Assembly (NCBI RefSeq): GCF_900115495.1
Contig: NZ_FOWR01000018.1
Span: 1-64,000 of the forward strand
DNA from: Enterovibrio norvegicus DSM 15893
GTDB taxonomy: Bacteria; Pseudomonadota; Gammaproteobacteria; Enterobacterales; Vibrionaceae
DNA length: 64,000 nucleotides
Reading direction: 5' to 3'
The notes under the pieces were generated by a model, which worked only from the letters and a program-made list of their open reading frames with translations, was not told the DNA's origin and searched no databases. Below, piece by piece: positions 1 to 64,000 of this stretch; within the stretch, counting starts at the first letter, position 1, and every line of letters begins with the position of its first letter. The position numbers and the translations under genes were made by a program.

Positions 1-281
1 ATTCAATTATCCTGATGATATTCGCAAAGCGATATACACCACCAATGCGATTGAATCGCTCAACAGCGTTATCCGTAGGGCTATCAAAAAGCGAAAAGTA
101 TTCCCAAGTGATGATGCGGCAAGGAAGATGGTGTACCTGGCCATCAAGGACGCCAGCAAGAAATGGACGATGCCGATTCGAAACTGGCGTCAGGCGATGA
201 GTCGATTTATTATCGAGTTCGGGGAGCGCCTCGAAAAGCATATTAACTAAATGGCAGTTACACAGAATCTGTTACAGGCTC
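1..281 (+). mobile_element. IS256-family element, right end only
   Basis: The window opens inside an insertion sequence: the C-terminus of a mutator-type transposase, followed by about 30 bases ending near ACAGGCTC that look like the right terminal repeat of an IS256-family element. The left end is outside the window, so I cannot tell whether the element is intact or what target duplication it made. The exact end at 281 is an estimate from the look of the terminal repeat. Confidence 0.7.
2..250 (+). CDS. IS256-family transposase, C-terminal fragment
   Basis: An open frame enters from the left edge and ends at TAA 248-250. The visible 82 residues contain TTNAIESLNSVIRRAIKKR followed by a region rich in Lys, Trp and Arg (KKWTMPIRNWRQAM), a strong signature of the C-terminal part of mutator/IS256 transposases, where the conserved Glu of the DDE triad lies in the NAIES segment. 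The N-terminal catalytic part is cut off by the window. The reading frame shows no break. Confidence 0.85.
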   Translation, partial: FNYPDDIRKAIYTTNAIESLNSVIRRAIKKRKVFPSDDAARKMVYLAIKDASKKWTMPIRNWRQAMSRFIIEFGERLEKHIN

Positions 282-390
282 GTTACGAACAATAACCGTC
301 AAGTTCTTATTTTCAGCTCTTGCTCTAATCTGCTCTTTCTCGACACTCGAAACTCGCCATCTGGCGCTTCCCGCTCTCCCGCTCTTCACC

Positions 391-1608
391 CTAATCCGCT
401 AACGCCGTCGTAATCACGATCTTACTTTCCAGCGTCTTATGCACCGGACACTTATCCGCAATTTCCAGCAAGCGCTGACGTTGTTCTTCCGTCAAATCGC
501 CCACCAGCTCGATGTTGCGCGACAGCACTTCGACTTTCGAATCCTCTTCATCGCAGTGCTCACAATCCGCGCCGTGTTGGCGGCTGTGGGACAGCGTGAC
601 TTTCACATCGTCCAATGGGAGTTTCTTGCGATTGGCATACATGCGAATGGTCATGGAGGTACACGCACCGAGTCCTGCCAGCACATGCTCGTAAGGATCG
701 GGGCCAAGGTTATCACCGCCAAAATCAACGGGTTCATCCATAAACCATTGGTGATGGTCAGTCTGAATGGTGCGCGTAAAGGCTTTGTTGTGTTCACTCA
801 CCAGCACTTCGCCGCGTGTGACGCCAGCATCTGCTTCTTTGATGGGCGAGGCTTTATCGATGTAGCGTTGCGACCACGCTGCAATGAGCTCAGCCACGTA
901 TTGCGCATCATCCTTGTTCGAGAGCAGGTGATCGGCAGTGTCCAAGGTAACAAAGCTTTTCGGGTGTTTGGCACGGGTATAAATCTTTTCTGCCTCTTTG
1001 ATAAGCACGATGCTGTCTATGGGCGAATGCATCACCAGCAGAGGAACACGCAGGTTTTCGATGTCATCGTTCTCGGCGCGAATGTCATCAAGGAATTGTT
1101 TTTTGATGGTAAACGGACGACCTGCAAGGCTCACTTCCGCCTGCCCTTCTGCATCAATGTTCTCAACGTGTGCCGCGAATTGCTTCGACACGTGTTCTGC
1201 ATCCGCAGGCGCGCCCACTGTGGCTACCGCTGACACTTCAGGAATACGATGCGCCGCTGACAATACCGCGCGACCACCCAGGCTGTGTCCGATCAGAAGC
1301 AGCGGCGCTTCATAGTTGTCGCGCAAAAAATCTGCCGCCGCCACAAGGTCGTCAACATTCGATGAAAAATTGGTGTTTTCAAAATCACCGTCACTGCCAC
1401 CAAGGCCAGTGAAATCAAATCGAAAGACAGCAAAACCAATGTTCACCAAAGCGCGTGAAATGCGAGATGCCGCCGCCACATCTTTGCCACAGGTAAAGCA
1501 GTGGGCGAATAGCGCATACCCGCGCACGTTTTGATCTGGGGTTTCTAGCAAGCCAGCAAGCTCTAACCCGCCGCTTGTGAAGGTCACTTTATTGCGTTTT
1601 CCAGCCAT
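391..1608 (-). CDS. bifunctional alpha/beta hydrolase - OsmC family protein
   Basis: The 405-residue product fuses two domains. Residues 1-250 form an alpha/beta hydrolase with a GHSLGG nucleophile elbow (Ser109) and an HCFTCGKD segment near residue 36. Residues 260-405 form an OsmC/Ohr-like domain with both conserved peroxidatic cysteines, in GACTS and in CPVHKTL. OsmC proteins reduce organic peroxides with thiol cofactors; the substrate of the hydrolase half is unknown. The fusion is a recognised architecture in proteobacteria. The ATG at 1608 follows AGGAGAGAAG. It appears to be a single-gene unit between the IS remnant and the polyamine genes. Confidence 0.88.
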
Positions 1609-1768
1609 TCTTCTCTCCTGATTAGCAAGCGCCCGTCAAAGACACCTTCTCTGCTTGTTAGACATCGCCTTGCGGGCTGGATTGTTGCAAACCCTGCGAG
1701 GCGTACTGTCAGAGTACTTGGATACTAAAAAGACCGGTGAACGAAAAAAGTATGACAACACATCTAAA

Positions 1769-1790
1769 ACTTACTTATGAGAAAGTAAGT
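1769..1790 (-). terminator. possible weak terminator after the PuuB-like gene
   Basis: An 8-bp perfect inverted repeat (ACTTACTT / AAGTAAGT, loop of 6) lies downstream of the oxidoreductase stop. On the minus strand it is followed by TTTAG, a short U tract. The stem is AT-rich, so it is a weak candidate. Confidence 0.35.
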
Positions 1791-1836
1791 CACTGAATTT
1801 ATTATTTAAAAATCAATGTCGGCGTGAAAAATTGAG

Positions 1837-3141
1837 CTACTGAAGCACTTCTTTGATTCGATGATACGTCATGCCGATGGCGAGCAGCGGTGAACGAAGC
1901 AGTGGGCCACCCGGAAATGTCATGTGTTTCACGCGCGCAAACACATCAAAGCGTTCCGCAGTGCCCGATATGGCTTCTGCAATCACTTTTCCCGCCATGT
2001 GTGTCGCGTTCACGCCATGCCCAGAGTAAGCCTGCGCGTAAAAGATATTGGGGGAATCTGGCAGGGTACCGATTTGAGGCAATCTATTTGCGCCGATACC
2101 GATCATTCCGCCCCACTCAAAGTCGATGTTAATGCCTTTTAGTGCAGGGAAGACGCGCTCTAAATTCGGCAACAATGCGCCAGTGATGTCTTTCGGGTCT
2201 TTGCCGGAATAGGTGCATAACCCGCCAAATAAGAGGCGATTATCGCCCGAGAGGTGGTAGTAATCCAACGCAATGCTTAAATCCGCAAACGCCATATTTT
2301 GAGGAATGGTCTGGCGAACTTGTTCGTCGGTTAAAGGCTCTGTGGCAATGATATAGCTTCCCGCAGGCAACACCTTCCCACCAATATAGGGCTCAAGTTT
2401 ATGGCCAATATACGCATTGCCCGCCAGTAATAGATACCGGCAGGTCACTTGCCCTTTTTCGGTTTTCACCACAGGCTTGTCACCTTTCGTGATGCTCACG
2501 GCGCCGCTGTCTTCAAAGATTTGCACGCCCAATGACGCTGCGGCGACCGCTTCGCCCGCCACTAAGTTGAGTGGGTGTAAGTGACCACTTCCCATGTCGA
2601 GCATGCCGCCCGTATAGCGATCTGATCCAATCACATCTGCTAGGTCTGCTTTGCTCAACATTTTAATGTCATGGGGATAGCCCGATGCCGTTAACGCATC
2701 GAAGTCTTCTTGCAGCTCTTTGATGTGTGCCGGCTTTAACGCAAGATCGCAATAGCCCATCGCCAGATCGCAGTCGATATTGAATTCACCCGCACGATCT
2801 TTGACGATCTGCACCGCTTCCACGCCCATTTGGTTGATGGCGTCTACGCCTTCGCGACCAATTTGGTTGGTGAACTGCTCGATGCCGTGGCCGATGCCAC
2901 GAATCAACTCCCCGCCATTTCGACCCGATGCGCCCCAGCCCACCTTGTTCGATTCAAGTAACACCACGGAATAGCCACGCTGCGCCAATTCAATCGCGCT
3001 GTTCACGCCACTGAACCCGCCGCCCACGATGCACACATCGGCAGAAATGGATTCTGATAATTGCGGATAACGTTGCGGGTATTTTGCTGTCGCTGCGTAG
3101 TAAGACGACGTGTGCGGCAGGTTTGTTGTCGCGGTGCGCAT
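1837..3141 (-). CDS. FAD-dependent oxidoreductase, gamma-glutamylputrescine oxidase-like (second copy)
   Basis: This 434-residue protein has a DAO-fold FAD-binding N-terminus with GGGFSG at residues 40-45, then a GWGASGRNGGE segment typical of PuuB-type amine oxidases. PuuB oxidises gamma-glutamylputrescine to the aldehyde, releasing ammonia and peroxide. I place the start at ATG 3141, because GAGG sits 8 bases upstream and the frame before it is short and has no ribosome site. A paralogue lies at 4015-5358 on the other side of puuR. A near-consensus PuuR operator lies just upstream of the start, so repression by PuuR is likely. The precise substrate (gamma-glutamyl amine or another amine) is uncertain. 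Confidence 0.82.
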   Translation of the reverse strand: MRTATTNLPHTSSYYAATAKYPQRYPQLSESISADVCIVGGGFSGVNSAIELAQRGYSVVLLESNKVGWGASGRNGGELIRGIGHGIEQFTNQIGREGVDAINQMGVEAVQIVKDRAGEFNIDCDLAMGYCDLALKPAHIKELQEDFDALTASGYPHDIKMLSKADLADVIGSDRYTGGMLDMGSGHLHPLNLVAGEAVAAASLGVQIFEDSGAVSITKGDKPVVKTEKGQVTCRYLLLAGNAYIGHKLEPYIGGKVLPAGSYIIATEPLTDEQVRQTIPQNMAFADLSIALDYYHLSGDNRLLFGGLCTYSGKDPKDITGALLPNLERVFPALKGINIDFEWGGMIGIGANRLPQIGTLPDSPNIFYAQAYSGHGVNATHMAGKVIAEAISGTAERFDVFARVKHMTFPGGPLLRSPLLAIGMTYHRIKEVLQ

Positions 3142-3158
3142 GGCGGCATCCTCAATGT

Positions 3159-3173
3159 AAAATATAATTAACA
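3159..3173. promoter_or_regulatory. candidate PuuR operator
   Basis: The plus strand reads AAAATATAATTAACA, which matches the E. coli PuuR recognition sequence as I recall it (AAAATATAATGAACA) at 14 of 15 positions. It lies 18 bases before the ATG of the PuuB-like gene, in the space shared with the divergent puuR gene, where a repressor could control both. Confidence 0.7.
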
Positions 3174-3363
3174 AAGACTAACGCATTCATTGGTTTTCGT
3201 TGTCGCGTTTGGTCTCAATTCTTATTGGTTGCTCACAAAACACTTGATTACCCACCGTGAGTCAGTAGGATCTCATGTTCAAAATCTATTACAGTTATCT
3301 GTGAGTATCTCGGGATTCGGGCGTGCTCGACCACTTTTAAGAACAAAAAAGGAGACGCTGACA

Positions 3364-3912
3364 TTGGATATCGGTGCCAACCTTAAAGCAATAAGAAAGA
3401 GCCGTGGCTTGTCCCAACGCGAACTCGCAAAACGCGCGGGCGTCACCAACAGCACCATCTCTATGATTGAGAAAAACAGCGTCAGCCCTTCAGTAAGCTC
3501 CCTCAAAAAGGTGCTCTCCGGCATTCCTATGTCACTGGTGGAATTCTTTTCTGCCGATATCGCGGAGGCAGACACCGCGCCCGTTGTTTATCGCCAAGAA
3601 GACCTTCTTGAAATCGGCTCTGACGACGTTTCCATGAAAGTTGTGGGTAAAGCCTTTCCCAACCGCGCCTTGTCCGTACTATCCGAAATCTATCCGCCCA
3701 ACACCAACTCAGGTGATGACATGCTTCAGCATGACGGTGAAGAATCTGGCATTGTGATCGAAGGTCGCCTTGAACTGACAGTCGGTGATGACGTTTTTGT
3801 GCTTGAAGCCGGCGATAGCTATTACTTCGACAGTAACCGACCGCACCGTTTCGCCAATCCTTTTGAGGAAACCTGTCGCATTTTCAGCGCGACAACCCCT
3901 GCAAACTTCTGA
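3364..3912 (+). CDS. puuR: PuuR-type repressor (XRE HTH plus cupin)
   Basis: The 182-residue protein has an N-terminal Cro/C1-type helix-turn-helix (GLSQRELAKRAGVTNSTISM) and a C-terminal cupin domain with GEESGIVIEGRLELTVGDD and a terminal CRIFSATTPANF. Both halves align well with E. coli PuuR (185 residues), which represses puu genes and is released by putrescine. An open frame extends back to 3190, but the only good ribosome site is AAGGAG at 3349-3354, so I choose TTG at 3364, 9 bases downstream. It is the only plus-strand gene inside a block of minus-strand polyamine genes. Confidence 0.88.
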   Translation: MDIGANLKAIRKSRGLSQRELAKRAGVTNSTISMIEKNSVSPSVSSLKKVLSGIPMSLVEFFSADIAEADTAPVVYRQEDLLEIGSDDVSMKVVGKAFPNRALSVLSEIYPPNTNSGDDMLQHDGEESGIVIEGRLELTVGDDVFVLEAGDSYYFDSNRPHRFANPFEETCRIFSATTPANF

Positions 3913-4014
3913 TGGCTTTTGCCGTCAATTACGCCGCATTCAAATCGCTGAATGCATCGCCTCCAGCCGCTTAGTTGTGGAGGCGATGAGTAAAACAATG
4001 CACAACACTTGGCT

Positions 4015-5358
4015 TCAAATACCAAACTTATCCCGCACTGTGTAATACCACGCCCCTAACATCGAAAACGGTACGCGCAGCATGTGCCCACCGGGGAACG
4101 GCAAGTGTGGTAAAGACGCAAAGGCATCAAAACGCTCGGCTTGCCCTTTCAGTACTTCCGACATCAGCCGTCCCGCAAGGTGCGTGTAGGTGACGCCATG
4201 ACCACTGCAACCTTGGGAATAGTAGATATTGTTGCCAATGCGCCCGACTTGCGGCAAGCGAGATAAGGTCATTAAGAAGTTGCCCGTCCAGCTATAGTCG
4301 ATTTTCACGTTTTCCAGCTGGGGGAAGGTCTTGAGCATTTTGGGGCGAATGATGGCGTTAATGTCTGAAGGGTCACGCGCGCCATACACCACGCCGCCAC
4401 CATAAATCAGGCGTTTGTCGCCGGATAAACGGTAATAATCGAGTAAGTAATTACAATCTTCTACGCAATAATCTTGCGGTAAAATGGCTGAAGCTTGTTC
4501 GTCTGACAACGGCTCTGTTGCAATCACTTGTGTACCGCAAGGCATGGACTTGGCTTTCAGCTCAGGCACAAGCCCACCAAGGTACGCATTCCCCGCCACG
4601 ATCAGAAACGAGGCTGTCACTGACCCTTTTTCGGTGAATACTTTGACCGGTTCGCCGCGTTCAACGCGCACAACCGCCGAGTCTTCGTAGATTTTACCGC
4701 CAAGGCTTTCAACGGCTGCCGCTTCCCCTAAGGCGAGGTTTAACGGATGAATATGACCGCCACTTTTGTCGAGTAAGCCACCCACGTACTGGTCGGTATC
4801 CACCACATTGCGCATGTCAGATTGAGAGAGCATTTCAAGTTGGTCGTTTCCATAACGCTCCCACAATGCTTTTTGGTGCTGAATCTCTTTAAGCTGTTTG
4901 TCGTTTAGTGCGGCAAAAACGCCACCGTCTTTGAGGTCACAGCGGATGCCGTATTTTTCAACGCGCTCACGGATAATACGCCCGCCCTCAAAGGCCATGT
5001 CACCAAACAGGGCCGCATCTTTTTTGCCGACGGTTTTCTCAATGACATCAATGTCGCGGCTGTAGCTGTTAACGATCTGTCCGCCATTTCGACCTGACGC
5101 CCCCCACCCCACGCGCGCGGCTTCAAGCACGGTGACACGAAAGCCCGCCTCAAGCAGATGCAAAGCGGACGACAAGCCCGTGTAACCGGCGCCGATAATG
5201 CAGACATCCGTTTCGATGTCTGCGGTTAACGCATCGCGAACCGGAGAAGGGTTGGCAGACGCCGCGTAATACGAAGGCGCATGCTCTACGGCTGCATCAA
5301 CGATCCCAGACGCCGCAGCGCCTGCATCGTGTTCACTCGAACGTGTTTGTTCCAGCAT
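4015..5358 (-). CDS. puuB: gamma-glutamylputrescine oxidase-like FAD oxidoreductase
   Basis: The 447-residue DAO-family protein has GAGYTG at residues 56-61 and GWGASGRNGGQ following the first Rossmann unit. PuuB oxidises gamma-glutamylputrescine in the cytoplasm, the second step of the Puu pathway. The start at 5358 follows AGGGAAG. It is the last gene of the minus-strand run behind potFGHI, separated from potI by 115 bases that hold a 7-bp tandem repeat. It is similar in length and motif order to the copy at 1837-3141, so one of the two may act on another amine. Confidence 0.84.
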   Translation of the reverse strand: MLEQTRSSEHDAGAAASGIVDAAVEHAPSYYAASANPSPVRDALTADIETDVCIIGAGYTGLSSALHLLEAGFRVTVLEAARVGWGASGRNGGQIVNSYSRDIDVIEKTVGKKDAALFGDMAFEGGRIIRERVEKYGIRCDLKDGGVFAALNDKQLKEIQHQKALWERYGNDQLEMLSQSDMRNVVDTDQYVGGLLDKSGGHIHPLNLALGEAAAVESLGGKIYEDSAVVRVERGEPVKVFTEKGSVTASFLIVAGNAYLGGLVPELKAKSMPCGTQVIATEPLSDEQASAILPQDYCVEDCNYLLDYYRLSGDKRLIYGGGVVYGARDPSDINAIIRPKMLKTFPQLENVKIDYSWTGNFLMTLSRLPQVGRIGNNIYYSQGCSGHGVTYTHLAGRLMSEVLKGQAERFDAFASLPHLPFPGGHMLRVPFSMLGAWYYTVRDKFGI

Positions 5359-5426
5359 GATGTTATCTTCCCTACATGAAAAAACGCTTAACGGTTATTT
5401 ACGGTTTCAGGTCTAACGTCTTTGGA

Positions 5427-5452
5427 TCCTGGGTCCTGGGTCCTGGGTCCTG
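5427..5452. repeat. 7-bp tandem repeat, 3.7 copies
   Basis: The unit TCCTGGG occurs three times without interruption and is followed by TCCTG. The tract lies between the end of potI and the start of the PuuB-like gene, outside any reading frame. Short tandem units of this kind can change copy number by slippage. Confidence 0.9.
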
Positions 5453-5473
5453 AAGCAAATTATCAGGTTCTGG

Positions 5474-6316
5474 TTATGACGCCGGCAGGTCTTCATTCAT
5501 TCGTTTCATGTCTTCCAAGGATTTCCGTTCAGCGCGACGCGCCACGTACCAAGAAAGAAACGCGAACAAAGAAACGGCCAGAATAATCAGGGTCGCGAGT
5601 GCATTGATTTTCGGCGACACGCCTAGCCTGACAGACGAGAACACCACCATTGGCAAGGTCGTTGAACCGGGGCCAGAGACAAAGCTTGCGATCACCAAGT
5701 CATCAAGCGACAAGCTAAAACTCAGTAACCACCCCGCCACCAGCGCAGGCGCTATCATGGGCACAGTGATCACAAAGAAGACCTTCAGCGGCGTTGCACC
5801 TAAATCCATACCGGCTTCTTCAATAGAAAAATCGAGTTCCCGCAACCGCGATGACACCACCACAGCCACATAAGCCGCACAAAATGTAGAGTGTGCAATC
5901 CACACCGTCGTCATGCCGCGCTCGGCTGGCCAGCCGAACAGCTCGCCCATTTGCACGAACAAAAGCAACAGCGACAAACCGATGATCACATCTGGCATCA
6001 CCAAAGGTGCGGTGATCATATTTGATAGGCTTAAACGTCCCCATGAGCGTCTAAATCGCGTCATGACGAACGCTGCCAATGTGCCAATGATGACCGCCAT
6101 GGTTGAGCTATAAAACGCGATACGAAGGCTTGTCCAAACGGCTTGCAGAATCTGTTCATCTTTAAAAAGTTCTGCATACCACTTAGGTGAGAATCCCCCC
6201 CATACAGTCACAAGCTTTGACGCATTGAAAGAGTAAATCACCAAGATCAGCATGGGCAGATAGAGGAACACCAACCCGACCCAGAGCATCACGGTAGAAA
6301 ATTGCCAACGTTTCAT
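5474..6316 (-). CDS. potI: putrescine ABC transporter permease PotI
   Basis: This 280-residue inner-membrane protein begins with a long hydrophobic helix (VMLWVGLVFLYLPMLILVIY) and carries the permease loop near EEAGMDLGATPLKVFF, matching the EAA motif that docks on the ATPase. Five or six membrane segments are visible. It is the second permease of the PotFGHI importer and pairs with PotH. Its start overlaps the end of potH by 4 bases (6313-6316), which implies translational coupling. Confidence 0.92.
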   Translation of the reverse strand: MKRWQFSTVMLWVGLVFLYLPMLILVIYSFNASKLVTVWGGFSPKWYAELFKDEQILQAVWTSLRIAFYSSTMAVIIGTLAAFVMTRFRRSWGRLSLSNMITAPLVMPDVIIGLSLLLLFVQMGELFGWPAERGMTTVWIAHSTFCAAYVAVVVSSRLRELDFSIEEAGMDLGATPLKVFFVITVPMIAPALVAGWLLSFSLSLDDLVIASFVSGPGSTTLPMVVFSSVRLGVSPKINALATLIILAVSLFAFLSWYVARRAERKSLEDMKRMNEDLPAS

Positions 6317-7263
6317 CGGTCAGCCTCCATGTCTTTGGATTGATAGTGATGGAATAAGGTGATCGGAATGATCAATAGCAGCAGCATCACAATTGCCAAC
6401 GCCGATGCTACCGGCCAATCTCGGTTATTAAAGAATTCCTGCCACAGCACTTTCCCTATCATCAAGGTTTCAGGACCGCCTAGCAGTTCAGGGATCACGA
6501 ATTCGCCCACAACGGGGATAAACACCAACATGGAACCCGCAATGATGCCGCCTTTCGACAGCGGTAAGGTCACGTTCCAGAAGGTATTGAAATTGCGAGA
6601 ACCAAGATCAGACGCGGCTTCCAACAAGCTCCCATCCAGCTTCACCAAATTGGCGTACAGCGGCAGCACCATAAACGGCAGGTAGGTATACACAATGCCG
6701 ATATACACCGCGACATTCGTGTTAAGGATCTGAATGGGATCTGTGATGACACCCAGCCAGATCAGCGAACTGTTGATGATGCCCGTGTTACTCAGCAGCC
6801 CCATCCATGCGTAAACACGGATCAGAAATGACGTCCATGAAGGCAACATGATCAGCAAGAGCAGCAAGGTTTGCATACGGGCAGGAGCACGGGCGATGGC
6901 ATAAGCCATGGGATAGCCCAACAGCAAACAGCCTAACGTTGAGAAGAATGCAATTTTGAGGGAACTGAGGTATGCGAGGTAATACAAATCGTCATCAAGA
7001 ATACGGATGTAGTTTTCAAGGTTGATGGCAATTTCGAGCACTTCATCGGCGTATTGTGCGATGGCTTCATAAGGCGGAATGGCAATGGCTGCGGTCGAGA
7101 AACTGATTTTCAACACGATGGCAAACGGCAGCGCAAAGAACAACAGCAGCCAAAAGAACGGGAAGCCCATGGTGAAATGACGGCCCTTCGGAAAAAGGAC
7201 GCGTGATTTGTGTGGGGCTGCCGCTTTTGTGCCGTTTTGCATTGGGGAGGTTGAGTTTGTCAT
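6313..7263 (-). CDS. potH: putrescine ABC transporter permease PotH
   Basis: The 316-residue permease has an N-terminal cytoplasmic stretch, a first helix at FFWLLLFFALPFAIVLKISF, and an EAA-type loop (LLEAASDLGSRNFNTFW). I start it at ATG 7263, whose ATGA overlaps the stop of potG; the longer open frame has no ribosome site. PotH and PotI form the membrane channel for putrescine. Length and order (F-G-H-I) match the E. coli operon. Confidence 0.92.
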   Translation of the reverse strand: MTNSTSPMQNGTKAAAPHKSRVLFPKGRHFTMGFPFFWLLLFFALPFAIVLKISFSTAAIAIPPYEAIAQYADEVLEIAINLENYIRILDDDLYYLAYLSSLKIAFFSTLGCLLLGYPMAYAIARAPARMQTLLLLLIMLPSWTSFLIRVYAWMGLLSNTGIINSSLIWLGVITDPIQILNTNVAVYIGIVYTYLPFMVLPLYANLVKLDGSLLEAASDLGSRNFNTFWNVTLPLSKGGIIAGSMLVFIPVVGEFVIPELLGGPETLMIGKVLWQEFFNNRDWPVASALAIVMLLLLIIPITLFHHYQSKDMEADR

Positions 7264-8411
7264 ACGCGCAACACCACACCACTGGTGGCCTCCCAACTAA
7301 TGAAGACTTCATCGTCCCATGTGGGTCTGTCTTGACGACGTGTCACATTGGCCATACTGCACATGACAATTTTATCGGTTGGCAGTTTCACGTAGTACAC
7401 CGAGGTGCCGCCCAAATACGCGATATCGTGAACAATGCCTTTCGCCCAATTGTATTGCTCGTCAGGTTGGTCACGCCCGATTAAGGCTTTTTCTGGTCTC
7501 ACCGCCAACCACACCTTTTTGTCCTCAAGGTTGGTAGCAACACCATAACCCACATACATTGGTTGCGGCGTTTCTTGTGAATCAATGATGCAATGGTCCG
7601 TTTCGTCGGTAACGATTTCCCCTTCGAACAAGTTCACTGAGCCAATAAACTCAGCAATCATTCGGCTGTTCGGGCTTTCGTAGATGTCTGTCGGCGTACC
7701 TGTTTGTGCTATCCACCCTTCATGCATGATGGATATACGTCCTGCCATGGTCATGGCTTCTTCTTGGTCATGTGTCACCATCACGCAGGTCACGCCAACA
7801 CGTTCAAGAATCTCAACCACTTCTAACTGCATTTGTGTCCGCAGTTTTTTATCCAGTGCCCCCATTGGCTCATCAAGCAACAATAGCTTCGGCCGTTTAG
7901 CGAGTGAACGCGCCAACGCCACGCGCTGACGCTGACCACCTGACAGTTGATGCGGTTTCCGGTTGGCAAAGGCTTCCATCCGAACAAGACGAAGCATTTC
8001 TTCGACGTTAGCGTTGATCTCGTCTTTCTTCATCTTGTCTTGCTTCAAACCAAAGGCAATGTTCTGCGCGACGGTCATGTGCGGAAACAAGGCATAAGAC
8101 TGAAACATCATGTTGATCGGTCGATCATAGGGAGGGATATCGGTGATGTCTTCGCCATCAAGAAAAATGCGCCCGCTCGACGGTTTTTCGAAGCCCGCCA
8201 GCATGCGTAGCAAGGTCGATTTCCCCGATCCAGATCCGCCAAGCAACGAGAATATCTCGCCTCGGTCAATGGTCAATGACACATCATCAACGGCACGTAC
8301 ATCGCCAAATAGCTTGCTGACGCGATCGATTTTCAACAGCGGCTCTTGTTTCGCCGCGCCCTGCTCCGCGCCGTCTTGTAAATTACTGGGTTGCGGATTA
8401 TTGGTCGTCAT
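7260..8411 (-). CDS. potG: putrescine ABC transporter ATPase PotG
   Basis: The 383-residue ATPase shows Walker A GGSGSGKST at residues 58-66, signature LSGGQRQRVALARS, Walker B LLLLDEPMGALD, and a C-terminal TOBE-like regulatory region (residues 290-383). It energises import through PotH and PotI. It is separated from potF by 181 bases containing a strong GC hairpin, and overlaps potH by 4 bases. The family includes PotA (spermidine) and PotG (putrescine); the PotF-type neighbour and gene order favour PotG. Confidence 0.92.
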   Translation of the reverse strand: MTTNNPQPSNLQDGAEQGAAKQEPLLKIDRVSKLFGDVRAVDDVSLTIDRGEIFSLLGGSGSGKSTLLRMLAGFEKPSSGRIFLDGEDITDIPPYDRPINMMFQSYALFPHMTVAQNIAFGLKQDKMKKDEINANVEEMLRLVRMEAFANRKPHQLSGGQRQRVALARSLAKRPKLLLLDEPMGALDKKLRTQMQLEVVEILERVGVTCVMVTHDQEEAMTMAGRISIMHEGWIAQTGTPTDIYESPNSRMIAEFIGSVNLFEGEIVTDETDHCIIDSQETPQPMYVGYGVATNLEDKKVWLAVRPEKALIGRDQPDEQYNWAKGIVHDIAYLGGTSVYYVKLPTDKIVMCSMANVTRRQDRPTWDDEVFISWEATSGVVLRV

Positions 8412-8539
8412 GAGACCTCCTACTTACTGCTGCAATCGCCGTTATTGCTCTGGAAGGACAACCACCTAACATTCGACATGCCTGGGCAGCTCATTTCACT
8501 AAGTGGCTCTCCTTCGAGCGACACATCTGGTATGGAAAC

Positions 8540-8572
8540 ACGCCGCGCTAGGTCTACTGATAAGCGCGGCGT
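8540..8572 (-). promoter_or_regulatory. stable hairpin between potF and potG
   Basis: A perfect 10-bp GC-rich inverted repeat (ACGCCGCGCT / AGCGCGGCGT, loop of 13) lies between the stop of potF and the start of potG. No U tract follows on the minus strand, so it is not a classical terminator. Such hairpins between a binding-protein gene and its transporter genes often stabilise the upstream message, giving more binding protein than membrane parts; that role is inferred here. Confidence 0.6.
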
Positions 8573-8592
8573 AAAGCCTGCGACAAGTGTCG

Positions 8593-9814
<1,222 letters not shown>

Positions 9815-9862
9815 GAAATATGCGCATGATATCGTGTCCTGTCGATGTCCCTTACATTAACG

Positions 9863-11251
9863 CTACACCGCGTCGAGGCGTTTGAGATGCTCGAAGGTGA
9901 GATCCAAGGCCAAGCTCGCTTTTTCAACAAGTTCATCCACTTCCGAATGTGAGATGACAAGCGGTGGGCTGATGATCATGGTATCGCCGCAAGCCCGCAT
10001 AACAAGGCCGTTCTCGACACTCAGGTCGCGACAAATTTCACCAATACCGACAGATTCATCAAATCGTCCACGTGTTGCTTTGTCTTTCACCAATTCAATG
10101 GCCGCGACAAGTCCAACACCTCGTGCTTCTCCTACCAGAGGATGATCAGCCAGTGTTTGCCATTTGCGTTGCAAGTAGGGACCAATGTCTTCTTTGACAT
10201 ACTGGACCAAATTCTTCTCTTTCATCACGCGAAGATTTTCGAGCGCCACGGCCGCAGAAACGGGGTGCCCTGAATAGGTGTAACCGTGGTTGAAATCACC
10301 GCCCTTTTCTTCAAAGGTGTTCGCCACGCGGTCGCTCACAATCACGCCACCCATAGGAATGTATCCCGAGGTCATGCCTTTCGCGATGGGCATAAAGTCG
10401 GGATGGATACCGAAATGTTGGCTGCCGAACCATTCTCCCGTTCGGCCAAAGCCACAGATCACTTCGTCAGCGATCATCAAAATGTCGTATTTCTCGAGGA
10501 TACGGCCGATTTCAGGCCAATAAGTAGAAGGGGGAATAATCACGCCACCCGCCCCTTGAAAGGGTTCAGCAATAAAGGCGGCAACCTTGTCTTCGCCGAG
10601 TTCAAGAATGGCTTTTTCGAGTTCTTGCGCGGCTTGAATACCAAACGCCTCTGGGGTGAGGTCCCCACCTTCCCCAAACCAATAAGGTTGAGGAATATGG
10701 TGAATGCCAGGAATCGGCAAGCCACCTTGCTTATGCATGGCTTTCATTCCACCAAGGCTTGCGCCCGCAACGGTCGATCCATGATAGCCATTGTGACGGC
10801 CGATAATGGTAAATTTTTCCGGTTGGCCTTTGAGTGTCCAGTAATGACGCACCATACGAAGTACAGTGTCATTTGATTCCGAACCAGAGCCTGTAAAGAA
10901 CACCTGATTCATATGGTCCGGCGCGAGATCGGCAATCTCTTTGGCAAGCTCAACCACAGGAGGGTGAGCACATTGAAAGAAGCTGTTGTAGTAAGGCAGT
11001 TCCTGCATTTGACGTTGCGCAGCGTCGGCCAGACGTTTCTCGCCATAGCCAATATTGGCGCACCAAAGGCCTGCCATTCCATCCAGGATACGGTTACCGT
11101 CGCTGTCCCAAATATACACCCCTTCCGCACGCACAATCATTCTTGCGCCCTTCTCTCGCAGCGACTTGTGATCACTGAAAGGGTGAAGGTAATGTGCATT
11201 GTCTAATGCTTGTAAGGTTTGTGTATCTTGGTTTTGCACGGCGTGTGTCAT
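9863..11251 (-). CDS. class III aminotransferase, putrescine/GABA-pyruvate type
   Basis: The 462-residue PLP enzyme is of the omega-aminotransferase class. It has GSGSESNDT for phosphate binding, Asp262 in ADEV, and the Schiff-base Lys291 in PIAKGMTSGY. Relatives such as SpuC of Pseudomonas transfer the amino group of putrescine or GABA to pyruvate. I start at ATG 11251, behind GGAGGTCAC; the longer frame has no such site. It sits between potF and the glutamine-synthetase-like gene, so it may offer a transamination route for putrescine or remove the GABA produced by PuuD. Substrate choice cannot be read from the sequence. Confidence 0.85.
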   Translation of the reverse strand: MTHAVQNQDTQTLQALDNAHYLHPFSDHKSLREKGARMIVRAEGVYIWDSDGNRILDGMAGLWCANIGYGEKRLADAAQRQMQELPYYNSFFQCAHPPVVELAKEIADLAPDHMNQVFFTGSGSESNDTVLRMVRHYWTLKGQPEKFTIIGRHNGYHGSTVAGASLGGMKAMHKQGGLPIPGIHHIPQPYWFGEGGDLTPEAFGIQAAQELEKAILELGEDKVAAFIAEPFQGAGGVIIPPSTYWPEIGRILEKYDILMIADEVICGFGRTGEWFGSQHFGIHPDFMPIAKGMTSGYIPMGGVIVSDRVANTFEEKGGDFNHGYTYSGHPVSAAVALENLRVMKEKNLVQYVKEDIGPYLQRKWQTLADHPLVGEARGVGLVAAIELVKDKATRGRFDESVGIGEICRDLSVENGLVMRACGDTMIISPPLVISHSEVDELVEKASLALDLTFEHLKRLDAV

Positions 11252-11410
11252 GTGACCTCCACATCCATGTTGGTTTGTCTTCGGCAACCCGCATTTACGT
11301 CATGCAGGTCACCACCTTTTCTTCATTGTTCTTTTCTCGCTTGTTTCTTTCTATGTAAATTGCATTTATTGGTTTCTTGCTTGGGGTTTATGCCCTTAAA
11401 CCGATCACAG

Positions 11411-12757
11411 CTAGACCGTTAGCAGCAAGAACTCACGCTCCCACGAACTGATCACGCGCTTGAAGTTCTCTTGTTCTTTGCGTTTCACCGCGATGTAGGC
11501 TTTCGCGAATGCATCACCGAGATACTCTGCCACTTCATCACACGCTTCCATCGATTCGAGCGCACTCTCTAGGGTGTAAGGCAACACAGGGCTACGGATT
11601 TCATAATTGCGCCCTTGTGCGGGTGACGTTGGTTTTAATTCTTTCATCATGCCGATGTAGCCACACAACAAACTCGCCGCGATCGCCAAATAACTGTTGG
11701 CATCCGCGCCCGGCAGACGGTTTTCAACACGGCGGTTTTGTGGTGAGCAACTCGGTACACGCAAACCACAGGTGCGGTTTTCTTCACCCCACTCCACATT
11801 CACTGGCGCTGACGTATCAGGCAGAAAACGGCGGAAGGAATTCACGTTGGGTGCGAATAACGGCAGCATTTGAGGAATGTATTGCTGTAGGCCAGCGATG
11901 TGACCGTAGAAAAGTGATGAGCTGGTGCCATCTTCACTAGTGAAGATGTTCTTGCCCGTTTTGGTATCCAGAATACTCTGGTGCAAGTGCATTGCACTGC
12001 CCGGCTCATCCGTGATTGGCTTGGACATGAAGGTAGCAACCACGTTGTGTTTGAGCGCGGCTTCTCGAAGCGTGCGTTTGAATACAAAGACTTGGTCCGC
12101 AAGCACCAATGGATCGCCATGACGGAAATTGATTTCCATCTGCGCGACACCTTCTTCATGTATCAAGGTGTCAATCGACAAGCCTTGGGTTTCACACCAG
12201 TCGTACATGTCTTCAAACAGGGGATCGAATTCGTTGGCAGCATCAATGGAAAACGACTGACGGCCTGTTTCAACACGGCCTGAACGACCAATCGGCGGCT
12301 CAAGTGGTAAATCGGGATCGGCACTTCGTGCGGTGAGGTAAAACTCCATTTCTGGCGCTACAACGGGTTGCCAGTTTTGCTCTTCATAGAGCTTAAGGAC
12401 TTTTTTAAGCACATTGCGAGGTGTCAGATCGATGGGGTTTCCCATCTTATCGAAGGTGTCATGAATGATTTGCGCGGTTTTTTCCACGGTCCACGGCAAG
12501 AGGTAGACCGCGTCTTCGTCAGGTTTACAAATGAAGTCGATATCCGCTTCATCTAACAGTGCGTAATAAATGTCGTCATCAACATAATCACCGGTCACAG
12601 TTTGAAGCAATACACTCTCAGGCAGGCGCATTTCGCCTTCACTGATGAATTTATCGACAGGGGCGATTTTGCCGCGTGCAATCCCAGACAAATCGCCGAC
12701 CACGCACTCTACTTCTGTGATTTCATTGTCTTTTAACCATTTCTTTAATTTATTCAT
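11411..12757 (-). CDS. glutamine synthetase family, gamma-glutamylpolyamine synthetase-like
   Basis: The 448-residue product carries the glutamine synthetase fold, with metal- and glutamate-binding motifs VVAPEMEFYLTA, GVAQMEINFRHG and NRRVENRLPGADANSYLAIA. It resembles SpuI/PuuA-type ligases that join glutamate to putrescine with ATP, rather than true GlnA, since it is shorter and lies among polyamine genes. I use ATG 12757, which overlaps the end of puuD by 8 bases; the longer frame runs back into puuD. A second family member is encoded at 13965-15380 on the other strand. Confidence 0.83.
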   Translation of the reverse strand: MNKLKKWLKDNEITEVECVVGDLSGIARGKIAPVDKFISEGEMRLPESVLLQTVTGDYVDDDIYYALLDEADIDFICKPDEDAVYLLPWTVEKTAQIIHDTFDKMGNPIDLTPRNVLKKVLKLYEEQNWQPVVAPEMEFYLTARSADPDLPLEPPIGRSGRVETGRQSFSIDAANEFDPLFEDMYDWCETQGLSIDTLIHEEGVAQMEINFRHGDPLVLADQVFVFKRTLREAALKHNVVATFMSKPITDEPGSAMHLHQSILDTKTGKNIFTSEDGTSSSLFYGHIAGLQQYIPQMLPLFAPNVNSFRRFLPDTSAPVNVEWGEENRTCGLRVPSCSPQNRRVENRLPGADANSYLAIAASLLCGYIGMMKELKPTSPAQGRNYEIRSPVLPYTLESALESMEACDEVAEYLGDAFAKAYIAVKRKEQENFKRVISSWEREFLLLTV

Positions 12758-13523
12758 TGGCTTTCTCACGTTCCTTCGCTCGCTGTCTGCAGGCATTTCC
12801 GAATACTTCGAAGATAGCTGAATAAAAGGGATTTTTTGTGACCTTCCACTCAGGATGCCATTGCACACCTAAAGCAAATTGTTTCGCATTGATAACAGAC
12901 ATGGCTTCTATCAAGCCATCAGGGGCTGTCGCTTCAGGTCGCAATCCTTCACCCAACCTGTCTATACCTTGCGTATGAACAGAATTAACGTCAGCAGAAG
13001 TGCGACCCCACGCCTCGCAGAGGAGGCCCCCGGGTTCAATGTTTACGGTGTGAGAGAGGCCGTATTGAATATCAACCGGCGCGGTTTTGTCTTCGCGGTG
13101 TTCAATGAAATCACCCACGTCGTGCAATTTCTGATGGAGCGTTCCGCCCATCACCACGTTCATTTCCTGAAAGCCTCGGCATATAGCGAGAAAAGGCACG
13201 CCCATGTCTAAGGCGAGTTTCATCATAGGAAGTGTGGTGGCATCGCGATCTGGGTCGTGTTGCGTGCCCGGTTCGCTGGGAGTACCTGAATAGTGATGGG
13301 GTTGAATGTTGGACGGCGATCCCGTGAAAAGAATGCCATCGAGTGAGGACAGCAGTGCGCCCATAGGCAGCGCATCACCCAACGCTGGGATAATTAAAGG
13401 ACAGCAATTGGCTCCGTCTGACACCCCTCTCAGGTATTTGTCTCCGGCGATATGGAAAGGATGCAACCCAAGCTGGCTTGTGCAGCCGCTCACTCCGACC
13501 ATAGGCATTGCTGAGCGAGTCAT
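12750..13523 (-). CDS. puuD: gamma-glutamyl-gamma-aminobutyrate hydrolase PuuD
   Basis: The 257-residue class I glutamine amidotransferase-like enzyme has its catalytic Cys115 in FLAICRGFQEMN and the His/Glu pair in VQWHPEWK. E. coli PuuD has 254 residues with Cys114. It hydrolyses gamma-glutamyl-GABA to GABA and glutamate, the last step of the Puu pathway. The start at ATG 13523 follows GAGGTG; upstream in-frame codons lack a ribosome site. It heads the minus-strand operon puuD - ligase - aminotransferase. Confidence 0.9.
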   Translation of the reverse strand: MTRSAMPMVGVSGCTSQLGLHPFHIAGDKYLRGVSDGANCCPLIIPALGDALPMGALLSSLDGILFTGSPSNIQPHHYSGTPSEPGTQHDPDRDATTLPMMKLALDMGVPFLAICRGFQEMNVVMGGTLHQKLHDVGDFIEHREDKTAPVDIQYGLSHTVNIEPGGLLCEAWGRTSADVNSVHTQGIDRLGEGLRPEATAPDGLIEAMSVINAKQFALGVQWHPEWKVTKNPFYSAIFEVFGNACRQRAKEREKANE

Positions 13524-13964
13524 AAACACCTCGTTATCATTCCATCTCTTGATCAAGCCATCTATCGACCAAGCTACTGGTCGCACTGGCGATGTACCTA
13601 CATCACAATGCTCACCCTTTATTTAACGTTCCTCGTGTTTCACGTCCATTACCTTTCAATACGTGATGAGGCGGCGATTTCAAAACCCTGTGATGTTTTA
13701 CATTATCTATAGTGCGTTCGTTTTTTCACACGCTACACGTTAAAAATAAATTACGCAAGAGAGCCAATCAACATTTGCGTTCGATTTATTTTTCATTTTC
13801 TTAACATTGGTAATGGCTTGATTTATCGCACCTTATCGCATTGATTTTATGAGATAAGATGATTTTTGTGAACCGCGACGCGGTTGACATTCAACAGGGT
13901 TTACTATTCACTCAGAGGTATCACTAGGAGTGATTGATATAATTTACACCCAGACAGGTGACAT
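13524..13964. promoter_or_regulatory. divergent promoter region between puuD and puuA
   Basis: No gene is seen in these 441 bases. On the plus strand near puuA there are two TTATCGCA repeats spaced exactly 10 bases (13823-13830, 13833-13840), an inverted pair CTTATC/GATAAG (13832-13837, 13853-13858), and the palindrome AACCGCGACGCGGTT (13871-13885). A TTGACA at 13884-13889 overlaps the last palindrome and could be a -35 element; TATTCA at 13905-13910 is a poorly spaced -10. No good match to the PuuR operator is present. Confidence 0.5.
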
Positions 13965-15380
13965 ATGCGATATCAAACAGACAAGGCATTGTTCAAGGAA
14001 AAAGATACCGCGCTGCCCGACCCAAAAGAGGCATCGCAATTTCTCGCAGAACACCCAGAAATGGAGTTCATAGACCTGTTACTGATTGATATGAATGGCA
14101 TTGTTCGCGGAAAACGCGTCGAGAAAGACAAATTGCCAAAAGCCTATGAGCACGGTATCGCCCTTCCTATCTCTATCTACGGCATGAATATCAAAGGAAA
14201 TCCGGTAGAAGAAACAGGATTAGGGTTGGAGATTGGTGAATCCGATGCCATCTGTTTTCCTGTTGCAGGCTCGCTAACCACTCAGCCTTGGCAAAAGCGT
14301 CCTATCGCACAATTGCTGCTCGAAATGTACGAAGATCCGCAAACCCCTTTCTTCGGCGATCCCCGCATGATCTTGCGACGCCTTGTTAGACAGATTAAAG
14401 ACAAAGGCTTAACGCCTGTGTCGGCATTTGAATTAGAGTTTTATTTAATCGACAGTCAGGAATCTGGCCAAGCACCACTGCCGCCGATTTCTCCCGTCAC
14501 AGGTAGGCGCCCAGAAAACACGCAAGTCTATTCGCTGGATGATCTGGACGAATATTCAGAGTTCCTAACGGGCATCATTGATGCCGCGCGAGAACAAGGC
14601 CTGCCTGCGGATACCATCGTCGCAGAATCCGCCCCAGGGCAATTTGAAATTAACCTTACCCATACCAATGATCCGCTCGCAGCCTGTGATTATGCCCTTT
14701 TGCTTAAACGTGTGATCAAGCAAGTGGCGCACGAACATGAGCTTGATACCACCTTCATGGCCAAACCTTATGCGGACCAAGCAGGTAACGGCATGCACGT
14801 TCACATCAGTTTGGTCGATGAAGAAGGCAACAACGTCTTCCAATCCCCCGAAGACGGTAAAATGACAGACACATTACGCTGGGCCTTGGGTGGCATGCTG
14901 GCCTTGATGCCGGATTACATGGCAATCCTGTGCCCAAACATCAATTCCTTCCGTCGATTCAGCCCGGATTTCTACGTGCCGAATGCGGCAACGTGGGGTG
15001 TTGAAAACCGCACCACTGCACTTCGAATTCCCGGCGATGCCCCCGAAGCCACACGCATTGAACACCGCGTGGCTGGCGCAGATGCGAACCCTTACCTCAT
15101 GATGAGTGCCCTGCTGGCGTCGGTCCTTTATGGCATTGAAAACAAAATCGAACCTTCAGAGCCGGTTGTCGGTAACGCCTACGACAAAGAGTTAGAATTC
15201 GATGCACTACCGACGAACCTACGTGATGCGCTGCGCGTACTTTCGCAATCAGATCCAATGCGTGAATACCTCGGCACCGATTTCGTGGATGTTTTCGTCA
15301 CGTGTAAAGAGAAGGAATTGGAAGAGTTTGAACAGCATATTACGGGCTTAGAATACGATTGGTATTTGCACGCTTTTTAG
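13965..15380 (+). CDS. puuA: gamma-glutamylputrescine synthetase PuuA
   Basis: The 471-residue ligase matches E. coli PuuA (472 residues) in length and motif order: LLIDMNGIVRGKR near the N-terminus, VSAFELEFYLID, ESAPGQFEINLTHT, GNGMHVHISL, NRTTALRIPGDAPEATRIEH and VAGADANPYL. It joins glutamate to putrescine with ATP, the first step of the Puu pathway. The start follows AGGTGACAT. It is transcribed alone, away from puuD, and ends at a strong terminator. It is closer to PuuA than the ligase at 11411-12757. Confidence 0.9.
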   Translation: MRYQTDKALFKEKDTALPDPKEASQFLAEHPEMEFIDLLLIDMNGIVRGKRVEKDKLPKAYEHGIALPISIYGMNIKGNPVEETGLGLEIGESDAICFPVAGSLTTQPWQKRPIAQLLLEMYEDPQTPFFGDPRMILRRLVRQIKDKGLTPVSAFELEFYLIDSQESGQAPLPPISPVTGRRPENTQVYSLDDLDEYSEFLTGIIDAAREQGLPADTIVAESAPGQFEINLTHTNDPLAACDYALLLKRVIKQVAHEHELDTTFMAKPYADQAGNGMHVHISLVDEEGNNVFQSPEDGKMTDTLRWALGGMLALMPDYMAILCPNINSFRRFSPDFYVPNAATWGVENRTTALRIPGDAPEATRIEHRVAGADANPYLMMSALLASVLYGIENKIEPSEPVVGNAYDKELEFDALPTNLRDALRVLSQSDPMREYLGTDFVDVFVTCKEKELEEFEQHITGLEYDWYLHAF

Positions 15381-15415
15381 ATAAGCAGCTATTAATTAAC
15401 CCCTAAGCAATCACG

Positions 15416-15447
15416 AAGGCGAAGCGGTCTGAACGCTTCGCCTTTTT
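15416..15447 (+). terminator. rho-independent terminator after puuA
   Basis: The 9-bp stem GGCGAAGCG / CGCTTCGCC with a 7-base loop is followed by five T residues, about 35 bases after the puuA stop. Confidence 0.9.
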
Positions 15448-15551
15448 CATCGCTGTCGCAGACTCAATTAAGCCGTGTTCAGGCTTATCTTGACTCTGTT
15501 TCTGTTGCCTTCGAAAATAGGCGCGATTTTACTTTATCGAGCGTCTTTTTC

Positions 15552-16079
15552 ATGACCACGAACCCCATGACCGAACAACAACCTAGCAATGATCTTTCTC
15601 TTGCGCGCGAGTCAGCGTGCCCGTGTTGCAGCAACACACTTTATCGTGATTGTTGTGAACTTGTTCACCTCAACCACGCGAATGCTGACCACCCAGAAAA
15701 GTTGATGCGCTCTCGCTACAGCGCGCATGCATTGGGCTTGGTGGATTTTGTGATAGAGACTTATCACCCGTCATGTGAAGCGGAAAAACACCGTGACGCC
15801 ATTGCGCAATCGGTCAACAGTGAGTGGTTGGGCCTAGAGGTGATCGCAAGCTCTGTTGAAGCCGAAGGTAACCTTGGCTACGTGCAATTCAAAGCGCACT
15901 ACGCTGAAAACGGTAATGAGTATTGCCTGCAAGAAAAATCCCGTTTTGTCACCGAACAAAAAGGCGAAGACACGGTGTGGTATTACCTCGATGGCGAATA
16001 CCCACAACAACAAAAAGTTGGCCGCAACGATCCTTGCCCATGTGGCAGCGGTAAAAAGCATAAAAAATGCTGCGGTTAA
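15552..16079 (+). CDS. ychJ: YchJ family (UPF0225) SEC-C motif protein
   Basis: The 175-residue protein has a cysteine cluster at each end: [13 protein letters not shown] near residue 23 and [18 protein letters not shown] at the C-terminus, the latter a SEC-C metal-binding motif like that at the end of SecA. The middle ([20 protein letters not shown]) is the YchJ core of NTF2-like fold. YchJ proteins have no settled function. An inner ATG (Met6) is an alternative start. It is a single-gene unit. Confidence 0.85.
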
Positions 16080-16142
16080 AAAACACTCAAGTCGAATGAG
16101 CTAACGCCGATAACATAGGGGAACGGATCATGAGGATTGACT

Positions 16143-16328
16143 ATGACTTGGTTCCCCAAATTGACAGAAGCGCCACTCAAGAAAGTCGGGACGATCTTGA
16201 AGCAAGATGCGACCAAATCTAATGCCGAGCGCGATATCGAAAATGACGAACAAGAGGCATCGAACAACGAGACCGCCAACAGCACGGACAAAAAGAAAAA
16301 AGACGGGTTACTTGATATTTACGTCTAG
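16143..16328 (+). CDS. small charged protein, unknown
   Basis: This 61-residue ORF starts at ATG 16143 with GAGG about 7 bases upstream. It reads MTWFPKLTEAPLKKVGTILK and continues into a very acidic and basic, Asn- and Glu-rich tail. No membrane segment or signal is visible and I do not recognise it. A shorter ORF in another frame begins at ATG 16130 behind AGGGGAA, so translation is uncertain. Confidence 0.35.
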   Translation: MTWFPKLTEAPLKKVGTILKQDATKSNAERDIENDEQEASNNETANSTDKKKKDGLLDIYV

Positions 16329-16667
16329 AACCCCTTAAACACATAAATCTGAAAGAAAACCGTCTTTTCAATGCCAAGGCATCGCCCTGTAATCAAGAGA
16401 GCGGCCTCTTTACCCGCTCGAAAGACGTTGCAAAAAAGAGTCATCTAACTGTCACTAAAGTGTCTTTCAAATGCGAGTCAACTCAGCGTTTCTTGCCTTT
16501 CCCCGCGAACCCCTTCTGTAAATGTAGAAATCCACAAATTACTTGTTGCAATATTTAGTGAGTTTGTTAGTGTTGATGCCAAGTAAACGTTAAACCAATT
16601 TATGACGCACATTGCAAACATTGTGCTCTGGTTTACACAAATACGCAGACAAGGTAGTCAAGTAAAT
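16329..16667 (+). other. non-coding region upstream of the his leader
   Basis: These 339 bases hold no gene I can support. The part after about 16540 is AT-rich and must contain the his promoter, but I see no -35/-10 pair good enough to name. Confidence 0.4.
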
Positions 16668-16715
16668 ATGCAAAAATCGCTCATGACCATTCACCATCAT
16701 CACCATCCTGAGTAG
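16668..16715 (+). CDS. hisL: his operon leader peptide
   Basis: The 15-residue peptide MQKSLMTIHHHHHPE has five consecutive histidine codons just before the end. As in enterobacteria, ribosome stalling at the His codons when charged His-tRNA is scarce should prevent the downstream attenuator from forming. E. coli has seven His codons in the same place. The leader lies 186 bases before hisG. Confidence 0.93.
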   Translation: MQKSLMTIHHHHHPE

Positions 16716-16796
16716 TCTTTCGGGAAGATTGGTTTCGACTGGAAGACAAGGATTAGGTTCTTCCAACGGTCATTGAAAGCGAATACAAGATTCAGA

Positions 16797-16827
16797 CCCC
16801 CGGAAGCGAACCTTCCGGGGGTTTTTT
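16797..16827 (+). terminator. his operon attenuator
   Basis: A perfect 10-bp stem (CCCCCGGAAG / CTTCCGGGGG, 5-base loop) is followed by six T residues. It lies between hisL and hisG, where the transcription attenuator belongs. Confidence 0.93.
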
Positions 16828-16901
16828 ACATTTTAGGATTAAAAATTGTGACAACGTCTTCTAGAAGGGAGCGTTGAAACCAAAGATACAGGGATTAGAT
16901 C

Positions 16902-17798
16902 ATGCAAACAGAACGCTTAAGAATCGCGATACAAAAGAAAGGCCGCCTAGCAAAAGAGTGCTTTGAGCTGCTAAAACGCTGTGGCGTTAAAATCAATGTT
17001 TCTGGCGACCGTCTTGTGGCGCACGCTGAAAACATGCCTATCGACTTATTATTGGTGCGCGATGACGATATCCCAGGCCTCATCATGGATGGTGTGGTTG
17101 ACCTTGGTGTTATCGGTGAAAACGAATTGGAAGAAGTTCGCCTAGAACGCGTTAAAATGGGTGAGCCAAGCGAATACAATAAACTGCGCCGTCTCGACTT
17201 CGGTGGTTGTCGCTTGTCAGTTGCTGTTGAAAAAGACCAAGACTACAACGGCCCTCAAGATCTTGCGGGCAAACGCATTGCGACCACCTACCCAAACATC
17301 CTTAAGTCTTACCTAGACAAGCAAGACGTTAAATTCAGCACTTGTATGTTGAACGGTTCAGTTGAAGTCGCACCACGCGCAGGCCTTGCTGACGCAATTT
17401 GTGACTTGGTATCAACCGGCGCAACCCTCGAAGCAAACGGCCTGAAAGAAGCCGAAGTGATATTCCGTTCAAAAGCCGTGCTTATCCAACGCACTGGCGA
17501 CTTTGCCTCCGACAAAGTTGAATTAATCGACCGCCTTCTTACGCGAATCAACGGTGTGATCAAAGCGAAAGAATCTAAGTACATCATGCTTCACGCACCC
17601 AGCGAAACACTCGAAAAAATCGTTGAGCTTCTGCCAGGCGCAGAAGATCCAACCATCCTTCCATTGGCACATGACAAACAGCGCGTCGCGGTACATCTTG
17701 TGAGCACAGAAAACCTGTTCTGGGAAACCATGGAAAAACTGAAGGATTTGGGTGCAAGCTCCATTCTGGTGCTGCCAATTGAGAAAATGATGGAGTAA
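16902..17798 (+). CDS. hisG: ATP phosphoribosyltransferase HisG
   Basis: This 298-residue enzyme joins ATP and PRPP in the first, feedback-controlled step of histidine synthesis. It begins [20 protein letters not shown] and carries [14 protein letters not shown], part of the PRPP site. The length shows the long form with a C-terminal ACT-like domain (about residues 225-298) that binds histidine, so no HisZ is needed. It is first in the operon, 3 bases before hisD. Confidence 0.95.
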
Positions 17799-17801
17799 GC
17801 C

Positions 17802-19094
17802 ATGAAAACGGTGGTTTGGAAATCTCTCAGCGATGAACAACGCGATGCCTTGCTGGAACGCCCAGCAATCAGCGACAGCGCATCGATCACTGATGCTGTT
17901 ACTGGCGTGCTTCGCGACGTACGTGAAGGTGGCGATGCAGCGCTTAAAGCCCTTACCGAAAAATTCGATAAGGTTGTGCCTGAATCCATCCGTGTTAGCC
18001 AAAGCGACATTGATAGTGCAGAAAATCGCTTGGGTGATGACATCAAACAAGCACTGAAACAGGCCTATGCAAACATCGCCTGTTTCCACCAAGCGCAAAA
18101 AGCCCAACCACTGAAAGTTGAAACCATGCCGGGTGTGGTTTGTGAACTGGTTACTCGCCCTATCAACCGTGTTGGTTTGTACATCCCGGGTGGCAGCGCG
18201 CCATTGCCTTCCACCGTTTTAATGCTGGGTGTGCCTTCGCAAATCGCAGGTTGTCGCAAAGTGGTGTTGAGTTCTCCTCCGCCAATTGCCGATGAAATTC
18301 TGTATGTCGCGAAGCTTTGTGGTATCGACGAAGTCTATAACCTTGGCGGCGCACAAGCCGTTGCTGCCATGGCTTACGGCACAGAAACTGTCAGCAAAGT
18401 GGACAAAATTTTCGGCCCGGGCAACGCCTTTGTGACCGAAGCAAAGCGCCAAGTTAGCAACGATTTCAAAGGGGCTGCCATTGATATGCCGGCGGGCCCT
18501 TCTGAAGTCCTCGTGATTGCCGATGAAGAAGCCGATGCGGATTTTGTTGCGGCAGATTTGCTGAGCCAAGCAGAACACGGTCCTGACTCACAAGTTGTGC
18601 TAGTGACGCCTTCTCCAGTATTAGCAGAGAAAGTCGCAGACGCTGTTCAGCGCCAACTTAAAACGCTAAGCCGCGCAGACATCGCCAGCAAAGCACTTGG
18701 CGCTAGCCTGATCATCATTGCCGATAGCCTGCCGCAATGTATTGCGATTTCGAATAACTACGGCCCTGAGCACCTGATCGTGCAAACCAAGAACCCACGT
18801 GAATCGCTGCCGCTACTTGATAATGCAGGCTCGATTTTCCTTGGCGCTTGGTCACCAGAATCCGTCGGCGATTATGCGTCAGGCACCAACCATGTGCTGC
18901 CGACTTACGGTTTTACGCGTACCTATTCAAGTCTTGGACTTGCGGATTTCAGCAAACGTATGACCGTACAAGAGTTGTCAGCCGATGGCCTACAAGCATT
19001 GGCGCCCACCGTGGTTGCCATGGCTAACGCAGAAGGGTTAGACGCACACAGAAATGCCGTCACGCTTCGCGTTGAAAAACTCAACAAAGCTTAA
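17802..19094 (+). CDS. hisD: histidinol dehydrogenase HisD
   Basis: The 430-residue zinc enzyme oxidises histidinol twice with NAD to histidine, the last two steps. Motifs include [52 protein letters not shown], and the active-site segment [10 protein letters not shown]. Length equals that of enterobacterial HisD. It begins 3 bases after hisG. Confidence 0.96.
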
Positions 19095-19107
19095 TTCAGG
19101 GGTTGTT

Positions 19108-20154
19108 ATGGATATTGAGAAGTTAGCCCGTAAGGACGTTCAAGCGTTGACCCCTTACCTGTCTGCTCGCCGTTTAGGTGGGCAAGGTGATGTTTGGCTG
19201 AACGCCAACGAGTCACCGTTCAACAATGAATATGTGGTCAGTGGAAACAGTCTGAACCGCTACAGCGAATGTCAGCCAGACCCGTTAATTCGTGCTTACG
19301 CAAACTATGCGGGTGTGCGACCAGACCAAGTACTGACCTCACGCGGTGCAGACGAAAGCATTGAGCTCCTGATCCGCACCTTCTGTGAAGCCGGTGAAGA
19401 TTCCATTCTGTTCTGCCCACCAACATACGGCATGTATTCCATCAGCGCGGAAACCTTCGGCGTCGCACGTAAAACTGTGCCGCTCACAGAAGACTGGCAG
19501 CTCAATATGCCAGAAATCGAGAAGCAGATTGACGGTGTGAAATTGGTGTTCGTTTGTAGCCCAAACAACCCAACGGGTAACCTGCTAAACCGCGATGACA
19601 TCGAAGCACTGCTTGAGATGACCGCAGGTAAAGCACTGGTGGTTGTCGATGAAGCCTATATCGATTTTTGCCCTGAAGCGTCGACGGTCGATCTTTTGGT
19701 GCGTTACCCGAACCTTGCGATTTTACGCACCATGTCGAAGGCCTTTGCCCTTGCAGGTCTTCGTTGTGGCTTTACACTGGCGAACACGCAAGTCATCCAA
19801 CTGATGTTGAAAGTGATCGCGCCTTACCCAGTGCCAGTCCCTGTGACAGAGATTGCTTGCCAAGCCCTGTCAGAAATGGGCCTTGCTCGCATGAAATACC
19901 AGGTGCTTGACCTGAACGCCAACCGCGCATACCTGCAAGCTGGCCTGTCCATGCTACCGGGTGCTCAGGTGTTCGACGGCTACGGTAACTACCTACTTGT
20001 TAAATTCGATGATGCTGACCTGTTGTTCTCAACACTGTGGGATAACGGCATCATTTTAAGACGCTCACCGATAGAAGGCTGCATTCGCATTAGCGTCGGT
20101 AACCGAGAAGAGTGCGAAAAAACCCTGACCTTTATCCGTCAACAATTGGCGTGA
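19108..20154 (+). CDS. hisC: histidinol-phosphate aminotransferase HisC
   Basis: The 348-residue class II PLP aminotransferase makes histidinol phosphate from imidazole acetol phosphate. It shows [33 protein letters not shown], and the Schiff-base Lys in [17 protein letters not shown] use ATG 19108, behind CAGGGG; the longer frame overlaps hisD without a ribosome site. Confidence 0.95.
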
Positions 20155-20191
20155 AGCAGGAAGCAAAGGACGTATTGTTAAGGAAAGCAAT

Positions 20192-21259
20192 GTGAAAGAA
20201 AAAATTCTCTTTATTGACCGCGATGGCACTTTGATTGTTGAGCCACCAGTAGACTTTCAAGTCGACCGCCTCGACAAGCTCAAATTCGAACCTTTCGTGA
20301 TCCCAGCACTTCTCGCACTGCAAGACGCTGGCTACAAGCTGGTCATGGTAACGAACCAAGACGGCTTGGGCACCGACAGCTACCCGCAAGCAGATTTCGA
20401 CGCACCACATAACATGATGATGGAGATTTTCGAATCTCAAGGCGTGAAGTTTGCTGACGTTTTGATTTGCCCGCATTTCGATAACGAAGGCTGCAGTTGC
20501 CGCAAACCTAAACTGGGTTTGGTGAAAGACTACCTGCAACAAGGCCGTGTAGATTTCAAACACTCTGCCGTGATTGGCGATCGTCACACTGACATCCAGT
20601 TGGCTGAGAACATGGCGATTCGTGGCATTCAATACAACCCAGAAACCTTGGGTTGGAAGCAAATCCTGAAAGATTTGACCACCAATCCACGTGTCGCATC
20701 GGTCACCCGTACCACCAAAGAAACCGACATCAACATCACGGTCAACTTGGATGAAACCGGTGGCAATAGCATCAGCACGGGTTTGGGTTTCTTCGACCAC
20801 ATGCTTGATCAAATCGCGACCCACGGCGGCTTCCAAATGAAAGTAGCAGTGGAGGGCGATCTGCACATCGACGATCACCACACCGTTGAAGACACCGCAC
20901 TGGCACTAGGCCAAGCGCTAAAAGAAGCGCTGGGTAACAAACGTGGCATCGGCCGTTTCGGGTTCAGCCTACCAATGGACGAGTGCTTGGCACAATGTGC
21001 ATTGGATTTGTCTGGCCGTCCTTACCTGAAATTTGAAGCCAGTTTCTCTCAAGACAAAGTCGGCGACCTTTCAACCGAAATGGTTGAGCACTTCTTCCGC
21101 TCATTGACTGACACCATGGCTTGCACGCTGCACCTGTCTTCAGATGGCGATAACACGCACCACATCGTAGAGAGCTTGTTCAAAGCCTACGGTCGTACTC
21201 TGCGTCAGGCCATTCGTGTTGATGGCAATGAACTGCCAAGCAGCAAAGGCGTCCTCTAA
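20192..21259 (+). CDS. hisB: bifunctional histidinol-phosphatase / imidazoleglycerol-phosphate dehydratase HisB
   Basis: The 355-residue protein has an N-terminal HAD phosphatase (FIDRDGTL, catalytic Asp9 and Asp11, plus a CxHxnCxCRKP zinc loop around [15 protein letters not shown]) and a C-terminal dehydratase with the manganese motifs [14 protein letters not shown] and [15 protein letters not shown]. Fusion of the two steps is normal in enteric bacteria and vibrios. It starts with GTG at 20192, behind AAGGAAAG. Confidence 0.95.
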
Positions 21260-21269
21260 GGAGAGAGAA

Positions 21270-21866
21270 ATGAGCAAGATTGTCATTATCGATACCGGAT
21301 GCGCCAACGTGAGCTCAGTGCGCTTTGCCATTGAACGTTTGGGCTACGACGTGACCATAAGTCGTGACCCTGCGGTCGTCTTGGACGCAGACAAGCTGTT
21401 CTTGCCCGGTGTGGGCACAGCAACAGAGGCAATGAAAAACCTTGAAGAGCGCGACTTGATTGCGCTTGTTCAGCAGGTAAAACAACCTCTACTTGGTATT
21501 TGCCTCGGTATGCAGCTTCTGGGAAATTCCTCCCAAGAAGGTAAATCTGACGTCAGTTGTTTAGGCCACGTTCCTGCCAATACCTCATTGATGGACACGG
21601 GCGATTTGCCTCTGCCTCACATGGGCTGGAACACTGTGACCCCAGTGGATAACCACCCGCTGTTTAAAGACATTCCAGAAAACAGCTACTTCTACTTTGT
21701 ACACAGCTACGCGATGCCAGAAGGTGATTACACCATCGGCCGTTGCGATTACGGCCATGCATTCAGCGCCGCAGTACAAAGCGGTAATTACTATGGCGTG
21801 CAATTCCACCCTGAGCGTTCAAGCAAAGCCGGTGCGCAGTTAATCAAAAACTTCTTGGAGATGTAA
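21270..21866 (+). CDS. hisH: imidazole glycerol phosphate synthase, glutaminase subunit HisH
   Basis: The 198-residue class I amidotransferase has the nucleophile elbow [10 protein letters not shown] (Cys78) and [11 protein letters not shown] with the His/Glu pair. It supplies ammonia to HisF. I choose ATG 21270, behind AAGGAGAGAG, rather than the earlier frame start inside hisB. Confidence 0.95.
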
Positions 21867-23361
<1,495 letters not shown>

Positions 23362-23365
<4 letters not shown>

Positions 23366-23994
23366 GCCAGACAGTAGGAAACGCAGCACTGGCTGAACGC
23401 ATCGATTGGGACAAAGTGGACGGGCTGGTGCCTGCCGTTGTTCAAAATGCAAAAAGCGGACAGATGCTTATGCTGGGTTACATGAATCAAGATGCCCTAG
23501 CAAAAACCCTAGAAACAGAACAAGTGACGTTCTGGTCACGCACCAAGGAACGTCTTTGGACCAAAGGCGAAACCTCAGGCAACGTGCTTCAGCTTAAGCA
23601 CATCGACCTTGATTGCGACCAAGACACCTTGCTTGTACAAGTCGACCCAATCGGCCCAACCTGCCACCTCGGCACAGAAAGCTGCTTCGGCGAAGACGAC
23701 GCGAACAAACCTTCTTTGGTGTTCCTTCATCAATTGGAGCAAGTGCTGGCATCCCGTCGAGGATCCGATCCTTCTACATCTTACACTGCGTCACTTTACG
23801 CTAAGGGTACCAAGCGTATTTCGCAGAAAGTGGGCGAAGAAGGCGTTGAAGTCGCGCTTGCAGCGACGTCGGGTGATAAGGAGGAATTGATCAATGAATC
23901 CGCAGACCTGATGTACCACTTGATGGTGCTTCTGCAAGACCAAGGTTTCTCACTAGAAGACGTGGCGAACAAGCTAAAAGAACGCCATAAGTAA
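23362..23994 (+). CDS. hisI: bifunctional phosphoribosyl-AMP cyclohydrolase / phosphoribosyl-ATP pyrophosphatase HisI
   Basis: The 210-residue fusion (HisIE) has a cyclohydrolase half with [31 protein letters not shown] and the zinc motif [10 protein letters not shown]...CHLGTESCF, then a pyrophosphatase half with [11 protein letters not shown] and [13 protein letters not shown]. It performs steps 2 and 3 of the pathway and ends the operon, followed by a terminator. Confidence 0.96.
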
Positions 23995-24015
23995 GCATCA
24001 GACGTATCGAATATC

Positions 24016-24047
24016 AGGGCAATCCATGGCGGGTTGCCCTTTTTTTA
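24016..24047 (+). terminator. rho-independent terminator after the his operon
   Basis: The 7-bp stem AGGGCAA / TTGCCCT with an 11-base loop is followed by seven T residues, about 20 bases after the hisI stop. Confidence 0.85.
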
Positions 24048-24178
24048 CCCTGACAATCACGGTGTATGCATTTTTCTCCAAACGAGAATGACAGCTAAGG
24101 TAGAATTAACTCACCTCGTAACTTCAAATTTTTACAACATCTTTCTAATTTGTGACATGTCTTTTTTCAAAAATAATA

Positions 24179-24192
24179 GGCATCAAATTTGC
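24179..24192 (+). promoter_or_regulatory. candidate sigma-54 promoter for the pse genes
   Basis: The sequence AGGCATCAAATTTGCT has GG and GC exactly 10 bases apart, with GGCA and TTGC flanks of the sigma-54 consensus. It lies 40 bases before the pseC start. Flagellar genes in vibrios are largely sigma-54 dependent, and pseudaminic acid commonly decorates flagellin. Confidence 0.6.
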
Positions 24193-24231
24193 TAGTTGTA
24201 AGATTCAGTTTGGCGCAAAATTAGAGAACGA

Positions 24232-25398
24232 ATGCATAGCTATAGTCGACAAGCAATTAATCAGGCAGACATTGAAGCCGTTTTGGAAGCTTTACAAGCT
24301 GAATACATAACTCAGGGTCCAAGAGTTCTAGAATTCGAACAGGCGGTTGCCAACAAAGTCGGTGCGGCTTTTGGCGTGGCTGCGAACAGCGCAACGTCCA
24401 GTCTTCATTTGGCCTGTCTTGCGCTGGGACTGAGCGCTGGCAAGCGTTTGTGGACGTCACCGAACACCTTTGTCGCCTCTGCGAATTGCGGCTTGTACTG
24501 CGGTGCAGAGGTCGATTTCGTTGATATTGACCCTGATACTTACAATTTGTGCCCGAAAAAGCTCGAAGAGAAACTGATTGCCGCTGAACAGGCTAACCAA
24601 CTTCCTGATGTGTTAGTTGCGGTGCACATGTGCGGACAAAGCTGCGACATGGCAGCCATTGGCCGTTTAGCGAAACAGTATAACTTTCGTGTGATTGAAG
24701 ATGCCTCCCATGCCATTGGCGGCACATACCAAGGTGAGTATGTCGGCAACTGCCAGCACAGCGACATCACAGTATTCAGTTTTCACCCGGTAAAAATCGT
24801 CACTACCGCGGAAGGCGGCATGGCGGTGACCAACGACACTGAATTAGCGAAAGCCATGGAAAACCTGCGCAGCCATGGGATCACCCGTGACCCCGCCGAG
24901 CTAAAAGATGTTAACCAAGGCGCTTGGTACTACGAGCAGCACGCCCTCGGATTCAATTACCGCATGACGGATTTACAAGCCGCACTCGGTGTCTCTCAGC
25001 TAACCCGCCTTGATGAATTTGTTGAACGACGCAATCAACTTGCCCAGCGCTACAACGAAAAACTGGCCTCTCTACCGCTTACCACACCGACTTTACTTGG
25101 CAACTGCAAATCGGCATGGCATTTGTATGTGATTCAGCTTGAGGATCCTTCTTGCCGCCGCCGTGTGTTTGACACGATGCGAGAACAAGGCATTGGTGTG
25201 CATGTTCACTATATTCCCGTTCATACCCAGCCGTATTATCAAGCGTTGGGGTTTTATTGGGGACAGTTTCCATTTGCTGAAGACTACTACCAAGCAGCGC
25301 TTAGCTTACCTCTGTTTTTCGACATGACAGATGACGAACAAGATCAGGTTGTCGCGACACTTTCAGAGGCGATCTCTGCTGCGCAAGACGCCAGATAA
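24232..25398 (+). CDS. pseC: UDP-4-amino-sugar aminotransferase PseC
   Basis: The 388-residue DegT/DnrJ-family PLP enzyme begins MHSYSRQAINQADIEAVLEA, a typical PseC opening, and has its Schiff-base Lys in FSFHPVKIVTTAEGG. PseC aminates the 4-keto sugar made by PseB, the second step to pseudaminic acid. It is the first gene of a five-gene run; no pseB precedes it. The ATG at 24232 has a modest AGAGAA ribosome site. Confidence 0.92.
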   Translation: MHSYSRQAINQADIEAVLEALQAEYITQGPRVLEFEQAVANKVGAAFGVAANSATSSLHLACLALGLSAGKRLWTSPNTFVASANCGLYCGAEVDFVDIDPDTYNLCPKKLEEKLIAAEQANQLPDVLVAVHMCGQSCDMAAIGRLAKQYNFRVIEDASHAIGGTYQGEYVGNCQHSDITVFSFHPVKIVTTAEGGMAVTNDTELAKAMENLRSHGITRDPAELKDVNQGAWYYEQHALGFNYRMTDLQAALGVSQLTRLDEFVERRNQLAQRYNEKLASLPLTTPTLLGNCKSAWHLYVIQLEDPSCRRRVFDTMREQGIGVHVHYIPVHTQPYYQALGFYWGQFPFAEDYYQAALSLPLFFDMTDDEQDQVVATLSEAISAAQDAR

Positions 25399-25408
25399 AA
25401 AGGACAAT

Positions 25409-26110
25409 ATGAACGTCTGTATTATCCCTGCCCGCGGTGGCAGCAAACGTATTCCGGGAAAAAACCTGAAGACCTTCATCGGTCAGCCTATTATCGCCTA
25501 TGCCATTGATGTGGCGAAAAAGTCCGAATTATTCGACCGCATAATCGTCTCCACAGACAGCGATGAGATCGCCCGCGTCGCCCTAGCATTCGGCGCAGAA
25601 GTTCCCTTCGTTCGCCCTGCTGATATCGCCAACGACCATGCCACGACGCTAGATGTCATTAAACATGCGATTGAGTGGCTTGAAGACAATAACGAACGCG
25701 CCCTCAGCGCAGTGTGCTGTCTTTACGCGACCGTGCCATTTACTCGCCCGTCAGATCTTGAAGAAGGGTTAGCCCTACTGACAGAAAACGACACCCAATA
25801 TACCTTTGCCAGCACGCGTTTCTCTTTCCCGATCCAACGCAGTATTCGCATGAACAATGAAGGCAATGTGGAAATGTTCTGGCCGGAGCATTTCTCCACC
25901 CGGTCACAAGATTTAGAACCTGCATTCCACGATGCGGGCATGTTCTATTGGGGCAAACCAAGCGCCTTTGTCTCTGGGTTACCCATTTTTGCTCCGCACT
26001 CTAAATCGGTTCAGATCCCGCACTTTCGTGTTCAAGATATCGACGAACCCGACGACTGGGTGCGCGCCGAAATGCTTTACGAAATTCTCTCGCAACGAGG
26101 CGAGCTGTGA
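25409..26110 (+). CDS. pseF: pseudaminic acid cytidylyltransferase PseF
   Basis: The 233-residue nucleotidyltransferase starts CIIPARGGSKRIPGKNLKTF, the CTP-binding signature of CMP-sialic acid synthetase relatives. It activates pseudaminic acid to the CMP form. I use ATG 25409, behind AAAAAGGAC; the longer frame overlaps pseC. Its stop overlaps the GTG start of pseG. Confidence 0.92.
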   Translation: MNVCIIPARGGSKRIPGKNLKTFIGQPIIAYAIDVAKKSELFDRIIVSTDSDEIARVALAFGAEVPFVRPADIANDHATTLDVIKHAIEWLEDNNERALSAVCCLYATVPFTRPSDLEEGLALLTENDTQYTFASTRFSFPIQRSIRMNNEGNVEMFWPEHFSTRSQDLEPAFHDAGMFYWGKPSAFVSGLPIFAPHSKSVQIPHFRVQDIDEPDDWVRAEMLYEILSQRGEL

Positions 26111-27174
26111 ACGTCGTAATCCGTGTTGATGCGTCAAACCAAATTGGTACAGGCCATGTGATGCGCTGCTTGGTGCTGGCAAAAAAGCTTCTTGAACGCC
26201 AGCACACCGTCACCATGTTGAGTCGAGCGTTAACAGGCAACCTGATTGATTATTGCCGTCAGCAAGGCATCGCCGTTGTTGCCTTGCCCGCGATAGAAGA
26301 CGTCGTCAGCTCTGACCGCAATGACTACCAACACTGGCTGGGCGTAAGCCAAGAGGAAGACGCGAATCAGTGCCTTGCTGCTCTAAAAGACACGCCTTTT
26401 GATTGGGTGGTATTCGATCACTACGCGTTGGATACCCAGTGGCAATCGTTGATGAAACGCCAAGGCGCAAAGATCTTCGCCATTGATGATCTCGCCAATC
26501 GTGAGCATAACTGCGAGATTTTGTTCGACCACAACCCTTGGCCTGATTTCGAAAATCGCTATCACGCCCTCGTTCCTGCATCGAGTCAGCAATTGCTTGG
26601 GCCAACATTCGCGTTACTGCGCGACAGCTTTGCATCGCTCAGAGAAACCCGAAAAGAAGACATCAAAAACCAAGTCATCGCGTTTTTCAGCGGCACAGAC
26701 CCAACTGGCGAGTGTTTGAAGCTTCTCTCAGCTTGCCAACAGATCTCCAGCTTACCCTTTCGAGTGGTGCTGGTTTATGGCATGTCGAACCCAAGGGAAG
26801 CGCAACTACTCGAAAAACCGTTACCCACCTTTGTCACCTTGGTAAAAAGCCTGCCCGAGTTTGAAACAGAACTGGCGCATTCTCGCTATGCGTTTGGCGG
26901 TGCCGGGGTCAGTGCTATCGAACGCACCTGCTTACGCTTACCAAGTACGCTGGTATCCGTGGCAGAGAACCAACGTGAAATGGCAGAGCACCTCACGAAG
27001 TCTGGGCTCTATCGTTACCTTGGTGTCAGCGATGCAACCACGCCAGCCTATTACACCAATGAGCTTGCATGGCTTGCTGAACATTGGGAAACCTTGCCTT
27101 GGCGATTACCCGAATCAGACATTGATGGTGACGGAGCTAACCGCGTTGTTGATGCGATGGAGGCTTTCTCATAA
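26107..27174 (+). CDS. pseG: UDP-2,4-diacetamido-2,4,6-trideoxy-altropyranose hydrolase PseG
   Basis: The 355-residue GT-B-like hydrolase has the glycine-rich loop RVDASNQIGTGHVMRCLVLA with the catalytic-type His, and a C-terminal UDP-binding stretch (FGGAGVSAIERTCLRLPSTL). It removes UDP from the sugar nucleotide before the PseI reaction. It starts with GTG at 26107 inside the pseF stop and shares one base with pseH. Confidence 0.92.
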   Translation: MNVVIRVDASNQIGTGHVMRCLVLAKKLLERQHTVTMLSRALTGNLIDYCRQQGIAVVALPAIEDVVSSDRNDYQHWLGVSQEEDANQCLAALKDTPFDWVVFDHYALDTQWQSLMKRQGAKIFAIDDLANREHNCEILFDHNPWPDFENRYHALVPASSQQLLGPTFALLRDSFASLRETRKEDIKNQVIAFFSGTDPTGECLKLLSACQQISSLPFRVVLVYGMSNPREAQLLEKPLPTFVTLVKSLPEFETELAHSRYAFGGAGVSAIERTCLRLPSTLVSVAENQREMAEHLTKSGLYRYLGVSDATTPAYYTNELAWLAEHWETLPWRLPESDIDGDGANRVVDAMEAFS

Positions 27175-27746
27175 TGCCGCAAGTTGCTTCAACGACAGTG
27201 TCTCTGCGACCCATGACCAAAACCGACCTCGATGTGGTTCGTCAGTGGCGAAACGCCCCGGAAACACGCGAGAAGATGTTTACCACTCACGAGATCAAGC
27301 CCGATGAGCACGCAGCATGGTTTGAACGCGTGCAGCGTGATGATACGAAGCGCTTTTACGTGGTGAGTATTGAAGGTACAGGTATCGGTATGGTGTCGTT
27401 CACAGACATAAACCAAGAGAACGGGCGCGCTGAATGGGGATTCTACAAAGCCCCCAATGCGCCCGCAGGCGTCGGGGTTGTCATGCTGCATGCTGCCTTG
27501 AACCACGCTTTTGACACCTTGGGTCTAAAGCAAGTTGATAGCCGCGTGTTAGCCATCAATCCCAAAGTGCTGCACTTGCACAACAAGCTTGGCTTTACCC
27601 AACTTGGCGAAGCCATTGCGTACGACGCAGACGAGAACGCCATTCCTTATGTCGATTTTGCATTAACCATCGACGCTTGGCATTCACGTGAGCCAAACAT
27701 CAAAGAACAACGCCAATCATCCTCGCAGCAGAGCAAGACACTATGA
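27174..27746 (+). CDS. pseH: UDP-4-amino-sugar N4-acetyltransferase PseH
   Basis: The 190-residue GNAT-fold enzyme opens VSLRPMTKTDLDVVRQWRNA and has the acetyl-CoA loop region around APAGVGVVML. PseH acetylates the PseC product. The last 20 residues or so (NIKEQRQSSSQQSKTL) are a low-complexity tail not needed for the fold. It overlaps pseG by 1 base and pseI by 4. Confidence 0.88.
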   Translation: MPQVASTTVSLRPMTKTDLDVVRQWRNAPETREKMFTTHEIKPDEHAAWFERVQRDDTKRFYVVSIEGTGIGMVSFTDINQENGRAEWGFYKAPNAPAGVGVVMLHAALNHAFDTLGLKQVDSRVLAINPKVLHLHNKLGFTQLGEAIAYDADENAIPYVDFALTIDAWHSREPNIKEQRQSSSQQSKTL

Positions 27747-28792
27747 CGCAATTTATCACTATCGATGGGCGCAAGATTGGCCCCGACCATAAGCCTTACA
27801 TCATTGCTGAAATGTCTGCGAACCATAATGGCTCGCTGGAGCGCGCATTTGAAACCTTGGCCATGGCGAAACATGCGGGGGCAGATGCTGTAAAAATGCA
27901 GTCTTACACTGCCGACACCATTACCTTGAATTGTGATGCTGAAGAGTTTCACATTCACGGCGGGCTGTGGGATGGGCGCTCACTGTATAATTTGTACCAA
28001 GAAGCCCATACCCCATTCGATTGGCACAAACCGTTGTTTGATAAAGCACGTGAACTGGGCATTACGCTGTTTTCCTCGCCGTTCGATTTCACTGCCGTTG
28101 ATCTGCTCGAAGACCTAAACGCACCTGCCTATAAAATTGCCTCGTTCGAAGCTATCGACTTGCCGCTGATTCGCTATGTCGCGCAAACGGGCAAGCCCAT
28201 GATCATTTCGACGGGCATGGCTAACGATGAGGAAATCGCTGAAGCCGTTGCTACCGCAAAAGACAATGGATGCCAAGAATTGGTGTTGCTACATTGCATC
28301 AGCGCCTACCCTGCACCTGCATCGCAAAGCCATTTACGCACCATTCCAGATTTAATAGAACGTTTTGGTGTCATAGCAGGCCTTTCCGATCATACCCTCG
28401 GTACCACCGTGTCTGTCACCGCTGTTGCACTTGGCGCTTCAGTGATTGAAAAGCATGTCACTTTGAGTCGAAACGACCCAGGTCCTGATTCCACGTTCTC
28501 TTTAGAACCTGATGAATTGGCGAGCCTTTGCCGCGATACAGAAACCGCATGGCAAGCTCTGGGGCATGTAGGTTATCAGCTCAAGGAAGCAGAGAAAGGC
28601 AACAAGCAGTTTCGCCGCTCGCTGTATGTCAGCCAGCCAATGAAAGCAGGCGACACCTTCACCGCGGATAACGTGCGCAGTGTCCGACCGGGCTTTGGCT
28701 TAGCGCCGAAATACTATGATGATGTTATTGGCAAAACAGCTAAAACGGACATTCCGTTCGGTACCGCGCTTAACTGGGATTTGATTGATTAG
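27743..28792 (+). CDS. pseI: pseudaminic acid synthase PseI
   Basis: The 349-residue NeuB-family TIM barrel condenses the trideoxy sugar with phosphoenolpyruvate. It has YIIAEMSANHNGSLERAFET, FSSPFDFTAVDLLEDLNAPA, GLSDHTLGTTVSVTAVALGA and, from about residue 290, a C-terminal SAF/antifreeze-like domain (RSLYVSQPMKAGDTFTADNV). It closes the cluster and is followed by a terminator. Confidence 0.93.
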   Translation: MTQFITIDGRKIGPDHKPYIIAEMSANHNGSLERAFETLAMAKHAGADAVKMQSYTADTITLNCDAEEFHIHGGLWDGRSLYNLYQEAHTPFDWHKPLFDKARELGITLFSSPFDFTAVDLLEDLNAPAYKIASFEAIDLPLIRYVAQTGKPMIISTGMANDEEIAEAVATAKDNGCQELVLLHCISAYPAPASQSHLRTIPDLIERFGVIAGLSDHTLGTTVSVTAVALGASVIEKHVTLSRNDPGPDSTFSLEPDELASLCRDTETAWQALGHVGYQLKEAEKGNKQFRRSLYVSQPMKAGDTFTADNVRSVRPGFGLAPKYYDDVIGKTAKTDIPFGTALNWDLID

Positions 28793-28807
28793 GCGAGCAT
28801 CTCATTT

Positions 28808-28834
28808 AGCGCGGGCGAAACCCCGCGCTTTTTT
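28808..28834 (+). terminator. rho-independent terminator after pseI
   Basis: An 8-bp stem AGCGCGGG / CCCGCGCT with a 6-base loop runs into a T tract 15 bases after the pseI stop. Confidence 0.88.
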
Positions 28835-28838
28835 GTGC

Positions 28839-29600
28839 TTACAGCGTATTCATCATCTTTAACGTAATCGCCACGGAATTGTCCGCCGTCACTTGTTTGG
28901 CCTCTGCATACACCATGTGTGCTGAGCCATCAGCCTTGTCGGAGATGGTGCGGATAACCACTAGAGGGATATCAAACATGTCGGTGACTTGGGCGACGGC
29001 AGCACCTTCCATTTCAACCGCCATGGCATCGAACTCTTCGCGTAGCATTTTCACCGCGCCTTTGTCGGCAATGAACTGATCACCTGTTGCAATCACACCA
29101 AGATGCACGCGCTTCTCACCGATCGACGCTTTCGCCGCCTCTAGTGCCAACTTCTGAAGCGTTTCGTCGGCATAAAAGAATCTGTCATCGTAGCCGCTTA
29201 GCTGGCCTTTCGGCGCACCAAATACAGTAAGGTCAACGTCGTGTTGAACTAACGCGGAAGACACCACCACATCCGCCACATTGAGCTCAGCGCTGGCTGC
29301 ACCGGCAATGCCGGTAAAAATGATTCGGTCAGCATCAAAATGATTAATCAGCACGTACGTTGTAATGGCAGCATTCACTTTGCCCACACCCGAGCGGGTT
29401 ACTACCACAGGTTTTCCTGCAATCTCGCCAGTGTAATACGTATTTGCAGACACGGTGTGTGTCTTACGGTGTTGAATTTCCGGCAATAGTTTTTCAATTT
29501 CAGCATCCATCGCGCCCATGATGGCAATGGGCTGAACCGCGAAGGCGTTAAACGAAATCAGGGACAGGAAAAGCGAACACACCAAGGAGAACTTACGCAT
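28839..29600 (-). CDS. exported 5'-methylthioadenosine/S-adenosylhomocysteine nucleosidase
   Basis: The 253-residue enzyme has the MTAN fold, opening IAIMGAMDAEIEKLLPEIQ, with TRSGVGKVNAAITTYVLI, the substrate Glu in VEMEGAAVAQV and the catalytic Asp in RTISDKADGSAHM. MTANs cleave MTA, SAH and 5'-deoxyadenosine. Unlike housekeeping Pfs, it has a clear N-terminal Sec signal (RKFSLVCSLFLSLISFNAFA), so it should act in the periplasm. ATG 29600 is preferred to the upstream TTG 29615. It is a single-gene unit, convergent with pseI. Confidence 0.87.
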   Translation of the reverse strand: MRKFSLVCSLFLSLISFNAFAVQPIAIMGAMDAEIEKLLPEIQHRKTHTVSANTYYTGEIAGKPVVVTRSGVGKVNAAITTYVLINHFDADRIIFTGIAGAASAELNVADVVVSSALVQHDVDLTVFGAPKGQLSGYDDRFFYADETLQKLALEAAKASIGEKRVHLGVIATGDQFIADKGAVKMLREEFDAMAVEMEGAAVAQVTDMFDIPLVVIRTISDKADGSAHMVYAEAKQVTADNSVAITLKMMNTL

Positions 29601-29720
29601 TTTGGAACATTCCAAGCAGTTGAGAGACGCGCATCATAGCGAAAACGCGGAGAAAGAAAAGATCAAAGCAATCGTTTGCGCAAGCCTTGGTCAGTTGAGG
29701 ATAAAACAGCGCTGAACGCA

Positions 29721-29752
29721 CAAAAAGGCTCGCCGAAGCAAGCCTGTTTTTT
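29721..29752 (-). terminator. terminator at the end of the fdh operon
   Basis: AGGCT / AGCCT arms around a GC-CGAA-GC inner hairpin are flanked by A5 on one side and T6 on the other, so the structure works in either direction. It follows the stop at 29790 on the minus strand. Confidence 0.7.
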
Positions 29753-29789
29753 CGTCAACGTCTCTGCTACTAAACCTGCCATTGAAGGC

Positions 29790-30206
29790 TCAGAGATTCG
29801 GGCCCTTCGCAAAGCTCAAAGGATGATTATCTCTGAGCTGCTGCATGCCCTGCGTTAAGCGATAAATCCAAAGCACGATCGCACCAACTGCGAACACCAT
29901 TCCCACAAAAGGAATGGCATAGGCTAAGCGATCTATCATCGGACTTTGGTACCAGTAATCACTGATGCCCACCAAAATGCCATTCGATGTCGCCACCGTT
30001 ACCACCAGCACAACGAAGAAGGTAAAGGTCAGAAAGAAGGTGCGAATCAACCCATAATAGTGGGTATTCACCACGTCTGAATCTTCCCCTTTATCTAACC
30101 GATACCCGGCATAAACAATGGCGATCACGCCCGAAATCATCAAAGTGAACGGCGTCAGCAAGCTAAGGATATAGGCAACCCATATCCCGTTATGATGCTT
30201 AGTCAT
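29790..30206 (-). CDS. small membrane protein, DUF4870-like
   Basis: The 138-residue protein has about three or four hydrophobic helices (YILSLLTPFTLMISGVIAIV, TFFLTFTFFVVLVVTVAT, AIPFVGMVFAVGAIVLWIY) and resembles the DUF4870 family, of unknown function. I start it at ATG 30206, behind GGAGGAGC, overlapping the end of the Fdh cytochrome b gene by 8 bases. That coupling suggests a role with the dehydrogenase, perhaps in assembly, but nothing in the sequence proves it. Confidence 0.75.
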   Translation of the reverse strand: MTKHHNGIWVAYILSLLTPFTLMISGVIAIVYAGYRLDKGEDSDVVNTHYYGLIRTFFLTFTFFVVLVVTVATSNGILVGISDYWYQSPMIDRLAYAIPFVGMVFAVGAIVLWIYRLTQGMQQLRDNHPLSFAKGPNL

Positions 30207-31242
30207 TGAGCGGTGCTCCTCCGATGTTCGGCTTGTGATCAGGCGTTGGCTTATCCTCATGTTCAGGCGAGTGCGACACCTTTTCTCCCGTGACTTCTTC
30301 GTACCAAAGATCATGGTGTTCTTTAGCCCAGGTCTCATCCACTTCGCCCGTGACCATGCCTTCGAGTGCGCCTTCCATCCCGAACAAGCCGATGTAGATA
30401 TGGAAAACAAAACCACAAATCAGGATCAACGCGGAGAGCATATGAACAAGGTTCGACACTTCCATGTCACTGCGCGTTTGACCGAAGATAGGGAAATCCA
30501 AAATCAATCCACTCACGGCAGCAATCGCACCAAACACAATCAACAGCCAGTAAATGGCTTTTTCACCACCATTTGAAAAACCTGCCGAAGGGTGCGTGCC
30601 TTTGTGTTTGCCCACCATGCCACCCAGCTTCATGAACCAGCTCACGTCGGTTTTGTTAAACAAAGATTTACGCCACCACTTGAGGAGCACAAAGATCAGC
30701 AAAATGAAGAACAATGGGCCGATGTAGTTGTGGTATTGCTTCGCCAGCATCACGATGCCGCCCCACAAAGCTTCTGGCACATAGGGTTTCAAAAAGTGTT
30801 TGCCATACACCAGCATCAAGCCGCTCAACGCAAGCGTGAGGAAGGTAAACGCCATGCTCCAGTGCAGCGCTCTGTCCCAACGAGACCAGCGCTTGAGCTT
30901 TTTACCGGTTCTGGGTTTGCTGAGCATCAAGGGGCCAACAAACACGTACGCCATGATCACCAATGCAATACTGCCAAAAATAGCGACCGCCGCTGCTGGC
31001 GACATCCATTTTTCTTTCAAAATGAACCAGGTTTCGCCGGGGGTATTAATCAGCACACCATGTTCAGGCGATTGCGAGGTGGTATACCCTTCTTCCCCCG
31101 CGCGGATCTGTCGCCACACATCGGCGCCCACCAATTGCACCATTTCTTTCGACGGCTTCACTGACTCAGCGTCATCAGCAACACTGGCGGGAACCCAACA
31201 GGTCGCTATCACCATCAACATGGCGAGCAATGTTTTCAACAT
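30199..31242 (-). CDS. fdhC: formate dehydrogenase cytochrome b subunit
   Basis: The 347-residue protein starts with a signal peptide (residues 1-22), a periplasmic stretch to about residue 80, then a four-helix cytochrome b556 domain with heme-ligand histidines such as WDRALHWSMAF (His127), KQYHNYIGP (His171) and VHMLSALILICGFVFHIYIG. It passes electrons from FdhB to quinone. The C-terminal tail is hydrophilic and rich in His, Pro and Glu. ATG 31242 follows TAGGAGGAGAT. Confidence 0.9.
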   Translation of the reverse strand: MLKTLLAMLMVIATCWVPASVADDAESVKPSKEMVQLVGADVWRQIRAGEEGYTTSQSPEHGVLINTPGETWFILKEKWMSPAAAVAIFGSIALVIMAYVFVGPLMLSKPRTGKKLKRWSRWDRALHWSMAFTFLTLALSGLMLVYGKHFLKPYVPEALWGGIVMLAKQYHNYIGPLFFILLIFVLLKWWRKSLFNKTDVSWFMKLGGMVGKHKGTHPSAGFSNGGEKAIYWLLIVFGAIAAVSGLILDFPIFGQTRSDMEVSNLVHMLSALILICGFVFHIYIGLFGMEGALEGMVTGEVDETWAKEHHDLWYEEVTGEKVSHSPEHEDKPTPDHKPNIGGAPLND

Positions 31243-31291
31243 ATCTCCTCCTAAACAGCGACGTATAACGTCACTGCCATGTCGATAATCA

Positions 31292-31897
31292 TTAGCTTTT
31301 CGTTGCGTCGTAAGCCAAGTCTTCACCATTGGTCCAGCCTGCGCCTTTCGCACCACGCTCAACCACGCGTTGGCGGAAAATGTCAGAGACTTTTGCTGCA
31401 TCACCCGCTAGCAAAGCTTTGGTAGAACAGAACTCGGCACAAAGCGGCAATTTGCCTTCAGCGATGCGGTTTGCACCATAAAGTTCACGTTCAGCCTCCG
31501 AGCCATCCGGCTCAGGACCGCCCGCACAGAAGGTGCATTTGTCCATTTTGCCCCTTTCGCCAAACGCCTCTTCTTTAGGAAACTGTGGCGCACCAAACGG
31601 GCAAGCAAACAAACAGTAGCCGCAACCTATGCACAGGTCTTTGTTGTGCAGCACGATGCCATCATCGGTGCGATAAAAACAATCAGCGGGACACACTGCC
31701 ATGCAAGGCGCATCAGTACAGTGCATACACGCCACAGAGATGGAATTCTCCCCCGGCACACCATCATTCAAAGTAACAACGCGTCGACGCTGCATGCCCC
31801 AACCCACCGCTTCCGAATTAGCGTTCTTACACGCAGTGACACAACCATTACACTCGATGCAGCGCTTGGTATCACACAGAAATTTCATATTCGCCAT
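31292..31897 (-). CDS. fdhB: formate dehydrogenase iron-sulfur subunit
   Basis: The 201-residue ferredoxin-like subunit has four cysteine groups for [4Fe-4S] clusters: CIECNGCVTACK, CMHCTDAPCMAVCP, CIGCGYCLFACP and CTFC...CAEFC. It carries electrons from FdhA to the cytochrome. There is no signal peptide of its own, so it is probably co-exported with the Tat-bearing alpha subunit. Start ATG 31897 behind AGGAGATC. Confidence 0.93.
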   Translation of the reverse strand: MANMKFLCDTKRCIECNGCVTACKNANSEAVGWGMQRRRVVTLNDGVPGENSISVACMHCTDAPCMAVCPADCFYRTDDGIVLHNKDLCIGCGYCLFACPFGAPQFPKEEAFGERGKMDKCTFCAGGPEPDGSEAERELYGANRIAEGKLPLCAEFCSTKALLAGDAAKVSDIFRQRVVERGAKGAGWTNGEDLAYDATKS

Positions 31898-31911
31898 AAC
31901 GTGATCTCCTA

Positions 31912-34767
31912 TTACGCTGCGCTGATTTTGCAAAGGGTGACTTTCGTTTCCTGCATCAAAGTAACAGGGTCGTAGCCATAGGTTGTGGCGGTATTGGCTG
32001 CCTCGCCAATCACATACGGGTCGGCACCTTCTGGGTATCTCGAACGCAGGTCTTCACCTTCGAACTTGCCGCCAAAATGGAATGGCATGAATGCGAGCCC
32101 TTCTTTCACGCGGCGGGTGACCATGGCTTTCACTTTCACTCTGCCCTGCTCTGCCCCTTCAACCCACACATCGTTACCATCGCGAATGCCCAAGTTGTTG
32201 GCATCCACAGGGTGAATTTCGACAAACATTTCTTGTTGAAGCTCAGCAAGCCAAGGGTTTGAGCGGGTTTCCTCGCCGCCCCCTTCGTATTCCACCAAGC
32301 GACCGGATGTGAGAATGATGGGGTACTCTTTCGAAACATCGTTGTCTTGAATCGACTTGTACAACGTAGGAAGACGGTAGATGTCCACTTTGTCATTCCA
32401 TGTGGCGTATTCAGGCAACAAGTCGCGACGCGGTGTATACAGCGGCTCGCGGTGAAGCGGCACGCGATCGGGGAAGGTCCACACAATGGCTCTGGCTTTC
32501 GCGTTGCCGTAAGGAATACAGCCATGCTTAATGGCGACACGCTGAATGCCCCCTGACAGATCGGTTTTCCAGTTTTTGCCTTCCGCCGCGGCTTTTTCTT
32601 CCGCCGTGAGTTCATCCCACCAGCCAAGCTGCTTGAGCATTTTGTCGGTAAACTCGGGGAAGCCATCTTCCAGTTCACAGCCTTTCGAATAGCTATCGAC
32701 GGCCAGCAAGTTCTTGCCTTCGTATTCCACGCCAAAACGTGCGCGGAAGTTACCGCCACCTCGCGCCACTTCTTTGGATGTGTCGTAAAGAATATGGCTG
32801 CCCGGGTGCTTCATTTCCGGCGTGCCCCAACAAGGCCAAGGCAAGCCGTAGGTTTCCCCGTTGACAGGCCCACCCTCGGCTTCAAGCGATGTGTTGTTGA
32901 AGGTATGCCAGTTCTGTTGGTGGGTTTTAATGCGCTCTGGGCTTTGGCCGGTATAACCGATCGTCCACATGCCTTTGTTGAACTCTCGCGTAATGTCTTC
33001 AATCACGGGCTCATTGTTTTTCACGTCGATGTGCTTAAACAATTGATCTGAAAAACCCAGCTTATTGGAGAGTAAATACATGATGGTGTGGTCTGGTTTT
33101 GAATCGAACAAAGGTTCGATAACCTGATCACGCCATTGCAGTGAACGGTTAGATGCAGTGACAGAGCCAAAGGTCTCAAACTGTGTGGTGGATGGCAGCA
33201 AATACACGCCATCAGTGCGGTCGTTCATGACAGCAGCGACGGTCGGATACGGGTCAACAATTACCATCATGTCGAGTTTTTGCATGGCTTTGCGCATTTC
33301 AGGACCACGGGTCTGAGAGTTCACCGCATGTCCCCAGTAGAACATGGCGCGGATGTTCTCTTTCTGCGCGATCTTGTCTTTGTCTTCCAGCACACCGTCA
33401 ATCCAACGTGAAACAGGAATGCCGTTGCTGTTCATGGGTTTTGACCCGTTGTAAACCGTTGGGTCGAAGCGGTCTTGAACCCAAGTGAAATCCACATCCC
33501 ACACTTGTGACCAATGCTTCCACGCACCGTCGGACAAACCGTAATAGCCCGGAAGGGTGTGAGAGAGCACGCCTAAATCGGTCGCGCCTTGCACATTATC
33601 GTGACCGCGGAAGATGTTCGCACCGCCGCCAGATTTGCCCATGTTACCGAGCGCGAGTTCCAGTACGCAGTATGCACGGGTGTTGTTGTTACCCGTCGTA
33701 TGTTGCGTACCGCCCATGCACCACACCACGCAACCCGGACGGTTTTCAGAGAGGATTTTCGCGGCATTGTACATGTCTTCACGCCCGACACCGGACACGC
33801 GTTCGACTTCTTCTGGCGTCCAGTTCGCAACTTCTTGGCGGATTTCATCCATGCCGAACACGCGCTGGCGAATGAATTCTTTGTCTTCCCACTGATTGTC
33901 AAAAATGTGCCAGAGCAGCCCCCAAATAAAGGCGATGTCCGTTCCCGGACGCAATTGCACAAAGTGGTCACCTTTTGCGGCAGTGCGGGTGCGGCGCGGA
34001 TCAGCGACGACAATTTTGCAGCCGCTCTTTTCCTTCGCGATTAGAATATGCTGCATCGCGACAGGGTGTGCTTCCGCAGGGTTTGAGCCAACAAACAACA
34101 TGGATTTGCAGTTGTGCATGTCATTGAAAGAGTTGGTCATGGCCCCGTAGCCCCACGTATTGGCAACACCTGCAACCGTGGTGGAGTGACAAATTCGAGC
34201 TTGGTGATCGACGTTGTTGGTGCCCCACAGTGAAGCCATTTTGCGGAACAAATACGCCTGTTCATTGCTGTGTTTCGCCGACCCTAGGAAATACACCGAA
34301 TCGGGCCCCGACTCTTTGCGGATATCCATGACCTTGTCGCCGATTTCGTCGATGGCTTGATCCCACGTGATTTTCTGCCACTTACCATCTACCAGCTTCA
34401 TCGGGTATTTCAATCGACGTTCACCGTGCCCGTGTTCACGCAACGCCGCGCCTTTGGCGCAGTGGCCTCCGGCATTGAAAGGATGATCGAATGCAGGCTC
34501 TTGGTCAGTCCATACGCCATCTTGTACGTATGCATAGACGCCACAGCCCACGGAACAATGCGAGCATATGGTACGTTTCACTTCGACAGGTTTGTTAGGG
34601 TCAACGTCTTTGGCAGTTGCTTTTTTCATCATACCGGGCGCAAACATGCCCGCCGCTGCGATGCCGCCTGCGGTGGCCAAGGTTGAATTGCGCATAAAGG
34701 TTCGACGGGATACCCCAAGCTGTTTTTCATCCTTGCTGACTGAGTCAGAGCGTTTGGTTAATTTCAT
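31912..34767 (-). CDS. fdhA: formate dehydrogenase catalytic (Mo/W) subunit, Tat-exported, Cys type
   Basis: The 951-residue oxidoreductase of the DMSO reductase family has a Tat signal (SRRTFMR, Arg21-Arg22), an N-terminal [4Fe-4S] site (Cys68, Cys71, Cys75, Cys103) and bis-MGD domains. The metal ligand is Cys193 in ARICHSTTVAG, where selenocysteine stands in E. coli FdnG, followed by the conserved His194. It oxidises formate to CO2 in the periplasm. There is one continuous frame and no UGA codon. The neighbouring tungstate transporter raises the chance that the metal is tungsten. ATG 34767 follows GGATGGAG. Confidence 0.94.
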   Translation of the reverse strand: MKLTKRSDSVSKDEKQLGVSRRTFMRNSTLATAGGIAAAGMFAPGMMKKATAKDVDPNKPVEVKRTICSHCSVGCGVYAYVQDGVWTDQEPAFDHPFNAGGHCAKGAALREHGHGERRLKYPMKLVDGKWQKITWDQAIDEIGDKVMDIRKESGPDSVYFLGSAKHSNEQAYLFRKMASLWGTNNVDHQARICHSTTVAGVANTWGYGAMTNSFNDMHNCKSMLFVGSNPAEAHPVAMQHILIAKEKSGCKIVVADPRRTRTAAKGDHFVQLRPGTDIAFIWGLLWHIFDNQWEDKEFIRQRVFGMDEIRQEVANWTPEEVERVSGVGREDMYNAAKILSENRPGCVVWCMGGTQHTTGNNNTRAYCVLELALGNMGKSGGGANIFRGHDNVQGATDLGVLSHTLPGYYGLSDGAWKHWSQVWDVDFTWVQDRFDPTVYNGSKPMNSNGIPVSRWIDGVLEDKDKIAQKENIRAMFYWGHAVNSQTRGPEMRKAMQKLDMMVIVDPYPTVAAVMNDRTDGVYLLPSTTQFETFGSVTASNRSLQWRDQVIEPLFDSKPDHTIMYLLSNKLGFSDQLFKHIDVKNNEPVIEDITREFNKGMWTIGYTGQSPERIKTHQQNWHTFNNTSLEAEGGPVNGETYGLPWPCWGTPEMKHPGSHILYDTSKEVARGGGNFRARFGVEYEGKNLLAVDSYSKGCELEDGFPEFTDKMLKQLGWWDELTAEEKAAAEGKNWKTDLSGGIQRVAIKHGCIPYGNAKARAIVWTFPDRVPLHREPLYTPRRDLLPEYATWNDKVDIYRLPTLYKSIQDNDVSKEYPIILTSGRLVEYEGGGEETRSNPWLAELQQEMFVEIHPVDANNLGIRDGNDVWVEGAEQGRVKVKAMVTRRVKEGLAFMPFHFGGKFEGEDLRSRYPEGADPYVIGEAANTATTYGYDPVTLMQETKVTLCKISAA

Positions 34768-34791
34768 GGTCAAACTCCATCCATCGCAGGG

Positions 34792-35001
34792 TTATAGGGA
34801 ATCGTAGTAATCGCGTATATGTTGCGTTTCACGATAGCCAGACTTGGGCGTTTCTTCGGGGCTCACGACGTCCACATCCGCTTGCGCAGACGTGCTAACC
34901 ACAGATGCCGCTGCGCTTGCTGCCGCAGCAACGCCCAATCCTTTGAGGAACTCGCGCCGTTTTTCGTTGGGTTGTGCACTGTCTTTCTTGTTCTCTGACA
35001 T
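34792..35001 (-). CDS. formate dehydrogenase region Tat-signal protein
   Basis: The 69-residue protein is little more than a twin-arginine signal (EKRREFLKGLGVAAAASAAA) plus 27 residues ending GYRETQHIRDYYDSL. It matches the small formate-dehydrogenase-region Tat family, found next to fdhA in many proteobacteria. Its role is unknown; a tiny exported partner of the enzyme is the usual guess. Confidence 0.85.
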   Translation of the reverse strand: MSENKKDSAQPNEKRREFLKGLGVAAAASAAASVVSTSAQADVDVVSPEETPKSGYRETQHIRDYYDSL

Positions 35002-35064
35002 GACTTGCTCCTTTGTTCTTATTCGTCCAACACTCAGCGACCACTGGGTTTTCGCGGGCTCTGC

Positions 35065-35679
35065 TCACCAAGGGCGTTGGGTAAAGCGTATTTTTTCTAT
35101 CATCAAAAACTGCTGTGCAAGCTCAGCCACCGCGGTATAAAACACCGCCGCGTCTGCGCGTTTAATGTCGGTAAAAAGCGTCTCAAACCACGGGGCGACA
35201 TGACGGTTAAAGAAGGCGGCTTGTTGCGTTTCATCCCCTTCTTCCACCAACATGGCCATGACTTCGAGTAACGCAGCAATATGGTCTTCGGGCTCTTTGG
35301 TGTCTTCTTGGCGCTCAAAGCCAAGTTGACGTAAATCTTGGCGAAGCAGCGCGAGCGGCAGTTCCATCAGCGAGCCAGTTAAGTACCAAGACCCAAACGG
35401 CATCACTTCCCCACGCCCTACGCCAATAAACAGCAATTGATATTCATCTGCTGCTTGCACGGGCCGCGTGGTTTTCGCACCCAATTTCAGCACTGACCAC
35501 GCCGCAGCCATGCCCGCAGAATGTTCATCGCCGTCGGTTTCCAATGTTGCCAGCCACGCCAAGGTGCTCTCATCAGGAGCTTGTCGCAGCAGATGCGCTA
35601 ACAGGCTATAAATGTGGTGACGAAGCGGGTTCTCTTCGTTGCTGATATCGTCGACGTTGATCATCTCTTGCATTGCCAT
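35065..35679 (-). CDS. TorD/DmsD-family chaperone for formate dehydrogenase
   Basis: The 204-residue all-alpha protein has the family motif GRGEVMPFGSWYLTGSLMELPL (positions about 110-131) and EPEDHIAALLEVMAMLVEEG. Such chaperones bind the Tat signal of a molybdoenzyme and hold it for cofactor insertion. Its place between the Tat proteins and the polyferredoxin implies FdhA is the client. ATG 35679 follows AGGAGGCG. Confidence 0.88.
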   Translation of the reverse strand: MAMQEMINVDDISNEENPLRHHIYSLLAHLLRQAPDESTLAWLATLETDGDEHSAGMAAAWSVLKLGAKTTRPVQAADEYQLLFIGVGRGEVMPFGSWYLTGSLMELPLALLRQDLRQLGFERQEDTKEPEDHIAALLEVMAMLVEEGDETQQAAFFNRHVAPWFETLFTDIKRADAAVFYTAVAELAQQFLMIEKIRFTQRPW

Positions 35680-35688
35680 CTTCGCCTC

Positions 35689-37464
35689 CTACGCCTTTAT
35701 CTGCTGGTCAGGGTTTTCGATCATGTCTGCGACCATGTCGCGCACTCGGCAGTCTTCGCACATCGATAAACGTTTGATGGCGTCATCTTGGAAATGGCTG
35801 TGGTTGCGAAGGCGTTCGATCAACATGTTGACCATGGAGACGGGTGCGAAAGGCTTACCGCAACTGATGCATTCTGCGGCTTCCTCTTCATGCAGGGTTT
35901 GGCGTTGCTGACGGGATGCACTGTCCCAGTTATATCTGGGTGTTAACGAGATAACCGATTCAGGACAGCTTTGTTCGCAGAGGCCGCATTGCACGCAATC
36001 TTGCTCCCTGAATGTCATGCCCGGCGTGGTGCCGATGGATTTCAATGCATCAGTCGGACAAACGGTGACACACCCCATGCACAAGGTGCAGCCCGAGGTG
36101 TCGATATCAATGCGACCATACGGGGCGTTTTCAGGCACGGCGACAATGGGGGGCAGTATGTCGGTGTGGGCGGCGAGTAAATCTAGCGCACTCGCGAGTT
36201 TTTCTCGTTTGCTGCCTTCTAATTTTGTACGCGGCGCGTTGTCGTTCGACACATCTGATGACATCACATCGCTGTCGAACAAGGTCGCGTGGCGCAATTC
36301 AGCGACGGGGAGCATGGCAATAAGGTGTGTTTCCAGCCCGAGCGTCTTTAAAAAACGCGCAGCTATGTCCAGTTCTTGCAAAAGCACATGGCGTGTTTTC
36401 GCATGAAGTTGTGATGATTCAGCTAACACCACTTGCGTAGCGCCATACACCAAGGCTGAGAACCAGGTATCAATGCCCACGGATGCCAGTTCTTCCAAAC
36501 GAACGGGAATGACTCGGCTCGGCATTTGCGCGATGGCATTCGCCAATGCGGTTTCGCCCGCGGGAGCCATGTCGTCGTCAGCATAGAAAAGCACGATAGG
36601 TGCGACACCCTCTTTTGCTTGGTAGTGCGTCAAAAGCTGGTGGAGAAAATGCTGTGTGTTGTCGGGATCAGGTAACGCATAGCTAATGGCTTCTGTCGGA
36701 CACGCCGTCGCGCACGACCCCATGCCCTGACACAAATACGGGTTGATGGTGATGGCGCTCTTCACGATATCCAAGGCATCGGCAGGACACGCATCAATGC
36801 AGCGCGTACACCCTTCCAGCCCACGTGATGTATGTGCGCATTTCTCCGTGTCCAAACGGAAAAACTTCGGCTTGTCGAACGTTCCCGTTAAATCAGGGAG
36901 AGCCTCAATGGTCTCCTCTTCTGAGCACAATCCTCGCCCAACAGCGTAATACCCCAAAGGGGGCAACTCAGCTGGATGAATGCCTTGCTCCGTCAAATCC
37001 ACCACCACATCGAAGTGCGGTTGCCCTGTGGTGATAACAGCAAGGTTTTGCGCGTCATGACCAAGCGCACCTTTTTGAGGCTTTCCATCGGCTGCCTCAC
37101 GCACGCCAATCTGCACATCAAAGGCACCGAGAAACCCATCAATCGCGATATCTTTGGCGTAGAACACGGAAAACTCCAGCGGGGTCACCGCGCCGCTACT
37201 TACTCCTTCAGTGCAGAGCAACACGGTATTGGCATGCAGAGAGGGTGGTAGCTTTCGCGCAAAGCGGAAAACCACTGTCGCTGCGCCAGCCACAAGAATA
37301 CGACCGTGACTGTCGAAGCTCACCGTCGGAGGAATGAGGTTTCCCAACGTCACCGTGCTCTGCAACGCATCTTGTCTTGCCATGCCATTGCGATCAGTGT
37401 GTTGTGTAAGAACCTGATTGATTGTTGTTATTGTATTTTCTGTCGACATTGTCTCGTTAGCCAT
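35689..37464 (-). CDS. polyferredoxin of the fdh locus
   Basis: The 591-residue cytoplasmic protein has four ferredoxin-type groups: Cys209/219/222/226, Cys245/251/255, Cys459/462/465/469 and Cys490/493/496/500. Two CxxC pairs near the C-terminus (Cys532/535 and Cys569/572) look like a zinc or cluster site. The middle, residues 290-400, has no cysteines. Orthologues occur beside fdh genes in vibrios and Shewanella, and the function is not settled. I use ATG 37464; Met at 37449 is an alternative. Confidence 0.85.
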   Translation of the reverse strand: MANETMSTENTITTINQVLTQHTDRNGMARQDALQSTVTLGNLIPPTVSFDSHGRILVAGAATVVFRFARKLPPSLHANTVLLCTEGVSSGAVTPLEFSVFYAKDIAIDGFLGAFDVQIGVREAADGKPQKGALGHDAQNLAVITTGQPHFDVVVDLTEQGIHPAELPPLGYYAVGRGLCSEEETIEALPDLTGTFDKPKFFRLDTEKCAHTSRGLEGCTRCIDACPADALDIVKSAITINPYLCQGMGSCATACPTEAISYALPDPDNTQHFLHQLLTHYQAKEGVAPIVLFYADDDMAPAGETALANAIAQMPSRVIPVRLEELASVGIDTWFSALVYGATQVVLAESSQLHAKTRHVLLQELDIAARFLKTLGLETHLIAMLPVAELRHATLFDSDVMSSDVSNDNAPRTKLEGSKREKLASALDLLAAHTDILPPIVAVPENAPYGRIDIDTSGCTLCMGCVTVCPTDALKSIGTTPGMTFREQDCVQCGLCEQSCPESVISLTPRYNWDSASRQQRQTLHEEEAAECISCGKPFAPVSMVNMLIERLRNHSHFQDDAIKRLSMCEDCRVRDMVADMIENPDQQIKA

Positions 37465-37701
37465 AAACACCTGCTTTCCAAGCTGGTTCACCCCATCCTG
37501 CGATATCACGCGAGCTGGTCTGTACTGGCTGTTCTATGCATCCAATCTATTTTTGATTTGTCTATTATTTCAATCACATCATTGGCTGTTGCGACGTTCA
37601 CTCACCTAGGTATTGCTGGCCTAGGCTGGCAGGTGACGCAGAGGAAAATTCAACAGCAATTCAATCTAAACAATGACTTGTCGGTAATGGCTTTTTATAG
37701 A

Positions 37702-37715
37702 GCAAGTACTGAACC
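37702..37715 (-). promoter_or_regulatory. candidate sigma-54 promoter for the polyferredoxin-fdhABC genes
   Basis: On the minus strand the bases read CTGGTTCAGTACTTGCTC: TGG, ten bases between GG and GC, then TTGCT. It lies in the 284-base gap between the DUF3306 gene and the polyferredoxin, with an inverted repeat about 70-110 bases further upstream at 37786-37822. Confidence 0.55.
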
Positions 37716-37748
37716 AGCTTTGAGGGAAGAAAAATGACGAATACGGAG

Positions 37749-38423
37749 TCAGAATCCGTCTGAATTCTTATCCACTCTTTTAGTTGGGACATTTTGACGC
37801 ACGCCGTACGACAAATTGTCCCTATTTTTCTCTAGGGTACTTTTTGTCTCACTCGCTAAGGCGAGGTCAGATTCGCCTTCCTCTTCACCCTCACTTCCGG
37901 TCGCCTCAGCGTTTGCATGTGGGCGTGCTTTTGAATCAGGTGAAGACGCGCATTCTTTCTCAGCGTTTACGGGTGCTTGATCATCACACTCAGTCATCTC
38001 CTCGACGTTTTCTTTCGTCCACTGACGCAGATTCGCCGCCACGTCAGCAGCCAGATTTGCGGTGTTGGAATAATCGAGGTCATAGTCATTCATGCCATCC
38101 AGCACGTTGTAGGCATCGCTTCGAAACAGTTTGCGCAGCGCTGCTTTTTTTACTTCGGATGACACGCCTTTCGCCAGAAACACGGCGGCTGAATCACCTT
38201 CCTGAAGGTTTTCAACGTCGTCCATTGTCGCAGGCGGCGGCAAAGTATCAGCATCTTCACCTTCAGGGCTTTCGCCATGTTCGATGGCATCGGAGAAAGA
38301 AGGCTCTGAGGAGAGAAACTCGCTGTCGGATTGCGTGACGTCTTCGCGGATTTCTTCTGTTTCATCAATCCACTCGCCGCGTTTTTTCGCTGACCAGCGT
38401 TGGAGGAAAGAGTCAGTTGCCAC
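37749..38423 (-). CDS. DUF3306 family protein of the fdh locus
   Basis: The 224-residue protein begins VATDSFLQRWSAKKRGE (GTG start), the recognisable DUF3306 opening, and becomes very acidic and of low complexity towards the C-terminus. The core FRSDAYNVLDGMNDYDLDY is conserved in the family. The function is unknown; it is found only in fdh loci as far as I know. GTG 38423 has GGAGGG just upstream and overlaps the DUF3305 gene by 11 bases. Its 3' end contains the inverted repeat at 37786-37822. Confidence 0.82.
   Translation of the reverse strand: MATDSFLQRWSAKKRGEWIDETEEIREDVTQSDSEFLSSEPSFSDAIEHGESPEGEDADTLPPPATMDDVENLQEGDSAAVFLAKGVSSEVKKAALRKLFRSDAYNVLDGMNDYDLDYSNTANLAADVAANLRQWTKENVEEMTECDDQAPVNAEKECASSPDSKARPHANAEATGSEGEEEGESDLALASETKSTLEKNRDNLSYGVRQNVPTKRVDKNSDGF
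37786..37822. promoter_or_regulatory. inverted repeat, candidate enhancer site for the sigma-54 regulator
   Basis: The arms GGGACATTTTGAC (37786-37798) and GACAAATTGTCCC (37810-37822) form an inverted repeat that agrees at 11 of 13 positions, with an 11-base spacer. It lies in the 3' end of the DUF3306 gene, upstream of the sigma-54-like element at 37702-37715. The left arm with its preceding T recurs exactly at 44417-44430, upstream of tupA. Confidence 0.55.
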
Positions 38424-38865
38424 TTGCCCTCCCCGCGCCTTTGCGTTTTTTCTTGCGGGTTTCCAGCAGCTCACCATGGCGACCAATATAGGCTTCCATC
38501 CACGCTTGGATCGGCAGCGGCATTGGCTCAGAAAGCACCAGATAGTCGCCATCCATAAAACTCGCCGCCCCGGTTTGCGATGCCGTGACTTGTAGAGGTT
38601 TTAGCGATTCATCCTCTTCCACTTCAAAGATGAAAAACAGGTGAGGGTCACGAGAACTGAGGTTAAATCGGTAGTCAGTACGCTCATCTTTAAACAGCAT
38701 CAAAGGCAGCGAATACGCTGATTCTGACAACGTTTCTTGGTTTTTAGGAAGGTGCAAATTTACCAGCGACCACCGCGTTGTATTCCAGCGCCCAACCGTG
38801 ACAATCGTTGTCTCTAAATCGAATTGCAGTAACCATTGTTGTGGGTCTTTAATTATCTCATTCAC
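38413..38865 (-). CDS. DUF3305 family protein of the fdh locus
   Basis: The 150-residue protein fits DUF3305 in context and length, with VGRWNTTRWSLVNLHLP near residue 25 and SRDPHLFFIFEVEED mid-protein. The C-terminus is a basic tail (ETRKKKRKGAGRASGN). It is known from fdh loci next to DUF3306, and its function is unknown. The ATG at 38865 has AAGGAG 11 bases upstream, following the tandem repeat with sigma-54-like elements. Confidence 0.82.
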   Translation of the reverse strand: MNEIIKDPQQWLLQFDLETTIVTVGRWNTTRWSLVNLHLPKNQETLSESAYSLPLMLFKDERTDYRFNLSSRDPHLFFIFEVEEDESLKPLQVTASQTGAASFMDGDYLVLSEPMPLPIQAWMEAYIGRHGELLETRKKKRKGAGRASGN

Positions 38866-38941
38866 ACATCACTCCTTCGTGTTTCCGCAGCGAAATACGC
38901 GCGCTGCAGCAGGGTTTGGCTGACCCTCAAGGTGTCTTTGT

Positions 38942-38981
38942 GCAAAACACATACCAGCGTGGCGCAAAACACATACCAGCG
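38942..38981 (-). promoter_or_regulatory. tandem 22-bp repeat carrying two sigma-54-like promoters
   Basis: GCAAAACACATACCAGCG occurs at 38942-38959 and again, identically, at 38964-38981. On the minus strand each copy reads CGCTGGTATGTGTTTTGC, with GG-N10-GC and TGG/TTGC flanks as in sigma-54 promoters. The copy nearer the gene is followed by A, as the consensus prefers. The start of the DUF3305 gene is 77 bases downstream of the nearer -12 element. Confidence 0.6.
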
Positions 38982-39023
38982 CGCCTTCACCACATTCAAA
39001 AAGTCATGCCCACGCAAAATGCT

Positions 39024-39037
39024 GGAACAGGTTTTGC
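39024..39037 (+). promoter_or_regulatory. candidate sigma-54 promoter for fdhD
   Basis: The plus strand reads CTGGAACAGGTTTTGCTT: TGG, ten bases between GG and GC, then TTGCT. It lies 70 bases before the fdhD start and points away from the tandem elements at 38942-38981. Confidence 0.5.
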
Positions 39038-39106
39038 TTTTTACTTCCTTGGCGGGCTGGAACGTGGCGCGCTGTTTTCATTCCCCAACGCAAAGGAAGC
39101 GGGTAC

Positions 39107-39937
39107 ATGACCCAACCCAACATCATCAAAACGCAGTCTGATATCCCGCAAACCATTGATGTCACTGTGTTCGACGAATACGGCGAGCCCATGACGAAAC
39201 AGATTGCCTGCGAGCGCGCACTCACTGTGTATCTGAACTGGCGAGAAATCGTGACCTTGATGACACTCGGCGCGAGGCCTGACATGTTGGTGCTGGGGTA
39301 TTTGCGTAACCAAGACTTATTACATGACGTTAACGCCTTAGACTCCGTCATCATCGACTGGGCAACGCAGTCAGCGGCTGTCGTCACCCACGAGCAAAAC
39401 GACGACATTGAGGAAACACTTTCCAAGAAAACGGTCACGTCGGGCTGCGGACAAGGCACCATGTTCGGCAATGTGATGAAAAAACTCGATGACTTAGTGC
39501 TCCCTACGCCCCAGCTGAAACAATCGACGCTCTACGGCTTGCTCGAATCTCTCACTCATCACAATGACACTTACAAAGCTGCGGGGGCTGTGCACGGCTG
39601 CGCGGTCTGCAAAGACACTGACATCCTTTCTTTTGTTGAAGACATTGGCCGTCATAATGCGGTTGATACGCTAACAGGAGAAATGTGGCTTCAAGGACAA
39701 ACGGGCGGCGACAAAATTTTCTACACCACAGGCCGCCTCACGTCTGAAATGGTCATCAAGGTGGCGCAAATGGGGATTCCAGTACTGCTCTCGCGCTCCG
39801 GCGTCACTCAGATGGGCTTTGATTTAGCAAAGCAACTTGGCATTACCATGATTGCGCGTGCCAAGGGCCATCGCTTCCAAGTGTTTAACGGTGCAGAGAA
39901 CATCGACTTTGATGTCAAAGGATCGCGGGATGAATGA
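39107..39937 (+). CDS. fdhD: formate dehydrogenase sulfurtransferase FdhD
   Basis: The 276-residue protein has the family's CxxC site in HGCAVCKDTDIL, which carries persulfide sulfur from a cysteine desulfurase to the Mo/W-bisMGD cofactor, and later VEDIGRHNAVDTLTGEM and TTGRLTSEMVIKVAQMGIPV. Without FdhD, formate dehydrogenases are made inactive. It is divergent from the DUF3305 gene. The 3' end overlaps the next gene by 8 bases. Confidence 0.93.
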   Translation: MTQPNIIKTQSDIPQTIDVTVFDEYGEPMTKQIACERALTVYLNWREIVTLMTLGARPDMLVLGYLRNQDLLHDVNALDSVIIDWATQSAAVVTHEQNDDIEETLSKKTVTSGCGQGTMFGNVMKKLDDLVLPTPQLKQSTLYGLLESLTHHNDTYKAAGAVHGCAVCKDTDILSFVEDIGRHNAVDTLTGEMWLQGQTGGDKIFYTTGRLTSEMVIKVAQMGIPVLLSRSGVTQMGFDLAKQLGITMIARAKGHRFQVFNGAENIDFDVKGSRDE

Positions 39938-40829
39938 TTTCCCCGAATTCATGAATGCCCGCCAAGTCGCGGAATACATCGACCTCAATGAAAAGAAGGT
40001 CTATAGCCTTGCCAATGATGGTGTGCTCCCCGCCACCAAGATCACCGGGAAATGGCTTTTCCCGAAAAGCTTGCTCGACCGTTGGTTACTGGAATCTAGC
40101 CATAATGGGGTCTTTAATGACAGGTTACTCATCGCGGGTTCTGACGACCCGTTGCTACAACATATTGTGAGTAAAATGGCCGCCACGCTCGGCAGCACAG
40201 CGCTGGTAGGGTATACCGCCACAGGCACCAAGCAAGGGCTGGCCATGCTTGAAAAAGGCCATGTTGATATGTGCGCCATTCATTGGGGTAACGCGGAAGA
40301 AGCAAAGCTTCGCCATCCCGCCTTGCTTCAACAATATTCGGGGCATAAAAATTGGGTGTTAGTCCACGGTTTCGAACGACTTCAAGGCTTGATTGTAAGG
40401 CCTGAACAGGCAGACAAGCTCAATGATCCTTACCATTTTTCGGACAAACGGTGGCGTTGGGCTGGTCGACAAGATGGCGCAGGCAGTGCGCGCGCCATGG
40501 ACGAATGGCTATTTCGCAACGACATGACACGAGACACGTTAAACACCGTCACCACTTGCTTGAGCGAACGCGAACTCGGTTCCGCGATTGCACGCGGCTC
40601 TGCCGACATCGGCTTTGGCAGTAAAAGTGCGGCAGGAGAATTCGGCTTGGCCTTTCTCCCCATTGCCAACGAAGCGTTTGAATTTGTGATCCCAAAAAAC
40701 ATCTATTTCCGCACCTTGGTGCAGCAGGTCATTCACCATCTGGATGATGAAGAAAGTCGCCAGCAAAGCGAATTGTTTGGCGGCTATGACTTTGAGCACA
40801 CAGGCAAACAGATGTGGTCAGCGAGTTGA
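39930..40829 (+). CDS. helix-turn-helix protein with periplasmic-binding-like domain
   Basis: The 299-residue protein has an excisionase/MerR-like N-terminal helix-turn-helix (FMNARQVAEYIDLNEKKVYS) and, from about residue 75, a type II binding-protein-like domain with VGYTATGTKQGLAMLEKGHV and ERELGSAIARGSADIGFGSK. Such one-component regulators bind a small oxyanion or cofactor; molybdate or tungstate is a fair guess from the locus. ATG 39930 overlaps the fdhD stop, so the two are co-translated. The target genes are unknown. Confidence 0.82.
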   Translation: MNDFPEFMNARQVAEYIDLNEKKVYSLANDGVLPATKITGKWLFPKSLLDRWLLESSHNGVFNDRLLIAGSDDPLLQHIVSKMAATLGSTALVGYTATGTKQGLAMLEKGHVDMCAIHWGNAEEAKLRHPALLQQYSGHKNWVLVHGFERLQGLIVRPEQADKLNDPYHFSDKRWRWAGRQDGAGSARAMDEWLFRNDMTRDTLNTVTTCLSERELGSAIARGSADIGFGSKSAAGEFGLAFLPIANEAFEFVIPKNIYFRTLVQQVIHHLDDEESRQQSELFGGYDFEHTGKQMWSAS

Positions 40830-40850
40830 TGTTTGACGCTTTCAGACAAT

Positions 40851-40880
40851 AAAAAACACGCCGACGATGGCGTGTTTTTT
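40851..40880. terminator. bidirectional terminator between the HTH gene and the sensor kinase gene
   Basis: The stem AAAAAACACGCC / GGCGTGTTTTTT with a 6-base loop is A-rich on one side and T-rich on the other, and serves the two convergent genes. Confidence 0.88.
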
Positions 40881-40897
40881 GTTTGAAGCGTCACCCG

Positions 40898-42934
40898 CTA
40901 CTCAAGCATTTTCAGTGGTGCAATGTCATCATCAGACGGGATCTTTTCTCTGAGATACAGCACGAATGTACTGCCTTTCCCCACTTCAGATTCGACCTTT
41001 ATCTCACCCCCTAGCCCGCTCACAATACCCTGTGTGACAGACAAGCCAAGCCCTGTGCCTGAGCGTCTGGTGGTAAAAAACGGGTCGAACACTTTGGTCA
41101 GATTTTCGTTGGCGATGCCGCAGCCAAAGTCTTCGACCGCAATAACCGCACCGATGGTCTCGCCACGTTCGTCGATCCAATCGTCAGAGCGCACAATCAG
41201 TTTACCTTTGTCGTTCATGGCATGAATGCCGTTCATTTGCAGGTTAACCAAGACTTGCAGCAATTGATGACGGTTAATCTCGACGCTGCATTTGGCGTTC
41301 AACGCCGTCACGATTTCAACATCTTGTTTCTTGGTGCCAGAACGTACCAAAGTGACGCTCTCTTCTATCACGGGATTGACGCGCTGCCAGGTGATTTCAT
41401 CTTGTACGCCGCCTTGGCGACTGTATTGCAACAGGCTTCGCGTGATGTTTCGAATACGGTCGATTTGCGCTAAGACAGCAGACATTTCCTCAGACACCAA
41501 ATCAGCATGCTGCCCGAGTTCATATTCCATTAGCTCAATGTTGCCGAGGATCACCGCTGCGGGGTTATTGATTTCGTGAGCAATGCCTGCGGTTAGCTCA
41601 CCCAAGGCCGCCAACTTTTCATTCAGTAATAGTTTGTGTCGTGTCTGTTCCAGTAACTTGATGTGGTAGCCCAATTGCTCCGTCCGTTCATGCAAACTCG
41701 CCGTGCGCTCACGCACTTTGTCTTCAAGCTCTAACGCGTTTTGGCGAATTGCATCGTTTTGCTGCTTTAGCTGGTCAAGCATGCTGTCGAACTGACGCGC
41801 CAAACTTGCCAGCTCGTGCTCAGGATCTAGCCCTAGCTTGCCAATCCTGATGTCTTTTTCGAATTGCACCAATCTCACTGCACGGTGCATTTTTTCTATC
41901 GGGCGGAACAGGTCTCGTGCGCCGCGGTAGACAAACAACCCAGACACAAGGAGCGTGAGCAACACACCAATGCCCAACTCAACGATGTTGGTCAGATACC
42001 GGCTAATAAATGGCCATTCGAGATAGCCGGTGTAAAGCATGCCAATCACACGATTGTTGAAATCTCGGATTGGCATGTATGCCGAGATATACCAAGCATC
42101 GTAAACATAGGCACGGTCGACCCACTCTTCCCCTTCCACCAGCACCGTTTGCTGTACTTCTTGCGACACGCGCGTACCGATGGCGCGGCCAAATTTGCTG
42201 TCGCTGTTTAACGGCACATTGGTACTGACGCGAACGTCGTCCAAAAAGAGGGTGACAGTGCCCACGCCCGCATCGGGCAACTTTCCTTCCGGGAAAACAA
42301 GATCGCGGATCCTATCCACCAGCACCGTACTGTTATTCAGCAAGATGCCTCCGTCCACGATCCACTCTAGCTCACCATTTTCATTAAAAAGCGGCAGCAA
42401 GCTCCTGCTTATCAGGCCACGTTCTTCAAACGTGTTTTCGTTCAAAAGCGGGATTTCAGCGCGGGCTGGAAGGTCATTGGTTAGCGATGACAATTCAATT
42501 TCAGACATGACTTGGAAGAAAGTGCGTTGCTGACCTCTGAGCAGAGGAAAGCGCAAGGTTTGCGGCAAACGGTCGATGTCTTCTGCCGCATACACGGCAA
42601 GAAAATCGACGTCGTATTTCCCCGCCCGCGATTGCGCCCACACGGTGAGTGCTTCAGGGTCAGTTTTGATTTGCATTTGGAATTCATAGGAATCTGCGAT
42701 GGCGTGAAGTTGGCGGCGCTGCTCTCGTTGCAACACTTCCATGCTGTTGCTCGCCACTGCAAGATCCGCGCGAACACCCGCTAAGGCGTTGGTCCATGAA
42801 TACGCCAGCGTCCAATACAAGGTGAGTCCAATCAAGACAAATAGCGTCAACAAAATTGGGACTGACGTTAATGCCAGCAAGCGATAGCGCACCGCAGTAC
42901 GAAATCGTGTTCGCCACTTATTCAGCCACTTCAT
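40898..42934 (-). CDS. membrane sensor histidine kinase
   Basis: The 678-residue kinase has a membrane helix at residues 21-45, a periplasmic cache-like domain to about 310, a second helix at 315-337, a HAMP-like linker, a coiled coil near 390-440, then a HisKA segment with His453 in IAHEINNPAAVI. The ATPase has N-box Asn564/568, DFGCG (Asp602) and GTGLGLS at 626-632. It resembles NtrB/DctB-type partners of sigma-54 regulators. The ligand is unknown; formate, molybdate or tungstate are guesses. The partner regulator gene lies 58 bases upstream in the same operon. Confidence 0.9.
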   Translation of the reverse strand: MKWLNKWRTRFRTAVRYRLLALTSVPILLTLFVLIGLTLYWTLAYSWTNALAGVRADLAVASNSMEVLQREQRRQLHAIADSYEFQMQIKTDPEALTVWAQSRAGKYDVDFLAVYAAEDIDRLPQTLRFPLLRGQQRTFFQVMSEIELSSLTNDLPARAEIPLLNENTFEERGLISRSLLPLFNENGELEWIVDGGILLNNSTVLVDRIRDLVFPEGKLPDAGVGTVTLFLDDVRVSTNVPLNSDSKFGRAIGTRVSQEVQQTVLVEGEEWVDRAYVYDAWYISAYMPIRDFNNRVIGMLYTGYLEWPFISRYLTNIVELGIGVLLTLLVSGLFVYRGARDLFRPIEKMHRAVRLVQFEKDIRIGKLGLDPEHELASLARQFDSMLDQLKQQNDAIRQNALELEDKVRERTASLHERTEQLGYHIKLLEQTRHKLLLNEKLAALGELTAGIAHEINNPAAVILGNIELMEYELGQHADLVSEEMSAVLAQIDRIRNITRSLLQYSRQGGVQDEITWQRVNPVIEESVTLVRSGTKKQDVEIVTALNAKCSVEINRHQLLQVLVNLQMNGIHAMNDKGKLIVRSDDWIDERGETIGAVIAVEDFGCGIANENLTKVFDPFFTTRRSGTGLGLSVTQGIVSGLGGEIKVESEVGKGSTFVLYLREKIPSDDDIAPLKMLE

Positions 42935-42992
42935 AGGCTGCTATTCTGTTTAAAGCCCATGTGTGCATGGTGGCGGGATAAGCACATCATTG

Positions 42993-44375
42993 TTACAGCC
43001 ATTCTTTGAACTTGCGCTCTAAGGTCTTTCTCGCCACGCCCAGTTGGCGCGCCGCAGCAGATTTATTCCCTTCATGCGCATCGACCACCCGCTCGATGTG
43101 CGCACGTTCAACGTCTTTCAACGGCCAACCTAACGGATAACCGTCTTCTTGCTGGGCTATTTCTTGTTCATCACACTCAAGGTCATGCGCAGGTGCTGTC
43201 ACCCCGGAATTGCCGAGCCACTGCGTCACATCGGGTTTGCCGAGCAATATCGCGCGTTCCACGGTGTTTTTGAGCTCTCGAATATTGCCCGGCCAGCCGT
43301 AGTGTTTCATGGCGGCCACTTCGTCATTTGCCCACACCACGGGTTTCATTCCCATGTCTCTGGCGAGCATCTCGGAGAAGTGATTGAGCAAAAGGCCTAT
43401 GTCTTCAACGCGCTCTCTAAGCGGCGGGATCTCCACCGACAAGACATTCAAGCGGTAGAACAAATCTTTCCGAAAACGCCCTGCTGTAACTTCTTCATGC
43501 AGGTTGCGGTTGGTGGCAGCCACAATGCGCACATCCACATTCACCTCGCGTTCTGCACCAACGGGACGAATGGTTTTCTGTTCTAAGGTGCGAAGGAGTG
43601 AGGCTTGCATCGACAATGGCATTTCGCCGATTTCATCCAGAAATAACGTGCCTCTATCAGCCACGCGGAACAGGCCATCTTTGCTTTTCCTCGCCCCCGT
43701 GAATGCGCCCGCCACATGACCAAATAACTCGCTTTCCAATAGCTCTGGCGCTATCGCCCCGCAGTTCAGAGGCACAAAAGGGCCATTTCTACCGCTTACC
43801 GCATGCAGTGCACGCGCCACCAATTCTTTCCCCGTGCCGGATTCACCTTCAATCAACACAGCGGCTGGCGATGGCGCGAGGCGTGAAACCAGTTCACGCA
43901 TTGCCAACGTTTTAGGGGCGTCGCCAATGATATCGACAGGAAAAGACCGTGCGACGTCGCGTTGCAGTGCGACATTTCGTCGTTCCATCATGCGTTTATC
44001 TAAACAGCGCTGAACAGATTGAAGCATTTGTTCGAGGTTAAACGGCTTAAGAATAAAATCGGATGCGCCCGCTCGCAGCGCTTTGATGGCGGTTTCAAGC
44101 TCGGCATAACCCGTCATGAAGATGATGTCGCTGCGTCGTTCATCGTCATTAAAGGCTTCATGCCAATCAATGCCAGAACGCCCGGGAAGGTTGATATCGA
44201 CAATCAACAAGTCGAAGTGATTTCGCTTTCGCAAGGCTTCCGCTTCTTCAAGAGAAGACGCCGTTTCTACCTGAGTGAGCTTTTTCGATAGCGCTTTGTT
44301 CAATATCGCGCGCATGCCAGGTTCATCATCCACCACCAAGGCGGAGAACCCAAACTGCTGTAATGCATCTTTCAT
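42993..44375 (-). CDS. sigma-54-dependent response regulator
   Basis: The 460-residue NtrC-family protein has a receiver (acidic Asp16/Asp17, phosphoacceptor Asp60, Lys110), an AAA+ domain with Walker A GESGTGKE (177-184), the sigma-54 contact loop GAFTGA (223-228), Walker B TLFLDEIG (243-250), and a Fis-type helix-turn-helix at 425-460. It should open sigma-54 promoters after phosphorylation by the adjacent kinase. The ATG at 44375 follows AGGAAAGG. It is divergent from tupA, whose upstream region has a strong sigma-54 element. Confidence 0.94.
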   Translation of the reverse strand: MKDALQQFGFSALVVDDEPGMRAILNKALSKKLTQVETASSLEEAEALRKRNHFDLLIVDINLPGRSGIDWHEAFNDDERRSDIIFMTGYAELETAIKALRAGASDFILKPFNLEQMLQSVQRCLDKRMMERRNVALQRDVARSFPVDIIGDAPKTLAMRELVSRLAPSPAAVLIEGESGTGKELVARALHAVSGRNGPFVPLNCGAIAPELLESELFGHVAGAFTGARKSKDGLFRVADRGTLFLDEIGEMPLSMQASLLRTLEQKTIRPVGAEREVNVDVRIVAATNRNLHEEVTAGRFRKDLFYRLNVLSVEIPPLRERVEDIGLLLNHFSEMLARDMGMKPVVWANDEVAAMKHYGWPGNIRELKNTVERAILLGKPDVTQWLGNSGVTAPAHDLECDEQEIAQQEDGYPLGWPLKDVERAHIERVVDAHEGNKSAAARQLGVARKTLERKFKEWL

Positions 44376-44417
44376 TTCTTGAATGCCTTTCCTCTCTCAG
44401 GTGTCCATATGATACAT

Positions 44418-44430
44418 GGGACATTTTGAC
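44418..44430 (+). promoter_or_regulatory. candidate enhancer site upstream of tupA
   Basis: GGGACATTTTGAC repeats exactly the left arm of the inverted repeat at 37786-37822 (14 identical bases with the T before it). It lies about 120-135 bases upstream of the tupA sigma-54 element, a usual distance for an enhancer. A partial partner TGTCC is at 44403-44407. Confidence 0.5.
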
Positions 44431-44550
44431 TCAGTCCGATAGCAGCATCACTTTTTCATGCACGAGCATGACTCGCCGACATCAACACATGAACGCTTAA
44501 TCTCTTATATTTCATCACGATAAAGTAATTCCACCACAAATAGCAAGGTT

Positions 44551-44564
44551 GGCATTTTTGTTGC
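44551..44564 (+). promoter_or_regulatory. strong candidate sigma-54 promoter for tupABC
   Basis: The sequence TTGGCATTTTTGTTGCT fits YTGGCAC-N5-TTGCW closely: TTGGCA, exactly ten bases between GG and GC, and TTGCT. It lies 61 bases before the tupA start and directly faces the sigma-54 response regulator gene. Confidence 0.78.
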
Positions 44565-44625
44565 TTTGTCTACTTCCTTTTCTACAACTCGATAAGAAGT
44601 TTCGTCAACAACGTCAGGAAGACAC

Positions 44626-45438
44626 ATGACAGTCAGAAGAAAAACCAAAGCCATTGCGCTAACAGGCTTACTCCTTTCAATTTGTTTCACCGCCAATGCG
44701 GCGGAGGTGATTCGCCTTGCGACCACCACCAGTACTTACCATTCAGGGCTACTCGATTTTCTTCTTCCAGAATTTAAAAAAGACACGGGGTATGACGTGC
44801 AAGTCCTAGCAGCAGGGACAGGTAAAGCCCTAAGGATGGGAGAAAATGGCGATGTGGATGTGGTAATGACCCATGCACCCAACGCCGAAGCCACCTTTGT
44901 CGATAAAGGGTTTGGCGTGCTACCCCGCGCCCTGATGTACAACGATTTTGTGCTTGTCGGCCCACAGAGTGACCCGGCCAACATCAAGGGCAGCAAAAGC
45001 GTCGCACAGGCATTGAGCAAGGTGGCAGATATGGATCAGACGTTTATTTCTCGTGGTGATGATTCTGGCACCCACAAAAAAGAGCGGCTGCTTTGGGACG
45101 CGGCGGGCGTGCAACCGGCATTTTCTGGATACAAAGCCGTGGGCCAAGGAATGGGGCCAACACTGACCATGGCGAATGAATTGCAAGGTTATGCCCTGAC
45201 CGACCGAGGTACCTGGCTGGCGTACCAAAGCAAACTCGACATGGCCGTGCTCGTCGAAGGCGATGACCGTCTGTTTAACCCTTATCAGGTTATCTTGATC
45301 AACCCGACGCGCTACCCCGATTTGAACTACCAAGGCGCGAAAATGTTCAGCGATTGGCTGGTAAACAAAAAAGCCCAACATTTGATTGATAGCTTCAAGG
45401 TCAGCGGCCAACAACTCTTTGTGGCGAACGCAAGCTAA
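44626..45438 (+). CDS. tupA: tungstate-binding protein TupA
   Basis: The 270-residue periplasmic protein has a Sec signal peptide (residues 1-25, cleaved after TANA) and the TupA hallmark RLATTTSTYHSGLLDFLLP, whose Thr-Ser loop binds the oxyanion. GDDSGTHKKE and the C-terminal LFNPYQVILINP also fit the family. TupA binds tungstate far more tightly than molybdate, as known for characterised members. It heads a five-gene run through mobB-moeA. Confidence 0.9.
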   Translation: MTVRRKTKAIALTGLLLSICFTANAAEVIRLATTTSTYHSGLLDFLLPEFKKDTGYDVQVLAAGTGKALRMGENGDVDVVMTHAPNAEATFVDKGFGVLPRALMYNDFVLVGPQSDPANIKGSKSVAQALSKVADMDQTFISRGDDSGTHKKERLLWDAAGVQPAFSGYKAVGQGMGPTLTMANELQGYALTDRGTWLAYQSKLDMAVLVEGDDRLFNPYQVILINPTRYPDLNYQGAKMFSDWLVNKKAQHLIDSFKVSGQQLFVANAS

Positions 45439-46136
45439 TGAACTTACTCGACACCACCCAACAAGCGGTTTCCCTGCTGTTTAGCGGCGATACAACGCTA
45501 TGGGGTATTGTTGGTGTGTCGTTTTCCGTGTCACTTATTGCTATTGGGCTGGTCTTAATTCCAGCCCTCCTTATTAGCTTTGCCCTTGCGTATTGGCGTG
45601 TGCCAGGCAAATGGCTCGTACTCTCTCTCGTCAATACGCTCCAATCTGTGCCAACCGTGGTGGTGGGGTTGCTGCTTTACATGATGCTGTCCCGCGCCGG
45701 TCCGCTGGGTGATTGGAAGATGCTGTTTACGCAAAAGGCGATGATTTTGGGACAGATCCTGATCAGCCTTCCGATCTTGATTTCCATGATGCACGCAGCA
45801 TTCCAAAACAGTGACCGACGCGCATGGGAGACGGCCTATACGCTCGGTGCATCCATTCCTCGCGCCATGATGACCTTGATGTGGGAAATCCGTTTCCCTT
45901 TGCTTGCCGCTGTGATCACGGCGTTCAGCCGGATCATCACAGAAGTTGGGTGCTCCATGATGGTCGGTGGCAACATCCTGTATTACACCCGAAATATTCC
46001 CACCGCGATTGCGCTAGAAACATCTAAGGGTGCCTTCGCGCAAGGCATCGCACTCGGCATGGTGTTGCTGTTACTGGCGCTCACCATGAACTTCTTCATT
46101 AGCTTTGCCCATGGCAATGGCCACTTGAGAACCTAA
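45438..46136 (+). CDS. tupB: tungstate ABC transporter permease TupB
   Basis: The 232-residue integral membrane protein has five or six helices and the ATPase-docking loop around WETAYTLGASIPRAMMTLMW. It shares one base with the tupA stop codon. It forms the channel for tungstate import as a homodimer. Confidence 0.9.
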   Translation: MNLLDTTQQAVSLLFSGDTTLWGIVGVSFSVSLIAIGLVLIPALLISFALAYWRVPGKWLVLSLVNTLQSVPTVVVGLLLYMMLSRAGPLGDWKMLFTQKAMILGQILISLPILISMMHAAFQNSDRRAWETAYTLGASIPRAMMTLMWEIRFPLLAAVITAFSRIITEVGCSMMVGGNILYYTRNIPTAIALETSKGAFAQGIALGMVLLLLALTMNFFISFAHGNGHLRT

Positions 46137-46149
46137 CTTGAGCGAGAAT

Positions 46150-46851
46150 ATGAGTCAGATAACCTTAGAAGCTGTTGATCTCTCAGTGAAATACAAACAC
46201 CGTTTGTTGTTTCACATTCCCTCATTGAAGCTGTGTCCGGGTGATGCGGTGTACCTCTCAGGTCAAAACGGCATTGGCAAAACAACCCTGCTAAAAGTGC
46301 TCGCGGGTATTCAGCGCCCGTCCAGTGGCTCTCTCAACCTTGCTCGCGCCTCTTGGCTTCAACGTTTAGCGGGTTTTACCGGGCAAAGTGGTGTGATTTA
46401 CATGCACCAATCGCCGTATTTGTTCGATGGTTCAGTGATTGAAAACATCGCTTATGGCCTGAAAGGAAAGCATGTCTGTCAAAGAAAACAGCGACAGCTT
46501 ACAATGCAGGCATTACGTATGATTGGGCTAGAATCGCTGAGTCGCGAGCATATTTCTGTGCTCTCTGGCGGTGAAAAACAGAAAGTGGCCATGGCGCGTG
46601 CTTGGGCGATTAATCCTTCGATTTTGTTGATGGACGAATCCTGCGCTAACCTCGATGTTGAAGCGATAAACGCGCAAAAAGTCATGGTGGATGATTTGCG
46701 TGACCGCGGCGCGAGTTTAGTGCTGACCAGCCACCACCCCAACACGCTCACCGACGGCTGTAATCAGCAATGGTTGCTCGAAAACCAACGCCTCATACAC
46801 AAGCCAGAACTCAATATCATTAACAAGGATAACCATGCCTTCGCATCCTGA
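46150..46851 (+). CDS. tupC: tungstate ABC transporter ATPase TupC
   Basis: The 233-residue ATPase shows Walker A GQNGIGKTTLL, signature LSGGEKQKVAMARA and Walker B ILLMDESCANLD. I use ATG 46150, behind GAGCGAG; an upstream TTG at 46138 is also in frame. Its end overlaps mobA by 17 bases. Confidence 0.88.
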   Translation: MSQITLEAVDLSVKYKHRLLFHIPSLKLCPGDAVYLSGQNGIGKTTLLKVLAGIQRPSSGSLNLARASWLQRLAGFTGQSGVIYMHQSPYLFDGSVIENIAYGLKGKHVCQRKQRQLTMQALRMIGLESLSREHISVLSGGEKQKVAMARAWAINPSILLMDESCANLDVEAINAQKVMVDDLRDRGASLVLTSHHPNTLTDGCNQQWLLENQRLIHKPELNIINKDNHAFAS

Positions 46852-47419
46852 CACTACATGGGTCATTCTTGCCGGCGGACAAGCACGCCGCATGGGCGGC
46901 CAAGACAAAGGGCTTGTCACGCTCAACGGCAAACCGTTTATTGAATTCGTCCATGAGCGCCTGACAGAACAAGGCGCGACCATTGCGATTAACGCCAATC
47001 GAAACCAAGAAAGGTACGAACAATACGGCCCGGTTTTTGGTGACGTATTGGAGGGCTTTCCCGGCCCCTTAGGTGGTATGCATGCTGCGATGTCGAACAT
47101 CGACAGCGAGTGGCTTGGCTTCGTCCCTTGCGATTGCCCTAACCTGCCCCACGCCCTGCTGGAAAAGATGTATCACGCCATCAGCGCAGACGCTGAAATC
47201 GTGGTTGCCCATGATGGTGAATCGGTGCAGCCTGTGGTGACCATGATGAAGCGCAGCATTTTCGAAAGGCTGAATACGTTTCTCGCCAACGGTGACCGCA
47301 AAATTGTCTTGCTCTACGACCTATGCAATACCGTCTTTGTGGATTTCAGCGCCGAGCATGACGCCTTCATCAACCTCAACACGCCCGACGAGCTGTCGCG
47401 TTACGGGGAGTTGTCATGA
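46835..47419 (+). CDS. mobA: molybdenum cofactor guanylyltransferase MobA
   Basis: The 194-residue enzyme opens WVILAGGQARRMGGQDKGL, the GTP-binding signature of MobA, and has GPLGGMHAAM and FVPCDCPNLP. It adds GMP to molybdopterin, making the MGD form needed by FdhA. It is translationally coupled to tupC and overlaps mobB-moeA by 4 bases. Confidence 0.93.
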   Translation: MPSHPDTTWVILAGGQARRMGGQDKGLVTLNGKPFIEFVHERLTEQGATIAINANRNQERYEQYGPVFGDVLEGFPGPLGGMHAAMSNIDSEWLGFVPCDCPNLPHALLEKMYHAISADAEIVVAHDGESVQPVVTMMKRSIFERLNTFLANGDRKIVLLYDLCNTVFVDFSAEHDAFINLNTPDELSRYGELS

Positions 47420-49209
47420 GCCCGACCCATTGCTCACTGCCCGTTTTAGGGTTTGCAGCATTTAGTGGTACAGGCAAAACAACCCTGCTGGAAAAACTCA
47501 TTCCTGCCTTGGTTGAAAAAGGCATTCGCATTGCCATGGTCAAACACGCGCACCATGATTTTGATGTCGATAAACCAGGTAAAGACAGTTATCGCCTGCG
47601 CAAAGCGGGGGCGACACAAATGTTGATCAGCGCTCGCTATCGTCACGCATTGATGACTGAAACGCCCGATCGCGAATGCACGCTCAATCAATTGCTCGGG
47701 CAACTCGATCAGAACAACGCGGATTTGGTGTTAGTGGAAGGCTTTAAACACAACGCTTTCCCCAAGATAGAACTTCATCGCGCAGCACTCGACAAGCCCT
47801 GGCTTCACCCAGAGGATCCAAACATTGTGGCAGTCGCCTGCGATGACTCATCTTCTTCTGCCTCCTCTACCGAGCTTCCATCAACATCCCCGCCTCGTTT
47901 AGACATCAATGACATTGCGAGCTTGGTGGGGTTTATTCAACGTTGGATGGAAAGCCACAACGCACAAACCGCCACGTGCGATTCACTGTCGCCAACGCTG
48001 TTGTCGGTGGACGACGGCAGAGCAAAAATCCTTGACGCGATTGCGGTGTCGGAACACACCGAAACATGCGATCTGAACGAACTGCCTCATCGCGTGTTGG
48101 CAGCGGATATCATTGCGCCTGTGAACGTGCCTTCTTCAACTAACTCGGCAATGGACGGCTATGCCATTCGCAGTGACGACATTGAGCGCGAAGGCTATCG
48201 CCTCGTTAGTGATGTGTTTGCAGGTCACCACTACGCGGAAACCCTTACGGCGGGAGAATGCGTGCGCATTATGACGGGCGCGCCCGTTCCAGAAGGTGCA
48301 GATACTGTGATCATGCGTGAGCAAGCAAGCGACGATAACGGCACAGTGTCTTTCGACACAACCAAAGGGGCTATCCGAGCGGGGCAAAATGTGCGTCAAG
48401 CAGGTGAAGATCTCCGACGAGGTGCAACGGTTTTTCAAGCAGGAAAACGCATTGGCGCAGCGGAACTGGGGATGATGGCATCGCTCGGTTTTGACCGTGC
48501 TGAGGTATTCAAACCGATAAAGGTTGCCCTGTTTTCAACTGGCGATGAAGTACAAGCGCCGGGCACAGCCGCAAAATCTCACTGCATTTATGACGCAAAC
48601 CGATACACGCTGCGCGCCATGCTCACCAAACTCGGTTGCGAGATCCTCGATTTCGGCATTATTGAAGACACCGAAGCGGCATTACACGCCACGCTCAGCA
48701 CTGCCACAGAACAAGCCGACATGGTGATTTCATCCGGTGGCGTCTCCGTGGGCGATGCAGACTACATTAAAACCGTGTTAAGCCAGCTGGGTGACATTAA
48801 CTTCTGGCGCGTCAACATGCGTCCCGGCAGACCCCTCGCCTTCGGTAAACTGGGCGATGTGCCTTTCTTTGGGCTGCCAGGCAACCCTGTGGCCGTGATG
48901 GTGACGTTCCTGCAATTCGTTGAGCCAGCGATACGAAAAATGCAGGGAGACGCCCACTGGCAGCCTGAAACCCTGTCAGCCATTACGCAAGAGCGCATCC
49001 GCTCACGTCGCGGTCGCACTGAATATACCCGCGGTATATACAGCATCAGCGCCAATGGTCAGCTAGAAGTCAGATCAACGGGCTCACAAGGTTCAGGTAT
49101 TTTGCGGTCAATGAGTGAGGCCAATTGCTTAATTGAAGTCGCGCCGGATGTGGACAATGCGGAAGTGGGCGATCGTGTCACTATCATTCCACTGGCATCT
49201 CGACTGTAG
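47416..49209 (+). CDS. MobB-MoeA fusion protein
   Basis: The 597-residue protein joins MobB (residues 1-175; P-loop SGTGKTT at 17-23, VKHAHHDFDVDKPGKDSYRL, LVEGFKH) to MoeA (about 200-597; STNSAMDGYAIR, RIMTGAPVPEGADTVIMRE, SSGGVSVGDADYIK, GLPGNPVAVMVTF). MoeA inserts metal into adenylated molybdopterin; MobB is a GTP-binding adaptor that helps make MGD. The fusion with mobA upstream puts the last steps of cofactor synthesis behind tungstate import. Confidence 0.92.
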   Translation: MSPTHCSLPVLGFAAFSGTGKTTLLEKLIPALVEKGIRIAMVKHAHHDFDVDKPGKDSYRLRKAGATQMLISARYRHALMTETPDRECTLNQLLGQLDQNNADLVLVEGFKHNAFPKIELHRAALDKPWLHPEDPNIVAVACDDSSSSASSTELPSTSPPRLDINDIASLVGFIQRWMESHNAQTATCDSLSPTLLSVDDGRAKILDAIAVSEHTETCDLNELPHRVLAADIIAPVNVPSSTNSAMDGYAIRSDDIEREGYRLVSDVFAGHHYAETLTAGECVRIMTGAPVPEGADTVIMREQASDDNGTVSFDTTKGAIRAGQNVRQAGEDLRRGATVFQAGKRIGAAELGMMASLGFDRAEVFKPIKVALFSTGDEVQAPGTAAKSHCIYDANRYTLRAMLTKLGCEILDFGIIEDTEAALHATLSTATEQADMVISSGGVSVGDADYIKTVLSQLGDINFWRVNMRPGRPLAFGKLGDVPFFGLPGNPVAVMVTFLQFVEPAIRKMQGDAHWQPETLSAITQERIRSRRGRTEYTRGIYSISANGQLEVRSTGSQGSGILRSMSEANCLIEVAPDVDNAEVGDRVTIIPLASRL

Positions 49210-49259
49210 CGTTTCATCTGTAACCTGTCCTACATAGCCAAAGCGTATTCAGGCATAAA

Positions 49260-49284
49260 AAAAGCGGCGATAATCGCCGCTTTT
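49260..49284. terminator. bidirectional terminator between mobB-moeA and tdk
   Basis: The stem AAAAGCGGCGA / TCGCCGCTTTT with a 3-base loop is flanked by A and T tracts and serves two convergent genes. Confidence 0.9.
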
Positions 49285-49308
49285 TGTTGTTATCCGTTTG
49301 GATTGTGC

Positions 49309-49887
49309 TTATTTGCCAAGCGCTTCTTTGTAATGCACACGGCAGACCGACTCGTATCTGTCATTGCCGCCAATCACCACTTGATCACCATCTGCAATCG
49401 CGTTGCCATCAGCGTCAGTGCGAATAACCATGTTCGCTTTGCGTCCGCAGTGACAAATGGTTTTTAGCTCAACCAATTTGTCTGCCCACGCCAACAGGTA
49501 TTTCGACCCTTCAAACAACTCACCAAGAAAATCAGTGCGAAGGCCATAGCACAGCGCCGGAATACGCAATTTATCGACCACTTCGGTAATTTGATGCACC
49601 TGTTCTTTCGTCAAAAACTGGCATTCGTCCACCAACAAACAATCGACTTTTTGATTGCTGTTGATGTCGCTCACCGCAGCAAAAATATTGTCTTCAGGTG
49701 AGAATAATTGCGCGTCGGCTTGAAGGCCAATACGTGAACTGACTTTGCCCAACCCATAGCGATCATCAATGGCAGCGGTGAAGATAAGCGGATTCATGCC
49801 GCGCTCTTGGTAATTAAATGACGATTGAAGAAGTGTCGTCGACTTACCCGCATTCATTGCAGAGTAATAGAAGTACAGCTGGGCCAT
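49309..49887 (-). CDS. tdk: thymidine kinase Tdk
   Basis: The 192-residue type II thymidine kinase has the P-loop [24 protein letters not shown] (Walker B), a lasso segment [20 protein letters not shown], and zinc-binding cysteines in CHCGRKANM and CRVHY. It phosphorylates thymidine for salvage. It is a single gene. Confidence 0.95.
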
Positions 49888-50001
49888 TAAGCTCTCCCGA
49901 GGAAAAAATACGGTGGCATGCTACCGAAAAACGAGGATCGGTAAAAGCGGTGCTGGCCGCGAAAATACAATTAAGAAAAATAAACAAAGCGTTAAAGAAA
50001 C

Positions 50002-50025
50002 AAAAAAGCCTCCCAAGGGGAGGCT
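50002..50025 (-). terminator. rho-independent terminator after the NhaC-family gene
   Basis: On the minus strand AGCCTCCC / GGGAGGCT with a 3-base loop is followed by five T residues, a few bases after the stop at 50033. Confidence 0.92.
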
Positions 50026-50032
50026 CCTTTCA

Positions 50033-51613
50033 TTAAGCCAGTTTACCTGGACGTCGCGACAACCACATGAGGAACATGCACACCAAGGTAAACACAAAGA
50101 AACCCGTTATCAGAGATAACGTGAGTGAATCGGTGAAACCCAATACAAGGTAAGAGAATGCCGCCACCACAGCCCCCGCTAACGCATAAGGCAGCTGGCT
50201 TGATACGTGGTCAATGTGGCCACAGCGTGCACCCGTCGCAGACAAGATTGTGGTATCAGAAATTGGTGAACAGTGGTCACCAAATACCGCACCTGCAAGC
50301 ACAGCTGAAAGCATTGGTAGCATCAGTGCAATTTCAGTTGCTGCTGACAAGTCACCCGCGATTGGCAACATAATGCCAAACGTACCCCATGACGTACCCG
50401 TTGAGAACGCCATTGCCGCAGACAGCACAAATAGAATCAAAGGCAGCAACTGAGGTGGCAAGTTACCTTGAATCAGAGTCGACAGGAATTTACCGGTTTC
50501 CATGTCACTAATAACGCTACCGATGGTCCATGCGAAGAAAAGAATAAGGATTGCGCCGAACATGGACCTGGCACCAATCCACATGGTACGACCAATTTCA
50601 GGCAGTGGCATGCGTTGTTTAAACACAGTGAATAACGCCGAAATCAGGCCCATGCCACTACCATAAAGCAGTGATGTACCCACATCGGTGTTTTCAAACG
50701 CGCCCAGCACAGAGAAAGCTTTGCCGCTTTCTTCCAGCGTTTGCGCGCCGGTGAAAATCATCAACGAGATTGTCGCGACGATCAGCACGATGATTGGCAC
50801 AACAAGGTCAGAGACATTGCCTTTGCTGCTTTCTTCAATGCCTAGCTCATCGTCTAACGATGGACCACCACATTCTTCGTCACCCAAACGGCTGCCCGTT
50901 GACGCTTGGTATTCGAAGCGACGCATTGGGCCAACATCCATTTGGAACCAAGCAACAGCAAAGACCATTAGCAATGCAAAGATTGCGTAGAAATTCATTG
51001 GGATCATGTGCGCAAACGCACTCAAGGGACTGTATTCTGTCACACCGTGGCTCACCAAAATGCCACCAATCACAGTAATGATGTAAGCACCCCAACTTGA
51101 GGCCGGCATGATCACACACATAGGTGCTGCGGTTGAATCAAGGATATAGGCGAGTTTTGCGCGAGATACGTGGAAACGATCGGTCACCGGACGGCTGATT
51201 GCACCAACAGCCAAACTGTTGAAGTAATCATCAATAAAGATGAACACCCCTAAAAAGGCGGCCAGTAGTTTTGCACCACGTTTACTTTTAACGCGTGATT
51301 GCGCCCATTCTGCAAATGCGCGAGTACCACCGGATAAAGTAATCAGTGCGGTGATCATACCGACAAGAATAAGGAACGCGACGATACTCATCTTGCCAAA
51401 GTTAATGGCACCATCTTCAACAAATAAGCTCAATGCCAATGAAGATAGATAAAAAGTGGATGCAGACAATGAGAAATCGTTCAGCAGCAAGACGCCGGAA
51501 ACAATACCTAAACCCAATGAAAGCAAAACGCGACGAGTAATAATGGCGAGGCCCAACGCCAAGATGGCGGGCAACACCGATAAAGAAGAAGAAGAAAAAT
51601 CGACTAAATTCAT
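50033..51613 (-). CDS. NhaC-family transporter, probable lysine transporter
   Basis: The 526-residue inner-membrane protein has about eleven hydrophobic helices and belongs to the NhaC Na+/H+ antiporter family (VFIFIDDYFNSLAVGAISRP and FSTGTSWGTFGIMLP are typical). Its leader carries a clear lysine riboswitch, and NhaC-like genes under lysine riboswitches in gammaproteobacteria have been proposed as lysine transporters (LysW). I therefore infer lysine uptake driven by Na+ or H+ rather than pure sodium extrusion. The ATG at 51613 abuts a hairpin that hides the ribosome site. Confidence 0.83.
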   Translation of the reverse strand: MNLVDFSSSSLSVLPAILALGLAIITRRVLLSLGLGIVSGVLLLNDFSLSASTFYLSSLALSLFVEDGAINFGKMSIVAFLILVGMITALITLSGGTRAFAEWAQSRVKSKRGAKLLAAFLGVFIFIDDYFNSLAVGAISRPVTDRFHVSRAKLAYILDSTAAPMCVIMPASSWGAYIITVIGGILVSHGVTEYSPLSAFAHMIPMNFYAIFALLMVFAVAWFQMDVGPMRRFEYQASTGSRLGDEECGGPSLDDELGIEESSKGNVSDLVVPIIVLIVATISLMIFTGAQTLEESGKAFSVLGAFENTDVGTSLLYGSGMGLISALFTVFKQRMPLPEIGRTMWIGARSMFGAILILFFAWTIGSVISDMETGKFLSTLIQGNLPPQLLPLILFVLSAAMAFSTGTSWGTFGIMLPIAGDLSAATEIALMLPMLSAVLAGAVFGDHCSPISDTTILSATGARCGHIDHVSSQLPYALAGAVVAAFSYLVLGFTDSLTLSLITGFFVFTLVCMFLMWLSRRPGKLA

Positions 51614-51645
51614 GATCTCTATATCAACCTGTTAGGTTGGAGATC
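51614..51645 (-). promoter_or_regulatory. start-site hairpin, probable riboswitch expression platform
   Basis: GATCTC (51614-51619) pairs with GAGATC (51640-51645), and inside them CAACCT (51625-51630) pairs with AGGTTG (51634-51639). The helix ends at the ATG of the transporter gene and covers the only purine-rich ribosome site. There is no U tract, which points to translational rather than transcriptional control. Confidence 0.65.
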
Positions 51646-51708
51646 TACTGCAGAAATGGAAAACCAGATATTTCGAAACAATGGTTATACACATTGATAG
51701 AAACTACA

Positions 51709-51876
51709 GTAGCGCTCCATAGCTAAATCCCAATACTATGGCAGTGTTGTGTCTATTCGAGCACAACCCCAGCAGAAAGGTTTGATTAACCGATTTCTAC
51801 TTCGGCGCTATTTCCTTTCACATATCCTCAACGGAATCACCCTAAGACATGTTACTCATAAACCGCGCACCTCTAC
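51709..51876 (-). promoter_or_regulatory. lysine riboswitch aptamer
   Basis: The minus strand shows the conserved lysine aptamer blocks in order: GTAGAGGTGCG, a sarcin-ricin-like ATGAGTAA, GTGAAAGG, GCGCCGAAGTAG, CTGCTGGGG, ACACTGCCA and TGGAGCGCTAC. GTAG and CTAC close helix P1. It lies about 95 bases before the transporter start. Bound lysine should switch expression off. Confidence 0.92.
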
Positions 51877-51893
51877 GTGCATAAAGCCATCGT

Positions 51894-51921
51894 ATTGTAT
51901 GTAACCTTGGAAACTTTGCAA
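51894..51921 (-). promoter_or_regulatory. sigma-70 promoter of the lysine riboswitch transcript
   Basis: On the minus strand TTGCAA (51916-51921) and TACAAT (51894-51899) are 16 bases apart, and transcription would start just upstream of the aptamer. From 51922 to hns at 52229 there is only AT-rich sequence and no gene. Confidence 0.65.
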
Positions 51922-52228
51922 TAAGAAGACAAATGGTTTTACACAGCACACCACAAGCGTTAACAAATGCAAAACATTCACTCGATTTTGGCACCGGAGT
52001 AGCATAGCTAATCGAGCATCAATGACAGTTTTGCCAGACAGTGCAAAAGAAATTGAACCCATAAGTATGAAAAACGTCTTTATTTATTATTTTGAATTTG
52101 CACTTTCAATAAAATAGTTATCTAATAAAGGAGAAATTAATTCAGCTGATATTGCAAAGATTTAATTATTCTTGCTACTCTTATTGCAGCTATTAATTAT
52201 TACATAACGAGAGAATAGGATAGGCATA

Positions 52229-52627
52229 ATGTCTGATGCACTAAAAGTATTGTTAAACCTGCGCAGCCTTCGTGCCGTGGCGCGTGAACTTACCCTTGAA
52301 CAACTACAAGAAGCCCTAGAAAAACTTCAAGCTGTTGTTAGCGAGCGTGAAGAATCAGAAGCTGAAGCACACGAAGCTGAAAAAGAACGCCTTGAGAAAA
52401 TGGAAAAATACCGCGAAATGCTGATCCAAGACGGTATCGATCCTGAAGAACTATTAGCATCACTAAGCGGTGCTAAGCCAAAATCAAAGCGTGCTGCTCG
52501 TCCAGCAAAATACAAGTACACCGATATTGATGGTTCAGAAAAAACATGGACTGGCCAAGGTCGTACTCCTAAAGCAATCAAAGACGCTCTAGACGGCGGC
52601 GCGAAGATCGAAGATTACCTTCTTTAA
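52229..52627 (+). CDS. hns: H-NS/VicH nucleoid-associated silencer
   Basis: The 132-residue protein has an N-terminal dimerisation helix region with a long charged coiled coil (residues 20-65), a linker rich in Lys, Arg and Ala, and the C-terminal DNA-binding core [19 protein letters not shown] with the TWTGQGRTP loop. It binds curved AT-rich DNA and silences foreign genes. The leader before it (52080-52228) is strongly AT-rich, as fits H-NS autoregulation. It ends at a strong terminator. Confidence 0.95.
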
Positions 52628-52701
52628 TTGCTCATTGCTTTAATGCTTGGTATCGCTGAATCGTCATAAAGATTCATCATTAACTGATACCCATAAAGCA
52701 C

Positions 52702-52732
52702 AAAAAAGAGACGGTTATCCGTCTCTTTTTTT
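52702..52732 (+). terminator. rho-independent terminator after hns
   Basis: The stem AAAAGAGACGG / CCGTCTCTTTT with a 4-base loop continues into a T tract about 75 bases after the hns stop. Confidence 0.9.
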
Positions 52733-52858
52733 ATGCCTGAAAAACAGGAAAGCCTTTTTTCTAATGTTCTAAAACATCAACACGTGTATGTGGTTACTTT
52801 TCCCTTTAACGACATAGCACTACTTAACGACTTGATGCCATGTAAACGGCAGAAATAG

Positions 52859-52894
52859 AAAAGCCGAGCGAGGTACAATTCTCGCTCGGCTTTT
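52859..52894. terminator. terminator after the lytic transglycosylase gene
   Basis: The 14-bp stem AAAAGCCGAGCGAG / CTCGCTCGGCTTTT encloses an 8-base loop. Its T-rich ends face both ways; it lies just beyond the minus-strand stop at 52916. Confidence 0.88.
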
Positions 52895-52915
52895 GCAGGA
52901 CAAACCGTATTTCAA

Positions 52916-53893
52916 TTAACCAAATTTAATACGATCTGCAAGATGGCTGACAGCGATTGCAAAGTAATGCGAACGGTTCCATCTCATCAAGCTTTGGTAA
53001 TTTCCATACACAAGGTAGGCTCTACCATATTCATCGTCAGGCTGAATTAACCATGCATTAATATCAACATCTGGCAATGCACTCTTATTCATTGTTCGAA
53101 CGCCCAATGACTGCCATTCCGCTAAAGATTTAGCTTTATCCTGACCTAGCCCTAACAATTGAGAGTTAAGACCTTTTGGTAAAACAACTTGTCTGCCCCA
53201 AGTATAACCATCATCCCACCCTGCATTTTTCAAATAATTGGCGGATGACGCGAAAACATCAGGCTTCGAGTTCCAAATGTCTTTCTTTCCATCATTATTC
53301 CCATCAGCGGCAAATGATAAGAAAGAGCTTGGCATGAATTGGCATTGTCCCATTGCACCAGCCCAAGAGCCTTTCATGGAATCCACACCAATATGGCCTT
53401 CTTGCAAAATACTTAGAGCAGAAAATACTTCGCCTCTGAAAAAGGCTTCACGTCGTCCGTCGTATGCCAATGTTGTGAGTGCTTCCACGACATCATATTT
53501 TCCGGTAAACGCGCCGAAATTACTTTCTACACCCCAAAGTGCCACAAGGAACCTTGGCTGCACACCATAAATATCGCCGATGCGTTTTAAATCATCATAA
53601 TGCTCATCATATAAGCGACGTGCTTTTTTTACTTTCCAATCAGGCACAGCGCGTGGAATATACTCATCCAGCGTTAATCTTTTTTCTGGCTGATTGCGAT
53701 CTGCCTTTACTGCCCTTTCACGATAACGAATACCGTCAAACGCACTATCGAGAAGCGCAGCGTCTATGCCTTTATTTAGACCTTCCAGCTTAAGCTCGGC
53801 AACATAGCTTTCAAAACTTGGCTTTTCAGCCATCGCTGGCGCTGATAGCGACAGCGCAGCACCGATGAAGATACCAACTAATCGTTTACGCAT
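52916..53893 (-). CDS. MltB-family lytic murein transglycosylase
   Basis: The 325-residue protein has a signal peptide (residues 1-22, cleaved after APAMA) without a lipobox, then the MltB/SltB fold with catalytic Glu123 in WGVESNFGAFTGKYDVVEAL and GAMGQCQFMPSSFLSFAADG. It cuts glycan strands of peptidoglycan to 1,6-anhydro ends in the periplasm. It follows ycgL at 9 bases on the same strand. Confidence 0.9.
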   Translation of the reverse strand: MRKRLVGIFIGAALSLSAPAMAEKPSFESYVAELKLEGLNKGIDAALLDSAFDGIRYRERAVKADRNQPEKRLTLDEYIPRAVPDWKVKKARRLYDEHYDDLKRIGDIYGVQPRFLVALWGVESNFGAFTGKYDVVEALTTLAYDGRREAFFRGEVFSALSILQEGHIGVDSMKGSWAGAMGQCQFMPSSFLSFAADGNNDGKKDIWNSKPDVFASSANYLKNAGWDDGYTWGRQVVLPKGLNSQLLGLGQDKAKSLAEWQSLGVRTMNKSALPDVDINAWLIQPDDEYGRAYLVYGNYQSLMRWNRSHYFAIAVSHLADRIKFG

Positions 53894-53902
53894 AGCGCTC
53901 CT

Positions 53903-54178
53903 TTACAATTTCGTGTTTTTATTTCGAATGTGTTGCAGCGCAGCGTCAGGTTGCGGCGGCATCTGCAAGAAAAAACCATCTGTTTTCAGGCTATCACGAA
54001 CCTTAGAGATATCAGCAAACCCCAGTTTCTCTCTCTTCTCTAAGTTGACCATCATGACGAACTGAGGGTTCCCGAAAGTTGATAATAATTGTTCAGGAAC
54101 ACCAGAAAAATCGTCCTTTCGATTAATATATAGATAAGTTGACGCTTTTTTACTGCTCTTATAAATCGCGCAATGCAT
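53903..54178 (-). CDS. ycgL: YcgL domain protein
   Basis: The 91-residue protein aligns with E. coli YcgL: MHCAIYKSSKKASTYLYI, then DDFSGVPEQLLSTFGNPQ and DGFFLQMPP. YcgL is a small conserved protein of gammaproteobacteria with no settled function, often beside minC as here. I use ATG 54178, behind GAGGT, instead of the start 18 bases further out. Confidence 0.88.
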   Translation of the reverse strand: MHCAIYKSSKKASTYLYINRKDDFSGVPEQLLSTFGNPQFVMMVNLEKREKLGFADISKVRDSLKTDGFFLQMPPQPDAALQHIRNKNTKL

Positions 54179-54551
54179 GTTGTACCTCTTCGTCATGCTT
54201 TTAAGATCACTGACTCGCTGACCTTCTCGCCTCTATCCCAATTTAGAGAAACGGCTTAGAAAAATGTCACGAAACAGACGATTAATTCGCCTCATTTCGT
54301 GTTCGCGCTTGCCGCAATGTTTTCATGAATATACCATGCAGAGCACTGTCTGATAATGCACGAATGCCGCTTTATTCTTGGAGTGTGTTAATGACAATGT
54401 TAGCGACAACACGATGAACTTTCCTTTGCGCCCGTTGCTCTAAAACAAAAGAGAAACGCAAGCAAAAGGTGTACTCGAATCCGCTTTAGAAAGTCACGAC
54501 ACACTTTGCTCTATTTCCCAAAAGAAGCCTGTGCCAGCTGGAATACCCTTA
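54179..54551. other. divergent region between ycgL and minC
   Basis: These 373 bases hold no gene I can support. Promoters for ycgL and for minCDE must lie here, but no -35/-10 pair stands out. Confidence 0.4.
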
Positions 54552-55214
54552 ATGACTAAAAATGCTGAACTCAAAGGCAGTTCATTCACACTTTCTGTGC
54601 TTCATTTGCTCGATGACGATCTTGATGGCGCCATGAATGTTTTATTGGAAAAGGTGAACCAAGCGCCTGCCTTTTTCGATGGTGCGCCGGTGGTTGTCGA
54701 TATTACCCGACTTTATCGCCAGCCCAATTTTGACGCGCTAAAGGCAACCATTGCCAAGATGGGTATGTTGGTGGTCGGTATTACGGGCTGTAAGTTGAAT
54801 TCAACCCGAGAAGCGGCGAAGTTGGCGGGGCTTGCCATCATGGCGCCTGCGAAACAAAGCCGTATCAACGACCCAATTCAAACTCCAACCAAAGTGGTTA
54901 CCACGCCAATCCGTTCGGGTCAGCAAGTGTATGCGAAAAACGCCGATCTCGTGATTCTGAATCACGTAAGCGCAGGCGCTGAAATCATTGCTGATGGCAG
55001 TATCCACATCTATGGCGTACTTCGTGGGCGCGCGATTGCGGGTGCGAGTGGACAAAAAGAAGCCCATATATTTTGCCAAAACCTGCAATCAGAGCTCGTC
55101 TCCATCGCAGGCACTTATTGGCTCAGTGAAGCCATTCCTGACGAATACGCATCTCGTCCAGTGAAGGTATCACTGCAAAATGATTCATTACATATTGAAC
55201 CCCTCACGCTCTAA
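54552..55214 (+). CDS. minC: septum site-determining protein MinC
   Basis: The 220-residue inhibitor of FtsZ polymers opens LKGSSFTLSVLHLLDDD and has a C-terminal beta-helix domain (LNHVSAGAEIIADGSIHIYG, LRGRAIAGASGQ) that binds MinD. ATG 54552 fits vibrio orthologues; GTG 54531 is an upstream alternative. It is first in minCDE. Confidence 0.94.
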   Translation: MTKNAELKGSSFTLSVLHLLDDDLDGAMNVLLEKVNQAPAFFDGAPVVVDITRLYRQPNFDALKATIAKMGMLVVGITGCKLNSTREAAKLAGLAIMAPAKQSRINDPIQTPTKVVTTPIRSGQQVYAKNADLVILNHVSAGAEIIADGSIHIYGVLRGRAIAGASGQKEAHIFCQNLQSELVSIAGTYWLSEAIPDEYASRPVKVSLQNDSLHIEPLTL

Positions 55215-55233
55215 CTATCCAAAGGATTGAGGA

Positions 55234-56046
55234 ATGACACGAATTATCGTTATTACGTCGGGCAAAGGCGGTGTTGGTAAGACAACATCGAGTGCTGCGA
55301 TTGCGACTGGCCTTGCTCAGTCAGGAAAGAAAACTGCGGTTATCGATTTCGATATCGGCTTGCGTAACCTTGACCTGATCATGGGTTGTGAGCGTCGCGT
55401 TGTTTATGATTTCGTTAACGTGATCAATGGTGAAGCAAACCTGCACCAAGCACTGATCAAAGACAAACGCATCGAGAACCTTTTCGTTCTTCCCGCGTCA
55501 CAAACGCGCGACAAGGATGCGCTGACGAAAGACGGTGTGGCACGTGTGCTTGAAGATTTAAAAGCCATGGATTTCGACTTCATCATCTGTGATTCACCCG
55601 CAGGCATCGAGGCAGGCGCTCTGATGGCCCTTTACTTCGCCGATGAAGCCATCGTCACCACGAACCCTGAAGTCTCTTCTGTACGCGATTCAGACCGCAT
55701 TCTAGGCATTTTGGATTCTAAATCTCGTCGCGCAGAAAATGGTGAAGAGCCTGTTAAAACTCACCTTCTTTTGACCCGTTACAACCCTGCGCGTGTCACT
55801 CGAGGTGAAATGCTGAGTGTGGCGGATGTCGAAGAAATTCTTCGTATACCGCTGTTGAGTGTGATCCCTGAAAGCCCTTCCGTACTGCACGCTTCAAACA
55901 AAGGTGAACCTGTTATCCTTGATGAAGAGTCTGATGCAGGCCAAGCCTATGGCGATGCAATCCGCCGTCTGCTTGGTGAAGAATGCCCTTACCGCTTCCT
56001 TGAGGAAGAGAAGAAAGGGTTCCTAAAACGTTTGTTTGGAGGATAA
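55234..56046 (+). CDS. minD: septum site-determining ATPase MinD
   Basis: The 270-residue ParA-family ATPase has the deviant Walker A GKGGVGKTT (Lys11 and Lys16) and a C-terminal amphipathic membrane-targeting helix (KKGFLKRLFGG). It recruits MinC to the membrane and oscillates under MinE control. Confidence 0.97.
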   Translation: MTRIIVITSGKGGVGKTTSSAAIATGLAQSGKKTAVIDFDIGLRNLDLIMGCERRVVYDFVNVINGEANLHQALIKDKRIENLFVLPASQTRDKDALTKDGVARVLEDLKAMDFDFIICDSPAGIEAGALMALYFADEAIVTTNPEVSSVRDSDRILGILDSKSRRAENGEEPVKTHLLLTRYNPARVTRGEMLSVADVEEILRIPLLSVIPESPSVLHASNKGEPVILDEESDAGQAYGDAIRRLLGEECPYRFLEEEKKGFLKRLFGG

Positions 56047-56049
56047 GTT

Positions 56050-56313
56050 ATGGCATTGCTGGAGTTTTTCCGTCCGAGCAAGAAATCGTCTGCGTCATTG
56101 GCGAAGGAACGTCTGCAAATCATCGTTGCAGAGCGCCGTCGCGCAGGGAGTCCTGAGCCTACGTACCTACCCCAGCTTAAACAGGATATCCTAAACGTTA
56201 TCCGCAAGTACGTAGATATCTCGCCAGAACAAGTGTCTGTGGGTCTTGAGCAGCGCGATGGCGACATTTCAGTGCTAGAACTGAATGTCACCCTGCCAGA
56301 CGAAGACAAATAG
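56050..56313 (+). CDS. minE: cell division topological factor MinE
   Basis: The 87-residue protein has the N-terminal membrane and MinD-binding region ([28 protein letters not shown]) and the C-terminal topological-specificity domain. It stimulates MinD ATPase and so confines division to midcell. It starts 3 bases after minD. Confidence 0.96.
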
Positions 56314-56339
56314 GCTGACGCCCGATTCTGAGCGTTAAT

Positions 56340-56368
56340 AAAAAACCGGCTTTGATAGCCGGTTTTTT
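56340..56368. terminator. terminator after minE
   Basis: The stem AAAAAACCGGCT / AGCCGGTTTTTT with a 5-base loop is symmetric and can also serve the convergent rnd gene. Confidence 0.92.
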
Positions 56369-56428
56369 GTTTCTACTTACCGAATGATGAAGCCCTATGT
56401 CACCCAAAGGTTCATCATTGCAGCGGCG

Positions 56429-57562
56429 TTATTTGCGCAGCAACGGCAATACTTTGTCTTCCAGGTAAGGCTTGCGCCACCCCGACAGCAAATCAGGCAT
56501 TTTTTCTGGGTTACACTCTTTGACCCACGCCCATTTCAACATTTGGTGGATCTGCTTTTTAGACCCAACAAACTCAGGCACCACACCCAGCTGCTCTGCC
56601 ACCGCGTTGGTTTGATCTTTAATGCTCTTCACCGTCTGCTTGTAACCTGGCATATCAACCAAACGCGCAATCGGTTCAGGGTAATGCGTTTCCGGTGTAT
56701 TGTCCGCTTCCAACGCCATGGCAATCAAACGTTTACCGTGACGCTCAAGTTCAAAGCGATCGAAATCTTCATCCGCCATTTTTTCTAACGAACGAATATC
56801 AAAGCGTGCCACTTTCCAAAGGTTCAGCTCTTTCACCACGAAGTTCAACGCAAGATCGCGACGCTGTGCTTCTTTCAGGCGCCAGCTTGCTAGCTTCTGC
56901 AGTACCGCCAGTTGTTTTGGACGAAGTTGCCACGCATTCTTGATGTCTAAGTACGCTTTGTCTGGATCGGGTGTTTTACCGCGTTTACTCATCATCAAGG
57001 CACACTCTTGCTTCACCGCTTCACCCCAGCCAGTTTGCTCAACGCGCTCAGCCAAGATTTCGTAAAGAGGAAGTAAGTAGTGGACATCCGCTGCGGCGTA
57101 TTCGAGTTGCTTGTCACTCAGTGGGCGGGCACACCAATCGGTGCGCGCTTCACCTTTGTCGAGTGTGACGCCAAGGTATTCGTCCACCAGCGCCGCAAAG
57201 CCAGTAGAAAGGCCATGCCCCAAAAATGCCGCCATGATTTGGGTATCAATCATGGGTGTTGGCATCACACCCGCATAGTGGTGAAACACCTCAAGGTCTT
57301 CACTGCATGCGTGCAATACCTTGATAACAGATTCGTCCGACAGCACCGCCCAAAGTGGCGAAAGATCATCAAGCTCAATCGGGTCAATCAGCGACAGCGT
57401 TTCGCCATCAAACATTTGAATCAGACCCAATCGCGGGTACAAGGTGCGTGTGCGGACAAATTCGGTATCCAGCATCACGACAGGAACGTTTCGCGCTTGT
57501 TGGCAAACACGTTCAAGGTGGGATAGTTCAGTTACAATTTCAAAATTCACACTATCTTCCAT
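56429..57562 (-). CDS. rnd: ribonuclease D
   Basis: The 377-residue 3'-5' exonuclease has the DEDD motifs VVMLDTEFVRTRTLYPRLGL, HACSEDLEVFHHYAG and YAAADVHYLLPLY, followed by two HRDC-like domains. It trims the 3' ends of tRNA precursors and other small stable RNAs. The order min - rnd - fadD is conserved in vibrios. Confidence 0.93.
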   Translation of the reverse strand: MEDSVNFEIVTELSHLERVCQQARNVPVVMLDTEFVRTRTLYPRLGLIQMFDGETLSLIDPIELDDLSPLWAVLSDESVIKVLHACSEDLEVFHHYAGVMPTPMIDTQIMAAFLGHGLSTGFAALVDEYLGVTLDKGEARTDWCARPLSDKQLEYAAADVHYLLPLYEILAERVEQTGWGEAVKQECALMMSKRGKTPDPDKAYLDIKNAWQLRPKQLAVLQKLASWRLKEAQRRDLALNFVVKELNLWKVARFDIRSLEKMADEDFDRFELERHGKRLIAMALEADNTPETHYPEPIARLVDMPGYKQTVKSIKDQTNAVAEQLGVVPEFVGSKKQIHQMLKWAWVKECNPEKMPDLLSGWRKPYLEDKVLPLLRK

Positions 57563-57619
57563 TTTTTAGTTTTTGCCGCGACAAGCGACGCGCCCATCAA
57601 TTTACGGGGCAATCAAAAC

Positions 57620-57647
57620 AAACATGCCGGCCTAAGCCAGCATGTTT
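57620..57647 (-). terminator. terminator after fadD
   Basis: AAACATGC and GGC pair with GCC and GCATGTTT around a 4-base loop with one mismatch. On the minus strand it is followed by a T-rich stretch, 60 bases after the fadD stop. Confidence 0.7.
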
Positions 57648-57708
57648 TTAATTGGCGATTCGCCTCTATTGTACGCGCTACTTATTCAGTTAGCACGAGA
57701 CCTGAGAC

Positions 57709-59397
57709 TCATTCCGCGCTTGCAGCCTTTGCTTCTTGCTCTTCACGCAGTGCGCGACGCAGGATTTTACCCACGTTGGTTTTCGGCAATTCTTCACGGA
57801 ATTCGACAATCTTAGGCACTTTGTAACCCGTCAAGTGTTCGCGGCAGTGCGCCAGTAGCTCATCTTTGGTCAAGCTTGGGTCACGCTTCACAACACAAAT
57901 CTTCACGATCTCGCCAGACATTTCGTGCGGTTGACCAATCGCGGCCACTTCCAACACTTTGCCGTGTAACGCGACGACGTCTTCAATTTCGTTCGGGTAA
58001 ACGTTAAAGCCTGACACCAAAATCATGTCTTTTTTACGGTCAACAATGTGCAGGAAGCCATTTTCATCGAACTTCACGACGTCACCCGTCGAGAGCCAAC
58101 CGTCGTCAGTCAGGACTTCTTTCGTCGCTTCAGGACGCTGCCAGTAACCTTGCATGACTTGCGGGCCCTTCACTTGAAGTTCACCGATTTGATCGTTTGG
58201 CAGCACATTACCTTCGTCATCAACAATACGAACATCAGTAGATGGCACAGGCAAACCGATGGAACCGTTGTACTCAACAAGGTCATACGGGTAAGCGGCA
58301 ACAAGCGGTGAACACTCGGTAAGACCGTAACCTTCCAATAGGTGTTTACCCGTTAGTTTCACCCAACCTTCCGCGACGGCGCGTTGAACGGCCATACCAC
58401 CGCCCACGGTCAGGCTAAGGTTTGAGAAATCTAACTCGTGGAAATCTTCGTTATTCAACAACGCATTAAACAAAGTGTTCACGCCAGTAATCGCCGTGAA
58501 TGGGTGCTGCTTAAGTTCTTTGATGAACGCTGGAATATCACGTGGATTGGTGATCAACAGGTTTTGACCGCCAAGCTCGATGAACAACAGACAGTTAACC
58601 GTTAAGGCAAAGACGTGATACAGCGGTAAGGCAGTCACGACCAATTCACGGCCTTCAACCAAGACAGGCGAATACGTGCCTTTGGCTTGGTAAACGTTAG
58701 CGAGCATGTTGCGGTGTGAGAGCACGGCACCTTTTGCTACGCCTGTTGTACCGCCCGTGTATTGCAAGAAGGCAATATCATCACCCGTCATGAACGGTTT
58801 CACGTATTGCATACGACGGCCTTTCTTCAGAGCAAGGCGCATGGATGTCGCGTGTGGCAGGCTGTACTTAGGCACCATCTTCTTGATGTATTTCACCACG
58901 AAGTTAACGATGGTACCTTTCGCGCGTGGAAGCTGGTCACCCAAGCTGGTCAGGATCACGTGGCGTACGCCCGTGTTATCGACCACTTTCTCAAGGGTAT
59001 GGGCGAAGTTCGACACAATGACGATGGCTTTCGCGCCTGAATCGTTCAATTGGTGCTCAAGCTCGCGAGGCGTGTAAAGTGGGTTTACGTTTACCACGAC
59101 ACAACCCGCACGCAGAATACCAAACAGCGCAATAGGGTATTGCAGCAAGTTCGGCATCATCACGGCAACACGGTCGCCTTTTTTGAGCTTTAGGTCGTTT
59201 TGCAAGTAAGCGGCAAATGCACGGCTGCGTTCTTCCAGCTTACGGAAGGTCATCACCTGCCCCATATTGATGAAGGCAGTTTGATCGGCATACTTTTGTA
59301 CCGACTTCTCGAACATTTCTACCAATGAAGGGTATTTATCCGGTGAGATTTCCGCTGGTACATCTGATGGGTAGCGGTTAAGCCAAACCTTATCCAC
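57709..59397 (-). CDS. fadD: long-chain fatty acid-CoA ligase FadD
   Basis: The 562-residue adenylate-forming enzyme has the AMP-binding P-loop [24 protein letters not shown] and [20 protein letters not shown], then the fatty acyl-CoA synthetase signature region. It activates imported fatty acids on the inner face of the membrane with ATP and CoA. Confidence 0.95.
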
Positions 59398-59505
59398 TTG
59401 AACTCTCCTATTATTATTCTGGGTATTATTCGCGGGTATCGCCCCGCGCCAGACGCAAAAAAGTTAAACGAGCGTTTTAATACTTAATTAGACCATGAGT
59501 AACAA

Positions 59506-60387
59506 TCAATTAACATCCTCATACTCAATGAGGTGTAGCTTGGTCACAAAATCATTAATCAACGCCGCGGTATCTGCCTGACTTTGTAGGTGACAATGAT
59601 GGGTTCCTGTCACTGTTTCTATTGTCAGGTCGTTAAACCATGCCGCACGTTGTTGGGCCATCGGGCCGCGCAATTCTGGGTATCCGTCATCACCAATAAT
59701 GGCGAGAACCGGACAACGAATGCCGCGAATCAAATGTTCGGCATGATGCGTTGACATTCGATACACAGAGTCCGTTTTTAATTTCGCGTCGTGTCGCCAT
59801 TGCCACACTTCGCCTCTCTGCTCTATGCCTCGTCGCACCAAAGGCAACAAGTCATCCATCGGCACTTTATTGATGCCACGACGCAGTTTTAATGCGGCTT
59901 CGAACGAGGGTAAATCACGAGGTTGCTTGAGCGTTTCTCGGCTTATAACACCGCTTCTCAATCGTTCAACCACTTTATCGTCACGCTCTGACATGGGCCC
60001 AAGCGCTTCAATCATGATGAGTCCTTTTGCCCTTTCAGGAAACGCCGCGCACCAACAAGACGCCACTAAGCCACCCAGCGAGTGCCCAACCAAATACAGA
60101 GCGCGATCACCCAACTGCAAGATAAGCTGGTGAAGATCATCAACATAGTCAAAGAAAGGGTAGAAGCTATCGGGGCCTTTGTGATCAGACAAACCGTGTC
60201 CCGGCCAATCGGGTAACACGAGGTCAAATCGTTCGGTAAGCAGTGGCACGAGTGGTTCGAAGCTACCACTGTTATCTTGCCAGCCGTGCAACATAAGAAG
60301 CACAGGCTTATTGCTGTCGGTAAGACAAACTTGCGCAGCGAGATCGCCATGCCTTACTGCGAATTTTCTTTCTTGTAATGTCATCAT
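59506..60387 (-). CDS. alpha/beta hydrolase
   Basis: The 293-residue hydrolase has an oxyanion-hole HGWQDN, the nucleophile elbow VGHSLGGLVAS, an Asp in IIGDDGYPE and the catalytic His in TGTHHCHLQ. The substrate is unknown; esterase or related activity is likely. It lies between fadD and the small gene at 60533-60823 in the same direction. Two adjacent ATG codons (60387 and 60384) are both possible starts. Confidence 0.85.
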   Translation of the reverse strand: MMTLQERKFAVRHGDLAAQVCLTDSNKPVLLMLHGWQDNSGSFEPLVPLLTERFDLVLPDWPGHGLSDHKGPDSFYPFFDYVDDLHQLILQLGDRALYLVGHSLGGLVASCWCAAFPERAKGLIMIEALGPMSERDDKVVERLRSGVISRETLKQPRDLPSFEAALKLRRGINKVPMDDLLPLVRRGIEQRGEVWQWRHDAKLKTDSVYRMSTHHAEHLIRGIRCPVLAIIGDDGYPELRGPMAQQRAAWFNDLTIETVTGTHHCHLQSQADTAALINDFVTKLHLIEYEDVN

Positions 60388-60532
60388 GCGCAGAATAAAA
60401 CCCAGGGTCTGTTGACCTTAGCTATTGAACAGCTTGAGCACCGCGCTGAGAATAAGCGCGCGCAGCCTAACACAGTAATGTGCAGGGAAGAATATATGGC
60501 TTAAGTGGTACGAGGAGTTGAATCGAACCGAT

Positions 60533-60823
60533 TTAGACAAAGATATCAACACCGAATAAGGCCGCTAACTCTTCACGTCTTGCTTGGTTTTTTATGTCCA
60601 TGTAAGACGCGAGAGCATGTCGACTTTTGCCATCAGGCAAATCGTAATGGATTTGCTGATGCGCTTCTTGTGCCATTTCAGGGTTTCGAATGCCAAGGGA
60701 GACAGCAGTAGCAACAATTGACGGCTTGGCCGTATTCTCATTGGGTGAGGCATTGTCGCTTTTCTTACGCCGTGTGGTGGACGGGCGTTGAATGGGCTGC
60801 GGTAATCCTTGAATCGAAACCAT
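60533..60823 (-). CDS. small conserved-looking protein, unknown
   Basis: The 96-residue protein has a disordered, Ser/Thr/Lys/Asn-rich first half and an ordered C-terminal half (LPDGKSRHALASYMDIKNQ, then REELAALFGVDIFV). I do not recognise a family. The ATG has AAGG about 6 bases upstream and follows tsaB by 28 bases, so it is probably co-transcribed and real. Confidence 0.65.
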   Translation of the reverse strand: MVSIQGLPQPIQRPSTTRRKKSDNASPNENTAKPSIVATAVSLGIRNPEMAQEAHQQIHYDLPDGKSRHALASYMDIKNQARREELAALFGVDIFV

Positions 60824-60851
60824 GGCTGACCTTATTGGTAATTAGTAGGCG

Positions 60852-61568
60852 TTATTCGCGACCTGGCAGCTTTTTCCACGCTACCGTGTCTCGCAAATAC
60901 ACTGGGCTGGCATGTTCTGCATCCACCACCTCACCGCGCAACAACGCGTGATGAGCAAGAATCAGCATGTCTTCTGACTCCGGATACAAGACACCACTCT
61001 CCGTTACGGATAAGTGTAGTTGGCTTGCCAAATCTGGGTAGGCTGGCCAGCCTGTTCCCGCGATTGCCCATGCATTTTCTACGCTGATCGCTGCATTTTC
61101 ACTGAGCTGTGCTGCAAGCATTTCAGGTGGAAGCACCGCTTCCGCATGCACGGTTTCCCAGTCACCATTGTCAAGACGTTGGTAACCACCGAAGTAGATT
61201 TCATTCATACGCGCATCAATCGCTGACAACACTTGCGTTGATTGATTACGACGGTAAGCCTGTTGTGCCATGGCAGCCATGGTAGAAATGCCCACCATTG
61301 GAATGTCTGCACCAAACGCCAATCCTTGCGCAATACCAATGCCGATACGTACTCCAGTGAAACTACCCGGCCCGCGACCGAACGCCAATGCATCGAGTTC
61401 ACGTAGGGTCACACCCGCCTCTGCTAACACGCTGTCTACCATAGGCAGAATCTTTACCGTGTGCTCGCGGGGTGCCATTTCACAGCGCACAATCGTGTCA
61501 TTACCGATTTTTAGCGCAACAGAGCAGTTTTCAGTCGCCGTGTCGACGGCAAGAATTTTAGATGTCAT
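60852..61568 (-). CDS. tsaB: tRNA t6A modification protein TsaB
   Basis: The 238-residue protein opens [19 protein letters not shown] with the ASKHA fold and has [20 protein letters not shown]. With TsaC, TsaD and TsaE it makes N6-threonylcarbamoyladenosine at position 37 of ANN-decoding tRNAs. Its ATG follows directly after the yoaA stop (TAAATG). Confidence 0.94.
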
Positions 61569-63527
61569 TTACACCTCAGGCGTTGCTGGAACTTCAGCAT
61601 CATCGTTGTTATGTGTGTCTATAGCAGCGAGAAACTCGCTCACTTTCTCTAAATCCCGCGTACGTGGAATTGGAGGTAAACTGCGAAGGAATGTTTCCCC
61701 GTAGCGTCTACTCACCAAACGATTATCACAAATGATCAACGCACCGTGGTCTCGTCCGTCTCGAATAAGACGTCCTACCCCTTGCTTGAGTGTGATAACA
61801 GCATCTGGAATTTGGACTTGGGAAAACGGATCGCCCCCTTGCAGTCTGCAATCTTCGATTCGCGCTTTTAAAAGCGGATCGTCAGGTGCAGTAAAAGGCA
61901 ATTTATCAATAATAACACAGCTCAGGGCTTGGCCTCTAACGTCAATCCCCTCCCAGAAAGCACCTGTCGCCACCAGCAGCGCATTTCCAAGTTCGAGGAA
62001 TTCAGCCAACAGTTTCTGTTTCGACATTTCGCCCTGAACAAGCACAGGTAAATCAAAGCGCTCTCGAAAGCCTTCAGACAAATCACGCACCATTTGGTGA
62101 GATGTGCAAAGGAAGAAACAACGCCCGCCGTTTTGTTCAATCACAGGCGTAAGCATGTCCACAAGCTTGTCTGCCAACCCATAGCTGTTAGGTTCAGGCA
62201 AGAAACGTGGCACACACAATATTGCTTGCGATTCATAGTCAAACGGACTCGGCAAGGTAAATTGCTCTGCGGGTTCTAATCCTAAGCGATGGCTGAAATG
62301 GCTGAAATCGTCGTTTACCGCCAGCGTCGCTGACGTGAAAATCCATGCGCCCTGCTGCATCTGAATTTGTTCACGGAATTTTTCTGCCACAGAAAGCGGC
62401 GTGATGTTGAGGCTAAAGTGGTAACGACTGCACTCATACCAGTAGGAATACCCCGGAATCGTGGTATCGCTAAGACGTTCAAGCCGTGCCTTCAACAAGG
62501 TGGCTCGCTCAAACGCCGCATCCAGTAATTGGCTGCGCCCGAGCGACAGTTTGATCACGTCATACGCAAGCGTTAGTGCATCTGACAATCTCACCAATTC
62601 ACGCGCAACCGCAGGTGATGCGCTGATTTCACGCCAGTTTCCGCGGAAACCCGGCTCACCAAGCACGATACGTAAATCCGACGCGCATTGGGAGAGACGG
62701 TCTGCAACTTTATCGAGCTGTTTGGTATCACGCAATTCTGTACGGTACGCAATGTGAATGTCTTTAGCGAGCTCTTGGATTTGACGACTAGACAGGCTTT
62801 GACCGAAGTACTGGCTGGCAATGTCTGGGATCTGATGAGCTTCGTCAAAAATGAACACTTCGGCCTCGGGGATCAATTCGCCGAATCCGGTTTCTTTGAT
62901 CGCCAAATCCGCCAAGAAAAGATGATGGTTAACCACAACAAGGTCAGCATCCATCGCCTTCTTACGGGCTCTAACGACAAAACATTCTTTATAGCTTGGG
63001 CATTCTTTGCCAAGGCAATTGTCGTTCGTGGACGTGATGGTTGGAATGATTGGGCTGTCTTCCGCCAAATCATCACATTCGCCCAAATCCCCGGTTTTGG
63101 TTTCTGATGACCAACCGCGTACTTTCACGAGCTGCGTGAGTAAGGTGGGATCGGCTTGGCCGTCATGACTTTCAATCAATTGACGCCCTAAACGCTCAGG
63201 ACAAAGGTAATTCGAGCGCCCTTTCAAAAGCGCAACGCGACCTGTAAAGCCCAGCGTATTCATCATCAACGGTAAATCACGATGAAAAAGCTGTTCTTGA
63301 AGATTTTTCGACCCTGTGCTGACGATGGTTTTCTTACCACTAAGCAGTGCAGGCGCAAGATAGGCATAGGTTTTACCCGTTCCCGTTCCCGCTTCGACCA
63401 CCAGCTGAGAGCTGTCTTTGATCGCACGCTCGACAGCCATCGCCATGTCCGTTTGCGGTTGACGTGGTTGAAAGCCTTTAATGGCTTTGGCGAGTGCACC
63501 TGTTGTGGAGAAAACCTTCGAAATCAT
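61569..63527 (-). CDS. yoaA: XPD/DinG-family helicase YoaA
   Basis: The 652-residue helicase has Walker A EAGTGTGKTYAYLAP, DEAH in IFDEAHQIP, and four cysteines of an Fe-S domain (YLCPERLGR, then NCLGKECPSYKECF). YoaA is an iron-sulfur helicase that acts in DNA damage repair. It is first in the run yoaA - tsaB - 60533 gene. Confidence 0.93.
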   Translation of the reverse strand: MISKVFSTTGALAKAIKGFQPRQPQTDMAMAVERAIKDSSQLVVEAGTGTGKTYAYLAPALLSGKKTIVSTGSKNLQEQLFHRDLPLMMNTLGFTGRVALLKGRSNYLCPERLGRQLIESHDGQADPTLLTQLVKVRGWSSETKTGDLGECDDLAEDSPIIPTITSTNDNCLGKECPSYKECFVVRARKKAMDADLVVVNHHLFLADLAIKETGFGELIPEAEVFIFDEAHQIPDIASQYFGQSLSSRQIQELAKDIHIAYRTELRDTKQLDKVADRLSQCASDLRIVLGEPGFRGNWREISASPAVARELVRLSDALTLAYDVIKLSLGRSQLLDAAFERATLLKARLERLSDTTIPGYSYWYECSRYHFSLNITPLSVAEKFREQIQMQQGAWIFTSATLAVNDDFSHFSHRLGLEPAEQFTLPSPFDYESQAILCVPRFLPEPNSYGLADKLVDMLTPVIEQNGGRCFFLCTSHQMVRDLSEGFRERFDLPVLVQGEMSKQKLLAEFLELGNALLVATGAFWEGIDVRGQALSCVIIDKLPFTAPDDPLLKARIEDCRLQGGDPFSQVQIPDAVITLKQGVGRLIRDGRDHGALIICDNRLVSRRYGETFLRSLPPIPRTRDLEKVSEFLAAIDTHNNDDAEVPATPEV

Positions 63528-63666
63528 TGGTCATATATACAGTGTTAGAAAGGACTGCATTATGCCAATAAACCCAGCAGCCTGCCATGCATCAAATAGG
63601 AAAGGTGTGAGAGTGAGAGTATGACGGTGAAAAAACAGGGGCGATCACCCCATCTATATCGAATTT

Positions 63667-63695
63667 TTGACCTATTCGAAAATTCAGCGTAAAAC
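63667..63695 (+). promoter_or_regulatory. candidate sigma-70 promoter for purU
   Basis: TTGACC (63667-63672) and TAAAAC (63690-63695) are 17 bases apart, about 60 bases before the purU start. Confidence 0.5.
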
Positions 63696-63753
63696 AAATG
63701 GAATACGTATCTGCTTTACAGCACCACTTTGACTTCGCGAGATTCACGCTTCT

Positions 63754-64000
63754 ATGGAAAGAAAGACTCTGCTGACGGATTGTCCTGACGCGCAAGGCCT
63801 CATCGCCAAAATCACCAACATTTGTTACAAGCATCAACTCAATATCATCCATAACAACGAATACGTTGATCACAGCACTGGGCAGTTCTTCATGCGCACA
63901 GAGCTTGAAGGCATCTTTAATGATGAAACCTTCTTGATGGATATCGACCAAGCACTGCCTGCTGGCAGCCATCGCAGCCTCGTTAATGCTAAGCGCCGCA
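63754..64000 (+). CDS. purU: formyltetrahydrofolate deformylase PurU, N-terminal part
   Basis: The first 82 residues run to the window end in one frame: KTLLTDCPDAQGLIAKITNI begins an ACT domain, followed by HNNEYVDHSTGQFFMRTELE as in vibrio PurU. The enzyme hydrolyses 10-formyl-THF to formate and THF, supplying formate for purine synthesis. The catalytic domain lies outside the window. No strong ribosome site precedes ATG 63754. Confidence 0.88.
   Translation, partial: MERKTLLTDCPDAQGLIAKITNICYKHQLNIIHNNEYVDHSTGQFFMRTELEGIFNDETFLMDIDQALPAGSHRSLVNAKRR

Follow-up and report, generated by a model that had tools for sequence, protein, structure and literature searches.

The window, a 64,000-nucleotide stretch of contig NZ_FOWR01000018.1 of the marine bacterium Enterovibrio norvegicus DSM 15893, contains a formate dehydrogenase (fdh) operon, maturation genes, a two-component system, and an operon for metal import and cofactor synthesis. 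Gene families were assigned by Pfam and NCBIfam. The fdh operon, on the reverse strand, begins with a polyferredoxin gene (35689..37509), followed by the genes for a TorD/NarJ-type chaperone (35065..35679; PF02613), the catalytic subunit, a molybdopterin oxidoreductase (31912..34773), and the gamma subunit (30199..31404; TIGR01583 above cut-off). Upstream on the same strand lie the genes for a DUF3306 protein (37749..38426) and a DUF3305 protein (38413..38865). Divergent from these, fdhD (39107..39937, forward strand; PF02634) shares an operon with a gene for a one-component regulator that combines an HTH_17 and a PBP-like domain (39930..40829, forward strand). The first-pass annotation had proposed an NtrC-type regulator with a GAFTGA loop and a membrane sensor kinase, and the domains of both were found on the reverse strand. 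The membrane histidine kinase (40898..42934) has a periplasmic Cache sensor (sCache_3_3), and the regulator (42993..44375) has the receiver, GAFTGA-containing sigma-54 AAA+ domain and Fis-type HTH of an NtrC-type enhancer-binding response regulator.

The metal import and cofactor operon lies on the forward strand beside the regulator gene. It comprises tupA, encoding a TupA-type oxyanion-binding protein, probably for tungstate (44626..45438), tupB, a permease gene (45438..46136), tupC, an ABC ATPase gene that matches the ABC family and is named by context (46138..46851), mobA, encoding a molybdenum cofactor guanylyltransferase (46835..47419; TIGR02665 above cut-off), and a fused mobB-moeA (47416..49209; PRK14491 above cut-off). 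TupA and TupB were the best models for the first two proteins and missed their NCBIfam equivalog cut-offs (237.5 vs 400 bits and 191.2 vs 320 bits), which are a naming rule and not a biological feature. TupA matches the solved structures 3muq, 5my5, and 3lr1, and its TTTS motif (T33-S36) is invariant across 15 sequences. The imported metal is likely tungstate rather than molybdate. A literature search returned nothing useful on a tungstate-responsive regulator.

Five sigma-54-like sites had been claimed for this locus, and all are present: four match TGG-N8-TTGCW exactly and one has a single mismatch. On the reverse strand, candidate promoters precede the polyferredoxin-fdh operon (37701..37716, exact) and DUF3305-DUF3306; at the latter, the copy nearer the gene is exact (38941..38956), and the second tandem copy (38963..38978) was scored with one mismatch because its end reads TTGCG. 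On the forward strand, exact matches precede fdhD and the HTH/PBP regulator gene (39023..39038) and the tupABC-mobA-mobB/moeA operon (44550..44565). The host genome also contains rpoN. The chance rate in the first-pass annotation, one match per 30 kb per strand, was about twofold too low, as dinucleotide shuffles gave one match in about 16 kb of each strand. With 9 exact matches vs 7.81 expected from shuffles on both strands, the window shows no overall enrichment; at least 9 matches were reached by 37 of 100 shuffles. Four of the nine fall within three intergenic gaps totalling 730 nt, where 0.10 would be expected (binomial P 2e-6, for gaps picked once the site positions were already known), and the remaining five are within ORFs. 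This clustering, together with conservation, bears out the earlier view that the gap sites are not accidental.

Conservation is the decisive test of whether such sequence matches are real sites. In the gap between the response regulator gene and tupA, TGG-N8-TTGC was found in 38 of 39 relatives, vs 37 of 2000 Markov copies of gaps of this type. Among named TupA loci, whose genomes overlap with those of the 39 relatives, a sigma-54 site precedes tupA in 80/80. The GG and GC elements 10 nt apart, with their TGG and TTGC flanks, are thus kept in corresponding gaps, as is the pattern of sigma-54-dependent promoters. The pair of sites before DUF3305 is a 22-bp tandem duplication that, apart from the window, was seen only in the closest relative (L036, with L081 apparently the same contig), and 12 other close loci (L037-L048) have a single site.

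A 17-bp palindrome, TGRGACAWWWTGTCYCA, absent from the first-pass annotation, was found upstream of both tupA and the polyferredoxin-fdh operon. The candidate enhancer site of tupA (44417..44433) matches it at 16/17 positions, and 125 bp separate its centre from the -24 element. Upstream of the fdh operon, a cluster inside the DUF3306 gene, at its 3' end, consists of candidate site 1 (37785..37801; 15/17, with 77 bp between its centre and the -24 element), candidate site 2 (37807..37823; 14/17, 99 bp), the spacing of which recurs in relatives at 15/17 or better, and possible site 3 (37835..37851; 14/17, 127 bp). A palindrome of at least 14/17 occurs in the regulator-tupA gap in 40/40 loci, counting the window, and in 78/78 named loci with an adjoining regulator. 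Locus L158 of Aliivibrio fischeri has the kinase and regulator genes and tupA together with both the palindrome and the sigma-54 site. The polyferredoxin gene is preceded by both a palindrome of at least 15/17 and a sigma-54 site in 23 of 24 mapped loci. The distance from the -24 element to the closest upstream copy is usually 66-138 bp, and the motif is rare within the host genome. Candidate binding palindromes of the NtrC-type regulator are therefore conserved at two of the three promoter gaps. Two genomes (G002 and G014) have a 16/17 palindrome in the tupA gap, yet no sigma-54-like site was found there. Helical phasing of the enhancer distances was also considered by eye (67, 77, 88, 98, 109, and 119 bp fall in one phase, and 125-138 bp fall out of it), and no claim is made from it.

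From DUF3305 through fdhD in the window, the palindrome reaches at most 12/17, and this region lacks an enhancer of its own. Of 16 loci from genera g40 and g47 (family f6), 14 have a palindrome between the promoters of DUF3305 and fdhD. The DUF3305 and fdhD promoters of the window may be served from 1.1-1.2 kb away by the cluster at the 3' end of DUF3306, a suggestion to which we give slightly less than even weight.

Polyferredoxin and TupA are present in all 42 kinase genomes. In 15/15 Vibrionaceae/Moritella genomes where the polyferredoxin gene lies 12-108 kb from the kinase gene or on another contig, both palindrome and sigma-54 site are kept. In two genomes that have polyferredoxin and TupA without the kinase, the promoter gaps contain no TGG-N8-YTGC, and the palindrome never exceeds 13/17. 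A composite search for palindrome and sigma-54 site in 100 genomes gave 40 matches vs 0 in the reversed control, and 39 of the 40 lay no more than 600 bp from a mapped polyferredoxin start or 14 kb from the kinase. With a longer spacer, 41 matches were found vs 5 in the control, 33 of them within the same limits. A composite match is present in 41 of the 42 kinase genomes vs 8 of the 58 others. For regulon members beyond fdh and tup, the search yielded 1 match vs 0 in the control, and 8 vs 5 with the longer spacer, approximately the control level. In the host genome, the first, shorter version of the motif had two further exact matches, both inside long ORFs. Kinase-less genome G043 has one relaxed GG-N10-GC match before tupA, in the direction of tupA.

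The first-pass annotation had proposed that one signal turns on the enzyme, its maturation factors, metal supply, and cofactor synthesis. A single regulon is supported because the promoters are conserved, the palindrome is shared by two of the three gaps and retained in genomes whose fdh and kinase genes are far from each other, and both the palindrome and TGG-N8-YTGC sites are absent from the promoter gaps of the two genomes that have the genes without the kinase. The palindrome is assigned to the neighbouring regulator because the two are co-conserved. It is very probable that these genes form one sigma-54 regulon driven by this regulator via the palindrome. The kinase would read a periplasmic small ligand, most likely formate, via sCache_3_3 and phosphorylate the NtrC-type regulator. 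The regulator would then bind TGRGACAWWWTGTCYCA upstream of the -24 element, and its GAFTGA loop would enable RNA polymerase with sigma-54 to open the promoters of the tupABC-mobA-mobB/moeA and polyferredoxin-fdh operons. The divergent DUF3305-DUF3306 and fdhD promoters would belong to the same regulon and may be reached by looping from the DUF3306 cluster. In its fullest form, the model is that a formate two-component system commands the fdh enzyme, its maturation, metal (probably tungsten) import and cofactor synthesis, that one intragenic DUF3306 cluster serves three sigma-54 units, at 77-127 bp and 1.1-1.2 kb, and that the divergent pair lost an enhancer of the g40/g47 type in this lineage; this combination is offered tentatively and is somewhat doubtful as a whole.

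An sCache_3_3 domain was found in 37/37 kinase sensor domains. Formate appears to be the likeliest signal, with about an even chance of being the right one, because the best PDB profile match of this sensor is the formate-bound structure 8py1. The matches to 8py1 and 8py0 had E-values of 4e-4 and 2e-3, with LuxQ ranked between them, and this ranking favours formate only weakly, as there may be no other solved sCache_3_3 domains. The regulon may instead operate as proposed but respond to redox state, metal supply, or a small carboxylate other than formate, and we consider this only a little short of an even prospect. Cache domains have many ligands, and the two-module sensor is also similar to LuxQ and amino-acid receptors. 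However, a formate-binding sCache_3_3 chemoreceptor has been reported (PMC12415202). The output genes, moreover, are formate genes, and R235, T238, R250, G253, Y286, and P288 are invariant in the 37 kinases and the same in 8py1 and 8py0.

Bacteria commonly have several sigma-54 activators with similar AAA+ domains, and the promoters could be real and yet driven by another activator of the cell rather than by the neighbouring regulator. Consistent with this, three of four genomes of genus g18 (family f6) have a sigma-54 site at an unlinked polyferredoxin gene, and none of the four has a palindrome of at least 14/17 there. Such an arrangement is nevertheless very improbable, given that the palindrome is missing from the gaps of the two kinase-less genomes that have the genes, has decayed to 13/17 in G036, which keeps tupA and lacks the kinase, polyferredoxin, and a regulator beside tupA, and is rare in the host genome. 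Alternatively, the palindrome might be bound by another protein, for example the HTH/PBP-like regulator of the fdhD operon or a metal-responsive repressor. The HTH/PBP-like gene is itself a regulon member, and the PBP-like domain of its product might recognise molybdate, tungstate, or the cofactor. However, a search of the retrieved stretches of five palindrome-bearing Vibrionaceae loci (L064, L065, L067, L068, and L072) did not find this gene, and enhancers typically lie at the spacing observed here, approximately 65-140 bp from the -24 element, making this reading very improbable. Chance matches, which the lack of enrichment over the whole window would allow, are rejected as hardly credible by the shuffle, reversed, and Markov controls and by conservation among relatives. 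Control by the neighbouring regulator via the palindrome is therefore preferred.

A search of the open-licence literature found no targets, motif, or signal for this conserved Vibrionaceae two-component system, which here gains a target set, a predicted motif, and a plausible signal. The model also explains two "hypothetical" genes of an RpoN regulon already in print, links the supply of metal to enzyme demand, and provides a natural test case for enhancer action across approximately 1 kb.

FhlA of Escherichia coli is a cytoplasmic one-component formate sensor that activates formate dehydrogenase genes with sigma-54. The proposed regulon resembles that of FhlA in its formate-linked sigma-54 activation of formate dehydrogenase genes and differs in its periplasmic two-component sensor and metal importer; the activator here has a receiver domain, unlike one-component activators of the FhlA type. 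In Geobacter sulfurreducens, primer extension likewise placed fdh and fdhD (GSU0777-0781) behind an RpoN promoter, whereas the available text of that report does not list metal import or cofactor genes in the operon or name the activator (PMC2725144). TupA of the Desulfovibrio alaskensis TupABC system has a TTTS motif, as here, and the same account classes the Vibrio parahaemolyticus structure 3muq as TupA; regulation is not covered in its available part (PMC5517513).

Among the closest published counterparts is the RpoN regulon of V. parahaemolyticus and V. cholerae (PMC9817140, which cites Dong and Mekalanos 2012); it includes the corresponding fdh operon, with sigma-54 sites and dependence on rpoN. 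In the V. parahaemolyticus delta-rpoN RNA-seq data of that paper, VP1510-VP1515 were down by log2 3.2-4.75, VP1501 by 1.45, and VP1508 by 1.84. The printed VP1501 site is identical in sequence to the tupA promoter of five Vibrio loci, and the VP1508 site to the DUF3305 promoter of V. diabolicus. These data agree with the regulon for the fdh, tupA, and DUF3305 promoters. Purified RpoN alone gave no shift of the VP1510 promoter, and the authors considered an indirect effect possible (PMC9817140). VP1501 and VP1508 are termed hypothetical, and the accessible text names no activator, enhancer motif, metal import, or signal for them. That the Vibrio fdh operon and these two genes depend on RpoN is already published in that source; what this analysis adds is the probable activator, its predicted site, the metal/cofactor operon, and a possible enhancer 1.1-1.2 kb from DUF3305 and fdhD.

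Family profile searches place the following genes at 30.2-49.2 kb of the window: those for a respiratory formate dehydrogenase, a polyferredoxin and a TorD-type chaperone; those for DUF3306 and DUF3305; fdhD, together with the gene for an HTH/PBP-like regulator; the genes for a membrane sensor kinase (40898..42934, minus strand) and an NtrC-type regulator (42993..44375, minus strand); and tupABC-mobA-mobB/moeA. The first-pass annotation had joined these genes in one sigma-54 regulon. The finding is real and the regulon model is well supported by conservation, by separation and loss tests and by published RpoN data, but the accompanying statistics were too favorable. Sigma-54-like elements do lie before the polyferredoxin-fdh operon (37702-37715), DUF3305 (two, 38942-38981), fdhD (39024-39037) and tupA (44551-44564); four match TGG-N8-TTGCW exactly and one has a mismatch. 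The supposed chance rate, about one match per 30 kb per strand, was roughly twofold too low, and the whole window is not enriched by number (9 matches observed, 7.8 expected); four of the nine are concentrated in gaps totalling 730 nt. Of the loci compared, only the window and its nearest relative show a 22-bp tandem duplication of the DUF3305 promoter.

The sites are conserved. In all 39 relatives chosen for a full-length kinase gene, the tup operon diverges from the kinase and regulator genes, as far as each fetched stretch extends, and 38, all but L074, carry TGG-N8-TTGC in the tupA gap. A second set of named TupA loci, which partly overlaps the genomes of the first, has the tupA site in 80 of 80. 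Between DUF3305 and fdhD, 58 of 69 loci (some genomes repeated) have strict sites pointing both ways; Markov copies of these gaps gave a site in 38/1380 towards fdhD and 44/1380 towards DUF3305.

A search for the activator's binding site detected a 17-bp palindrome, TGRGACAWWWTGTCYCA. It occurs at 14/17 matches or better in the regulator-tupA gap of every one of the 40 loci (the window and its 39 relatives), and directly upstream of polyferredoxin in every locus with that region mapped except L074; 18.5 such matches are expected by chance over the entire 769 kb of the 40 loci. At 15/17 or better, with a sigma-54 site 30-300 bp further on, it precedes polyferredoxin in 23 of 24 mapped loci, counting L048, where the gene is interrupted and the promoter was assigned by hand. 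In the Enterovibrio/Grimontia group the palindrome centre lies 77 bp, and mostly also 99 bp, from the polyferredoxin -24 element; at tupA the nearest centre is 66-138 bp away (170 in L057). The window's polyferredoxin palindromes fall within the coding 3' end of DUF3306. Within two mismatches the palindrome occurs at six places in the genome, two of them in this locus, and the reversed pattern at four.

The DUF3305 and fdhD promoters are arranged back to back; in the window and the 13 closest loci, 11-44 bp separate their -24 elements. From DUF3305 through fdhD, none of these 14 loci has a palindrome above 12/17. Family f6, which we infer to be the Shewanella/Ferrimonas group, differs in its genera g40 and g47: 14 of 16 loci there (all except L203 and L074) have a palindrome of 14-16/17 between the two promoters, usually at 57-58 bp from the -24 element on one side and 80-91 bp from that on the other. 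On the simplest reading, the pair would belong to the same regulon and, in the window's lineage, would be served by the DUF3306 cluster. This cluster lies 1.11-1.23 kb from the pair in the window and 0.95-1.5 kb in Vibrionaceae loci of sufficient length (six stretches end short of the region). Three Vibrio loci (L068, L140, L150) show weak matches, scoring 12-13, in their DUF3305 leader, where a local enhancer site may exist.

Separation and loss were followed across 100 genomes. In 15 of 15 Vibrionaceae/Moritella genomes with polyferredoxin separated from the kinase (by 12-108 kb, or on a different contig), that gene keeps both palindrome and sigma-54 site; in genus g18 of family f6, three of four genomes have the sigma-54 site and none a palindrome of at least 14/17. 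The kinase occurs in 42 genomes, polyferredoxin in 44 and TupA in 45; all 42 kinase genomes, including two with only the kinase core (G002, G014), have both others. Two genomes, G027 and G043, carry complete clusters, including polyferredoxin and TupA, yet lack the kinase; neither a TGG-N8-YTGC site nor a palindrome above 13/17 occurs in their promoter gaps, and no regulator gene was found in the fetched stretch. G043 has a relaxed GG-N10-GC match before and towards tupA. In both genomes (L322, L323) fdhD leads into tupA in a single run of fdhD and tupABC without a two-component system, an arrangement alternative to that of the window. G036, with TupA and neither kinase nor polyferredoxin, retains the tupA sigma-54 site, while its palindrome reaches 13/17; the named Photobacterium lipolyticum locus L110 shows the same stretch.

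A composite palindrome and sigma-54 search across 100 genomes gave 40 hits versus none in the reversed control, 39 of them no more than 600 bp away from a mapped polyferredoxin start or 14 kb from the kinase. With a longer spacer there were 41 hits versus 5, 33 within the same limits; the hits are not independent, as a promoter with two palindromes may count in both searches. Hits occur in 41 of 42 kinase genomes versus 8 of 58 others. The strict pattern does not catch the window's own tupA site, and at least one hit, in G048, points to the regulator, away from the target genes.

The hitless kinase genome is G089 (L074). Its regulator has DAFAGG in place of GAFTGA, its tupA site reads TGG-N8-CTGC, and no sigma-54-like site was found in its fdhD/DUF3305 gap. 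This combination, possibly a turn away from sigma-54, is a single case: among 22 family f6 loci (21 genomes), no other regulator lacks both GAFTGA and GSFTGA. In G002 and G014 (L325, L326) the kinase has no Cache domain and the tupA gap has a 16/17 palindrome; no sigma-54-like site was found in that gap, and those before fdhD, DUF3305 and polyferredoxin are still present.

The regulator presumably has its counterpart in VC1522. The available part of PMC6855506 lists a ChIP peak for quorum-sensing AphA at VC1522/VC1523. In the accessible sections of PMC9817140, a V. parahaemolyticus rpoN deletion lowers VP1510-VP1515 by log2 3.2-4.75, VP1501 by 1.45 and VP1508 by 1.84, and V. cholerae ChIP-seq peaks are marked for VP1510, VP1501 and VP1508. 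The RpoN site printed there for VP1501 is identical to the tupA site of five Vibrio loci, that for VP1508 to the V. diabolicus site before DUF3305, and that for VP1510 differs at one position from the V. diabolicus polyferredoxin site. Because these published sites match, rpoN dependence is already known in Vibrio for three of the regulon promoters. The same sections label two of the three genes hypothetical, and report no shift of the VP1510 promoter with RpoN alone, the authors weighing indirect control.

A model built from 37 orthologues covers kinase residues 44-332, the periplasmic part (mean pLDDT 90.6), and all 37 sensor domains match Pfam sCache_3_3. Foldseek ranked the chemoreceptor domain 9heh first and the formate-bound sensor domains 8py1 and 8py0 second to sixth, with partial model coverage and low TM-scores (0.29-0.32 by query length). 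Against PDB sequences, a profile search gave 8py1 as the best match (E 4e-4), followed by LuxQ and then 8py0 (E 2e-3). The stretch shared with 8py1/8py0 includes R235, T238, R250, G253, Y286 and P288, none of which varies among the kinases. Formate binding is described for an sCache_3_3 chemoreceptor domain in the available text of PMC12415202. Formate is our best guess for the signal, ranked as a guess and not a result because few sCache_3_3 domains may have been solved.

The window's TupA scores 237.5 bits, below the NCBIfam cut-off of 400; among named records found, Enterovibrio baiacu is nearest (95% identical). Its TTTS motif is invariant in 15 of 15 aligned sequences, and its closest solved relative is V. 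parahaemolyticus 3muq, assigned to the TupA class in the accessible part of PMC5517513. Motif and kinship suggest that the importer likely carries tungstate. The HTH_17/PBP-like regulator of the fdhD operon (39930-40829), not found in the stretches fetched for several Vibrionaceae loci, is possibly a sensor of molybdate, tungstate or cofactor.

In sum, the rpoN dependence of formate dehydrogenase genes is previously known in Vibrio. To this, our study adds a probable activator with its candidate site, the metal and cofactor arm, a probable signal, and a candidate distant enhancer.
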